Assembly (NCBI GenBank): GCA_018993265.1
Contig: JAGKSW010000192.1
Span: 1 to 42,524 of the forward strand
Direction of reading: 5' to 3'
Length of the DNA stretch: 42,524 nt
Origin: Nostoc sp. TH1S01
GTDB lineage: Bacteria > Cyanobacteriota > Cyanobacteriia > Cyanobacteriales > Nostocaceae
Positions 1 to 42,524 of this stretch are shown piece after piece. Positions within the stretch are counted from its first letter, which is position 1, and the number at the start of each line of letters is the position of its first letter. The notes beneath the pieces are model-generated. The model was not told the DNA's origin. It saw only the letters and a list, made by a program, of their open reading frames with translations, and made no database searches. A program made the translations under genes and the position numbers.

Positions 1-146
1 ACGCATCACGACTCGTAAATTCCTCCTTTCTGCAATCCGGTAACACGCATAATATCTGAAATAGACGAACCCGCATATCCCTGTTGGTTAAACAGTTCCG
101 CTGCTTGTTGGAGAATTCGAGTTTTTGTTTCTTCGCCTTTTGACAT
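1..146 (-). pseudogene. TetR/AcrR regulator remnant, frameshifted, 5' part only
   Basis: Read leftward from an ATG at 146, this encodes the N-terminal helix-turn-helix of a TetR/AcrR repressor: a start MSKGEETKTRILQQAAELF, then the GYAG, I-S-D-I and GLQKGGIY motifs typical of the recognition helix. After GGIY the frame gives E-S and then a TGA stop at 8-6, so only 46 residues are encoded. In intact members GGIY is followed by x-H-F-x-S-R-D-A. The bases after the break encode S-R-D-A in another frame, so I infer a deletion of about 11 nt. The rest of the gene would lie outside the window. It is divergent from the oxygenase-like gene at 253 and may once have controlled it. A sequencing error cannot be excluded. 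Confidence 0.6.
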
Positions 147-252
147 AAAAGCATAACCGACCGCTTGGTCTGATTAAAAATAACATAATAAATAGTCAGA
201 AATCAATCCTGACAGAGATGATTAACAATAAATACAGTCATGGTTATGAATT

Positions 253-1122
253 ATGCTTCCCAACCGTTATCAAAACCTCAATCGAATTCAGCAACTTGAC
301 CCAGTAACAGACCATAGCCAGATATATTATCTGATGTCGGGTTATGAATTTACTTGGGAAATACAGCGATCGCTCGAACTGGCCTTGATGCGAACTTTTT
401 GTGTTCCCCGAATGACTAAATTATTGGATAAGACAAAAGAATTTTATCAGCGTCCGCAAAAACGCTATGACGACACATCGATTTTGCTAGTAGAAATTAT
501 CAAGTGGGGTTATGAGAGCGATCGCGGTCAAGAAGCATTGCAACGGATGAACGCTATCCACGGACGCTTTAAGATTGATAACGCCGATTTTCTATATGTA
601 CTATCGACTTTTATTTATGATCCTATCGACTGGAATGCCAATTTTGGTTGGCGGTTGATGTGCGAACAAGAAAAATTAGCTTCCTTTTACTTTTGGCGAG
701 AAGTAGGTAAAAGGATGCACATTCAAAATATTCCCGAAACCTACGCAGAGTTTGAACGCTATAAACTAGATTATGAACGGGAAAATTTTCGCTATTCCGA
801 CACAAATCGCCATGTTGGAGAAGCAACACTTGCTTTATTTTTAAGTTGGTTTCCTTGGTGGATGCGAAAACCATTGAAACCAATCATCTATGCTTTACTT
901 GATGAGACAATGCTGGATGCTTTTGGTTTTGAACATCCTTCACCATTGCTGCGTTCTGTTATGGTCAGAATCCTAAAATTACGCGCCAAATTCATGCACT
1001 GGCTTCCACCTCGGACTCAGACTGATTTTTATATTGATTCTCCTATCCGCAGTTACCCGAATGGTTATGAAATAGCGAATGTGGGGCCAGAGGAGAAGGC
1101 GGAAAAGTTACAGATGAAGTAA
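253..1122 (+). CDS. MpaB-family (DUF2236) oxygenase-like protein
   Basis: A 289-residue soluble protein. It resembles the family of fungal MpaB and latex-clearing rubber oxygenase, which are heme proteins (known of the family). Visible family features are R-Y-D-D-T near residue 72, N-A-I-H-G-R-F near 99-105 with the His that is the likely heme ligand, a Y-V-L-S-T-F-I-Y-D-P stretch, and N-A-N-F-G-W-R with C-E-Q-E-K soon after. The C-terminal half is rich in W and P, as is usual in the family. The ATG at 253 has no clear ribosome-binding site; another ATG close upstream at 241 runs into a stop. It stands alone on this strand, divergent from a broken TetR gene, so its original regulator may be lost. 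The substrate is unknown. Confidence 0.72.
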   Translation: MLPNRYQNLNRIQQLDPVTDHSQIYYLMSGYEFTWEIQRSLELALMRTFCVPRMTKLLDKTKEFYQRPQKRYDDTSILLVEIIKWGYESDRGQEALQRMNAIHGRFKIDNADFLYVLSTFIYDPIDWNANFGWRLMCEQEKLASFYFWREVGKRMHIQNIPETYAEFERYKLDYERENFRYSDTNRHVGEATLALFLSWFPWWMRKPLKPIIYALLDETMLDAFGFEHPSPLLRSVMVRILKLRAKFMHWLPPRTQTDFYIDSPIRSYPNGYEIANVGPEEKAEKLQMK

Positions 1123-1195
1123 GGTTTGTGGATGAGCAAGCGATCGCACTCTGTAGTTCAAAAATAACGCAGCTTTTCAAGATTTTTTTAGTCTA

Positions 1196-1894
1196 TTATG
1201 CTTCCGGTTCAACGCCGAGAGAGCGCAATTGAGCAGCTAGGAGATCGGCTCGTTCCTCACCAGTTAACAATAAATTACCTTGCAAATCCCACCAACGCAG
1301 CCAAGGTAATCTCATATTCTGATATGAGTCCTGCCAGATGCCTAACTCAACACCTAAAGGATGTATGGGATAATGACCACGCTCATTTGCGGTTAATAAC
1401 TCATATTGTCCACCAATCAACTCATAAACTTCCACACTGGCTTTATTTACTTCATAAATGCCATAAAAAGCTGGATGAATTACTTGCTCATAAATCCAAA
1501 ATTTCCCCTCCCAAGGAGTTTTGTCGCGTTCCTCACTACCATCCCCAGAAACAAATTCCAAGGCAATTAATGGAGCAATATACTCTCGCCATAGGACGTA
1601 AGAGCGCCGTGTTTGCCCATCAAGTAAGGGTGGTACATTTGGTACATAAAACCAATCTGGTGCTTCTGCGCCTTTTTCTGGTGGGTCGGTTATCTGCCAG
1701 TAAATGCCACAATCTTGACCAATACAGTATTGACCATCAGGATGACGTTTTTGCAATATCGGTTTAATTGAGTCTGTCAGTAGAATGCTTTGGGGATGTT
1801 CCTGGAAGTTTTTCACGAATGTACCGTCTGATTGCGGTAGCTGCGTATGGTCGGGAAAAGGGGTGAGGGCGACTGAATCGGTTGCAGAGGTCAT
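1196..1894 (-). CDS. Uma2 family endonuclease-like protein (DUF820)
   Basis: A 232-residue member of the Uma2/DUF820 family, a PD-(D/E)XK nuclease fold that is strongly expanded in cyanobacteria. The fold core is visible: A-P-D-W-F-Y-V with the putative metal-binding Asp at 80, A-L-E-F-V-S-G-D with the Glu at 113, then a charged stretch and F-W-I-Y-E leading into the strand G-I-Y-E-V. The end of the protein (L-L-T-G-E-E-R-A-D-L-L-A-A-Q-L) has the amphipathic helix often seen in the family. The cellular role of most members is unknown; nuclease activity is an inference from the fold. The ATG at 1894 is used. The gene converges on the oxygenase-like gene and is divergent from the DUF1995 gene. 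A 189-codon open frame on the other strand is a shadow of it. Confidence 0.85.
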   Translation of the reverse strand: MTSATDSVALTPFPDHTQLPQSDGTFVKNFQEHPQSILLTDSIKPILQKRHPDGQYCIGQDCGIYWQITDPPEKGAEAPDWFYVPNVPPLLDGQTRRSYVLWREYIAPLIALEFVSGDGSEERDKTPWEGKFWIYEQVIHPAFYGIYEVNKASVEVYELIGGQYELLTANERGHYPIHPLGVELGIWQDSYQNMRLPWLRWWDLQGNLLLTGEERADLLAAQLRSLGVEPEA

Positions 1895-2025
1895 AAAGCT
1901 ACCTTTGCAGGGTTAAGGGTTGTTTTTTAGTTTAGCAATCAAAAGATGATGAGGCGCGATCGCTGGGCGGTAAAACTGCAAAAATTAGGCATTGGTGATT
2001 CAATTTCTCAAACCCGATATAAAGT

Positions 2026-2760
2026 ATGACTCAACTTCCCGACACACTTGAAGATGCGATCGCCCAAGCCCGCGAAGCCACAAAAGCCGCTTTAGCAGAT
2101 GGTTACAATCGTGTACAAGTTGATTTGCTGTTCCCCGAACTCAAATCTATGCCTGTAGCGGAACAATTTTTGCCGCTATTTGCTGAATATGAGTCGCGGC
2201 TGAAAGTGTTTTTTGCCGATGCTGGTGGTGCAGCCTTAGCCCGCCGTGATTGGGTAGATGCACCATTCCAAATTTTTGATATTGGTACAGGTAGGACTGC
2301 TTCGATTCAATCTAAAATTCAGCCAGAAGACGAAATCTTCTTATTTGTTTCCCCCACTTCTGTAGAGATACCCCAACTAGAAAAAGTTTGTGAAATTATT
2401 GGTGATCGCCCATTGGTAATGTTGAACCCACGCCTAGAAGATTCTGGTACTGTGGGTATTGGTTACGCGGCGAGACAAATTCGCCAACGGTTTCTCAATA
2501 CTATTGAATCTTGTTACTACCTGCGTCCAGTTGATGAAACCACGGCTGTATTTCGCTGCTACCCCGGACAGTGGGAAGTTTTGGTACAACAAGGCGAAAC
2601 TTGGGAAAAAATTGCCGAACTACCCAAAAAACCATCCGGTGATGATATTGATTATCTTCTCATGCAAGGGCGAGCGCAGGGTTCAACTGATGCTGCACCT
2701 GTGAAAAAGCCCAGTATGTTTAAGAGTTTGCAACGGTTTATCAAGGCTTTGAGTAGTTAG
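2026..2760 (+). CDS. DUF1995 family protein
   Basis: A 244-residue protein with the DUF1995 domain over most of its length: an acidic N-terminal helix (L-E-D-A-I-A-Q-A-R-E), R-V-Q-V-D-L-L-F-P-E-L, the conserved patch D-I-G-T-G, and the nucleotide-like strand F-L-F-V-S-P-T. The domain occurs in cyanobacteria and chloroplasts; the plant member LPA3 helps assemble photosystem II (known of the family). A role of this protein in photosynthetic membrane biogenesis is only inferred. No signal peptide or membrane segment is present, so it is probably cytoplasmic or peripheral. A long hairpin at 2798-2830 lies just after the stop and may end the transcript. A HIP1 site lies inside the 5' end of the gene. 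Confidence 0.82.
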   Translation: MTQLPDTLEDAIAQAREATKAALADGYNRVQVDLLFPELKSMPVAEQFLPLFAEYESRLKVFFADAGGAALARRDWVDAPFQIFDIGTGRTASIQSKIQPEDEIFLFVSPTSVEIPQLEKVCEIIGDRPLVMLNPRLEDSGTVGIGYAARQIRQRFLNTIESCYYLRPVDETTAVFRCYPGQWEVLVQQGETWEKIAELPKKPSGDDIDYLLMQGRAQGSTDAAPVKKPSMFKSLQRFIKALSS

Positions 2761-2797
2761 TCAAGCTGAAATAGCCGAGAAATATTTTTTTACAATC

Positions 2798-2830
2798 ATA
2801 TCCCTGACTTTTTGAAAAAGTTGGGGATAT
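2798..2830. repeat. Palindromic hairpin, probable dispersed repeat or terminator
   Basis: Two 16-base arms (2798-2813 and 2815-2830) pair around a single G, with only two G-T wobbles. The core TGACTTTTTGAAAAAGTT next to CCC/GGG is of a type found many times in Nostocales genomes (from memory, not searched). It sits 37 bases after the DUF1995 stop and could act as a terminator, but it lacks a clear T-run on either side. Confidence 0.55.
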
Positions 2831-2960
2831 AAACATTACGAATACTTACCAATCACAATAGAGTTGTTATAAAATTGATAGCACTTTCACAAGGAAACAC
2901 TGTACCGCAAAATCTCAATTCCCTGTTCCTTGTTTTTTCTTCAGTTTTGATAAATAAAAA

Positions 2961-2982
2961 AAAGGTAGGCAGCCCTACCTTT
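2961..2982 (-). terminator. Intrinsic terminator of the devBCA-type operon
   Basis: Perfect 9-bp stem (2961-2969 with 2974-2982) and a 4-base loop. Read on the minus strand, the stem ends in CCTACC and runs straight into T8-A-T3, the standard rho-independent pattern. It lies about 205 bases after the stop of the leftward ATPase gene. On the plus strand there is no matching T-run, so it works for the leftward transcript. Confidence 0.75.
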
Positions 2983-3186
2983 ATACCCAAAAAAAAGCAT
3001 TTTGTAACCAAATACAGCATTTAATATCACATATATATGTGACGACAATATTGCAAACACGCGACAATGTTGTGAATAATTTTTTGAGCGGATGTGCAAT
3101 AAGTTGAACTATTGGAATTATCGTAAAAGCAAACCCTCTCCCTGCTTATTTGCGATCAAAACTTGTAAATTCAACGCTAAAACGCT

Positions 3187-3879
3187 TTATCTCTTGACCG
3201 CTTGCACTAGCTTGCCATCTTCCATCTGTACAATGCGATCGGCTATGTCTAAAATTCGATGGTCATGTGTCACCATCAGGATGGTACAGCCTTGTTCTTT
3301 AGCAAGTTTTTGCATCAGGTTCACAACATCTCGACCTGATTGGCTATCAAGGGCGGCTGTTGGTTCATCGGCTAAAACAATTTTGGGATAACTCACCAAG
3401 GCGCGGGCGATCGCAACTCGTTGTTTTTGTCCGCCTGATAATTTATCGGGATAGTAATGTAAATGATTTCCCAGACCAACTTGCTCTAACATCTGAATTG
3501 AGCGAGTTTGCATTTCTTGGGAACTAATATGAGTGTGTAATTCTAAACCAACTTTGACATTCTGCACTGCTGTTAAACTACCATGCAGGTTGTGTGCTTG
3601 AAAGATATAACCGTTATAGCGGCGTGTTTTAACTAATTGTTCTGCTGTCGCACCACAAAGTTCTTGTCCTAAAACCTGTAAGCTGCCAAATTGTGGAGAA
3701 CGCAACCCACCGACTAAAGTCAATAAAGTAGTTTTACCAGAACCAGAAGGGCCTGTCAAAATAATAATTTCACCAGCATTAATTTCTAAGTTGATTTTAA
3801 ACAAGACTTGCTTACGCAGTGGCCCATGACCAAAGTAGTGATTGAGATTTTTAATGGCAATAATGGGTTGGTGAGTCAT
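3187..3879 (-). CDS. devA: DevA-type ABC exporter ATP-binding protein
   Basis: A 230-residue ATPase of the LolD/MacB/DevA type. Walker A G-P-S-G-S-G-K-T is at residues 43-50, the signature L-S-G-G-Q at 147-151, Walker B I-V-L-A-D-E-P at 167-173 and the switch His at 205. The frame is open 22 codons further upstream, but the ATG at 3879 is chosen because it falls one base after the devC stop and the protein then has the usual DevA length. It is the last gene of a devB-devC-devA operon. In heterocystous cyanobacteria DevBCA with a TolC-like outer-membrane protein exports heterocyst glycolipids; these genomes also hold several paralogous sets for other substrates. The substrate here is not known, and the TetR neighbour hints at a stress- or ligand-induced exporter. 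Confidence 0.9.
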   Translation of the reverse strand: MTHQPIIAIKNLNHYFGHGPLRKQVLFKINLEINAGEIIILTGPSGSGKTTLLTLVGGLRSPQFGSLQVLGQELCGATAEQLVKTRRYNGYIFQAHNLHGSLTAVQNVKVGLELHTHISSQEMQTRSIQMLEQVGLGNHLHYYPDKLSGGQKQRVAIARALVSYPKIVLADEPTAALDSQSGRDVVNLMQKLAKEQGCTILMVTHDHRILDIADRIVQMEDGKLVQAVKR

Positions 3880-3880
3880 T

Positions 3881-5056
3881 TTAAAACATATCCGCAGGGT
3901 CGGCAGATTGGAGTTTACGAGTAGCGATCGCCCCTGAAATTGCACACATAATAAAAGTGAGAATTATTACTTGTAATCCCCGCATTAAAGTCATATACAT
4001 TGGCAGATTTGTAGCAGCGCGAGTTAGTTGATAAAGTCCCAAAGAAACTGCAACTCCGGGAATAAAACCAAGTAATGCTAATATTAATGCCTCTTCAAAA
4101 ATTACACCAAGTAAATAGTAATTGCGGTAGCCAATCGCTTTAAATGTGGCATATTCTCTGATATGGGCATTCACATCAGCAGAAAGAACTTGGTAAACAA
4201 TAATTACCCCAACCACAAATCCCATTGATACACCCAGACTAAAAATAAACCCAATGGGTGAGTTGGTTCGCCAAAAGTTATTTTCAAATTCAATAAATTC
4301 GGCATGAGTTAACACTTTGACATCATCTCTCAGGTGTGATTTCAAAGCCATTGCTACTTGTTTCGGTTCATAGCCGGGTTTGACTTTAATTAAACCCAAA
4401 CTAATACTACTGGACTGTCGCCGAGGAAATATCCGCAAAAAGTTTTGGTCGCTAGTCATCAAGCTACCATCCGCCCCAAAAGACGCACCAACTTGAAATA
4501 ATCCACTAATTCTAATTGTGCGTCGTTCCATTTCTGTAGTGAGAATTTTACCTTGATCAATTTGGGCGATCGCTTTTTGGTAATCCCCTCTCGCACCACG
4601 GTCAAACAGAACATGATCAGGTAAGGCGATGGTTTGCAATTGCTGGTTAACATCAGGTAAATCAAAGGCTGGCTTATTAGGATTAAACCCAATGACTAAC
4701 ACCCCCGTCTCACGGCGTGTTTGGGGATTCTTCCAAATACTGTTACTGAAATACATTGGTTCGGCTGACTCAACCCCCGGTACATCCATCGCCTGATACA
4801 AGCGTCGCCGCGAAAACGAAGACATACTTTGCAAGTTACGGGCTTGAGGACTCAGTAATACAATATCTGCTTGTAAACTGCGATGCAGTCTTGTATTACT
4901 GTCATACAATGCCCTCTCAAAGCCAAGCTGCATAAACATCAGCACATCAGCAAAAGCAATACCTGATAATGCTACCAACAGCCGACTTTTTTCATGACTC
5001 AGTTGCAGCCATCCTAAAGGCGTGCGTCGCTGCATTTGTTTGATTATTCTCCTCAT
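3881..5056 (-). CDS. devC: DevC-type ABC exporter permease
   Basis: A 391-residue FtsX/MacB-type permease. There is one membrane segment near the N-terminus (L-L-V-A-L-S-G-I-A-F-A-D-V-L-M), a large periplasmic domain of about 200 residues, and three membrane segments in the C-terminal third (around F-I-F-S-L-G-V-S-M-G-F, L-I-L-A-L-L-G-F-I-P-G-V and V-I-I-L-T-F-I-M-C-A). The early P-L-G-W-L-Q-L-S-H-E-K-S-R-L motif is characteristic of DevC. The stop is one base before the devA start, and the gene begins 40 bases after devB, so the three genes form one operon. The short devB-devC gap is filled with CTAATCT/CTAGCCC-like heptamers. It forms the inner-membrane channel that the ATPase and the fusion protein join. 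Confidence 0.9.
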   Translation of the reverse strand: MRRIIKQMQRRTPLGWLQLSHEKSRLLVALSGIAFADVLMFMQLGFERALYDSNTRLHRSLQADIVLLSPQARNLQSMSSFSRRRLYQAMDVPGVESAEPMYFSNSIWKNPQTRRETGVLVIGFNPNKPAFDLPDVNQQLQTIALPDHVLFDRGARGDYQKAIAQIDQGKILTTEMERRTIRISGLFQVGASFGADGSLMTSDQNFLRIFPRRQSSSISLGLIKVKPGYEPKQVAMALKSHLRDDVKVLTHAEFIEFENNFWRTNSPIGFIFSLGVSMGFVVGVIIVYQVLSADVNAHIREYATFKAIGYRNYYLLGVIFEEALILALLGFIPGVAVSLGLYQLTRAATNLPMYMTLMRGLQVIILTFIMCAISGAIATRKLQSADPADMF

Positions 5057-5057
5057 A

Positions 5058-5092
5058 TAACCTCTAATCTCTAGCCCCTAATCTCCAGCCTC
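5058..5092. repeat. Heptamer-like repeat inside the devB-devC gap
   Basis: The 40-base gap between two operon genes is made of C-rich units of the form CTCTAAT, CTCTAGC, CCCTAAT, CTCCAGC. The same kind of unit makes up the tract at 11788-11832. These short tandem repeats are widespread in heterocystous cyanobacteria. Here it is transcribed within an operon. Confidence 0.6.
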
Positions 5093-5096
5093 TTTA

Positions 5097-6320
5097 TCAA
5101 AGTTGAATCACCACTTTGACCTGCATATTGCTGAGAGTGGCTGCTTTTTGACTGGATGTTTTATCTAGTCGGATATGTACTTCTACTACTCGGTTATCAA
5201 TGTTACTCAAAGGGTCAGTATTCACGAGATTTTGTCGCCGCACTTGCAAGCCTTTGCGTTCTACTGTTCCTTGCAATTCAATTGGCAAAAAATCACCAAC
5301 TATTTGGACTTTCTGTCCTGGACGCACTTTACCGATATCGCTTTCGTAAACTTCAGCGACGACATACATCTGGGTAGTTTGTCCAATGTCCGCAATGCCA
5401 TCGTTACCAATCAATTCTCCTGGCTGAGTGTGAATTTCAATGACTTGACCATCTTGCAGCGATCGCACGTAAGCTTGTTGTAAATTTACCTTAGCCCGAT
5501 TCATCGCTGCCATAGCGCGGTTTACTTCGGCTTGGGCAGCTTCTATATCGACTTGCGGCACTTCGGTAATTTGGTCTAGTGTCGCTGTGGCTTCTTTGAT
5601 TTGTTGTTCACTAGCTGCTTGAATGCGTTTTAACTGGGCTTGGGCTTCTTGAAGACTTTTTTGGGCAGTTTCTAAACTTAAACGTTTACTATCGCGTTGC
5701 GAAACGGAAATTGCACCTTCTTTAAACAGAATTTGATAACGATTATTTTCAATGACAGCGTTTGCGACTTCGGCTTGTAAGCGGGAAACAGTGGCGACTT
5801 GAGCAGCAATATCACCTTGACGTTCGGCTTGGAGACTGGCAATTTTCGCGGTTTGGGCGGCAATTGCTCCGCGTTTTGCGCCTGTTTTGGTACGATTTAG
5901 GTTTGCTTGGGCGACTTTTACTTGTTCTTGTGCTTCTTTATATGCTGCTTCTAAGCGATCGCGATTATCTAAAATGGCAATTATTTGCCCTGCTTTTACT
6001 TTATCCCCTTCATTAATTAATAATTGTTCGACTCGACTAACTTCTGTTGATGTCGAAGCTGAGAGTTTTATCAGTTTTCCTTTTGGTTCAATTCGCCCTA
6101 AAGCCGTTACTGTTTTGATTTCTGGTAACAGCGCAGATGGATCTTGCGCCCTTTGATTAGCAACTTCCCGAAATTTCAACACAGTAAAAATACTGCTGCC
6201 AATTACGGTTAAAGATACAATAGTCGCTATCAAAAAAGGTGGACGGAAAATTAACTGACGAGATATCGGTCTGCCTAGCTTTGAGTTCTGCACGATAGCA
6301 TACCTTTGAAACCATTCCAA
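5097..6320 (-). CDS. devB: DevB-type membrane fusion protein (HlyD family)
   Basis: A 407-residue periplasmic adaptor. It has a short cytoplasmic N-terminus, one membrane anchor at about residues 28-48 (P-P-F-L-I-A-T-I-V-S-L), a lipoyl/biotinyl half (V-T-A-L-G-R-I-E-P-K-G), a long Ala/Gln-rich coiled-coil hairpin at about 120-270, the second lipoyl half (Q-P-G-E-L-I-G) and a beta-barrel region ending V-K-V-V-I-Q-L. The motif L-G-R-I-E-P-x-G is shared by DevB proteins. It links the DevCA inner-membrane pump to a TolC-type outer-membrane channel. It is the first gene of the operon, with a leader of about 280 bases after the probable promoter at 6608-6635. The ATG at 6320 has only a weak ribosome-binding site. 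Confidence 0.9.
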   Translation of the reverse strand: MEWFQRYAIVQNSKLGRPISRQLIFRPPFLIATIVSLTVIGSSIFTVLKFREVANQRAQDPSALLPEIKTVTALGRIEPKGKLIKLSASTSTEVSRVEQLLINEGDKVKAGQIIAILDNRDRLEAAYKEAQEQVKVAQANLNRTKTGAKRGAIAAQTAKIASLQAERQGDIAAQVATVSRLQAEVANAVIENNRYQILFKEGAISVSQRDSKRLSLETAQKSLQEAQAQLKRIQAASEQQIKEATATLDQITEVPQVDIEAAQAEVNRAMAAMNRAKVNLQQAYVRSLQDGQVIEIHTQPGELIGNDGIADIGQTTQMYVVAEVYESDIGKVRPGQKVQIVGDFLPIELQGTVERKGLQVRRQNLVNTDPLSNIDNRVVEVHIRLDKTSSQKAATLSNMQVKVVIQL

Positions 6321-6360
6321 TTGGTTGATTCAAATTCCGGTGGCAAAATAGAGTTTTGAT

Positions 6361-6505
6361 GAGAAGGAGTCAGAAGGCAGAATTCAGAATTCAGAATAGG
6401 TAAAGGTTTGGGCAAGGAAACAATTTTTATTCGGTAATTTTAAAATCATCGTCCAGTCGCACAGCATCTATTCTGGATTCTGACTCCTGAATTCGGAATT
6501 CTTCT
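6361..6505. repeat. Imperfect inverted pair of GAATTC-rich repeats
   Basis: The left arm (about 6361-6399) carries GGAGTCAGAAGGCAGAATTC followed by a second CAGAATTC-like unit and CAGAATAG. The right arm (about 6468-6505) carries the reverse complement of the same words (CTATTCTGGATTCTGACTCC and GAATTCGGAATTC). They lie in the devB leader and could fold in the transcript. Confidence 0.5.
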
Positions 6506-6574
6506 TTGGTAAATGTCGTGACCCAGTTTGGATGTAGATGCTCAACGGTTATTCAAGAACAATGAAGCGGGAAA

Positions 6575-6603
6575 TACAAAACTAAACCGTATAGTTATAT
6601 AAT
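6575..6603 (+). promoter_or_regulatory. Probable tetR promoter
   Basis: A perfect -10 TATAAT at 6598-6603 lies 17 bases after a weak -35 (TACAAA, 6575-6580). The spacer is filled by the operator at 6581-6600. Start of transcription near 6610 would leave a leader of about 140 bases before the regulator gene. Confidence 0.5.
6581..6600. promoter_or_regulatory. TetR operator candidate O1 (imperfect)
   Basis: ACTAAAC-CGTATA-GTTATAT: the left arm is identical to that of the perfect palindrome 32 bases away, and the right arm is degenerate. It fills the spacer of the probable tetR promoter, which fits autoregulation. Confidence 0.6.
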
Positions 6604-6607
6604 TAGG

Positions 6608-6635
6608 ATTATACTAAACCGAGTAGTTTAGTCAA
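6608..6635 (-). promoter_or_regulatory. Probable devBCA promoter
   Basis: On the minus strand there is a -35 TTGACT (6635-6630), a 16-base spacer and a perfect -10 TATAAT (6613-6608). Five of six and six of six bases match the sigma-70 consensus. The spacer coincides with the perfect palindrome at 6613-6632. Transcription would start near 6601. Confidence 0.65.
6613..6632. promoter_or_regulatory. TetR operator candidate O2 (perfect palindrome)
   Basis: ACTAAAC-CGAGTA-GTTTAGT: 7-base arms perfectly inverted around 6 bases, a size and form usual for TetR/AcrR repressors. It lies between the -35 and -10 of the leftward promoter, so bound repressor would block RNA polymerase. Confidence 0.7.
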
Positions 6636-6748
6636 GCGATCGCGAAAAAGTATCTACTATTTAAAAGCATTGCTCGACCTGCTTCCGAATCAGGTGTTAC
6701 AGCTACAGAAAATCTTCAGACAGATTACAAAATCAGGAATATTGAAAT

Positions 6749-7366
6749 ATGGCACGCCCAAAAGTGGGAGAAATAGACCGTTCCAATTCAACAGAAAAAG
6801 TCGAAAAGATTCTCCAAGGGGCAATGCAGGAGTTTCTCGCCCACGGCTACGCGGCTACGAGTATGGATAAGGTAGCCGAAGCTGCCAACGTTTCTAAAGC
6901 CACGGTATACAGTCATTTTCAAGATAAAGAAGGGTTATTTCGGGCATTAATCGAAAAATTGGCTAGAAAGCGGTTTCATTCAATTTTGGGGACGCAACCT
7001 CTCCAGGGAGAACCTTATATTGTGCTGCGGCGGTTAGCCAAAACAGCATTAGACCAAATGGTGAATGACCAGGAATATCAAGCATTTGAAAGGCTATTAA
7101 TGGGAGAGTCGGCGCGGTTTCCCGAATTAGCGCAGGTATTTATTGCTAGTATTGCCAAACCTGCAATTGAGGCTATCAGTAAATATTTAGCATCATGTTC
7201 GGAATTAAACATCCCTGACCCAGAAGCCACAGCCAGAATACTGATTGGTTCACTGGTGCATTTTGTGATGACCCAAGAGATTATGCACGGTAAGAATATT
7301 ATGCCAATGGAGAGCGATCGCATTATCGATGCCTTAACCCACCTAATTGTCAATTGCGCTGATTAA
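6749..7366 (+). CDS. TetR/AcrR family transcriptional regulator
   Basis: A 205-residue one-domain repressor. The N-terminal helix-turn-helix is clear: I-L-Q-G-A-M-Q-E-F-L-A-H-G-Y, T-S-M-D-K-V-A-E-A-A-N-V-S, K-A-T-V-Y-S-H-F and K-E-G-L-F at about residues 20-65. The C-terminal ligand-binding half (from about 80) is of the AefR-like kind. It is divergent from devBCA, and the shared spacer contains two related inverted repeats in the promoters, so I infer that it represses devBCA and itself until an unknown ligand binds. The ATG at 6749 has AGGA 10 bases before it. The 3' end overlaps the convergent GT39 gene by 17 bases, so the two transcripts can form antisense pairs. Confidence 0.9.
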   Translation: MARPKVGEIDRSNSTEKVEKILQGAMQEFLAHGYAATSMDKVAEAANVSKATVYSHFQDKEGLFRALIEKLARKRFHSILGTQPLQGEPYIVLRRLAKTALDQMVNDQEYQAFERLLMGESARFPELAQVFIASIAKPAIEAISKYLASCSELNIPDPEATARILIGSLVHFVMTQEIMHGKNIMPMESDRIIDALTHLIVNCAD

Positions 7367-8963
7367 CAGCTTGCAATTTCCATAAGCCAAAAACTGGCTT
7401 TTTACCTATGTAAAGAGATTCTAAATTATATTTACCTTTCAGATATTTGTATAAATTTCTAGATGGGTATAACAAAAATAAATTGTCTTTCACTTTCGGA
7501 ATTACTAAATCTTGAGGCTGAGTAGTTAGCTGAAAATTAACATCTGAATTAACTATATGAGTTAATCCTAAAATATAAGGGAATTTAGCATCACTTATTA
7601 CTATAGGATGAGGAGTTTGATTGATGACAGCAGCGACTTGATCTAATCTTAAATTATTTGCCGCACCTTTATTCCACCAAATCCCAGCCGAAGAAATAAT
7701 TACACAAGATATCACACCACAGGAAATTATAAAAATCGTAATTAATCGCCAGATGTTTTGCCATTTTATGCTTTGAATCGAGACTGATTTACTAGCTAAA
7801 AGATGAGCGACTGTTAATTGAATTCCTAAAAAAGTTGGGATGAGATATCTAGCAACTCCCGAACGCCTACCACCAGAGATAATATCAGGAATTACTAATG
7901 CTGTTGCTGTTGTCAAACTCAAAATGAATAGAAAGAACCAAGTCGTTTTAAGAGTTGAACGACAGAGATAGTAAAATCCATAGCCAATCAAAACTATCAA
8001 TACCAAAGTAAATGGTATTAACCAAACGATTTCTTTAAATGATGTATTTTCATTAATAATTACCCAATCTAAAAAAATTCTGGTAAGATTTAGCAGCCAT
8101 TTTCCAATTAACGCTGGTAAACTAGTTGCTTCTGTGATCCAATCTAATCTTTGAATTCTGCCAGAGATTTTACCTTGGTAAATAACTATCAGCCAAGGAA
8201 TAAAGGCGATGATGGCTGCTGTGACAGATAATAGATAAGCAATTAATGACTGAGTTTTTTTGAACCTATTGATGCCTAATATATAAATACCATGACCAAG
8301 CGCGACAAAGATTGAGAATAAAAATGTGTAAAAACTCAAACTTAGAGAAATTGCATAAATAAACCAAGTGAAAAATGTGTTTTTCCTTAAAGCTAAGAGA
8401 ATTGCATAATTAGCAATGATAATAGTCAATGTCCATAAGCTATATTCTCTGGCTTCCTGAGCATATAAAACATGAAATGGCGAGATAGCTATCAGTGAAA
8501 CAGCCATCCATCTTGTTAAGGGCAATGCAAATAATTCTCGGCATAAATAATATATGCTGATTAAAGAAAGCACACTAATAATGGCAGATAAGCTTCTAAT
8601 TGTACCTACCGAACTACCAAACCAAGCAGACCATAACCAAGCCAAAATGTAATATAGTGGCGGATGTTGAGAATCTTCTACAGCCAACCGTTTAATTGCA
8701 CTACTGATACCCTGAGCTGGATTTACTTGCTGATATTGTTGTAATATGCCAACATTAACAATTTCACCATGATAAAATTTGTCAATAATTTCTGTACTGG
8801 GATGACCAGAAAGCCATAATGAAGTATAAACTTCGTCTGTCCAATAAACTTTTTGATCAAGGTTAACAAATCGAAAATAAATTCCTAAAAGCAAGAGAAA
8901 AATAACAAAAATTTTTAGCCATAAATATTCTCTTTTGTGATGTTGACTATCTAGAGTTTTCAT
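7350..8963 (-). CDS. GT39-type membrane glycosyltransferase
   Basis: A protein of 537 residues with about ten to twelve membrane segments, of the ArnT/PMT (GT39, GT-C fold) superfamily. These enzymes use polyprenyl-phosphate sugars and act on the periplasmic side (known of the family). The first loop carries W-T-D-E-V-Y-T with the acidic pair that serves as catalytic base, and later E-D-S-Q-H-P-P-L-Y-Y, the second family motif. A Y-A-Q-E-A-R-E-Y-S motif follows. The ATG at 8963 is chosen over a TTG two codons upstream. It overlaps the tetR 3' end by 17 bases. No partner genes for a sugar donor stand beside it; the acceptor is unknown. A second, different GT39 protein is encoded at 26559. Confidence 0.85.
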   Translation of the reverse strand: MKTLDSQHHKREYLWLKIFVIFLLLLGIYFRFVNLDQKVYWTDEVYTSLWLSGHPSTEIIDKFYHGEIVNVGILQQYQQVNPAQGISSAIKRLAVEDSQHPPLYYILAWLWSAWFGSSVGTIRSLSAIISVLSLISIYYLCRELFALPLTRWMAVSLIAISPFHVLYAQEAREYSLWTLTIIIANYAILLALRKNTFFTWFIYAISLSLSFYTFLFSIFVALGHGIYILGINRFKKTQSLIAYLLSVTAAIIAFIPWLIVIYQGKISGRIQRLDWITEATSLPALIGKWLLNLTRIFLDWVIINENTSFKEIVWLIPFTLVLIVLIGYGFYYLCRSTLKTTWFFLFILSLTTATALVIPDIISGGRRSGVARYLIPTFLGIQLTVAHLLASKSVSIQSIKWQNIWRLITIFIISCGVISCVIISSAGIWWNKGAANNLRLDQVAAVINQTPHPIVISDAKFPYILGLTHIVNSDVNFQLTTQPQDLVIPKVKDNLFLLYPSRNLYKYLKGKYNLESLYIGKKPVFGLWKLQAVNQRN

Positions 8964-9401
8964 TGTCAAAGAAGTTAGAGATCATCTACAAAGTAAATCT
9001 TTATTCGAGTGCGTTATGGGTTCAACCCAAAGCACCAATATATAACATAAATTTTACTCATCTGGTCATAAGTACATACTGAAAAAATACTCTCTTATGT
9101 TTGATTTCTTCAGCCAACTATTGGGATTAATTTGATAAAAGTACTTTTTTATACAATTATTTTTAGGTATTTAATAATTACTAAGCATTTTTGCTTATTG
9201 AAAGGCAGCAATTAGTCTCATCTCTCAATTCATACTGAGCAGTTACTGACCATGAACGATGTAGGTTTATTCTTGTTGTAATTGGTATGTTTCAAGAAAA
9301 AAGCACAAATTTTGTGGCCTCTATGCCAACAATTTAACCCCCAGATAGATAAAAATTTGTATGCTGAAGTTAACAGGTCTTAATAGTTCTTTTTAAAGAT
9401 T
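8964..9401. other. Divergent intergenic region
   Basis: 438 AT-rich bases between the GT39 gene and the antiporter gene, which run apart. It holds an exact palindrome TGGGTT-C-AACCCA at 9017-9029 and a small one AAAGTACTTT at about 9138. Promoters for both genes must lie here, but I could not fix them. No coding frame seen. Confidence 0.5.
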
Positions 9402-11720
9402 GTGCAGGAAGATTTTAGATTAATTGTCGATTTAGTATCAGTTTTGGCTGTCGCAGCCTGTGGGGGGTTGTTGGCATCCCTTTTGAGACAACCCGTGCTG
9501 TTGGGCTATCTCATCGGCGGAATGGTTGTTGGGCCTGCGGGGTTAGGACTGATTAAAGAGGTTATTCAAGTAGAAACTTTGGCGCAGTTCGGGGTAGCCT
9601 TCCTCTTATTTGCCTTGGGTGTGGAGTTTTCTTTTGCTGAATTAAAAAAAGTAAAAGCGATCGCCCTTGGTGGAGGTGGACTACAAATCGCCTTGACAAT
9701 CTTAGTCACAGTGGTGGTGTGTGGCGTAACGGGAGCTTGGGGCAGTTTACCCGCTAAAGGTGTATTCTTGGGGTCTATTCTTTCCTTATCTTCCACAGCC
9801 GTTGTCCTCAAGTGCTTGATGGAGCGTAACGAGACAGAAACGCCCCACGGGCAGGTAATGCTGGGAATTTTGGTAGTGCAGGACTTAGCTTTAGGGCTAA
9901 TGCTGGCTGTTTTACCTGCTCTACACGCACCAGCAGAAGTGATTGGTGTAGCAGTACTCACAGCCTTGGTACGGATTGGGTTATTTGCGGCTGGGGCAGT
10001 TGTGGCTGGTATTTGGCTGATACCGCCATTATTGCGAATGTTAGCCCGTACGGAAAGCCGGGAATTATTTTTACTCGGTGTAGTAGCTTTATGTTTAGGT
10101 ATTGCGCTACTTACAGAATATTTGGGCTTATCAATTGAAATGGGGGCGTTTGTCGCCGGCTTGATGATTTCTGAGGTGGAATACGCCGACCAAACCTTAA
10201 CTTATGTAGAACCTCTACGAGATATTTTTGCTAGTTTGTTCTTCGCGGCCATTGGAATGCTGATTGATCCGGTGTTTTTGTGGAACAATCTGGAATTAAT
10301 TTTAGGGTTAGTGGCGTTGGTGTTTGTGGGCAAGTTTTTGATTATTACGCCCTTAGTGAAACTCTTCCGCTACCCGTTGAAAACAGCTTTAATTGCTGGG
10401 TTTGGACTGGCACAAATTGGGGAATTTTCCTTTGTTTTGGCTAGTGAAGGTCAAGCATTAGGGTTGGTATCTCGACGTATATATTTACTAATTTTAGGAA
10501 CTACAGCCGTTACCCTGATATTGACTCCTTTTGTGCTGCGGCTATTACCATTTTTGTTTAACTTTGCCGAATCGATGCCTTGGCTGAAACCTTATTTAGC
10601 TGGAGAGGGTGAAGCCAGAGATGTATCGGAAGAATTACCTGTAAAAGACCATATAGTTGTTTGTGGTTATGGGCGGGTAGGTAAAAATTTGGTGAAGTTA
10701 TTGCAACAGCATGACTTACCTGTGGTAGTCATCGACCAATCCGAAAGCCGAATTCAGCAGTTACGAGATGCGGGTGTGGCTTATGTTTATGGTAACTGCG
10801 TGAGTTTTCACGTTCTGGAAACCGCAGGCGTAAACCATGCGAAAGGAATGGCGATCGCACTTCCTGATCCTATGAGTACTCGTCTGTGTTTAAAACGTGC
10901 TTTAGAATTACATCCAGAATTAAATCTAGTTGTCCGCGCCACCCAAGACAAAAATATTGAAGTGCTTTATCAATTAGGGGCGAGGGAAGTTGTTCAACCA
11001 GAATTTGAAGCCAGTTTAGAAATGGCGACTTATTTATTAAATGGCTTAGGCTTCTCGCCATTTATTGTTCAGCGAGAAATGCAGCAAATCCGTAACGATC
11101 ATTACTTGGATTTGCGTCCAGAGCGTTCTGCTGACGAAGTTTCCCGCGATTTACATCAAGCAACCCGCGATTTAAATCGTCGCTGGTATCCCTTACCATC
11201 TACTTCACCTTTGATTGGGATGAGTTTAGAAGAAGCGGATATGCGTTACTTAACAGGGGTCAGCTTGATGGCGATTCGCCGCGCTAATGGGACGGAAATC
11301 GACTATCCCAACAATCACACAAAATTAGAAGAAGGCGATCGCTTATTAGTTGTCGGCGCATCCGAAGAACTAGCCGCCTTAGAAGAATTTGCTCAAGGTA
11401 AAATAGCTGTTCCCGGAGAAAATAGTGCTTGTCAATGGATAGCAGTCGAGGCTGATTCTCCCGTTGAGAATAAAACCCTGGCTGACTTGAAAAATTACGA
11501 AAAATTAGTACAAATACAAGCACTCCGACGGGATGGCAAGTTTATTCGCCGCCCTGATGATAAAACAGACCTGAAAGTTGGCGACCAAGTATTATTATGT
11601 GGTAGCTTACCCAGTCTGAATCAGCTACAATCTTTATTCACCGCAGCCAACAAAATGCCTTTGTCTATCCCCATAGCCAAAGCGAGTGAAGCACAAACCC
11701 TCAAAGAGTTTCTGTCTTGA
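9402..11720 (+). CDS. Kef-type cation:proton antiporter with TrkA-N and TrkA-C domains
   Basis: A 772-residue CPA2 antiporter. Residues 1-390 form the Na+/H+ exchanger membrane domain with about 12 segments (R-Q-P-V-L-L-G-Y-L-I-G-G, then A-Q-F-G-V-A-F-L-L-F-A-L-G-V-E-F, S-L-S-S-T-A-V-V-L-K and Q-I-G-E-F-S-F-V). A TrkA-N domain from about 410 begins V-V-C-G-Y-G-R-V-G-K-N-L, a nucleotide-binding G-x-G-x-x-G. Two TrkA-C domains follow at about 596-665 and 675-750, each ending in the G-D-R/Q-L-L-V/L-x-G pattern. It exchanges K+ or Na+ for protons across the membrane under nucleotide control. The start is GTG at 9402; no earlier good start is in frame. It is transcribed alone and is followed by heptamer repeats. 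Confidence 0.92.
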   Translation: MQEDFRLIVDLVSVLAVAACGGLLASLLRQPVLLGYLIGGMVVGPAGLGLIKEVIQVETLAQFGVAFLLFALGVEFSFAELKKVKAIALGGGGLQIALTILVTVVVCGVTGAWGSLPAKGVFLGSILSLSSTAVVLKCLMERNETETPHGQVMLGILVVQDLALGLMLAVLPALHAPAEVIGVAVLTALVRIGLFAAGAVVAGIWLIPPLLRMLARTESRELFLLGVVALCLGIALLTEYLGLSIEMGAFVAGLMISEVEYADQTLTYVEPLRDIFASLFFAAIGMLIDPVFLWNNLELILGLVALVFVGKFLIITPLVKLFRYPLKTALIAGFGLAQIGEFSFVLASEGQALGLVSRRIYLLILGTTAVTLILTPFVLRLLPFLFNFAESMPWLKPYLAGEGEARDVSEELPVKDHIVVCGYGRVGKNLVKLLQQHDLPVVVIDQSESRIQQLRDAGVAYVYGNCVSFHVLETAGVNHAKGMAIALPDPMSTRLCLKRALELHPELNLVVRATQDKNIEVLYQLGAREVVQPEFEASLEMATYLLNGLGFSPFIVQREMQQIRNDHYLDLRPERSADEVSRDLHQATRDLNRRWYPLPSTSPLIGMSLEEADMRYLTGVSLMAIRRANGTEIDYPNNHTKLEEGDRLLVVGASEELAALEEFAQGKIAVPGENSACQWIAVEADSPVENKTLADLKNYEKLVQIQALRRDGKFIRRPDDKTDLKVGDQVLLCGSLPSLNQLQSLFTAANKMPLSIPIAKASEAQTLKEFLS

Positions 11721-11779
11721 AAGTGCTGAGTTGAGAGTGCTGAGTGCTGAGTGCTGAGTGCTGAGTTGAGAGTTCTGAG
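11721..11779. repeat. GTGCTGA heptamer tandem repeat (STRR)
   Basis: Tandem GTGCTGA units, broken by GTTGAGA variants, begin one base after the antiporter stop. A 24-base part (11721-11744) recurs inverted at 13409-13432 with one difference. Heptameric repeats of this sort are typical of heterocystous cyanobacteria. Confidence 0.85.
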
Positions 11780-11787
11780 CAAAAATA

Positions 11788-11832
11788 CTAGCCCCTAGCC
11801 CCTAGTCCCTAGCCTCTAGCCTCTAGCCCCTA
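11788..11832. repeat. CTAGCCC heptamer tandem repeat (STRR)
   Basis: About six units of CTAGCCC with CTAGTCC and CTAGCCT variants, ending two bases before the hfq stop codon. Read with the hfq transcript, the repeat is part of its 3' untranslated region. Confidence 0.85.
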
Positions 11833-11833
11833 A

Positions 11834-12052
11834 TTAACCCTTGGGTTGAAGATAGACGATCGCTTGTTTCCAAATGGTTGTCTGCTGACTATTCGCATCC
11901 GCAATACAAACACAACTGGGATCTTGCCATAAAATCTTACCTGTCAACAAATCACCTGTGACCAGTTTGAACTCAACCACTGCGGCTTGTTTAATCAGGT
12001 TCTGTACTTGCCGAATGCTGGGCAGTGAAGTATCAAATTCAGTTGTAGACAT
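11834..12052 (-). CDS. hfq: Hfq, cyanobacterial type
   Basis: A 72-residue Sm-like protein. Recognisable parts are L-P-S-I-R-Q-V-Q-N-L-I-K at the N-terminal helix, the Sm1 strands V-E-F-K-L-V-T-G-D-L-L-T-G-K-I-L-W-Q-D, and the Sm2 part Q-T-T-I-W-K-Q-A-I-V-Y-L in place of the enterobacterial K-H-A motif. The frame is open 22 codons upstream, but the ATG at 12052 gives the length normal for cyanobacterial Hfq (about 70). Cyanobacterial Hfq lacks several RNA-binding residues of E. coli Hfq; in Synechocystis it works with the pilus ATPase PilB1 in motility, and in Anabaena its loss impairs nitrogen fixation (from memory). It is divergent from dapF, a neighbour pair kept in related genomes. Confidence 0.9.
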   Translation of the reverse strand: MSTTEFDTSLPSIRQVQNLIKQAAVVEFKLVTGDLLTGKILWQDPSCVCIADANSQQTTIWKQAIVYLQPKG

Positions 12053-12134
12053 TTTTGATAGAGCTTTATGCACAATAGAAAATTTTTCACTCAGGAGTTG
12101 TAAAGTATGAATCATCAATTATGAAGCATAAAAT

Positions 12135-12162
12135 TTCATACTTCATACTTCATACTTCATAC
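12135..12162. repeat. Four TTCATAC heptamers in the hfq-dapF spacer
   Basis: Exactly four tandem TTCATAC units, with a partial unit after them. They lie between two divergent genes, about 80 bases upstream of the hfq start and about 30 bases before dapF, so copy number could change promoter spacing. Confidence 0.8.
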
Positions 12163-12194
12163 TTTCTAATCATTGATAATTCATCATTGGCAAA

Positions 12195-13034
12195 ATGGCA
12201 ATTGAATTTACTAAGTATCACGGCCTAGGCAACGACTTCATTTTAATTGACAATCGCGCGTCAGCCTCGCCAGTCCTGACTCCAGAACAAGCAGTTGAGT
12301 GGTGTGATCGCCACTTTGGTATCGGTGCCGATGGTGTAATTTTCGCTTTACCAGGAGAAAACGGTACTGACTACACCATGCGAATATTTAATTCTGATGG
12401 TTCAGAACCGGAAATGTGTGGTAATGGTATTCGCTGTTTAGCTGCATTTCTCGCCGATTTAGAAGGTATATCCCGCACTCAAGATAAATATCGCATTCAT
12501 ACCTTGGCGGGAACAATTACACCCCAGCTTACACCCGATGGTCAAGTAAAAGTGGATATGGGTGTACCTCGCCTACTAGCTGGCGAAATTCCGACTACTC
12601 TGGGTGCGGCTGATGCCAAAGTGATTAATCAACCCCTAGAAGTCGCTGGACAAACTTGGGAAGCAACCTGTGTGAGTATGGGGAATCCCCACTGCATCAC
12701 TTTTGTGGAAGATGTCGCCGCAATTCCCTTAGAAACCATCGGCCCGAAATTTGAACATCACCCAGTTTTTCCCCAAAGAACTAACACCGAATTTATTCAA
12801 GTGGTCAGTCGTGACTATCTAAAAATGCGGGTATGGGAAAGAGGCGCAGGAATTACATTAGCTTGTGGTACAGGTGCTTGTGCATCTTTAGTGGCTGGCG
12901 TGTTAACTGGAAAATGCGATCGCGCCGCGACTGTAGAATTACCAGGAGGTTGCTTAGAAATTGAATGGTCAGAAATTGACGAACGAGTGTATATGACTGG
13001 CCCCGCTGAACGAGTTTTTCAGGGTACTGCTTGA
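12195..13034 (+). CDS. dapF: Diaminopimelate epimerase
   Basis: A 279-residue cytoplasmic enzyme that converts LL- to meso-diaminopimelate, the precursor of lysine and of the peptidoglycan cross-link. It is PLP-independent and uses two cysteines. Both are present: Cys75 in [12 protein letters not shown] and Cys224 in L-A-C-G-T-G-A-C-A. The N-terminal K-Y-H-G-L-G-N-D-F motif and G-A-D-G-V are also intact, and the length is standard. The ATG at 12195 is supported by the conserved N-terminus. It is divergent from hfq and followed by a repeat-rich spacer, so it is probably monocistronic. Confidence 0.96.
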
Positions 13035-13088
13035 AACAGAATTTAGAAGTCACGCGGTGTGAAACTTTCTCTCCAACTTAACCCCCAA

Positions 13089-13112
13089 CCCCTTCCCTGG
13101 TAGGTAAAGGGG
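13089..13112. repeat. C-rich dispersed hairpin repeat
   Basis: CCCCTTCCCT-GGT-AGGTAAAGGGG: near-perfect inverted arms. It is preceded by AACCCCCAA, a form very common between cyanobacterial genes. It could end the dapF transcript, though no T-run follows. Confidence 0.6.
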
Positions 13113-13141
13113 CAAGATTCAAAGCCTCTTTCCTTGTAGGG

Positions 13142-13351
13142 GCTACCGTGTACACACAAGTCAAAAATTTTCATGTTCAACCACATCCCGCCTAGAACTA
13201 AAGTTCCAGGCTCATAGCCAAAGTCCACAAAGCGTCGACTGTCAGACATTTTTAGTTGAGTCATCTTGAGATGACTTGCGCTATGAGGCTCGGAATTCAT
13301 TCCGAGGCGGGACAGATGCACTACACGAATATTTTGTGTGTACACCGTAGC
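13142..13351. mobile_element. MITE-like element with 18-bp terminal inverted repeats
   Basis: The ends are GCTACCGTGTACACACAA (13142-13159) and its inverted copy at 13334-13351, 17 of 18 bases matching. Inside lies a second inverted pair of 31 bases (13187-13217 and 13281-13311, 23 of 31 matching), both beginning CCCGCCT at their outer side and ending in CTCATAG. In the centre is a perfect hairpin AGTCATCT-TG-AGATGACT (13259-13276). The whole could fold as one long cruciform. No transposase is encoded, so it would be non-autonomous. Clear target-site duplications were not seen. Confidence 0.7.
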
Positions 13352-13408
13352 GGTTACTCAGCAACGCCAGTTCGCTCAAGTCGGCAGAAAGAGCCGCGCG
13401 ACTGGCTC

Positions 13409-13432
13409 CTCAGCACTTTCAACTCAGCACTT
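13409..13432. repeat. Inverted STRR copy
   Basis: Reverse complement of the 24 bases at 11721-11744 with one difference. The two copies point at each other across hfq, dapF and the MITE-like element. It touches the end of tex. Confidence 0.75.
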
Positions 13433-13433
13433 C

Positions 13434-15593
13434 TTATTGCTTGACTGCTTTCATTGACAAACTAATCCGTTTTAATTTCTCGTTCACTTCCAAGACTCTC
13501 ACTTTAACCACTTGTCCCACCTTCACAATTTGCTTCGGGTCTTCCACAAATCTATCGGCAAGTTGGGAAATATGTACTAAACCATCTTGATGTACACCAA
13601 TATCAACAAATGCGCCAAAATTAGCAACATTTGTGACTATCCCTTCTAATTCCATCCCCATTTGTAAATCGCAAATTTCTTTGATGCCTTCTTTAAAGGT
13701 GGCATACTTAAATTCGGCGCGGGGGTCTCGACCTGGTTTTTCGAGTTCGTTGAGGATGTCTCGCAATGTCGGTTCACCAATGGTATCGGTGGCATATTTT
13801 TTCAGATCGAGTTTTTTGAGTTTTTCGGGAATTTGGCTGACTTGATTTAATTTAACGTTGAGGTCAGATGCGATCGCTTCCACGACTGAGTAACTTTCAG
13901 GATGCACAGCTGTATTATCTAAAGGATGATCACCATTGCGAATCCGCAAAAATCCGGCGGCTTGTTCAAAAGCTTTCGGCCCTAATTTCGGCACTTTCAA
14001 AAGTTGACGACGATTTTTAAAAGCACCATTTTGATTACGATAGGTGACAATGTTGTTGGCAACTGCGGCTGTAATCCCAGACACAAAAGTTAAAAGTTCT
14101 TTAGATGCTGTATTTAAATCTACACCCACAAAGTTGACGCAGCTTTCTACAGTTTCATCCAGTTTTTTTCTCAACAGCTTTTGATCAACATCGTGCTGAT
14201 ATTGTCCCACACCAATAGATTTCGGATCTATTTTGACTAATTCTGCCAAAGGGTCTTGCAAACGGCGACCAATACTAATTGCACCCCGCACTGTCACATC
14301 TAAATCAGGAAATTCTTCTAAAGCTACTTTGCTGGCAGAATATATCGATGCACCAGATTCATTCACCATCACCTTAGTTGGTTTACGGTCAAGAGTTTGT
14401 AATACTTGCGTGACAAACTCATCAGTTTCCCGCGAAGCTGTCCCGTTACCAATAGCAATTAGCTCGATTTGATATTTTTCAATCAAATTTTTAATCGTTT
14501 GTGCTGCTTTTGTGCGTTGTTCCGCCGCTTGGTGGGGGAAAACTGCCTGATACTCTAAAAATTTGCCAGTTTCATCTAAAACAGCCACTTTACATCCAGT
14601 TCTAAATCCCGGATCTATTGCCAAAGTAGGTTTCATCCCCGCAGGTGCAGACAGCAATAACTCCCGCAAATTAGCCTCAAAGGTTTTGATCGATTCTATG
14701 TCTGCGTAATCTTTTTTGGTATAAATTACCTCTGTCGTTAGAGAGGTTTTCATCAGTCGGTTAAACGCATCTTTCAGCATCGTCTGATAAAAATCTCGCA
14801 TTGCTCGAACTTTGGTATGAATTACTTGAGATTCGAGATAACCAAGTACATAATCTTCGTCAAAATTAATATCAAAGCTTAATACTCCCTCAGCTTCACC
14901 CCGACACAATGCCAACATATTATGGGGAGCAATATTTTTGACTTTAATTTGATAATTGCGGTACATCTCAAATTTAGTTGTACCGTCAGGATGATCATCT
15001 TTAATCCGAGAAACAAAAACTCCAACTTCTAGAAAATAGTCACGCAAATAAGCCCGCAGTTCTGCTGTCTCGGCTACTGCTTCTGCTAAGATGTCGGCTG
15101 CACCTTTGAGTGCTTCATCTGCGGTTTTTACGCCTTTCTCTTCAGAAATATACTTGCTTGCTTCTGCTTCTAAAGATGCAGCTATACCATTTTTAATATT
15201 TAGAGATTGAATGAACTCGGCTAAAGGTTCTAATCCTTTTTCTTTGGCAATTGTGGCACGGGTGCGGCGCTTTGGTCGATATGGTAGGTATAAATCCTCA
15301 AGTTCTGTTTTTTGTTGACAAGAGATTATTTGCGTTTTTAACTCATCAGTGAGTTTACCTTGTTCGGCGATCGCATTTAAAATTACAGATTTTCTGGCCT
15401 CTAATTCTGTTAAGTAATTGTACTTATCAAACAAATCGCGCAATTGCACTTCATTCATTTCACCAGTGCGCTCTTTGCGGTACCGTGCAATAAACGGAAT
15501 CGTTGCACCCTCCGCCAAAAGTTCCAGCGCGTTTTGCACCTGATAAAGTTTGAGGTCTAGTTCAGCTGCTAAGAGTTGAGGAATGTTTAGCAT
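13434..15593 (-). CDS. tex: Tex family RNA-binding transcription accessory protein
   Basis: A 719-residue Tex protein, complete. In order: N-terminal helical region with I-P-F-I-A-R-Y-R-K-E-R-T-G (about 32-44), the L-E-D-L-Y-L-P-Y-R-P-K-R-R-T motif (about 97-110), a YqgF/RNase H-like domain from about 318 (L-A-I-D-P-G-F-R-T-G), a helix-hairpin-helix region at about 485-560 (L-N-T-A-S-K-E-L-L) and an S1 RNA-binding domain at 646-719 (V-T-N-V-A-N-F-G-A-F-V-D-I-G). Tex proteins bind nucleic acid and influence transcription and stress tolerance; the exact job in cyanobacteria is open. The ATG at 15593 fits the conserved N-terminus. It stands alone. Confidence 0.95.
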   Translation of the reverse strand: MLNIPQLLAAELDLKLYQVQNALELLAEGATIPFIARYRKERTGEMNEVQLRDLFDKYNYLTELEARKSVILNAIAEQGKLTDELKTQIISCQQKTELEDLYLPYRPKRRTRATIAKEKGLEPLAEFIQSLNIKNGIAASLEAEASKYISEEKGVKTADEALKGAADILAEAVAETAELRAYLRDYFLEVGVFVSRIKDDHPDGTTKFEMYRNYQIKVKNIAPHNMLALCRGEAEGVLSFDINFDEDYVLGYLESQVIHTKVRAMRDFYQTMLKDAFNRLMKTSLTTEVIYTKKDYADIESIKTFEANLRELLLSAPAGMKPTLAIDPGFRTGCKVAVLDETGKFLEYQAVFPHQAAEQRTKAAQTIKNLIEKYQIELIAIGNGTASRETDEFVTQVLQTLDRKPTKVMVNESGASIYSASKVALEEFPDLDVTVRGAISIGRRLQDPLAELVKIDPKSIGVGQYQHDVDQKLLRKKLDETVESCVNFVGVDLNTASKELLTFVSGITAAVANNIVTYRNQNGAFKNRRQLLKVPKLGPKAFEQAAGFLRIRNGDHPLDNTAVHPESYSVVEAIASDLNVKLNQVSQIPEKLKKLDLKKYATDTIGEPTLRDILNELEKPGRDPRAEFKYATFKEGIKEICDLQMGMELEGIVTNVANFGAFVDIGVHQDGLVHISQLADRFVEDPKQIVKVGQVVKVRVLEVNEKLKRISLSMKAVKQ

Positions 15594-15837
15594 TGGGAAT
15601 CTAAGGGGAAAACGTTACTTCTAAAGGTAATATCCTAGATCGTTATTAGAGTGACAGCACTGAGTGTTAAACTTATTTACTAGACAATTACGGAATCTTG
15701 ACTTACAGAGTGTTTCTTTCTTTAGAGGATTGTGAAGAAAACATTTTTAGATGTAAGATTGACAGCAATGATTATGAATAAAAATTTAAATTAAAAGTTC
15801 TCAGTCCTTGGCATCTTATTTTAGGAGAAGAATTGCA

Positions 15838-16074
15838 ATGCCTTTGTTTTTTTTAATCCCTCTATTTACTGGTTTAGCAACTGGCTACTTATCTAAAAAA
15901 TGTAGTGATGAACTAGCCTACTTAACTGGTGTGTTTACCATCATCAGTCTAGTTGTCAGTTTAGTTTTAGCGCCTTGGCAAATCCAGCTACTGCTGTTGG
16001 TTTTTGTGGTTATCACTACTAACAAACTTTTAAGAGATAATGATAAAAAATATACTCAAATCAGTGGAAAATAG
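15838..16074 (+). CDS. Small two-segment membrane protein of unknown function
   Basis: A 78-residue protein that I do not recognise as a named family. It has two hydrophobic segments: residues 2-17 (P-L-F-F-L-I-P-L-F-T-G-L-A-T-G-Y), then 31-60 broken by A-P-W-Q. The tail is short and charged (L-L-R-D-N-D-K-K). The ATG at 15838 is chosen over an in-frame TTG ten codons upstream because AGGAGAAG stands 9 bases before it and the hydrophobic stretch then starts at once. It is divergent from tex and convergent with the Wzc-like gene. A possible terminator follows at 16181-16201. Confidence 0.65.
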   Translation: MPLFFLIPLFTGLATGYLSKKCSDELAYLTGVFTIISLVVSLVLAPWQIQLLLLVFVVITTNKLLRDNDKKYTQISGK

Positions 16075-16180
16075 GTAATCAAGAATTAAATAATACTAAA
16101 ACAGCGATCGCTACTAGCAAAACTTAGGGTTATACTTGCAAAGATTGAAACATAGATACTATAGCTGAAAAAGCTAGGTA

Positions 16181-16201
16181 TAAGCGCGATCGCTTATTTT
16201 T
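16181..16201 (+). terminator. Possible terminator after the small membrane protein gene
   Basis: TAAGCG-CGAT-CGCTTA inverted repeat followed by five T. It includes a HIP1 octamer, so the palindrome may simply reflect that motif. Confidence 0.4.
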
Positions 16202-16283
16202 GGAAAACATTCTAAGCGAGAAATAATTGACGAAAAAATTCAGCATGTTGAGCGATCAAGTTCATACCATTGACATTTATCTT

Positions 16284-18452
16284 TTAATAGGTTTGAAAGT
16301 TAGTTTTTTCTCCGTTACCAACCATACCTAAAATATTCAAGCGAGAAAGCTTCAGGTTCTCAATAGCAGGTTTCAACAGTGCCGACTGGGTTTTACCAAT
16401 TTTTACTACCATTAAAATACCGTCTGTATGTGGTGCAATCAAACTCACATCAGCCAACCCTACCAAAGGAGGTACATCATAAATTACTAAGTCAAAAGAA
16501 TTATAAAACTCTGCCATCAATCGCTTCATTTTGTCCGAAGATAGTAGTTTCGTAGCATCTGGTGGTATCGGCCCAGAAGTAATTACAGATAGTTGACTTA
16601 ATGTTGGTATTTGTTGAATAGCCTCTCCTATTGGCAAATTAGTCGAGATTAAGTTACTCAAACCCCAAAGATTACTTAAATTAGATAAACTATGGATTTT
16701 GGGTCTACGAAAATCTGCATCTACAAGTAAAACTTTTTGTCCCATTGCTGTAGCAATTTGCGCCAAATTAAAGGCTACCGTAGACTTACCATCACCAGGC
16801 ATCGCTGAAGTAATGACAATAGACCGAATTGGGCGATCGGAACTGAGAAGCTGAATATTTGTATATAGTATCCGTAAAGCTTCTAAAAAGTTGGTGGAGT
16901 AATTGCTATCTTCTTGAACTGTAGCAATATTAGAATGAGGCAAAAATTCTGAGAAGTATTTTGGTAAGTTTATTAAAGGGAGATTCTCTGCAAAGTTATG
17001 CTCTTGCTCAGTTTGAATTTGCTTTTCAAAAGGTATATTGCCTAATAAAGGTAATTGCACTTTTTCCTTTAAATCTTTAATACTATTGTATGTACTATCC
17101 AGCTTTTCTAGTAGTAAAGCAACACCAATGCCCATAACAATACTCACTACCAATCCTGAAATTAGATTTCGTTTTAAACTAGATGAAGTTACTGGAGCAA
17201 CTGGCTTCATAGGTGCTTGAATTAGTTGCCAACTAAATTCTGTTTGAGATTTTTGAATTTGCAGAGTTTCACGAGTAGATAAAAAACGATTTAAGCTTTC
17301 AATAGCTACTTGTAGTTTTCTTTGTAAATCTGTATATTGTCGTGACAAAATAGGCAGTTGTTGGCGTTTCTGCTGTAGTTGTTGTTCTCTTTTAGTTAAC
17401 GCCTGACTTTGTACTTCCAAAAGTCTAATTCCAGTAGCTATCTCAGCACGTTTAGTATCTAAAAATCGCTTGGCTTCTTGATTAATTAAAGGTAATAAAC
17501 TATCTCGTCTTTCTTTTAATGATTGCAGTGTTGGATTATTTGGTTGAAAGCGAGTAGATTCTGCAGCTACCTGAGCATCTAATTGACTTTTTTGTGTTAC
17601 TAACTGCTGATATAAAAGCGCATTCATTAGTGCCGCTTTTGCCCCATCTGGTTTTTGGAGTAAATTTAAATTAGCACGAGCTTGTACTAATTGAAAATTA
17701 ATCGATTGCTTTTGCTCATTTAAACTGGCAGTTTCACTATCTAATACTTTTGTCTCTGTTTCTGGGTCGTTAAGATTATATTTTTGTTTGAGAGTTTGAA
17801 TTTGTTGTTGTAGCTGATCAACTCGATTTTGGGAAACTTTTAGCTGTTGTTCAACAAACTCAAGCCCTTGCCGAAGTTTAGTTTGCCGTTTTTCTTTACT
17901 AAATTCTAAGTATGCTTGAGCAGTTTTATCTAAAACAAACTTAATTTTATTAGGGTCATTATCTCGATAACTTACTTGTATAACTTTTGTTTTACCTAGT
18001 TGAGAAACATTTAAAGAGGGAGCTAGCGATTCATAACTAACATCTGGATAAAAAACTTTTACCTGTTTAACAATATCTCCTAAAATTACAGGACTTTTAA
18101 GAATTTGAATTTGACTATCATAATCTAGTGCAGACTCAGTTGGATTTGAATTAGAATCTTTAACAACATCTACAGTTTTATTGTCATCATTGACTGGTTC
18201 TACTAAAATTTGAAAATTTGCTTCATACTCTGGCTTTGTGGGGTTGAGTGTTAAACCAATAACAATACTGGCCATCGCAACAGTGGCAACTCCAGAAATG
18301 ACTAGCCATCTTCGTTGTAAAATACCTAAAGCTTCTTGAAAGTTCCAACCTCCTTCTGATTCTTCAGTCCACGGAAGAGGTTGATTTTGGGAAAGATGTT
18401 CAGGATTGCTATGGTGTCCTGAGTTAGAGTATTGAGAACGATGATTTTCCAT
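16284..18452 (-). CDS. Wzc-like polysaccharide co-polymerase / tyrosine autokinase
   Basis: A 722-residue fusion of a chain-length (Wzz/GumC) part and a BY-kinase part. The N-terminal membrane segment is at about 48-70 (W-L-V-I-S-G-V-A-T-V-A-M-A-S-I-V), a long coiled-coil periplasmic region runs to about 420, and the second segment (N-L-I-S-G-L-V-V-S-I-V-M-G-I-G-V) lies at about 428-450. The kinase has Walker A S-A-M-P-G-D-G-K-S-T (about 545), Walker A' L-L-V-D-A-D-F-R-R-P (about 572) and Walker B L-V-I-Y-D-V-P-P-L (655-663). It controls polymer length and export. Oddly, the tail ends G-N-G-E-K-T-N-F-Q-T-Y with one Tyr only instead of the usual Tyr cluster. It heads the surface-polysaccharide locus but runs away from the other genes. 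Confidence 0.9.
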   Translation of the reverse strand: MENHRSQYSNSGHHSNPEHLSQNQPLPWTEESEGGWNFQEALGILQRRWLVISGVATVAMASIVIGLTLNPTKPEYEANFQILVEPVNDDNKTVDVVKDSNSNPTESALDYDSQIQILKSPVILGDIVKQVKVFYPDVSYESLAPSLNVSQLGKTKVIQVSYRDNDPNKIKFVLDKTAQAYLEFSKEKRQTKLRQGLEFVEQQLKVSQNRVDQLQQQIQTLKQKYNLNDPETETKVLDSETASLNEQKQSINFQLVQARANLNLLQKPDGAKAALMNALLYQQLVTQKSQLDAQVAAESTRFQPNNPTLQSLKERRDSLLPLINQEAKRFLDTKRAEIATGIRLLEVQSQALTKREQQLQQKRQQLPILSRQYTDLQRKLQVAIESLNRFLSTRETLQIQKSQTEFSWQLIQAPMKPVAPVTSSSLKRNLISGLVVSIVMGIGVALLLEKLDSTYNSIKDLKEKVQLPLLGNIPFEKQIQTEQEHNFAENLPLINLPKYFSEFLPHSNIATVQEDSNYSTNFLEALRILYTNIQLLSSDRPIRSIVITSAMPGDGKSTVAFNLAQIATAMGQKVLLVDADFRRPKIHSLSNLSNLWGLSNLISTNLPIGEAIQQIPTLSQLSVITSGPIPPDATKLLSSDKMKRLMAEFYNSFDLVIYDVPPLVGLADVSLIAPHTDGILMVVKIGKTQSALLKPAIENLKLSRLNILGMVGNGEKTNFQTY

Positions 18453-19807
18453 TATGTATCAATATTTAGTGATAAATTAAACAATATTATTTATAACAAC
18501 TTTTTCAGATTGGTTTCTTGGTGTAGCATTCAGATTGGTTTCTTGGTGTAGCAATGAGTAAAGAAAATTTCTACCTTATACAAGTTGTAATAAAGTTACT
18601 TAAGCTTTCCTTGGTTTAAAATTTAATAGTAATTTTTACTACTTGTCGTTGCAAAACACAAAGTATCATTTTTAACATAGAAATAATTTTATTTAATATA
18701 TATAATATTATAGTTAATAGTTAATATTTACTAAATCTTCAGTGATTCATATCAAATTTATTAGATATTTAAAATACCTACATACAGTAAATACATAATT
18801 AGTTTTTCATCAATTTACATTAAATTAGAATTTAAAAAATATATCATAATAAGTATTTTTGATGTACTATTTTATATCTTATATGTGAGTCAGCGCTCAA
18901 GATGATGTCAATTTGCTTGCTATATTTGCTATCAAGTAGAAAAATTTAAATTTAACTATGAAACTTAAATATCTTTAGAAACCTTACTATTAAACAAAGC
19001 TAAATTCATAAGAACTATAAATAGTTAAATTTATTTTGGGAAAAACTGATTTTTTTGAGATTGGGAATTATTTACGTTGAGAATTAGTAATTTATTATAC
19101 TGTTAATAATAGCTTGATTAAATTCTATTTTACTAATTAGTTATTAATAAGATGACCAAAGTCGAATATACATAAGAACTAGTACTTAAATAAAAAAGGC
19201 TTTGTATGAAGATATTGTATGAATTGAATTTAGCAAAATGAATTTTTGATGAAGCTCATGAGTAAACTTTGAAACATGATATCTTACGATTTAAGATAAT
19301 AATTGTGATACATAGCAAAGTTAAAAGTTGCATATAATCACTCATAAATGAAGATCAAGATAAACAACATGCAAAAGCGTACAGATGTAAAGTTAAAAGC
19401 GTAAAAATATAAAAATTACGCGAAATTTAATCTAAATTGCCTTGAAAAGATAAAAATCCACCAAGTTTTATGTTGACTACTAACCTGTGTAAGGCACTCA
19501 ATTCCCAAAAAAGTTTTATTGAAAAATAAAGCTTAAAGTATATTTGCTGTTCCCGTGTTTAATGATTTTTATTATGACATTAATATTAGTCAGCCTACTT
19601 GCATTGTAAGGATTTACTAGCTCTCAAAATTATAGACGAAAGCGTTAGAAAATCTTGATAGAATATGTGATCAACGCACCAGAATTTCATCGAACTAACA
19701 TCTGGTATGAACTAAGTAAGTGTTAGTATCAATTAATGGCTTAAGAGTTTTAGTGGTTCAGTAATATTTCCCTATAAATTTCTAAATTCTTAAGTAGGAT
19801 ATTGCCA
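18453..19807. other. Long AT-rich intergenic region
   Basis: 1355 bases between the divergent Wzc-like and GT4 genes. The base composition is strongly AT, with many stops in all frames and no protein-like frame. The only exact structure I found is a 25-base tandem duplication at 18504-18553. It must carry promoters for both sides and is long enough for regulatory RNAs, but no known RNA family was recognised. Confidence 0.5.
18504..18553. repeat. Perfect 25-bp tandem duplication
   Basis: Two exact copies of a 25-base unit containing CAGATTGGTTTCTTGGTGTA, directly joined, about 50 bases upstream of the Wzc-like start codon. Exact identity suggests a recent event, and the position is in the probable leader or promoter. 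Confidence 0.9.
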
Positions 19808-21157
19808 ATGAGACTCAATGAATGGATTAATCAAAAGTTTTTACAATCCATTTCTACTGGGTTAGAAGAACCAAGTGAAAATTCTCTCAAAACTCAGCAA
19901 TCTATTAAATTGTCTGTAGTAACGCAATATTTCCCTCCAGACTATGCCGCTACTGGACAGTTAATTGAGGAATTAGTAAAACAGTTAGGACAGCAAGGGG
20001 TAGATGTAGAGGTTTTTACTAGTCAGCCTGGCTATGCTTTTCACTCAGCAGCAGCTCCATCCGTTGAGAAACAAGACCGTATAAGAGTTCAGCGATCTCG
20101 AACAGCTCAACTTTGGCCAGGGAGAATTCGTGGCAAAGCCGTTAATGGTGTTCTGTATACTTTACGTGCTTTCTTATATTTGTTAAGAGCTTGGCGGCGT
20201 AACAATGTAATGTTGGTGACAACAGCCCCACCATTTTTGCCATTGCTAGGGTATTTGGCTTATCTATTATTCAAGCTTCCTTATGTCTGCATAATATATG
20301 ATTTATATCCTGATATTGCGATCGCCCTGGGTGTAATTTCTAAGAGCCATTGGCTAGTTAGAATGTGGCGTACCATCAACCGACAAGTTTGGTTGAATGC
20401 AAAAGGGATTATAGTTTTAAGCCCAGCAATGAAACAACGGGTGTTAGCCCATTGCCCACAGATCAGCAATAAGATTTCTGTCATTCATAGTTGGGCTAAT
20501 CCAGATTTAATTGTTCCAATTGCCAAACAAGAAAACTGGTTTGCTTGGAAGCATAACCTTGTACAAAAGTTTACAGTTCTCTACTCTGGTAATATGGGGC
20601 GCTGTCATGACATTGAAACTATGCTAGAAGCAGCCAAAGAACTGCAAGATGAACCAATTCAGTTTGTATGTATTGGTGGTGGAGCAAAGCGAGAAGAATT
20701 GCTCAAGGAAGTAAATCGTTTAGGGTTGAAAAACTTTACATTTCTACCATATCAAGATAAGCAGGTACTGCCTTATTCGTTAACAGCTTGTGATTTATCT
20801 TTCGTAAGTGTAGATGAAACTACAGAAGGTTTGGTTGTTCCTAGCAAACTCTACTCTGCCTTGGCTGCGGGAAGACCCATAGCAGTGATTTGTTCACCCT
20901 ACTCTTATCTGAGGCAGTTGATTGCAGAAGCTAACTGTGGCGGAACTTTCGACAACGGAGACGGACACGGACTAGCTCAGTTTATCCGCTTACTTAGCCG
21001 TGACCCACAATTAGGAGAACGGATGGGAAAAGCAGGTCGGCAATATTTGCGCTCTCATTTCACGCCTAAATTGATCTCTCAACAGTATTTTGAAGTTTTA
21101 CAACAAGCAGTCACTACTGATGAAATGATTGCTGTGTCTCAGATACAAACAAAGTAG
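19808..21157 (+). CDS. Glycosyltransferase family 4, WcaI/WbuB-like
   Basis: A 449-residue GT-B fold enzyme. The N-terminal domain has T-Q-Y-F-P-P-D-Y-A-A-T-G-Q-L-I and F-T-S-Q-P-G-Y, typical of the WcaI-like branch. The C-terminal GT4 domain has V-L-Y-S-G-N-M-G-R-C-H-D, then the E-x7-E region T-T-E-G-L-V-V-P-S-K-L-Y-S-A-L-A-A-G-R-P that binds the donor nucleotide. A 30-residue extension precedes the fold. The ATG at 19808 is preferred to a TTG two codons earlier, since AGGA lies 8-11 bases before it. It is the first gene of the rightward part of the polysaccharide locus and probably adds an early sugar of the repeat unit on the cytoplasmic side. Confidence 0.9.
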   Translation: MRLNEWINQKFLQSISTGLEEPSENSLKTQQSIKLSVVTQYFPPDYAATGQLIEELVKQLGQQGVDVEVFTSQPGYAFHSAAAPSVEKQDRIRVQRSRTAQLWPGRIRGKAVNGVLYTLRAFLYLLRAWRRNNVMLVTTAPPFLPLLGYLAYLLFKLPYVCIIYDLYPDIAIALGVISKSHWLVRMWRTINRQVWLNAKGIIVLSPAMKQRVLAHCPQISNKISVIHSWANPDLIVPIAKQENWFAWKHNLVQKFTVLYSGNMGRCHDIETMLEAAKELQDEPIQFVCIGGGAKREELLKEVNRLGLKNFTFLPYQDKQVLPYSLTACDLSFVSVDETTEGLVVPSKLYSALAAGRPIAVICSPYSYLRQLIAEANCGGTFDNGDGHGLAQFIRLLSRDPQLGERMGKAGRQYLRSHFTPKLISQQYFEVLQQAVTTDEMIAVSQIQTK

Positions 21158-21927
21158 ATATTCCTCTTGTTCTAACTCTGACACCATAAAAATATTAAGG
21201 TTAGTGTGATATTTCAACAGAGTAATCTTAGTAATTCTCTAATCATCTGTTGATAATGAACTCACTAATAAACATAAAACTTATCTTTCAATTTTGTTGG
21301 AGAAAATGCAATATTTAAAGTATTTTTCTAATTTCATCTTTATAAATAGTAAATGAGCATAATCGAGTAATGAACATAACTGTTAAATATATAAATAGAC
21401 CCACCTAACTAGGAAAGTGATGATTGTTCATACAAATGAATAATCATCACTTTCGGCCATAGAGTATTTATAGCCATAATGATAAATTACATTGAACTAA
21501 AAATATTTATTTCTTAGGAGAATATATTTTCTTAACAATTATCATTTTATTTCAAATTTTTAGTAATCTTTATTATAAAAAAAAACAACAATTTAAACCG
21601 TGTTATAATAGCGTATAAGCTAGTAAGTTAATAAAGTTACTTGCTATTCAAAATATCTCTCATAAAAAATATATTTTTTAGCAATAAAATGCTTAAGAAA
21701 TGTTTTTAAGTATTGATATAATCTCAAAGACTTAATCTAGAAATTTTTAAGTTTAAAAAAATTATCTAGAACTAACAAGTGTTGAGAAAGATAGTCTAAC
21801 TAAAATTTAGTAGTCAAATTTGAAATATTTAGGATGTGGGCTTTGATGGTCATTTTGATCTCAGTCCCTCCAACAAAACCTTCCTTATTTTTATATTTTG
21901 TAGTTCATCTAATGATGGGAGGCCGAA
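21158..21927. other. AT-rich intergenic region with a long hairpin
   Basis: 770 bases after the first GT4 gene. It holds a 42-base near-perfect inverted repeat at 21413-21454. No protein-like frame is present. A GGGAGG ribosome-binding site near the right end (21917-21922) serves the next gene. Confidence 0.5.
21413..21454. terminator. Long hairpin, possible terminator or processing signal
   Basis: Arms of 19 bases (21413-21431 and 21436-21454) with one mismatch around a 4-base ACAA loop; the outer arm is GAAAGTGATGATT. It is very stable, but no T-run follows on the plus strand (GGCCATAG). It stands 255 bases after the GT4 stop. Confidence 0.45.
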
Positions 21928-22356
21928 TTGCAGAGAAGGTGTGACAGAAATCGGAAACGTTCAAAAAGGCGGGCTATCTACTGTCCAATTCACAGTTGCT
22001 ATCTAGATAGTGTCAGTCAGAAATACCCAATTTTCGCTGATCAACCAGGACAGTTACAGCAAAGAGGTATTAGTCGGCGTAATGCATTAATGCTAGTAGC
22101 CAGCCAAACAGCTGTTCTTATAGAAGGAGAATGGTTAGAAGCATTTTGGTGTGACAAATGCCAACAAACAAAATGGTATCACGTCCAAAAGTTTGGCGAT
22201 CGCACATATAAACTTTCACTAGCCCCACAAGAACTTTGGCAACAGGTGACAGGAGTTATTCATCCACATGGAAATCCTTCAGTTGGAGAGTTTACTCGCA
22301 GACAATCAAGAGTAATGAGTTACAACAGCATCAAAGATTTTGAGTTTGTGAGTTAA
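21928..22356 (+). CDS. Small Cys-rich protein of unknown function
   Basis: A 142-residue protein that I do not assign to a named family. The N-terminus is very basic (R-R-C-D-R-N-R-K-R-S-K-R-R). C19-P-I-H-S-C24 and C75-D-K-C78 could form a zinc ribbon, with W-L-E-A-F-W before the second pair. There is no membrane segment. The start is TTG at 21928, chosen because GGGAGG ends five bases before it and no ATG is in frame upstream; the ATGs at 21912-21915 lead to an early stop. It precedes the ABC permease by 22 bases and so shares its transcript. A regulatory or enzyme-partner role in polysaccharide synthesis is possible but unsupported. Confidence 0.65.
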   Translation: MQRRCDRNRKRSKRRAIYCPIHSCYLDSVSQKYPIFADQPGQLQQRGISRRNALMLVASQTAVLIEGEWLEAFWCDKCQQTKWYHVQKFGDRTYKLSLAPQELWQQVTGVIHPHGNPSVGEFTRRQSRVMSYNSIKDFEFVS

Positions 22357-22378
22357 GTAAGTATCAATTTATTGGTCA

Positions 22379-23221
22379 ATGAGAGAGCAAAGTATCGTCT
22401 CCAAACAGGAGCTAATAATTGAAGCTGGACGTACCGAACGCCAATACTGGAGAGATTTATGGCGCTATCGGGAACTATTTTATTTTTTGGCTTGGCGAGA
22501 TATTATAGTGCGCTATAAACAAACAGCCATAGGTATAGCCTGGGCTTTGATACGTCCGTTTTTAACAATGGTAGTATTTACAGTCGTATTCGGAAATCTA
22601 GCCAAGCTACCTTCTGAAGGTGCGCCATACCCGATATTAGTATTTGCGGCTATGCTACCTTGGCAGTTCTTTGCTAACGCCTTAAGTGAGTGTAGTAACA
22701 GTCTAATTACTAACTCCAACCTAATATCTAAAGTATATTTTCCCCGTTTGATTGTGCCTACCAGTTCAGTGATAGTCAGTTTTGTAGATTTCCTAATTTC
22801 TGGCATAATTCTGTTGGGGCTAATGGCTTGGTATAACTATATACCAGACTGGCGAATTCTGACATTACCATTGTTTATATTGATTGCATTTGCAGCGGCG
22901 ATTGGAGCAGGTTTATGGTTAGCGGCATTGAATGTAGAATATAGAGATTTTCGTTACATAGTGCCATTTATTGTGCAATTTGGCTTGTACATTTCGCCTG
23001 TAGGTTTTAGTAGCAGTATCGTACCCCAGCAATGGCGATTAGTTTATTCATTAAACCCTATGGTGAGTGTAATTGATGGCTTTCGCTGGGCAATCATAGG
23101 TAATGAATCAAGCATATATGTCCCAGGATTTTTACTATCACTAGGACTTGTAATATTTTTGTTAATCAGCGGAGTATGGTATTTTCGCAGAATGGAACGA
23201 ACATTTGCTGATGTCATTTAG
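22379..23221 (+). CDS. wzm: ABC-2 type polysaccharide exporter permease (Wzm-like)
   Basis: A 280-residue permease with six membrane segments. The N-terminal amphipathic region has Y-W-R-D-L-W-R-Y-R-E-L, then F-Y-F-L-A-W-R-D-I-I-V-R-Y-K-Q-T-A-I-G-I-A-W, the hallmark of Wzm/TagG/RfbA-type permeases. The periplasmic loop with Y-F-P-R-L-I-V-P and the L-N-P-M-V-S-V-I-D-G-F-R-W motif are present. It exports a lipid-linked glycan together with a Wzt ATPase. The matching ATPase gene is not adjacent but 10.6 kb downstream at 33796, which is unusual. The ATG at 22379 is used; it lies 22 bases after the Cys-rich gene. Confidence 0.92.
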   Translation: MREQSIVSKQELIIEAGRTERQYWRDLWRYRELFYFLAWRDIIVRYKQTAIGIAWALIRPFLTMVVFTVVFGNLAKLPSEGAPYPILVFAAMLPWQFFANALSECSNSLITNSNLISKVYFPRLIVPTSSVIVSFVDFLISGIILLGLMAWYNYIPDWRILTLPLFILIAFAAAIGAGLWLAALNVEYRDFRYIVPFIVQFGLYISPVGFSSSIVPQQWRLVYSLNPMVSVIDGFRWAIIGNESSIYVPGFLLSLGLVIFLLISGVWYFRRMERTFADVI

Positions 23222-23280
23222 GCTATATCCGCTTACTGGGCTAAATCACTATTGACAAAATTTACTTTATTTCACCTGAG

Positions 23281-23685
23281 ATGAATTCTCAATTATCAAA
23301 TTCTCGTGTGAAACTAATTTCATACATAACTTTATTTGCCAGCATCGGATTTGGCATAGTTGGTCAGCTGCTGATGAAGCATACCATGAGTCAGACAGCG
23401 ACAGGAATTTTTACTTGGACATTTATTCAGCAATTAGTACTAGCTTTAACTATTTACAGTCTGGGAATAGTGAATTGGATATTTGCTCTGCGAGTTGTAA
23501 AACTTAGTATTGCTTATCCACTCACTAGCTTAAATTATGTAGGGATTTTATTGGGTTCATATTATTTTTTTGATGAAAAAATTACTCCTGGTAGAGTATT
23601 TGGAATAGTTTTAATTTTTGTTGGTGTTCTTTTGGTTGCTTTACCACTGAAAAAACGCACAAATATTAAGGAAGACATTAGCTAA
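23281..23685 (+). CDS. EamA/SMR-like half-transporter, ArnE/F-like
   Basis: A 134-residue protein with four membrane segments, the size of a drug/metabolite-transporter half unit. Segments start near residues 10, 46, 72 and 104 (I-G-F-G-I-V-G-Q-L-L-M-K-H; L-A-L-T-I-Y-S-L-G-I-V-N-W; L-N-Y-V-G-I-L-L-G-S-Y-Y; V-F-G-I-V-L-I-F-V-G-V-L-L). G-Q-L-L-M-K in segment 1 and the P-L-T-S-L-N-Y segment resemble ArnE/ArnF, which flip polyprenyl-phosphate-aminoarabinose. The next gene codes for a second such unit 33 bases on, so the two may form a heterodimer. The substrate is inferred from context only. Confidence 0.8.
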   Translation: MNSQLSNSRVKLISYITLFASIGFGIVGQLLMKHTMSQTATGIFTWTFIQQLVLALTIYSLGIVNWIFALRVVKLSIAYPLTSLNYVGILLGSYYFFDEKITPGRVFGIVLIFVGVLLVALPLKKRTNIKEDIS

Positions 23686-23718
23686 AGCTCTGTTAATGGC
23701 TATATAAGGTATTTGTTG

Positions 23719-24075
23719 ATGAACATTATTCCTTGGCTAATTTTATTGCTGGTAGTCGTATTAGGTACAGTAGGTCAATTATCACTGAAGTATGCGTTTC
23801 AAGCTAATACTAGTCAGTCGAAAAGCAAGCCAATGCAAAATATTCTATTTTCACCTTATTTTTGGACTTGGTTTGTTTCCTATGTGATTGTAACTGTTTT
23901 ATGGCTAATTGTTTTGCGAACAATTCCTCTTAGCCAGGCTTTTCCTACATTGGGATTAACATTTGCTTTAGTACCTTTAGCATCTTATTACTTCCTACGT
24001 GAGCATGTTGTTTTGAGCCAATGGATAGGAATTGCCATTATTGTCACTGGTGTCATATTAGTTGTCCAAAAATAA
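23719..24075 (+). CDS. Second EamA/SMR-like half-transporter, ArnE/F-like
   Basis: A 118-residue protein with four membrane segments, related to but different from the preceding unit. It has G-T-V-G-Q-L-S-L-K-Y at segment 1 and P-L-S-Q-A-F-P-T-L-G-L-T-F at segment 3, then E-H-V-V-L-S-Q-W-I-G-I. A polar loop of about 15 residues (A-N-T-S-Q-S-K-S-K-P) separates segments 1 and 2. The ATG at 23719 is preferred to two in-frame TTG codons just before it; AAGG stands upstream. Together the pair is the best candidate for a flippase of a polyprenyl-phosphate sugar used by the GT39 protein at 26559. Confidence 0.8.
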   Translation: MNIIPWLILLLVVVLGTVGQLSLKYAFQANTSQSKSKPMQNILFSPYFWTWFVSYVIVTVLWLIVLRTIPLSQAFPTLGLTFALVPLASYYFLREHVVLSQWIGIAIIVTGVILVVQK

Positions 24076-24133
24076 TTGCTTACCTGTTGGCAATTAAATT
24101 TCATATCTTAGACAATTTTAGAAAAGAAAGTTT

Positions 24134-25129
24134 ATGAGTCAATCACCTCGAAAAATTTTAGTGACAGGAGTTGCAGGATTTCTAGGCTCCCATTTGTTAG
24201 ATAAGCTCTTGGCATCAGGTCATGAAGTAATTGGTATTGATAATCTTTCTATGGGTAAATTAGAAAATATTTCCCATAACTTTAGCAACAAGGGGTTTCA
24301 ATTTCTTCAAAAAGATGTTACTGAAAAAACTACATTTGAAAATTTAGAAAATGACATCGATTGCATTGTTCATCTAGCTGCTTTCAAAATTCCACGATAT
24401 GGCAAAGCCATTGATACTCTTAAAATAAATTATCAAGGTACAGAAAATGTTCTCGATTTAGCACAAAAATTAAATTGTAAATGTGTTTTAGCTTCCACCT
24501 CTGACGTATACGGACGCAATCCGAAAATACCTTTTAGTGAAGAAGATAACTCAGTGATTGGCCCGTCGACGGTATCACGTTGGAGTTATGCAGTATCTAA
24601 GTTATTTGATGAACATTTAGCTTTTGCTTACCAAGAAAGTTATGGTATCCCTGTTGTCCTTCTGCGCTTTTTCGGTTCCTATGGCCCACGGCATCATTTA
24701 TCGTGGTGGGGAGGCCCTCAGTCGGTATTTATAGAACAAGTATTGAATGATGGCGAAATCACCATTCATGGTGATGGACTGCAAACTCGCAGTTTTACTT
24801 TTGTTAGTGATACTGTAGCTGGTATTTATGCGGCTACTATTAAACCAGAAGCTAATGGGGAAATTTTCAATATTGGTAGCAATCATGAAATTACAATTCT
24901 TGATTTAGCTAAAACCATTAAGCGGCTAAGTAATACACCAGGAGAACTCAAGCTGAAATTTATTCCCTATGAATCTTTTACAGGGCGCAAATATGAAGAC
25001 GTTAGACGGCGTGTCCCAGATAGCAGTAAGTGTGAACGAATTCTTGGGGTGAAGGCTGGAGTAAGTTTAGAAGAAGGACTGTATCGCACAATTGAATGGC
25101 AACGTCGTCTGGGCCTGTATAAATATTAA
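24134..25129 (+). CDS. Extended SDR sugar-nucleotide epimerase/dehydratase
   Basis: A 331-residue NAD-dependent enzyme. The Rossmann motif T-G-V-A-G-F-L-G (11-18) is followed by G-I-D-N-L-S-M-G, typical of enzymes on UDP-sugars. The active site has S-T-S-D-V-Y-G near 120 and S-Y-A-V-S-K near 152 (the Y-x3-K pair). R-F-F-G-S-Y-G-P-R and the R-S-F-T-F-V-S-D motif for the sugar nucleotide follow. The pattern R-W-S-Y-A-V-S-K is close to UDP-glucuronate decarboxylases (UXS, ArnA C-terminal part), so the product may be a UDP-pentose, but a 4-epimerase or 4,6-dehydratase is also possible. It lies 58 bases after the half-transporter pair and precedes an FAD enzyme. Confidence 0.85.
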   Translation: MSQSPRKILVTGVAGFLGSHLLDKLLASGHEVIGIDNLSMGKLENISHNFSNKGFQFLQKDVTEKTTFENLENDIDCIVHLAAFKIPRYGKAIDTLKINYQGTENVLDLAQKLNCKCVLASTSDVYGRNPKIPFSEEDNSVIGPSTVSRWSYAVSKLFDEHLAFAYQESYGIPVVLLRFFGSYGPRHHLSWWGGPQSVFIEQVLNDGEITIHGDGLQTRSFTFVSDTVAGIYAATIKPEANGEIFNIGSNHEITILDLAKTIKRLSNTPGELKLKFIPYESFTGRKYEDVRRRVPDSSKCERILGVKAGVSLEEGLYRTIEWQRRLGLYKY

Positions 25130-25142
25130 GAATTAAGAAAAT

Positions 25143-25172
25143 AGGTGCGTTACAAATTTGCTAAACGCACCT
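25143..25172. repeat. AGGTGCGTT hairpin repeat between two operon genes
   Basis: Perfect 9-base arms (25143-25151 and 25164-25172) around 12 bases. Short GGTGCGTTA...AACGCACC hairpins of this kind are scattered in cyanobacterial genomes. It might partly end or stabilise the transcript between the SDR and FAD genes. No T-run follows. Confidence 0.6.
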
Positions 25173-25216
25173 TGCCTTAAATTGCTTTGTTTTCACAAAT
25201 TTAAATTTCAAATATT

Positions 25217-26512
25217 ATGAATATCGGTATTGTAGGTGGCGGAATGATGGGGTTAGCGTTAGCTTATAGGCTTTCGCAGCAAGGACATAAAGTAACTGTT
25301 TTTGAAAGCAACCAGCAACTGGGCGGACTTACTACCTATCATGATTATGGTTCTTTTATTTGGGATCGTTTTTATCACGTTATCTTACCATCCGATACTC
25401 ATCTCATTAAATTTATTAAAGACATTGGGCTAGCTGACAAACTGCGCTGGCATAGAACACTAACGGGATGCTACATCGACCAAAAATTATATTCCATTAG
25501 CAACACTCTGGAATTTTTGCGCTTTCCACCATTGACTATTATTGGGAAACTGCGGTTAGCAATAACTCTCTTATATGGTTCCAGAATTAATAACTGGCGC
25601 AGACTAGAAAAAATTCCTGTTGAAGATTGGCTTTTGAAACTTTCAGGGAGAAATACATACGAAAAGTTATGGAAACCGTTACTGTTAGCCAAACTAGGAG
25701 ATAACTATCAACGTGTCTCTGCCGTATTTATTTGGTCGTATATAAAACGCCTGTTTTCAGCCCGTGATTCCTCTTTGCATAAAGAACAACTTGGTTATGT
25801 TGCAGGTGGCTACAAGACTGTTTTTGACAGATTAGAAGAATTAATTCGTCTTGCTGGTGGTGATATTCACACAGAAGCAAAAGTTGAATACATTGCACCA
25901 CATCAACATGGTGGGATTTGGGTTGAATACAATGGTAAGAAAGAACGTTTCGATAAAGTAATATTTACTGGGCCAGTAAATGTTTTACAAAGCGTAGTAG
26001 CCAGAGACATGGTCAAGATAAGCCAAACAAGTGGCACAGTAGAATACTTGGGTGTCATTTGTATGGCATTAATTACCCGTAAAGCTTTAGTTCCTTACTA
26101 TATAGTTAATCTTGCCGACCAGCATCTTCCCTTTACAGGTGTTCTTGGTATGAGTAACTTAGTTTCCTTACAGGAAACAGCAGGTATGCACATCACATAC
26201 TTTCCGAAATATGTGCATTCCGACGACCCAATTTTAAAGCAACCAGATGATGAACTGCAAAAGTTGTTTTTTCAGGGGCTGCGTTTAATGTTTCCAAAAC
26301 TTACAGCAGATGACATTGTAGCAGCACATATTAACCGCGCTACTAAAATGCAACCACTACAAGTGTTAAACTACTCTAATCTAGTTCCGAAAGTAGTTAC
26401 TGAAAACAATGATTTTTTTGTTCTCAACACTTCGCAGTTTGTGAATGACACACTGAACAACAATACTGTTGTAAAGCATGTGGATGAATTCGTAAAAAAT
26501 ATTAGAGAATAA
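25217..26512 (+). CDS. FAD-dependent oxidoreductase (amine oxidase / protoporphyrinogen oxidase-like)
   Basis: A 431-residue flavoprotein. The dinucleotide-binding motif G-I-V-G-G-G-M-M-G-L-A-L-A is at residues 4-16, with the acidic F-E-S at the end of strand 2 and the G-G-L-T-T-Y motif that contacts FAD at 40-45. G-Y-V-A-G-G-Y-K-T-V-F near 195 is a second family motif. It belongs to the PF01593-like group that also includes UDP-galactopyranose mutase relatives. Such enzymes are often found next to a sugar epimerase, a GT2 and a GT39 protein, so a role in making or changing an unusual sugar or lipid-linked sugar is likely but unproven. It is a cytoplasmic or peripheral protein. The ATG at 25217 is at the start of the Rossmann fold. 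Confidence 0.82.
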   Translation: MNIGIVGGGMMGLALAYRLSQQGHKVTVFESNQQLGGLTTYHDYGSFIWDRFYHVILPSDTHLIKFIKDIGLADKLRWHRTLTGCYIDQKLYSISNTLEFLRFPPLTIIGKLRLAITLLYGSRINNWRRLEKIPVEDWLLKLSGRNTYEKLWKPLLLAKLGDNYQRVSAVFIWSYIKRLFSARDSSLHKEQLGYVAGGYKTVFDRLEELIRLAGGDIHTEAKVEYIAPHQHGGIWVEYNGKKERFDKVIFTGPVNVLQSVVARDMVKISQTSGTVEYLGVICMALITRKALVPYYIVNLADQHLPFTGVLGMSNLVSLQETAGMHITYFPKYVHSDDPILKQPDDELQKLFFQGLRLMFPKLTADDIVAAHINRATKMQPLQVLNYSNLVPKVVTENNDFFVLNTSQFVNDTLNNNTVVKHVDEFVKNIRE

Positions 26513-26558
26513 AAATTAAATTTGCCTCTAATTCTAATTCTGGAGGCTGGTGATTTAT

Positions 26559-28322
26559 ATGAAACAAAGCTGGTTAAAAGTAGACATATGGCTATTTGCC
26601 GTACTTGTCTTTTTCACTATATTTGCTTGGGCTAATTGGGGCAAGATCCAATTCCCTATTATTGACATTGGACACGAAGTTGTAACTCCACCTCGCCTTT
26701 TAGCAGGAGAGGTTCTGTATCGTGATGTAGATAGTTACTATGCTCCTCTTTCCTACTATTTGAATGCCTTATTTATCTTAATATTTGGATACCATTTGGA
26801 AGTATTTTATGCAATAGGTTTATTTTTATCGTTGGTAGCAACATTATTATTTTACTCTCTAGCAAAGAAACTGATGAATTCTCAATGGGCGTTTCTTTGT
26901 ACAATTTATATGTTGGCATACTGTGCAATTGGACCTAGTATTACAAACTTTATTGTTCCTTACAGTTATGGTGCAGTGTATGCAATTGTATTAAGTTTAC
27001 TAGCTTTTACTTTTATTGACCAATACGCTCATAAAGGTCAAACACTATGGTTAGTCGCTGCTGCGATCGCTTGTGGATTAGCTGGGCTTTCTAAACAAGA
27101 ATATGGAGTAGCCTTATTAGGATCAGTACTAGTTGGTACGAACATTTATGCTTCTCACGACCAGAATATAAAAACTCAGTTCTGGCGTAGCCTACTTGTA
27201 ATTTTAGTATCAGGTGCAAGCTTTATACTACCACTTACTATACTTATTTGTCAGCAAGTTTCTTGGGAACAACTAAAACAGTCACTTTTACCGTTATCAA
27301 AGTCTCAAATTTTAATAGACAGTGGTATGTTTGGTTTCACACCAGCGCGTACTATTAATATATGGTGGCGCGGCTTAAAAAATTTTTTAGGAGCGTTTCC
27401 AGTTATTTTAGGTGTAGTCATATTATCTAATTGGCTTTCCAAGTTAATTAAATTAAAGTTTTACCGACAATTTAAAACTTTATTTGAATTGTTATTTAGC
27501 ATTGTAATTTCAGTAGTTTGTCTCTTTTGGATAAATTACTTAGCTTTTTTTAAGTACTATACTTTTACAGAATTTATTCAACCAATTTCTGATTTGTCTT
27601 GGTCAATTCCTTTAATTTTATGTTGGTTTTTACTAAATAGACAAAAAATATCTCATATTAGAAATGCATCTTTATTATTGTCCTTACTTATTTTTTCATT
27701 ATTAATAAATTCTCGTTGGCTATTTCATATTTATTTCTATGGATTATTTGCAATCTCTGTAGTTTTATTATTTTTTGCTTTAATTTTTTATATAACTCAG
27801 CGAAGTCGTAGAATCTTATGGTCTTCTTTATTAGTATGCATATTAATTGCTAGTGGTCTAAAATTATGGAATTTAACACCCTATCGTTATGCAGTAACTT
27901 CAAATTTTGGAACTTTTTATACTGAAGATATAGCATTAGCTGATGCTTTTAATAAAACTATTAATACTCTAAATACTTCTTATGCTTCTTCGGTTTTGAT
28001 TTTGCCACATGGAAATATTCTTAACTTCTTGACTCGAACTCATTCACCTAGTAAAGAAACCAATTTTATTCCTGGTGTTATTCCTACTGCTAAAGACGAA
28101 CAAAATTTTATTTTAGATATGGAGAAACAATCTCTCGACTTGATTGTTTATGTAGATGTACCATTCTATTCACTCAATCCAGGTTATCGGACGTTTGCTG
28201 AAATTAATCCCCTAATTCATAAATGGATTATTACAGAACATCAATTAGTTAAAACGTTTTCCATTAATAGCAAATTTCCTTGGAACAATGGAATAATTAA
28301 AATATTTACACCATTCAAATAA
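26559..28322 (+). CDS. GT39/ArnT-like integral membrane glycosyltransferase
   Basis: A protein of about 587 residues with roughly a dozen membrane segments in the first 450 residues and a soluble periplasmic C-terminal domain of about 140. The first periplasmic loop has P-I-I-D-I-G-H-E-V with the acidic pair expected of GT-C enzymes, and then S-Y-Y-A-P-L-S-Y-Y-L-N-A-L, the analogue of the H-P-P-L-Y-Y motif. G-L-S-K-Q-E-Y-G is also typical. It should take a sugar from polyprenyl phosphate and place it on an acceptor outside. It shares little with the GT39 protein at 7350. Start: an in-frame GTG at 26550 stands only 3 bases after TGGAGG, so the ATG at 26559 is preferred with some doubt. It lies 46 bases after the FAD gene. 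Confidence 0.8.
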   Translation: MKQSWLKVDIWLFAVLVFFTIFAWANWGKIQFPIIDIGHEVVTPPRLLAGEVLYRDVDSYYAPLSYYLNALFILIFGYHLEVFYAIGLFLSLVATLLFYSLAKKLMNSQWAFLCTIYMLAYCAIGPSITNFIVPYSYGAVYAIVLSLLAFTFIDQYAHKGQTLWLVAAAIACGLAGLSKQEYGVALLGSVLVGTNIYASHDQNIKTQFWRSLLVILVSGASFILPLTILICQQVSWEQLKQSLLPLSKSQILIDSGMFGFTPARTINIWWRGLKNFLGAFPVILGVVILSNWLSKLIKLKFYRQFKTLFELLFSIVISVVCLFWINYLAFFKYYTFTEFIQPISDLSWSIPLILCWFLLNRQKISHIRNASLLLSLLIFSLLINSRWLFHIYFYGLFAISVVLLFFALIFYITQRSRRILWSSLLVCILIASGLKLWNLTPYRYAVTSNFGTFYTEDIALADAFNKTINTLNTSYASSVLILPHGNILNFLTRTHSPSKETNFIPGVIPTAKDEQNFILDMEKQSLDLIVYVDVPFYSLNPGYRTFAEINPLIHKWIITEHQLVKTFSINSKFPWNNGIIKIFTPFK

Positions 28323-28336
28323 AAATTTTTTGTTAC

Positions 28337-31300
28337 TTGGTACACGGTGTGTTAATTTTGGTATTTTGTGTACTGAGTAACCTTTATTTTTCGATATTCA
28401 CTCATATAATTTGTAACCATTCAGGAGCAGAAAATAAATATATGGTAAGTGTATTTACAAATCAGACACCAGATTATCCCAATGCTACTGATAGTGCTTC
28501 CTATGAACTGGGGATGAAATTTCGCAGTACTCAAGCTGGTCAAATTACTGCTATTCGTTACTGGAAAGCACCAAGTGAAACTGGTACTCATATTGGTAAA
28601 ATATGGTCAGCAAATGGTCAATCTCTGGCAACAGTGACCTTCGTAAATGAGACAGTCTCAGGATGGCAGGAGCAAGTACTTGATGCGCCATTAAATATTC
28701 AAGCCAACACAACTTATGTTGTCAGTGTTAACTGTAATAGCCATTTCCCCATTACTTACGATGTCTTCGCAAACTCTATTAGCAATGGAACTCTAACTTC
28801 AGTTACAGACGGGAATAACGGAATATTTGGTGTTCCTGGTTCTTTACCGACAAACTCTTACCGCAACAGTAACTATTTTCGAGACATTGTATTTACCGCC
28901 GTGGTTAGTACCCCAACAATGACCAAAGTAAGTGGTGATAATCAAACTGCCACAGCAGGAAATGCTTTGCCTAACCCTCTGATTGTTCAAGTTAAAGATA
29001 GCTCTGGTAATCCTCAATCGGGAGTTACAGTAAACTTTGCAGCCACAAATGGTGGTGGTTCTGTTTCGCCTACTAACGCTGTAACTGATGCTAATGGTCA
29101 GGCTAGCACAGTCTTAACATTAGGATATGCACTGGGCGCAACTAGTCCAGTGACAAATACAGTAGATGCAACAGCCTCTGGTATGGGTAGTGTAACTTTT
29201 ACTGCCACAGCTAACCCTTCACAGGCAATTAATAACCAAAAAGTTTTTACAACACAGACACCAACTATTTCCGATGTCAGTGATGGTGTTGCTTATGAAC
29301 TGGGAATGAAATTTCAGAGTGCTAAGGGTGGTCAAATTACTGCCATTCGCTATTGGAAAGCAACAAGTGAAACTGGTACTCATGTTGGTAAAATATGGTC
29401 AGCAAATGGTCAGTCTCTGGCAACAGTGACCTTCGTAAATGAGACAGTCTCAGGATGGCAGGAGCAGACTCTCAATTCTCCACTAACTATTATTCCTAAT
29501 ACAACTTATGTTGTCTCTGTTAATATAAATAGCCACTTTGTTCTGACTTACAATCAATTGGCAAGTTCTGTTGTTAATGGAGATCTTAGTTCTATTGCTG
29601 GTGGTAATGGTGTTTACGGCAATATAAATACTTTTCCAAATAATTCTTATCAGAATAGTAATTATTTCCGAGACATTGTTTTCGTTGCCGGTAGTTCTCT
29701 AGTCAAGGTAAGTGGTGATAATCAAACAGGAACTGTAGGAAGTACGTTACCTACTCCGCTAGTTGTGCAAGTAAAAGATGGTTCTGGTAATCCTCAACCG
29801 GGAGTAACGGTTAACTTTGCTGTTACTAGTGGTGGCGGTTCAGTGTCACCCACAAGTGTGATCACTGATGCAAATGGTCAGGCTAATACGATTTTAACTT
29901 TAGGATCGATACCCAGTGGTCCCAATAGTGCTACTCAGGTAGAGGCAACAGCTTCTGGTATTGGTAATGCTTATTTTACAGCCCAAGCTGTTCCAGCCAA
30001 TGCTAATCATATATATTTGGAAAACCAAAAACCTGGCACAACAAACTGGAAGATTACTTCAGGATCTAATAATAATGAAATTGCTGGTTATGCATCAGCA
30101 ACTAGTGTAAATAAAGGGGGAACACTAGATTTCAAAATTTCTTTAGCACAACCAGGAACATATACAGTTGATGTGTACCGCTTAGGTTACTACCAAGGTA
30201 AAGGAGGCAGACTCGTATTTAGTACTGGCTCCTTGAATGGAATTACCCAACCACCCTTAACTTTAACAGACGCAAGTACTCGCCTCTATGAGGCAACTAA
30301 CTGGTCAACTTCTTATACCCTACAAATAGGCAATGATTGGACTAGCGGACTCTATATAGCTAAGCTAAACGACCAACTTAGCGGCAGACAAGCATATATA
30401 TTTTTTGTTGTACGCGACGATAACACCAACTCAGATATTTTATTTCAAAGCAGCTTTAACAACATGTTGGCTTATAATTCTATGAGTGGTTACAGTACTT
30501 ATGCCTGGAATAGCATGAATGGTCAAAGGGCATTTAAAGTCTCATATGATGTACCATTCATACAAGCTAGTAGTGGCTATTGGATAGCTAATGATACTAA
30601 TTCTATGCTGCGCTATGAATACAATATGGCACGATGGTTAGAATCTCAAGGTTATAACGTAACATATGTAACCAATGTCGATGTCCATAATAACCCTCAA
30701 TTGCTACAGCGATATAAGGTATTTATGTCAGTAGGTCATGATGAATACTGGACAATGGAAGCATACAACAATGTCAAGCAGTCGCGTGATACTAGTAGTG
30801 GAGTAAATTTAACATTTTTCTCGGCTAATACTTGTTACTGGCGAGTACGCTTTGAAAACTCTAACACTGGTCAGTCTAACAGGGTAATGGCATGTTACAA
30901 GGATGACTGGCAACAAGATCCAATTGCCCCAACTAATAAATTCCGCAGTATCCAAAATAACACACCTGAAAACTCCCTGTTAGGGGTAATGTATACAGGT
31001 GATAGAAGTAATGACGCTTTCGGTGGCTATGATTTTGTGATTAGTAACAGTAGTCACCCCTATTATGCCCATACAAACGTTAATGATGGTGATCAACTGA
31101 CTTTACTGGTAGGCTATGAATGGGATGCAGTCGTCAATAATGGCTCTACACCAAATGGTTTAGTAACTTTGTCGGAATCACCAGTTGATCCACAAAATGT
31201 AGATACGGATGTTCCTCCTGGAACGAATTATCAAATATCAAATGCTGTCTGTTACACTGCTGCTAGTGGAGCTAAAGTCTTCGCAACTGGTTCTATTCAG

Positions 31301-31435
31301 TGGGCATGGGGATTAGATAGTGATGGTGTTCAAACCCCACGCGAAGATATCCGTGCTAAACAAATTGCTGTCAATATCTTAAAAGATATGGGTGCAATCC
31401 CAACAACCCCAGATGCAGGCATCATAGTGTCTTGA
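28337..31435 (+). CDS. Secreted multidomain protein: 2 x (DUF4082 + Ig-like) + dimethylformamidase-like domain
   Basis: A 1032-residue protein. An N-terminal hydrophobic stretch (V-L-I-L-V-F-C-V-L-S-N-L-Y-F) looks like a signal or anchor. Then come DUF4082 (about 35-190), a Big_1 Ig-like domain (about 195-290), a second DUF4082 (about 300-445), a second Big_1 (about 450-550) and, from about 555, a domain like the large subunit of N,N-dimethylformamidase with P-G-T-T-N-W, Y-R-L-G-Y-Y, G-H-D-E-Y-W-T and T-C-Y-W-R-V. Known dimethylformamidase is an iron enzyme; whether this one hydrolyses an amide, for example on an N-acyl sugar, is unknown. TTG at 28337 is the first start and GTG at 28349 is an option; the ATG at 28442 would remove the signal. 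It is exported to the periplasm or surface. Confidence 0.82.
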   Translation: MVHGVLILVFCVLSNLYFSIFTHIICNHSGAENKYMVSVFTNQTPDYPNATDSASYELGMKFRSTQAGQITAIRYWKAPSETGTHIGKIWSANGQSLATVTFVNETVSGWQEQVLDAPLNIQANTTYVVSVNCNSHFPITYDVFANSISNGTLTSVTDGNNGIFGVPGSLPTNSYRNSNYFRDIVFTAVVSTPTMTKVSGDNQTATAGNALPNPLIVQVKDSSGNPQSGVTVNFAATNGGGSVSPTNAVTDANGQASTVLTLGYALGATSPVTNTVDATASGMGSVTFTATANPSQAINNQKVFTTQTPTISDVSDGVAYELGMKFQSAKGGQITAIRYWKATSETGTHVGKIWSANGQSLATVTFVNETVSGWQEQTLNSPLTIIPNTTYVVSVNINSHFVLTYNQLASSVVNGDLSSIAGGNGVYGNINTFPNNSYQNSNYFRDIVFVAGSSLVKVSGDNQTGTVGSTLPTPLVVQVKDGSGNPQPGVTVNFAVTSGGGSVSPTSVITDANGQANTILTLGSIPSGPNSATQVEATASGIGNAYFTAQAVPANANHIYLENQKPGTTNWKITSGSNNNEIAGYASATSVNKGGTLDFKISLAQPGTYTVDVYRLGYYQGKGGRLVFSTGSLNGITQPPLTLTDASTRLYEATNWSTSYTLQIGNDWTSGLYIAKLNDQLSGRQAYIFFVVRDDNTNSDILFQSSFNNMLAYNSMSGYSTYAWNSMNGQRAFKVSYDVPFIQASSGYWIANDTNSMLRYEYNMARWLESQGYNVTYVTNVDVHNNPQLLQRYKVFMSVGHDEYWTMEAYNNVKQSRDTSSGVNLTFFSANTCYWRVRFENSNTGQSNRVMACYKDDWQQDPIAPTNKFRSIQNNTPENSLLGVMYTGDRSNDAFGGYDFVISNSSHPYYAHTNVNDGDQLTLLVGYEWDAVVNNGSTPNGLVTLSESPVDPQNVDTDVPPGTNYQISNAVCYTAASGAKVFATGSIQWAWGLDSDGVQTPREDIRAKQIAVNILKDMGAIPTTPDAGIIVS
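28577..29466 (+). repeat. Near-identical 98-bp copies in the two DUF4082 modules
   Basis: Bases 28577-28674 and 29369-29466 differ at only two positions, while the sequence on either side has diverged clearly between the two modules. This marks local gene conversion or a recent partial duplication. Confidence 0.85.
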
Positions 31436-31442
31436 TGAAAAC

Positions 31443-31485
31443 TGTAAAGCAGGTAGTAATCATTGACTTTGCTACCTGCTTTACA
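31443..31485 (+). terminator. Strong hairpin after the secreted protein gene
   Basis: Perfect 14-base stem (31443-31456 with 31472-31485) around a 15-base loop, starting eight bases after the stop. Only three T lie at the end of the stem and no T-run follows, so it may be a terminator, an mRNA stabiliser or an attenuator before the next gene. Confidence 0.55.
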
Positions 31486-31545
31486 TCTGAGAAATATGTA
31501 TCGTCTCAGCCTTATAGAAATATTTTTAATAAATCTAGAAATCAT

Positions 31546-32556
31546 ATGAACCTGAGCTTAAAACGCCGCAGATTTGGTCAGATGATGATCGCTAGTGCTA
31601 CTACCGCCGCTATGGCTAATATGGCAGATAAAACACTAGCACAATCTTCATCTTCAAAACTAGTTGGCTTTAGTCTTGCCTCCAATAACCTCAAAGTTGG
31701 GCTGTCTGTGGGTGGTTTACTGTCTGTTGATGTGTCATTGAAGACAGATCTAATTAATACGACTCCACAAATAGTTATACAAACTTTAGACTTGCTCAGC
31801 GGCAAATTATTATCAACTCTGGAAGTCGCATCTAAGCTAGTTACAAACTTAAGAACCTCAACTGAAAGTTCTCCTAAAGCCTTATATAGCCAAACCTACG
31901 AACGAATTACTGATGCAACTACTTTAACCGATGGTAGGTTGGTAATTTCCTCGGTAACAAGTACACAGAAGGGAAATTATAACAAAATCGTGATATTTGA
32001 TGCTAAGACCAATTCATATCAAGAAGGTATAAAAGTATCAGGATTTCGTAGCAATAACGCCACTATTGAAAGCGTGATGGCAATGAAAGATAATCGGCTG
32101 TTAAGTATTATCAGTTTCGGTGAGGGAGTTCCACCTTTTTACTTCGCTGTGATTGACTCTACAACAGGTAAAATTTCTGCGGGGACTGAACTAGCTTTAC
32201 CTGATTTGTCTCCAGATGAACGCTTCAGTAATTTGGCTCAAGCTCCTGATGGTAAAATTTATGCTACCAATATTGATCGAGAAGGAAATACAAATATAGT
32301 TCAAATAGACTTAAAGAACAGGTCATTACTTACTGGTAAAGCAAAGATTGTCCCTTATGTGCAGTTGCGCTTGGAAAAAGAAGCTTTGAGAAATGATTTG
32401 TTAAGTATGGCCTTTTCCTCATCAGGACAACTGTATGCACTTGCTGCGCCTAATGGTGAAAAAACTAAATCGTTGTACACCATAGACATGAAAACAGGTG
32501 AGTTGCAGTACTTAACAGAATTTTTAGTTGAGCAAATTGCATTTTCTTTCTATTAA
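31546..32556 (+). CDS. Tat-exported protein of unknown function, probable beta-propeller
   Basis: A 336-residue protein. The N-terminus has a twin-arginine signal: S-L-K-R-R-R-F-G-Q at 4-12, a mildly hydrophobic Ala/Met-rich stretch and T-L-A-Q near 30 as cleavage site. The mature part shows repeated strands of the form D-G-R-L-V-I-S-S, D-N-R-L-L-S-I, D-G-K-I-Y-A-T and S-G-Q-L-Y-A-L spaced by about 50 residues, as in beta-propeller repeats. The frame is open back to the previous stop, but the ATG at 31546 is chosen because the upstream 37 codons lie in a strong hairpin and would bury the Tat signal. Tat export suggests that it folds or binds a cofactor before export. A terminator follows. Confidence 0.75.
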   Translation: MNLSLKRRRFGQMMIASATTAAMANMADKTLAQSSSSKLVGFSLASNNLKVGLSVGGLLSVDVSLKTDLINTTPQIVIQTLDLLSGKLLSTLEVASKLVTNLRTSTESSPKALYSQTYERITDATTLTDGRLVISSVTSTQKGNYNKIVIFDAKTNSYQEGIKVSGFRSNNATIESVMAMKDNRLLSIISFGEGVPPFYFAVIDSTTGKISAGTELALPDLSPDERFSNLAQAPDGKIYATNIDREGNTNIVQIDLKNRSLLTGKAKIVPYVQLRLEKEALRNDLLSMAFSSSGQLYALAAPNGEKTKSLYTIDMKTGELQYLTEFLVEQIAFSFY

Positions 32557-32591
32557 TTTAACAGGATCTAAAATGCAATTAAATTTCTCTC

Positions 32592-32622
32592 AACCCCTAC
32601 TTTTCGATAGGCAGGGGTTTTT
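32592..32622 (+). terminator. Intrinsic terminator after the Tat-exported protein gene
   Basis: AACCCCT (32592-32598) pairs with AGGGGTT (32613-32619), followed by T on to 32622. It is 36 bases after the stop codon and has the standard form, so the rightward transcript probably ends or drops here. Confidence 0.75.
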
Positions 32623-32665
32623 AGTACTGAATACTCATTCAATGATTTAAATAAAGGCGAAAAAT

Positions 32666-33499
32666 ATGCACTCACGATTCTCGTTGTTAAAAAAAATAGA
32701 GCAACAGCAATCCATTAGTATTATAGTTCCCTGTTTTAATGAATCTGAAGGGATTGCATCTTTAAAGAAAAAACTGGGGCCAGTTTTAACAGAACTGAGA
32801 GCAACTAGATCAGTTGAAGTAATTTTTGTTGATGATGGTAGCAGTGATGATACTTTTTTGATATTACACGAATACTTTGGTCAAGAAGCTCAGATTATCC
32901 GTCATCCAAAAAATAAAGGTTTGTCAGCAGCAACAAAAACTGGTGTGGCGCATTCAAGAAGTGATATTATTTGCACTATAGATAGTGATTGCACGTACGA
33001 ACCTTACCAGCTAGTTGGTCTTTTGGATTTTATGTATAAAGATGTTGACATTGTTACAGCATCACCTTACCATCCCAAGGGTAAGGTAAAAAATGTTCCA
33101 GAATGGCGCTTATTCCTTAGCAAAGGTTTATCCAAGCTTTATAGACTAGTGTTGCCTCAAAAGCTATATACTTATACTAGTATGTTTCGAGCCTACCGCA
33201 GGGAAGTATTAGAAACAGTAAATGTTAACCATCCCGGATTTTTAGGTTTAGTAGAAATTATCGCAGAAGCAATGTTAGTGGGTTATAAAGTTGTAGAGTA
33301 TCCAGCAGAATTAAAGAGAAGGGAATTTGGACAATCGAAACTACGCGTCGCTAGAGTTATTTGGAGTCACTTAAAGTATATTAGTAAGCTAGTTGTAAGA
33401 CAAACGTTGCAACCTAAAAAAATTCGTTCACGGCAGTATACTTACAAAGCTAAAATTTATACAACTAAGATAAATAATGAAAACGATTACACTATTTAG
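32666..33499 (+). CDS. GT2 glycosyltransferase, polyprenyl-phosphate-sugar synthase-like
   Basis: A 277-residue GT-A enzyme. I-V-P-C-F-N-E-S-E-G at residues 17-26 starts the fold, V-D-D-G-S-S-D-D-T follows at about 54, and T-I-D-S-D-C-T-Y-E-P near 104 carries the metal-binding D-x-D. K-R-R-E-F-G-Q-S-K-L-R near 215 matches the R-x-x-G-x-S-K motif of dolichyl-phosphate-mannose-synthase and ArnC-like enzymes. There is no large C-terminal membrane part. It is the likely source of a polyprenyl-phosphate sugar for the GT39 protein at 26559, a step otherwise missing in this block. It begins after a terminator and is followed by 296 bases without a gene, so it may be a single unit. Confidence 0.85.
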   Translation: MHSRFSLLKKIEQQQSISIIVPCFNESEGIASLKKKLGPVLTELRATRSVEVIFVDDGSSDDTFLILHEYFGQEAQIIRHPKNKGLSAATKTGVAHSRSDIICTIDSDCTYEPYQLVGLLDFMYKDVDIVTASPYHPKGKVKNVPEWRLFLSKGLSKLYRLVLPQKLYTYTSMFRAYRREVLETVNVNHPGFLGLVEIIAEAMLVGYKVVEYPAELKRREFGQSKLRVARVIWSHLKYISKLVVRQTLQPKKIRSRQYTYKAKIYTTKINNENDYTI

Positions 33500-33795
33500 T
33501 TTATCAAGCGAAATTTAGTCAAGTATTTCAGTAAATTTTATCTAAGCTGCCTTTATTTTTATTTTTATACAAGAAAAAAGTAGATGTAGTCCGAAATAAA
33601 ATTGTACTTGATATAGTATATCTAGCGATCGCTGACTTCCTTACACCTTGTCTGATTGTAATAAGTATTTCTGAATTGCTGAAGTTGTTAGTTGATTAAG
33701 TTTTCTTGAGCAATTTAAATAGAAAAATATGCGATCGCTGAAATTACTAGCTTTTCATCACGTGGCTAAGATTTAATTCCAAGAGGTCTTATTTA
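33500..33795. other. Intergenic region before the Wzt-like gene
   Basis: 296 bases with two HIP1 octamers (about 33626 and 33731), AT-rich otherwise. It probably holds a promoter for the Wzt-like gene. AGAGG at 33782-33786 is a likely ribosome-binding site. No gene seen. Confidence 0.5.
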
Positions 33796-35076
33796 ATGTC
33801 TGAAACTTCTATTAGAGTAGAAAGTTTGGGAAAAAAATATATTCTTACTCATCAAGATGAAGGTCTAAAATATAAGGCTTTAAGAGATGTTGTTACAAGT
33901 AAAATTAAATCTATTAGTAAACAAATTTTTAAAGCAGATGACAAAAATACACATCGAAATGGTGAAGAATTTTGGGCTTTAAAAGATATTTCCTTTGAAA
34001 TTAAACAAGGCGATCGTGTAGGCATTATTGGTCGTAATGGTGCCGGAAAATCTACTTTACTAAAAGTTTTAAGCCGCATTACAGAACCTTCTAAAGGTAA
34101 GATAACTATCAAAGGAAGAGTAGCAAGCTTATTAGAAGTTGGTACAGGATTTCACCCAGAATTAACAGGCAGAGAAAATATTTATCTCAATGGTGCCATC
34201 TTGGGGATGAGTAAAGCAGAAATTAAACGTAAATTTGATGAAATTGTTGATTTTGCTGAAGTAGAAAAGTTTTTGGATACACCTGTTAAACGTTATTCAT
34301 CAGGTATGTATGTGCGCCTTGCCTTTGCAGTAGCGGCTCATTTAGAACCAGAAATTTTAATTGTAGATGAAGTACTGGCAGTGGGTGATATTCACTTCCA
34401 GAAGAAGTGCCTTGGAAAAATGGAGGATGTTGGAAAAGAAGGACGTACAGTTTTGTTTGTCAGTCATCAAATGGCTACTGTCGAAAATTTATGCTCACAA
34501 GGCATTGTATTGAGTGCTGGCAGTGTCAAATTTATTGGCAATACAAAGTCAGCAATTAATTTATATTTAAGAGATTTAGAAGCTCAAACAAAGTCTGTAA
34601 ATGTTGTAGATTTAAAACGTTCAGGTTCTGGAGATATAAGAATTACTAACTTTTCTCTAGAAGACATTTATGGCAATCCTCTAATGTCAGCAGCTTCTGG
34701 CGAAGATTTGGTTTTAGTTTTTCATTATGAAGTAACTGTAAATAAATTTATACAGAATGCCACTGTAGGATTTTCAATCCATACTTTTTCAGGAGAAAGA
34801 ATTACTATTTTGTATAGTGATTATGTAGGCAGTACATTTTCTGGGATTCCAAAATTCGGGAAATTTAAGTGCAAAATTAAAGATTTTCCCTATGCAACTG
34901 GTAGATATTTTATAGCAGTAAGAGTACTAGTTAATGGTATAGAAGCTGATTGGCCTAGAGACTTTATCGGTTGTATAGATGTTGTAGCAGGAGACTTTTA
35001 TCGAACAGGAATTAGTGGGCATAGTGGCACTGGGTTAGTCTTATTAAGAGGTGATTGGGCAGTAGAGGAAGTTTAA
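33796..35076 (+). CDS. wzt: ABC polysaccharide exporter ATPase (Wzt-like) with C-terminal domain
   Basis: A 426-residue protein. The ATPase part has G-R-N-G-A-G-K-S-T near 78, Y-S-S-G-M-Y-V-R-L near 168 as signature and I-L-I-V-D-E-V-L-A-V-G-D near 186, all characteristic of Wzt/TagH. An insert of about 30 residues lies before the Walker A. From about 275 to the end there is a beta-rich Wzt C-terminal domain (G-S-G-D-I-R-I-T-N-F-S-L, then V-G-F-S-I-H-T-F-S-G-E-R, Y-F-I-A-V-R-V-L). In E. coli O8/O9a systems this domain recognises the modified chain end before export. Its partner is the Wzm-type permease at 22379. A methyltransferase follows 119 bases on, which could make that terminal mark. 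Confidence 0.92.
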   Translation: MSETSIRVESLGKKYILTHQDEGLKYKALRDVVTSKIKSISKQIFKADDKNTHRNGEEFWALKDISFEIKQGDRVGIIGRNGAGKSTLLKVLSRITEPSKGKITIKGRVASLLEVGTGFHPELTGRENIYLNGAILGMSKAEIKRKFDEIVDFAEVEKFLDTPVKRYSSGMYVRLAFAVAAHLEPEILIVDEVLAVGDIHFQKKCLGKMEDVGKEGRTVLFVSHQMATVENLCSQGIVLSAGSVKFIGNTKSAINLYLRDLEAQTKSVNVVDLKRSGSGDIRITNFSLEDIYGNPLMSAASGEDLVLVFHYEVTVNKFIQNATVGFSIHTFSGERITILYSDYVGSTFSGIPKFGKFKCKIKDFPYATGRYFIAVRVLVNGIEADWPRDFIGCIDVVAGDFYRTGISGHSGTGLVLLRGDWAVEEV

Positions 35077-35195
35077 AACAACATTATTTGTTTTGTCTAA
35101 AGTAATTTTATTTAGGGTTATTCAAAAACTTATTAAAATTAAATAGAATATTTTTAACTGCATTCTGAAGTGAACTAACTATATTATCCAGTCTC

Positions 35196-35885
35196 ATGAA
35201 AAGCAATAATTTATTATATAAAGCATCTACCCATATTAATTGGCGTACAGAGAATATTTTGGTCAGCTTACAAAACTTTGTCATCACTCAAGAATTAGCT
35301 AAATTAGGGTGTCCCAATGCTAAAAATATTGACACACACATGACAACCCGTGAACTAAACACTCTTTATATCTTAGCAAAAGAACAGGGCAATTCTGCTC
35401 AGGCACTAGAAATAGGCTCGTATTTGGGAGCTTCTAGCTGTTACATTAGTGCTGCTTTGGCTCCACAAGGTGGGCATCTATTTTGTGTTGATACTTGGGA
35501 AAACCAAACCATGCCAGAGGGTGAACGTGATACCTTCTTTGAATTTAAAAATAATATTGCTGGTTTAGCCAAATACATAACTCCCATTCGTAAAAATAGT
35601 CAAGACCTAACACCATCAGAATTCGCACAACCATTTAATTTTGTTTTTATTGATGGTGATCATAGTTATTTGGGTGTCAAAAATGATTTCGAGAAGACTA
35701 GTCCGTGGATTCTGGGAGGAGGAATTCTAGCCTTTCATGATTGTATTGCCTTTGAAGGAGTAGCTAGAACTATTGGTGAAGCCCTTGTTAGTGGTAATTG
35801 GAAATTTGGAGGACAAGTTGATAACCTTCTCTGGCTGCGTAAGGTGAAAAAAGGTTATTTGGAATTTGAACATTCAGCATTTTAA
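35196..35885 (+). CDS. Class I SAM-dependent methyltransferase
   Basis: A 229-residue enzyme with the Rossmann-type fold of Methyltransf_24. Motif I A-L-E-I-G-S-Y-L-G-A-S-S is near residue 70 and the acidic end of strand 2, F-C-V-D-T-W, near 98. F-V-F-I-D-G-D-H-S-Y near 150 and F-H-D-C near 185 carry the conserved Asp and His residues that bind a metal in related O-methyltransferases. It stands between the Wzt-like gene and a GT2, in the same direction. Possible roles are methylation of a sugar in the repeat or at the chain end. The ATG at 35196 is used, without a strong ribosome-binding site. Confidence 0.85.
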   Translation: MKSNNLLYKASTHINWRTENILVSLQNFVITQELAKLGCPNAKNIDTHMTTRELNTLYILAKEQGNSAQALEIGSYLGASSCYISAALAPQGGHLFCVDTWENQTMPEGERDTFFEFKNNIAGLAKYITPIRKNSQDLTPSEFAQPFNFVFIDGDHSYLGVKNDFEKTSPWILGGGILAFHDCIAFEGVARTIGEALVSGNWKFGGQVDNLLWLRKVKKGYLEFEHSAF

Positions 35886-35909
35886 AGCCAATCCCAAATA
35901 TTAGATGAT

Positions 35910-36821
35910 ATGGAACTGCCTATTAGTGTAATTATTTGCGCTCATAATCCTCGTTCTAATTACTTAGAGATGGTTTTAGCTGCTCTTAAATCTCAAACTT
36001 TATCTAAAGATTTTTGGGAACTTTTGTTAGTTGATAATGCTAGTGATAAAATTTTAGCTTCTGAAATTGATTTAAGTTGGCATCCTCAAGCTCGTCATAT
36101 TAGAGAAGAAAAATTAGGTCTGACTCCTGCTCGACTACGAGGGATTAAAGAAGCTCAAGCCCAAGTACTAGTTTTTGTTGATGATGATAACGTTTTAGAT
36201 TCAGACTATCTAGAAGCCACGTGGCGAATTAGTAAAGACTTTTCAATTATTGGAGCTTGGGGCGGGCTAATTAAACCTGAATTTGAGGAAACTCCTCCAT
36301 CGTGGACAAAACCTTATTTGGGAATGTTAGCAATTCGAGAGTTTGAGCGTGATCAATGGTCAAATTCAATCAACCAGTATGAGACAGTCCCATGTGGAGC
36401 AGGACTTTGTGTTCGCAAAACTGTTGCTCAAAAGTATGCAGATTTAGTAAACATGAATCCTAAGCGTGCAAGTATGGGTCGTAAAGGAAAACTGCTAACT
36501 TCTTGTGAAGATTCAGATTTAGCACTTACAGCCTGTGATGAAGGTTTAGGTACAGGGGTGTTCACATCCTTAAAGCTAACTCACTTAATACCTTCAAATC
36601 GTTTGAAAGAAGACTATCTGTTGCGTTTAGCAGAGGGCTTATCTTACTCACAAACTATGTTGGCATATTTTCGAGGCACGGTTTCATCTGAATCATTGTG
36701 GAAATCATCAAAAATATATTTGCTGTATTTAAGTCTAAGATATGGTTTTAGAGTAAGTCGTTTATATGAAGCTGGACAAAAGGGTAGAAAACTCGCATTA
36801 AAAGAAATTGCTAATCTGTAA
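35910..36821 (+). CDS. GT2 glycosyltransferase
   Basis: A 303-residue GT-A enzyme. I-S-V-I-I-C-A-H-N-P-R opens the fold, L-L-V-D-N-A-S lies near 47, and V-F-V-D-D-D-N near 88-94 supplies the D-x-D metal site. C-G-A-G-L-C-V-R near 160 and S-C-E-D-S-D-L-A near 205 are the acceptor-side and catalytic E-D motifs. A tail of about 70 residues is amphipathic, probably resting on the membrane. It starts 24 bases after the methyltransferase and is followed closely by another GT2, so it is part of one operon. Sugar and linkage cannot be told from the sequence. Confidence 0.88.
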   Translation: MELPISVIICAHNPRSNYLEMVLAALKSQTLSKDFWELLLVDNASDKILASEIDLSWHPQARHIREEKLGLTPARLRGIKEAQAQVLVFVDDDNVLDSDYLEATWRISKDFSIIGAWGGLIKPEFEETPPSWTKPYLGMLAIREFERDQWSNSINQYETVPCGAGLCVRKTVAQKYADLVNMNPKRASMGRKGKLLTSCEDSDLALTACDEGLGTGVFTSLKLTHLIPSNRLKEDYLLRLAEGLSYSQTMLAYFRGTVSSESLWKSSKIYLLYLSLRYGFRVSRLYEAGQKGRKLALKEIANL

Positions 36822-36862
36822 AATAACTGGCTGTAAATTAATAACTGTCTGAACCAAGAGTT

Positions 36863-37672
36863 GTGCCTAAATTACCTATTATTTCTATTATAACAGTAAC
36901 GTATAACTGCCTTAAGGGTTTACGTGAAACATTTGCTAGTATTAATTCTCAGACCTATAAGAATATAGAATATATAGTCATTGATGGAGGTTCCCAGGAT
37001 GACACAATAAATTTTATGCATACAAATGCAGACAAAATATCTTATTGGGTGAGTGAAAAAGATGATGGAATTTATGATGCTATGAATAAGGGAGCTTCAT
37101 CTGCTACTGGAGATTGGATAATTTTCATGAATGCTGGGGATAAGTTTTTTGCAGAAGATACGTTAGCTAAAGTTGCAGAATATCTTAATGATTCCATAGA
37201 TGTGATTTATGGAGGAGTTGAATTTGTTATTAATGATAGGTACGGCGATCGCAGCTATCAACGCCAGCCAAATAATTTATCGATAATATGGCGTGAAATT
37301 CCTACTTGCCATCAAAGTGTTTTTGTTAAAAGAGAATTGCAAATTAAATATCCCTTTAATACTGCTTTAACTTGGTGTGCAGATCATGAGTTCCTAGCTA
37401 AACTTTACCTTTCTGGCTACTGCTTTCAAGAAATTCCTGTAATCATATCGAAGTTTGATGCATCAGGAGGAGCATCACGAGATTTATTGAGCTTTACCAG
37501 AGAACGTTGGTCTATTTGTAGAAGATACTTTGGCAAATCATTTGAGAAAGACTGGTATTTTATTAATGAGTATCAAGCTTTTTGGTTACAAAAAACCTTT
37601 ATTAGTAAAATACGTGAGCTGATTCCTTCTAAATGGATTGTGGCTTTACGTAAATATCGAGGAATATATTAG
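36863..37672 (+). CDS. GT2 glycosyltransferase, WcaA/WcaE-like
   Basis: A 269-residue GT-A enzyme. I-S-I-I-T-V-T-Y-N at 6-14, V-I-D-G-G-S-Q-D-D-T at about 39-48, S-E-K-D-D-G-I-Y-D-A-M-N-K-G at about 66-79 and N-A-G-D near 91 form the standard pattern of the WcaE-like branch. H-Q-S-V-F and C-A-D-H-E-F-L are the later motifs. The start is GTG at 36863; a TTG two bases before it is in another frame. It is 41 bases after the previous GT2 and 9 before the next gene. Confidence 0.88.
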   Translation: MPKLPIISIITVTYNCLKGLRETFASINSQTYKNIEYIVIDGGSQDDTINFMHTNADKISYWVSEKDDGIYDAMNKGASSATGDWIIFMNAGDKFFAEDTLAKVAEYLNDSIDVIYGGVEFVINDRYGDRSYQRQPNNLSIIWREIPTCHQSVFVKRELQIKYPFNTALTWCADHEFLAKLYLSGYCFQEIPVIISKFDASGGASRDLLSFTRERWSICRRYFGKSFEKDWYFINEYQAFWLQKTFISKIRELIPSKWIVALRKYRGIY

Positions 37673-37681
37673 TTTAACATA

Positions 37682-38653
37682 ATGGATACTTCTCAAAGTA
37701 TTGGAGTTTATTTTTCAGCTAATGATGTAGTTTATGATTGGACGATCGCTTTTCTCAACAGCTTCAGATCATTCAACCCAGATTTACGCCTGATTCTGAT
37801 TCCTTTTAATGAGCAGTGCGATCACCTCCTAAAGTTAAGTGATACTTATCAATTTGAGATATATACTGATTCATCATTTTCTCGTTTAGAAGCGATCGGT
37901 CAATCATTTGAGCTAGGTTATACATCTACAGGCCCGTACTGGTTCAGACGCTATGCGTCTTTTTGGGGTATGCTAGACCATTTTATGTATTTAGATGCTC
38001 GGCAAATAGTCTTAACTGATCTCAAACCTGTTATTGAAGCAGTAGAAACTCTTGAATTCGACTTTTTACATTATGACTGCGCCATTGACCAAGTTTATGA
38101 ACCAGGAGCATTCCGTCAAGAATTGTTGAAACAAGGGCGTGGGCGTGGTTTTAATTCTGGGCGTTGGGCTTCTCGTAAAGGATTATTTTCAATAGAAGAA
38201 TTTGAACAATTGGCAGAGAGTGCGCTGAAAATACGGAACCAACTTAACCCTCGAAATACAGATCAAGCTTTTATTAACTATTGCTGCGATATGAAACCTG
38301 TACGCTATGGGCATTTTGCAGAAGTAATAGGGGGTATCTGTCAAAATGGATGGGCAAGACAATCAGGGAAAATTTACTGGAAAAATGGAAAATACTACTT
38401 GTGGGATTACGGAGGTTTAGATCATAAAAAGCAAATGTTCCTTTTACATTGGGCAGGCTATAAAATGAAACCTTTAATGCCTAATAAATTTTTATTTTAT
38501 AAATATTTATTAATAAATCAATCTATTTTGAAATGGGTTTTAATTTATGTTCAGCTTGGACTATATTATCTATTTTTATTTCCACTAGAAACAGTGAAAA
38601 AACATCGCTTTTTTAATACAACATACCACAAAATTGCTAATTATAGAAATTAA
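37682..38653 (+). CDS. Putative glycosyltransferase of unassigned family
   Basis: A 323-residue protein that I cannot place in a named family. The N-terminal part (S-I-G-V-Y-F-S-A-N-D) and F-M-Y-L-D-A-R-Q-I-V near 100-109 look like a GT-A enzyme of the GT8 or related type, but the usual D-x-D reads D-A-R. Later parts, F-N-S-G-R-W-A-S (near 160), N-T-D-Q-A-F-I-N-Y (near 195) and L-H-W-A-G near 260, match the pattern of acceptor-loop motifs in GT8-like proteins (F-N-S-G, D-Q, H-x-x-G). An amphipathic or membrane stretch follows near 285-305 (W-V-L-I-Y-V-Q-L-G-L-Y-Y-L-F-L-F). It lies 9 bases after the GT2. Confidence 0.6.
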   Translation: MDTSQSIGVYFSANDVVYDWTIAFLNSFRSFNPDLRLILIPFNEQCDHLLKLSDTYQFEIYTDSSFSRLEAIGQSFELGYTSTGPYWFRRYASFWGMLDHFMYLDARQIVLTDLKPVIEAVETLEFDFLHYDCAIDQVYEPGAFRQELLKQGRGRGFNSGRWASRKGLFSIEEFEQLAESALKIRNQLNPRNTDQAFINYCCDMKPVRYGHFAEVIGGICQNGWARQSGKIYWKNGKYYLWDYGGLDHKKQMFLLHWAGYKMKPLMPNKFLFYKYLLINQSILKWVLIYVQLGLYYLFLFPLETVKKHRFFNTTYHKIANYRN

Positions 38654-38695
38654 TAATTTTTATGGAATTTTGATAATTCTAGTATAGATTACCTT

Positions 38696-38721
38696 AAAAA
38701 ATAATTAAGAATTATTTTTTT
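38696..38721 (+). terminator. AT-only hairpin with T-run
   Basis: Perfect 11-base arms (38696-38706 and 38710-38720) around AAG, ending in seven T. It has no GC pairs, so it is weak. It fills most of the 100-base gap between two genes of the series and could reduce read-through. Confidence 0.35.
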
Positions 38722-38753
38722 ATTTTGTATAGTTAGAAACTTTAAATTCAATT

Positions 38754-39611
38754 ATGACAAGAACTGCCATTTTAATCGTTACTTATTTAGAGTTCGACTT
38801 CTTAGTTCAACCTTTATTAAAGCTAATCAACCATTTTTGGTTAGAGCATCCTCCTATTTTCATTACAGGTACAAATAAAAATTTTAATGAGACAGAAACC
38901 ATTTCAATTAAAGACTACAATTTTAAAAATTGGGTATCTACGTATTACGAAAGCTTAAAATTTTTACAACAACAAGGATTTGATTCTTTTTATCTAATTT
39001 TGGATGATATACATCCTATAGGGAAATGTGATGCTAACTATTTAAACCTATATTTGCCTCAAAAAGCTGAACAGTATAATGCAGGTTACGTTTATTTAAT
39101 GGAACACTTTAGTTTGTTGAAAGCAAGTGAATGCCAGGATGATGAATGGCTGCATATTGTTCCCAAAAGCCCTTATTCTATTTCACTACAATTTGGTTAT
39201 TGGCATATAGACTATGCATTAAGTATTACAGACAAAATTCAGAAAAAAGGAATAATAAATATTTGGAACTATGAAATTCAAGGTTCATTTTTGGATCTTC
39301 AAGATAACCGTCCAAATTTCATTTTTAAAGAGGCAAATAACAGCCTTATTCCTAATTCAAAATTAGAAACTTTACCAGAAAAAGTAAGATGGCATGTGTC
39401 ACGTACCCCCTACCCTTTTGTAAGAGGTGGTTTTCTTTATCAAGGACGTTCTACAAGAATTACCCGCCGAATTTATAATGAGTTTGTGGGAGAATTTCCA
39501 GAAGTAAAACAAATACTTGAGTATACTAATACACCACAATATCATACTTTTGACTTGATTCGTCGGGTTAAAAAGAGAATAAAATCATGGGAATTGTTGT
39601 TCGCAGATTAA
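38754..39611 (+). CDS. Unknown protein of the polysaccharide locus, possible GT-A fold
   Basis: A 285-residue soluble protein not recognised as a known family. It opens T-A-I-L-I-V-T-Y-L-E-F-D-F-L as a nucleotide-sugar-binding strand might, and has F-Y-L-I-L-D-D-I-H-P near 83 that could serve as a D-D metal site. I-Q-G-S-F-L-D-L-Q-D near 182 and G-G-F-L-Y-Q-G-R near 226 are further distinct stretches. The tail is basic (R-R-V-K-K-R-I-K-S). Its place among glycosyltransferases suggests the same kind of job, but it could also be a modifying enzyme. It starts 100 bases after the previous gene. Confidence 0.5.
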   Translation: MTRTAILIVTYLEFDFLVQPLLKLINHFWLEHPPIFITGTNKNFNETETISIKDYNFKNWVSTYYESLKFLQQQGFDSFYLILDDIHPIGKCDANYLNLYLPQKAEQYNAGYVYLMEHFSLLKASECQDDEWLHIVPKSPYSISLQFGYWHIDYALSITDKIQKKGIINIWNYEIQGSFLDLQDNRPNFIFKEANNSLIPNSKLETLPEKVRWHVSRTPYPFVRGGFLYQGRSTRITRRIYNEFVGEFPEVKQILEYTNTPQYHTFDLIRRVKKRIKSWELLFAD

Positions 39612-39634
39612 ATTAGCCAAAAGCTTAATTATAT

Positions 39635-40399
39635 ATGCAGTCACCTATTGTCACATTCATCATTCCTTTAAAGAGTCCAGAAGTGAGCAAGGACTGGTCT
39701 TTTGTTTCCCGCCTTTGCTGCCAGACATTAAATAGCATCCTTCGGCAAACTTGCTCTGATTTAAGAATAATTTTGGTCTGTAATGAACCCCCAAAAAACT
39801 ATCCTCAAGATTCAAGGCTGGAAATAGTAACAGATTCTTTTCCCATTCCAAAAACATGGGGTGAAGTATTCCTTGATCAAAAATTAAAAGTAAAACGAGG
39901 AATGATTGCTTGCAAAGGTTTTGGAGAAGGATATGTAATGCGTATGGATGCAGATGATTTCATTCATCGTGAATTGGTAGCTTTTTTAAAAAAAAATTAT
40001 GGCTCAAATGGATGGTATTTTCCAAAAGGATTTGTATATCAAGAAGGAATGAGATGGATCTATCTACGTAGTAATTTTCACTATTCAACAGCTTCGTCAC
40101 ATATTGTATGGCTAACAGAAAAAGATTTACCTGAGTCTATGGATACTCCAGATGAAGAGTATTTCGTAGATTTATGGGAGCATTTAAAACTAAAGAATAC
40201 TTGTGAGCAATTAGGACGAGCATTACAGCCTATGCCATTTCGAGCAGCAGCTTACACTATTGGTCATAATGAGAGTGTTATGCTCAATTCACTTGCTAAC
40301 TGGCGTTCTTTCAAAAAATTAATTTGGAAAGCAGTTAGTATTAGGCCATTAACACAACACCACATTGATGATTTTGGACTATATTATAGTATTGAATAA
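39635..40399 (+). CDS. Putative rhamnosyltransferase-like GT-A protein
   Basis: A 254-residue protein. V-T-F-I-I-P-L-K-S-P-E-V-S at 6-18, then L-N-S-I-L-R-Q-T near 36, I-I-L-V-C-N-E-P-P near 50 and Y-V-M-R-M-D-A-D-D-F near 102-111 with the D-x-D metal site. The pattern fits the 'putative rhamnosyl transferase' group related to GT2. R-A-A-A-Y-T-I-G-H near 205 is a late family-like motif. It is 23 bases after the previous gene and 27 before the next, clearly in one operon. The sugar is a guess from the family name. Confidence 0.7.
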   Translation: MQSPIVTFIIPLKSPEVSKDWSFVSRLCCQTLNSILRQTCSDLRIILVCNEPPKNYPQDSRLEIVTDSFPIPKTWGEVFLDQKLKVKRGMIACKGFGEGYVMRMDADDFIHRELVAFLKKNYGSNGWYFPKGFVYQEGMRWIYLRSNFHYSTASSHIVWLTEKDLPESMDTPDEEYFVDLWEHLKLKNTCEQLGRALQPMPFRAAAYTIGHNESVMLNSLANWRSFKKLIWKAVSIRPLTQHHIDDFGLYYSIE

Positions 40400-40426
40400 G
40401 TATTTAATTTTAATCCTGTTTTATTA

Positions 40427-41554
40427 GTGAAAATAGCTGCTTACATTCACCCTATTCGCACATATCTACCCTGCACAGGAGTAGGACGGCATATCAATCA
40501 TATTTTGTTGGATATTTCAGGCAGAAAAGAGGTAGAATTAGAACTTTTTTTCTCGCGACAATGGATTGGAAAAGATAATAAGTTAGACCTACGCTGTCCT
40601 TTACGCGAATTACCTAAGCGTACTTTTCCTACACCAGAAAACTCCACTGAACGAACATGGAAATTACTTGGCTATCCATGTATGGATAAATATTTACCAG
40701 ATGGCATAGACTGGCTCTACGCACCGATGGAAACTTATATTCCAGTCTCAAAATGCCCAGTCGCAGTTACCATACATGACGTACAAGCATTTGAACTAGA
40801 TTTACCTTGGTCAAGTACTTGGCAGCATCAATGGTTCCGTTATAAATGGGGACGTTGGGTACGTCGTGCTTTGTCTGATTGTCAGGTGGTTTTTACTGTC
40901 TCAGAATTTTCTAAACAGCGGATGGTAGATTTATTAGGAGGCAATCCACAGAAGATTATAGTGGTTGGAAATGGTGTGGAGCAGTCTTTCTTTGAAGTTG
41001 CATCAAAAAAACTAACAGGGTTAAAGCGGTCAGTTGAAGCACCTTATATTTTAGTAGTGGGTGGTCTGCGTAAGAAAAAAGGAGCTGATCATATCCTTGC
41101 TGTTGCACAGACCCTTCTGAAGCGTAAAAGTAGCTTAAAAATTGTGGTTGCTGGCGAGTTAGAAGCAAATTACGTTGAAGCAGCTAAAGCTTATTCTAAT
41201 GTAACCTTGTTCGGCATGGTTTCAGACGAGGATTTACCTCAGCTGCTACGTGGAGCATCATCTCTTTTATTTCTTTCTCTTTATGAAGGATTTGGTATAC
41301 CCGCTCTGGAAGCAATGGCTGTGGGTATTCCAGCAATTGTTTCTAACAAAGCTTCTCTGCCAGAAGTTGTTGGAGATGCTGGCATTGTTGTTAATCCAGA
41401 AGAAACTGAGGCTATAGTGGAAATACTGATGAATTTGGCAGATAATCCCTCTCTTGCTAAAGAATATGCTCAACGGGGGCGCAAACATGCAGCACAGTAT
41501 ACTTGGTCACGATGTGTAGACCGAGTAATAACTGCCTTACAGCAATTTGCTTAA
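40427..41554 (+). CDS. Glycosyltransferase family 4
   Basis: A 375-residue GT-B enzyme. The N-terminal domain has [10 protein letters not shown] near 19, V-T-I-H-D-V-Q-A-F near 107 and T-V-S-E-F-S-K near 153. The C-terminal donor domain has [11 protein letters not shown] near 207, [15 protein letters not shown] near 283 (the E-x7-E motif) and L-P-E-V-V-G-D-A-G near 315. It closely follows the mannosyltransferase-like GT4 pattern. The start is GTG at 40427, 27 bases after the preceding stop. The next GT4 gene begins 16 bases after this one ends. Confidence 0.92.
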
Positions 41555-41570
41555 TCTGAACATAGTAGCT

Positions 41571-42521
41571 ATGACTCTAAAAGTAGTCTTTTGCTGGACG
41601 GACATTTCTGGTTATATGGCAGCTTGCTGGCGAGCTTTACATAAAGTATCAGAAATAGATATATTTGTCGTTGCTTTTCAAGCTCGTACTGAAACAGCAT
41701 TTTCTGACCAGTTGATGCAGGGTATTCCCTGTAGACTCTTGGATATCCAGGAAAGACTAGATACCAATTTAATTAAGCGTTTAGTGTCGGCACAATCACC
41801 TGATGTACTGGTTCTATGTGGCTGGTTACACAAACCTTATCGTCAATTGGCATTTGCATCTGAATTTCAGAAAACAGGCATAGTTATGACTATGGATACC
41901 CCTTGGTGGGGTACGTGGAAGCAATACTTAGCTCCCTGCTTTTTACGCTCCTACTTACAACGTATAAATAGTGTTGTTGTTGCTGGAGAACGTAGTTGGC
42001 AATATGCAATGCACCTGGGAATTAACTCAGGAAATATAGTGCGTGGAGTTTATGGTATTGATTATGATGCTTGGTCGCCGTTGTTTTCACAACGACTACA
42101 GTATCAATGGCCGCGTTCATTTTTATTTGTTGGTCGTTACGTTTCAGTAAAGGCAGTTGATGTATTAGTAGAAGCTTATCAAATTTATCGTTCCCAGGTA
42201 TCTAATCCTTGGACACTGGTATGCTGTGGGCAAGGCCCGTTAGAATCACTTCTTCAAGACAAACCAGGAATTGAAAATCGAGGATTTTTACAGCCAGCAG
42301 AAATGCGAGCTGTATGGCAATCAGCAGGAGCTTTTATTCTGCCTAGTAGATTTGACCCTTGGCCATTAGCTTTGGTGGAGGGTGCAGCTGCTGGGTTACC
42401 TATTATATGTACTGATGTCTGTGGTTCTGCGGTTGAGGTAATTCGACCTTGGTATAATGGGTTGATGATACCTAAAGAAAATGCTCAAGCTTTGGCAAAG
42501 TCACAGCAATTCTCATTTTGA
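41571..42521 (+). CDS. Glycosyltransferase family 4, short or truncated at the 3' end
   Basis: A 316-residue GT-B enzyme as read. V-V-F-C-W-T-D-I-S-G-Y-M-A-A-C opens it, and the donor domain has L-F-V-G-R-Y-V-S-V-K near 185, C-G-Q-G-P-L near 221 and L-P-S-R-F-D-P-W-P-L-A-L-V-E-G near 265. The stop comes directly after N-A-Q-A-L-A-K-S-Q-Q-F-S-F, about 30-60 residues before the usual end of the fold, three bases from the window edge. The last bases in a shifted frame read L-W-Q-S-H-S-N-S-H-F-E, which could be the normal terminal helix, so a frameshift is possible. The ATG at 41571 is preferred to a TTG at 41547 that overlaps the previous gene. Confidence 0.8.
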   Translation: MTLKVVFCWTDISGYMAACWRALHKVSEIDIFVVAFQARTETAFSDQLMQGIPCRLLDIQERLDTNLIKRLVSAQSPDVLVLCGWLHKPYRQLAFASEFQKTGIVMTMDTPWWGTWKQYLAPCFLRSYLQRINSVVVAGERSWQYAMHLGINSGNIVRGVYGIDYDAWSPLFSQRLQYQWPRSFLFVGRYVSVKAVDVLVEAYQIYRSQVSNPWTLVCCGQGPLESLLQDKPGIENRGFLQPAEMRAVWQSAGAFILPSRFDPWPLALVEGAAAGLPIICTDVCGSAVEVIRPWYNGLMIPKENAQALAKSQQFSF

Positions 42522-42524
42522 AAT

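Follow-up and report, generated by a model that had tools for sequence, protein, structure and literature searches.

What do eight genes do between wzm and wzt, the permease and ATPase genes of an ABC-type polysaccharide exporter, and do they belong with that exporter? The question is raised by a 42,524-nt stretch of DNA from Nostoc sp. TH1S01 (contig JAGKSW010000192.1), the whole of which is called the window below. Analysis of the genes and their relatives suggested that the block probably comprises a periplasmic glycosylation module of the three-component type with redox tailoring, together with a separable amidohydrolase module, in one ABC-type polysaccharide locus.

Gene content of the wzm–wzt interval

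In the window, wzm directly precedes and wzt directly follows the block (positions 23281–33499; SMR1 through GT2 in the order of Table 1), and the distance between the two exporter genes is 10,577 bases. Among 80 genomes of the same family, wzt was located within 250 bases downstream for 62 of the 88 wzm matches (two of the 88 rows being fragments in one genome, G154, and wzt rows including only those at E<=1e-95); the statement in the first-pass annotation that the two genes normally adjoin is thus right for most. Pfam and NCBIfam scans of the window ORFs also bore out its gene classes and coordinates. The large DMFA2_C protein probably starts at ATG 28442 (mechanical ORF: TTG 28337), as judged by eye from an AGGAG and from homologue N-termini, and the DUF5074-like protein probably at ATG 31546 (mechanical ORF: TTG 31432). 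For SMR2, ATG 23719 is a possible true start.

Table 1 Features of the eight-gene block and the flanking exporter genes in the window
Feature	Coordinates	Strand	Evidence
Wzm-type ABC-2 permease of polysaccharide exporter	22379..23221	+	Pfam ABC2_membrane E 2.3e-19; NCBIfam galactan Wzm best match, below cut-off
SMR1, ArnE/F-like half-flippase	23281..23685	+	NCBIfam ArnE 1.4e-12, below cut-off; charge bias +4; GQLLMK motif
SMR2, ArnE/F-like half-flippase	23713..24075	+	NCBIfam ArnE 9e-14, below cut-off; charge bias -2; GQLSLK motif
Extended SDR, UDP-glucuronate-decarboxylase-like	24134..25129	+	PDB best match 2.4e-50; YxxxK, invariant STSDVYG
FAD enzyme, PRK07233 clade (amine-oxidase/HpnE/CrtI superfamily)	25217..26512	+	NF005560, 481 vs cut-off 252 bits
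GT-C-like membrane glycosyltransferase (GT39/PMT_2-like), 590 aa	26550..28322	+	PMT_2 2.3e-4, below Pfam cut-off; Foldseek ranks 1–17
DUF4082-Big_1-DUF4082-Big_1-DMFA2_C protein, predicted mononuclear-iron amidohydrolase	28442..31435	+	DMFA2_C 2.2e-100, DUF4082 4e-79, Big_1 2.9e-16
DUF5074-like protein with Tat-type leader	31546..32556	+	DUF5074 1.5e-5, below cut-off; leader conserved
GT2 polyprenyl-phosphate glycosyltransferase, DPM/ArnC/PpgS-like (predicted)	32666..33499	+	PDB 5mlz 7.2e-26, ArnC 9hwj 1.6e-15
Wzt-type ATPase with Wzt_C carbohydrate-binding domain	33796..35076	+	ABC_tran 1.3e-23, Wzt_C 3.4e-9

Predicted flippase pair and polyprenyl-phosphate glycosyltransferase

Three-component systems (GtrABC of Salmonella and Shigella, the Klebsiella galactose side chains, and Citrobacter ORF12-15/GT136) have in common a polyprenyl-phosphate sugar synthase, a flippase and a GT-C enzyme; in Klebsiella and Citrobacter they are described as acting on O-polysaccharides exported by ABC transporters (PMC11127046). 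Both SMR proteins of the window scored best against the NCBIfam ArnE and ArnF models, below the equivalog cut-offs (ArnE, 47.8 and 51.6 vs 92 bits; ArnF, 46.5 and 45.6 vs 99 bits). Among the homologues tested, the K+R bias of SMR1 was positive in 7/7 and the charge bias of SMR2 negative in 6/7, the exception being L051 (+1 with the start used), and in an alignment by eye the position of the central Glu carried no Glu in either protein. A review of the SMR family describes opposite charge biases in heterodimers and many lipid transporters without the central Glu (PMC9574504). The closest PDB match of GT2 was dolichol-phosphate mannose synthase 5mlz, followed by ArnC; ArnC and PpgS were its best NCBIfam models, both below cut-off (ArnC, 69.8 vs 529 bits), and no membrane anchor was recognised in it. 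Judged from sequence only, then, the SMR pair (opposite bias, no central Glu) and GT2 (5mlz, ArnC) would supply the flippase and the polyprenyl-phosphate glycosyltransferase of a three-component system, and the parts are consistent with the polyprenyl-phosphate-sugar decoration system proposed in the first-pass annotation.

SDR and FAD enzyme as proposed donor enzymes

Pfam, NCBIfam and PDB matches showed that the SDR is UXS/LegB-like. Its motif reads STSDVYG in 8/8 aligned sequences, in place of the STSEVYG of UDP-glucuronate decarboxylase 4gll. With this difference in the motif, we did not assign UXS activity by name. The Glu of the UXS motif is catalytic. The flavoenzyme belongs to PRK07233 and is of the amine-oxidase type (Pfam, NCBIfam), which rules out a DprE1 homologue. 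It is 68–85% identical in other cassettes and 24–27% identical to its relatives in proteobacterial operons, one of which, when scanned, exceeded the PRK07233 cut-off. Relatives of the FAD enzyme are located beside polyprenyl-phosphate machinery of unrelated types, and all five annotated contexts among the eight plasmid matches (three were without annotation) were UbiA/GtrA operons.

In placing a flavoenzyme and an SDR next to a polyprenyl-phosphate-sugar synthase and a small flippase, the block resembles the mycobacterial DprE1/DprE2 pathway and the proteobacterial UbiA-FAD oxidoreductase-SDR-SDR-FAD-GtrA operons, the latter containing the PRK07233 family itself; unlike both, it contains neither UbiA nor DprE1. 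Sharing of the whole SDR–FAD pair with the rhizobial operons was rejected, since the FAD enzyme is common to both, but of three operon SDRs compared with that of the window one matched at 25% identity and two had no match. In loci outside the Nostocales, a PF01522-type deacetylase gene followed the same FAD gene, directly or about 1 kb on, in five of seven; the other two (L094, L095) had no deacetylase in the stretch examined. Three FAD-like genes at 30% identity (G182, G192, G230) were left out of the counts; a GT2-like gene at 25–26% was located near the FAD-like gene in the two of these that were examined. A profile search detected no FAD-enzyme relative in viral_contigs, and a literature search for PRK07233 and related terms found nothing.

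These data bear on whether the SDR and FAD enzyme act on the lipid-linked sugar at all, or only make a nucleotide-sugar donor in an Arn-like manner, as a UXS-type decarboxylase plus an oxidase. The latter is a real possibility, one toward which we do not quite lean: the SDR is closest to UDP-glucuronate decarboxylase, and 10 of the 12 cassette genomes (the exceptions being the window and L051) have a nucleotide-sugar dehydrogenase gene ahead of the cassette, but the Asp of the SDR motif and the company that the FAD relatives keep speak against it, as does a reduced set of genes (flippase pair, FAD enzyme and another GT2) found in 37 mostly Nostoc loci, none of which had an SDR of the window type, a GT-C gene or the large protein in the fetched stretch.

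Distribution of the cassette and its relation to the exporter

Eleven other genomes also contain the cassette, with few genes missing (12 genomes including the window), and it is therefore real and not a chance arrangement. Strains that carry it include Plectonema radiosum NIES-515 and Nostoc sp. CHAB 5844. Three distant genomes of the order have the same eight genes close together as the window does, and eight further named loci contained the cassette with gaps; the GT39-like gene was present in 4/291 genomes of the order. SMR1 was present in 11/12 cassettes (the L058 row labelled "SMR1", which gave the 30.6% minimum, is a second match to its SMR2), the stretch of L104 ends before GT2, and the short FAD reading frame of G067 (274 aa) was left as is. 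Two cassettes, L026 and L058, had no GT-C match in the stretches examined. Another long membrane-like protein is encoded elsewhere in the L026 cassette.

The cassette was located between wzm and wzt in five of the 12 genomes; in the other seven this order was either absent or not resolved, and the cassette is thus not tied to the Wzm/Wzt exporter. In G067, wzm and wzt adjoin about 10 kb from SMR1, and the genomes of L051, G085 and G102 gave no wzm match at E<=1e-40. Accordingly, these genes do show a conserved association and are repeatedly located inside an ABC glycan-exporter locus, whereas the fixed joint system with Wzm/Wzt that the first-pass annotation had proposed was not supported. Nor was a single unit of eight genes supported, since some loci have the DMFA2_C/DUF5074-like pair but lack the flippase, FAD and GT-C genes. 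The flippase/FAD/GT2 core did not show the scattering of genes without association that the first-pass annotation had named as evidence against itself; reduced sets do exist, however, and the FAD gene had no recognised partners in three loci.

The cassette might instead decorate another glycan, such as an LPS core or a Wzx/Wzy polymer, and only happen to sit between wzm and wzt. The three genomes lacking a wzm match fit this explanation, as does a multi-pass Wzx-like protein, recognised by sequence inspection only, near the cassette in L051 and L009. We nevertheless consider it unlikely, because the wzm–cassette–wzt order is shared by five genomes and the amidohydrolase pair occurs alone at that site in two more (L183 and L185), and thus the site has been used repeatedly.

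GT-C-like enzyme and covariation among cassette genes

PMT_2 was the only Pfam match of the GT-C-like enzyme. Its profile matched no PDB chain at E<=1, and a related-locus search with this protein alone found nothing in genome_contigs. An alignment of seven sequences revealed an invariant D39, E43 and YRD in loop 1. ArnT loop 1 carries the motifs RYA and YFEKP (PMC5377068); the aligned sequences have R-L and Y-Y-x-P-L, with the K missing, and the absence of both motifs rules out ArnT orthology and with it the ArnT membership suggested in the first-pass annotation. In a Foldseek search with a model built from seven sequences, ranks 1–17 comprised oligosaccharyltransferases (alone or within complexes), PglB, ArnT and AftA, which points to a GT-C fold at the moderate to low confidence of the model (mean pLDDT 58.5, TM about 0.4; a single-sequence model was poorer, at pLDDT 44.6). 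The top matches were oligosaccharyltransferases, not single-sugar transferases: ranks 1–11 were oligosaccharyltransferase subunits or complexes, the matched chains of three translocon complexes presumably being the STT3 subunit, and ArnT and AftA stood at ranks 12 and 17.

Comparison of pair identities across the 12 cassettes, with shared ancestry uncorrected throughout, revealed that SMR1, SMR2, SDR, FAD enzyme and GT2, the donor genes, correlate with one another (rho 0.45–0.86); GT-C vs donor genes gave rho 0.14–0.35, the DUF5074-like protein varied with the donor genes (rho 0.56–0.87) and not with the DMFA2_C protein (rho 0.08), and the latter followed GT-C only (rho 0.57). The division into two modules is thus not mirrored in the pair identities. 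Mean identity was 51% for GT-C vs 65–87% for the donor genes. Because the donor genes covary, GT-C diverges and two cassettes are without GT-C, the cassette shows a constant donor half and a variable transferase, as expected of gtr-type three-component systems.

That the block is a neutral passenger between wzm and wzt, with no functional tie there, is very improbable, since its varying order and neighbours, and the small genes unmatched to the cassette in other wzm–wzt intervals (L184, L188, and L182 except for an SDR-like piece at 30%), are set against the covariation of the donor genes, long conservation (SDR 79–97% identical between all pairs of the 12 cassettes) and a site near tex, wzc and GT4a that the block occupies in the same gene order across several genera.

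Predicted amidohydrolase and its partner

The large protein resembles the large subunit of dimethylformamidase (DMFase) and N-acetyl-beta-phenylalanine acylase (DMFA2_C) in its iron-ligand and catalytic residues, and is unlike dimethylformamidase in being joined to DUF4082 and Big_1 domains and linked to polysaccharide genes. Counterparts of DMFase Y399, Y440, H519, E521, N547 and probably E657 were invariant in eight sequences; those in the window include Y713, Y722, E803, H801 and N831 (numbering of the 1032-aa ORF), the Y722 match requiring a one-residue gap placed by eye. Two Tyr and one carboxylate as predicted iron ligands, plus the His and Asn, place the protein by its sequence among the DMFA2_C iron amidohydrolases.

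The first-pass annotation had described two secreted proteins. This description suits the DUF5074-like protein, whose leader is of the Tat type and reads RRRFGQ or RRRFGK in 10/10 homologues shown; for the large protein only the domain types favour it, and inspection by eye of the window sequence from ATG 28442 revealed no Sec signal peptide. Relatives of the large protein have a short leader of the AQ type. The large protein had also been considered a target of modification. Its retained iron-binding and required residues make it look like an enzyme, and we rejected it as a glycosylation acceptor. We read it as a predicted amide hydrolase for an N-acyl-sugar polymer. DMFA2_C proteins were matched in 48/291 genomes of the order, five of them cassette genomes, and amino-sugar genes were found in 11 of 17 DMFA2_C neighbourhoods (16 from the other 43 genomes and a second copy in G229; L173 and L174 were cut by contig ends).

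These results also weigh on the idea that the module glycosylates secreted proteins, with a GT-C enzyme like a protein O-mannosyltransferase or oligosaccharyltransferase and the neighbouring secreted products as acceptors. The leading Foldseek ranks, the sole PMT_2 match and the two putative exported proteins encoded beside GT-C would suit such a function, but the model is weak, the fold is common to GT-C enzymes and ArnT and AftA also match; moreover, active-site residues of an enzyme are present in the large protein, the amidohydrolase pair is also encoded in loci that lack the module, and many neighbours are polysaccharide genes. We regard protein glycosylation as improbable.

Proposed pathway and comparison with known systems

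In the polysaccharide-decorating pathway that we favour, in which every reaction and its place in the sequence, both sugar and acceptor, and amidohydrolase export are inferred, GT2 would load a sugar onto polyprenyl phosphate on the cytoplasmic side, the FAD enzyme and SDR would make or tailor the sugar donor, and SMR1 and SMR2 would flip the lipid-linked sugar outward as an antiparallel heterodimer. The GT-C enzyme would then transfer the sugar, most likely onto the Wzm/Wzt-exported polymer (in relatives, onto other exported polymers), and the DMFase-fold iron amidohydrolase with its Tat-exported partner would most likely act on amino sugars of the polymer or the decoration by removing their N-acyl groups. 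More doubtful is a further reading, in which an exported DMFase-fold iron enzyme serves as a cyanobacterial polysaccharide N-deacylase replacing the NodB type, alongside flavoenzyme-led, non-DprE1 tailoring of a polyprenyl-phosphate-bound sugar.

Such a pathway would share with Arn an ArnC/DPM-like GT2, an ArnE/F-like pair, a GT-C-like transferase and an SDR related to the ArnA dehydrogenase domain, and would differ from it in the absent ArnT motifs and in ArnC/E/F matches below the equivalog cut-offs; the 30 window ORFs scanned gave no ArnB-, formyltransferase- or ArnD-type (PF01522) Pfam match. The scheme published for Citrobacter O2 has an auxiliary SDR epimerase act on the lipid-linked donor (PMC11127046). 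The window primes by a GT2 and uses a paired SMR flippase, in contrast to the phosphoribosyltransferase and MATE protein of Citrobacter, and it adds to the three-component systems a flavoenzyme and an amidohydrolase pair, with the genes between wzm and wzt. Among the literature matches listed, mainly from outside subscription journals, no paper described this gene set by its title or the start of its abstract, and the word "undecaprenyl" does not occur in the main text of a survey that covered cyanobacterial EPS genes across the phylum (PMC4594306).

If correct, the proposed pathway would give the side-chain decoration of an ABC-exported cyanobacterial polysaccharide a specific gene set. It would also connect a flavoenzyme family to which NCBIfam assigns no function with polyprenyl-phosphate sugars across several phyla, and would provide a likely substrate class for the DMFA2_C proteins of the order.

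Recurrence of the cassette

The gene for the candidate GT-C membrane glycosyltransferase was found in 4/291 genomes of the order, and the three genomes other than that of the window carry the same eight genes within ~11 kb, with GT-C in reverse orientation. A profile search of GTDB contigs with the flavoenzyme (FAD) revealed 76 loci, with long matches in 56 (loci L051–L106); the named carriers of the gene are Nostoc, Desmonostoc, Plectonema, Hassallia and Iningainema, which points to a filamentous Nostoc-type cyanobacterium as the probable source of the window. Eight of the 56 hold complete or almost complete cassettes (L051, L052, L053, L055, L056, L058, L075 and L104) and were analyzed as 12 cassettes together with the window and the compared genomes G067, G085 and G102; L053 and G229 refer to one and the same region of a genome. 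The co-occurrence check proposed in the first-pass annotation revealed that the genes recur together with few gaps: SMR2, SDR, FAD, the large DUF4082/Big_1/DMFA2_C protein (DMFA) and its DUF5074-like neighbour (D5074) were each present in 12/12 cassettes, SMR1 and GT2 in 11/12, and GT-C in 10/12. The cassette is real and conserved.

A reduced set (flippase pair, FAD and a different GT2) was found in 37/56 FAD loci, mostly Nostoc, with tex in the stretch in 35, tldD in 34, a GT4a-matching piece in 14 and a piece of a 142-aa ORF in 8; these loci look as if they were eroded remains of a larger polysaccharide locus. Seven loci lie outside Nostocales (Nitrospira, Rokubacteria, Nitrosospira, Bacteroidia, Synechococcales), three contain FAD without recognised partners (L057, L088, L089; the L088 sequence ends close by), and one (L105, 27%) is distant.

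Position relative to the ABC exporter genes

Analysis of 88 wzm matches from 80 genomes of the same family revealed wzt within 250 bases of wzm in 62, confirming that the two genes adjoin in most cases; the gap was 251–2000 bases in 6, 2001–9000 in 8 and 9001–25000 in 6, and the other 6 matches had no wzt downstream on the contig. Four of the six long gaps hold cassettes (window, 10.6 kb; L075 genome, 13.5; Desmonostoc, 15.8; Plectonema, 18.3). The remaining two are both in genome G154, and the one inspected (L182) contains one SDR-like piece at 30% and otherwise mostly small genes that match nothing in the cassette. A fifth cassette lies inside a 20.75-kb wzm–wzt gap in Hassallia. Cassettes flanked by both genes thus number 5/12. 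The other seven do not support the earlier proposal of a joint system with Wzm/Wzt: no wzm was detected at E≤1e-40 in the genomes of L051, G085 and G102, wzm and wzt adjoin each other ~10 kb from SMR1 in G067, and wzm sits elsewhere or could not be placed in L055, L056 and L058. Since 7/12 cassettes were not shown to lie between the two genes, the decoration module is not bound to Wzm/Wzt.

The window, which is the entire contig G000:C164 of a 7.65-Mb draft genome, is a polysaccharide locus; tex, a Wzc-like protein and GT4 are encoded upstream of the block, and wzt followed by methyltransferase, GT2 and GT4 genes downstream. The Roholtiella Wzt is 80% identical to that of the window over nearly the full length. 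The window methyltransferase and Wzt, both common to the Roholtiella cassette, may have a role in chain capping.

Features in the window and in related loci
Locus	Position (strand)	Feature
Window	7350-8969 (-)	Second PMT_2-type membrane protein, above Pfam cut-off, outside the block
Window	35196-35885	Methyltransferase past wzt; also in the Roholtiella cassette, 77%
Window	37682-40399	Three ORFs that match no Pfam family; related loci share the first at 70-80% identity
L014 (G067)	16160-17799	FAD frame of just 274 aa, then methyltransferase gene
L104 (Hassallia)	9167-9988	Additional ORF separating SDR and FAD
L104 (Hassallia)	12800-20030	Reversed GT-C flanked by two DMFA gene copies
L054, L059-L074, L076-L087, L090-L092, L099-L101, L103, L106		Reduced sets, usually with tex and tldD flanking
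L127-L130, L179		Proteobacterial plasmid operons (UbiA, FAD oxidoreductase, two SDRs, PRK07233-type FAD enzyme, GtrA); pseudaminic acid genes beside 2/5

Predicted products of the block

Pfam and NCBIfam scans and PDB sequence searches revealed two SMR-type half-flippases nearest to ArnE/ArnF, an extended SDR nearest to UDP-glucuronate decarboxylase, and a flavoenzyme that scores above cut-off for NCBIfam PRK07233 (named 'hypothetical protein') and matches HpnE and carotenoid desaturases more weakly. The nearest PDB entries to GT2 were the dolichol-phosphate mannose synthase 5mlz, from Pyrococcus furiosus, and, second, ArnC. The membrane protein matched Pfam PMT_2 weakly; Foldseek ranks 1–17 for its model, built with seven homologues (mean pLDDT 58.5, pTM 0.54), were oligosaccharyltransferases or complexes with one, PglB, ArnT (rank 12) and AftA (rank 17); their probabilities were 0.97–1.00 and their TM scores 0.30–0.45. 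The model supports placement of the protein in the GT-C class as a whole.

According to an SMR review (PMC9574504), the Arg/Lys bias is opposite in >95% of SMR pairs encoded next to each other, the central Glu is often missing in lipid SMRs, and every lipid SMR in the review's genome set is a single gene. The charge bias was +3 to +6 for SMR1 in 7/7 cassettes and -2 to -4 for SMR2 in 6/7 (+1 in L051). The SMR sequences printed have Gly or Ser at the position aligned by eye with the central Glu, taking EmrE as reference. The opposite bias and the Gly/Ser fit an antiparallel lipid-flippase heterodimer.

Role of SDR and FAD

A nucleotide-sugar dehydrogenase gene precedes SMR1 in 10/12 cassettes, accompanied in nine by Gfo/Idh, acetyltransferase and aminotransferase genes. 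A WecB-like gene lies past GT2 in nine (L104 is uncovered there) and was not seen at that position in the window or L051; the nearest Gfo/Idh and WecB-like proteins of the window genome (only 44% and 56% identical) are both encoded on another contig. Plasmid operons of rhizobia, Burkholderia and Rhodobacteraceae encode FAD relatives (24–27% identity); in 5/5 annotated contexts of 8 matches, the annotation comprises UbiA, FAD-binding oxidoreductase, two SDRs, NAD(P)/FAD oxidoreductase and GtrA. In the one operon scanned, UbiA and the FAD enzyme exceeded the PRK08238 and PRK07233 cut-offs, respectively, and the second flavoenzyme was DprE1-like, under cut-off. SDR of the window type was seen in 0/37 reduced sets and not in 2/7 non-Nostocales loci (L093, L102); the FAD gene is therefore steadily accompanied by polyprenyl-phosphate-sugar machinery, and not by any single sugar pathway. 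Tailoring of the lipid-linked donor by SDR and FAD is thus a fair alternative to donor synthesis, and slightly the likelier role.

Constant donor half and variable transferase

Comparison of all cassette pairs revealed mean identities of 87% for SDR, 77% for FAD, 72% for SMR2 and GT2, 67% for DMFA, 65% for SMR1, 51% for GT-C and 44% for D5074. Uncorrected for shared ancestry, pair identities of SMR1, SMR2, SDR, FAD and GT2 intercorrelated (rho 0.45–0.86), whereas those of GT-C correlated with this group at only 0.14–0.35; D5074 tracked the donor genes (0.56–0.87) but not DMFA (0.08), and DMFA tracked GT-C alone (0.57). The D5074 and DMFA correlations speak against a clean split between the flippase/SDR/FAD/GT2/GT-C set (module 1) and the DMFA/D5074 pair. 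In gtr-type systems the donor half is constant and the transferase changes, a pattern seen here too. Desmonostoc vinosum (G229) has an SDR 92% identical to that of the window, and no GT-C relative was found in it; a 520-aa membrane-like protein that has no clear match in Pfam and is encoded between a WecB-like gene and wzt might, as a guess, do the job of GT-C.

A predicted amide hydrolase separable from module 1

The iron ligands of Paracoccus dimethylformamidase are Y399, Y440 and E521, and its mutants Y440A, E521A, H519A, N547A and E657A are inactive (PMC7686228). An eight-homologue DMFA profile aligned both to this enzyme and to N-acetyl-(R)-beta-phenylalanine acylase, giving Y713, Y722, E803, H801, N831 and E928 in the 1032-aa ORF of DMFA as counterparts, of which Y722 requires a one-residue gap placed by eye and E928 comes from the acylase alignment only. 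None of the six varies among the eight homologues. DMFA is predicted to be an active amide hydrolase, and so looks like an enzyme rather than a target of modification, one of the two options first envisaged.

DMFA homologues (E≤1e-30) were found in 48/291 genomes of the order. Of 17 cassette-free neighbourhoods, 11 contained Wbp/Leg-type amino-sugar genes (26–50% identity), 9 a D5074-like gene and 5 wzm and/or wzt, whereas SMR, FAD and GT-C were all absent; two family genomes (L183, L185) have wzm–DMFA–D5074–wzt together without module 1, one with an extra 221-aa gene. DMFA can therefore exist without module 1, in loci of the ABC type and those rich in amino-sugar genes. Instead of a Sec signal, the DMFA relatives of L055, L165, L167, L169, L012, L014, L056 and L075 start with a short leader whose last residues are (L/F)IAQ or LMAQ; this possible export signal was not seen in DMFA of the window, L051, L052, L026 or L163.

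Of the non-Nostocales loci, 5/7 have a NodB-type deacetylase after FAD, immediately downstream in L093 and L102 and ~0.8–1 kb on in L096, L097 and L098; the three scanned matched PF01522, and the other two are 50–53% identical to one of these. No deacetylase was seen near FAD in the stretch examined of L094 and L095. Since DMFA and the NodB-type deacetylase are both amide hydrolases, a shared need for N-deacylation in the two kinds of loci is suggested.

System type

By the tests applied, the cassette is no Arn system. With functions read from sequence alone, it is best filed as working like a three-component extracytoplasmic glycosylation system, of the kind described as such in PMC11127046, to which redox enzymes and an amidohydrolase pair that can be separated are added.
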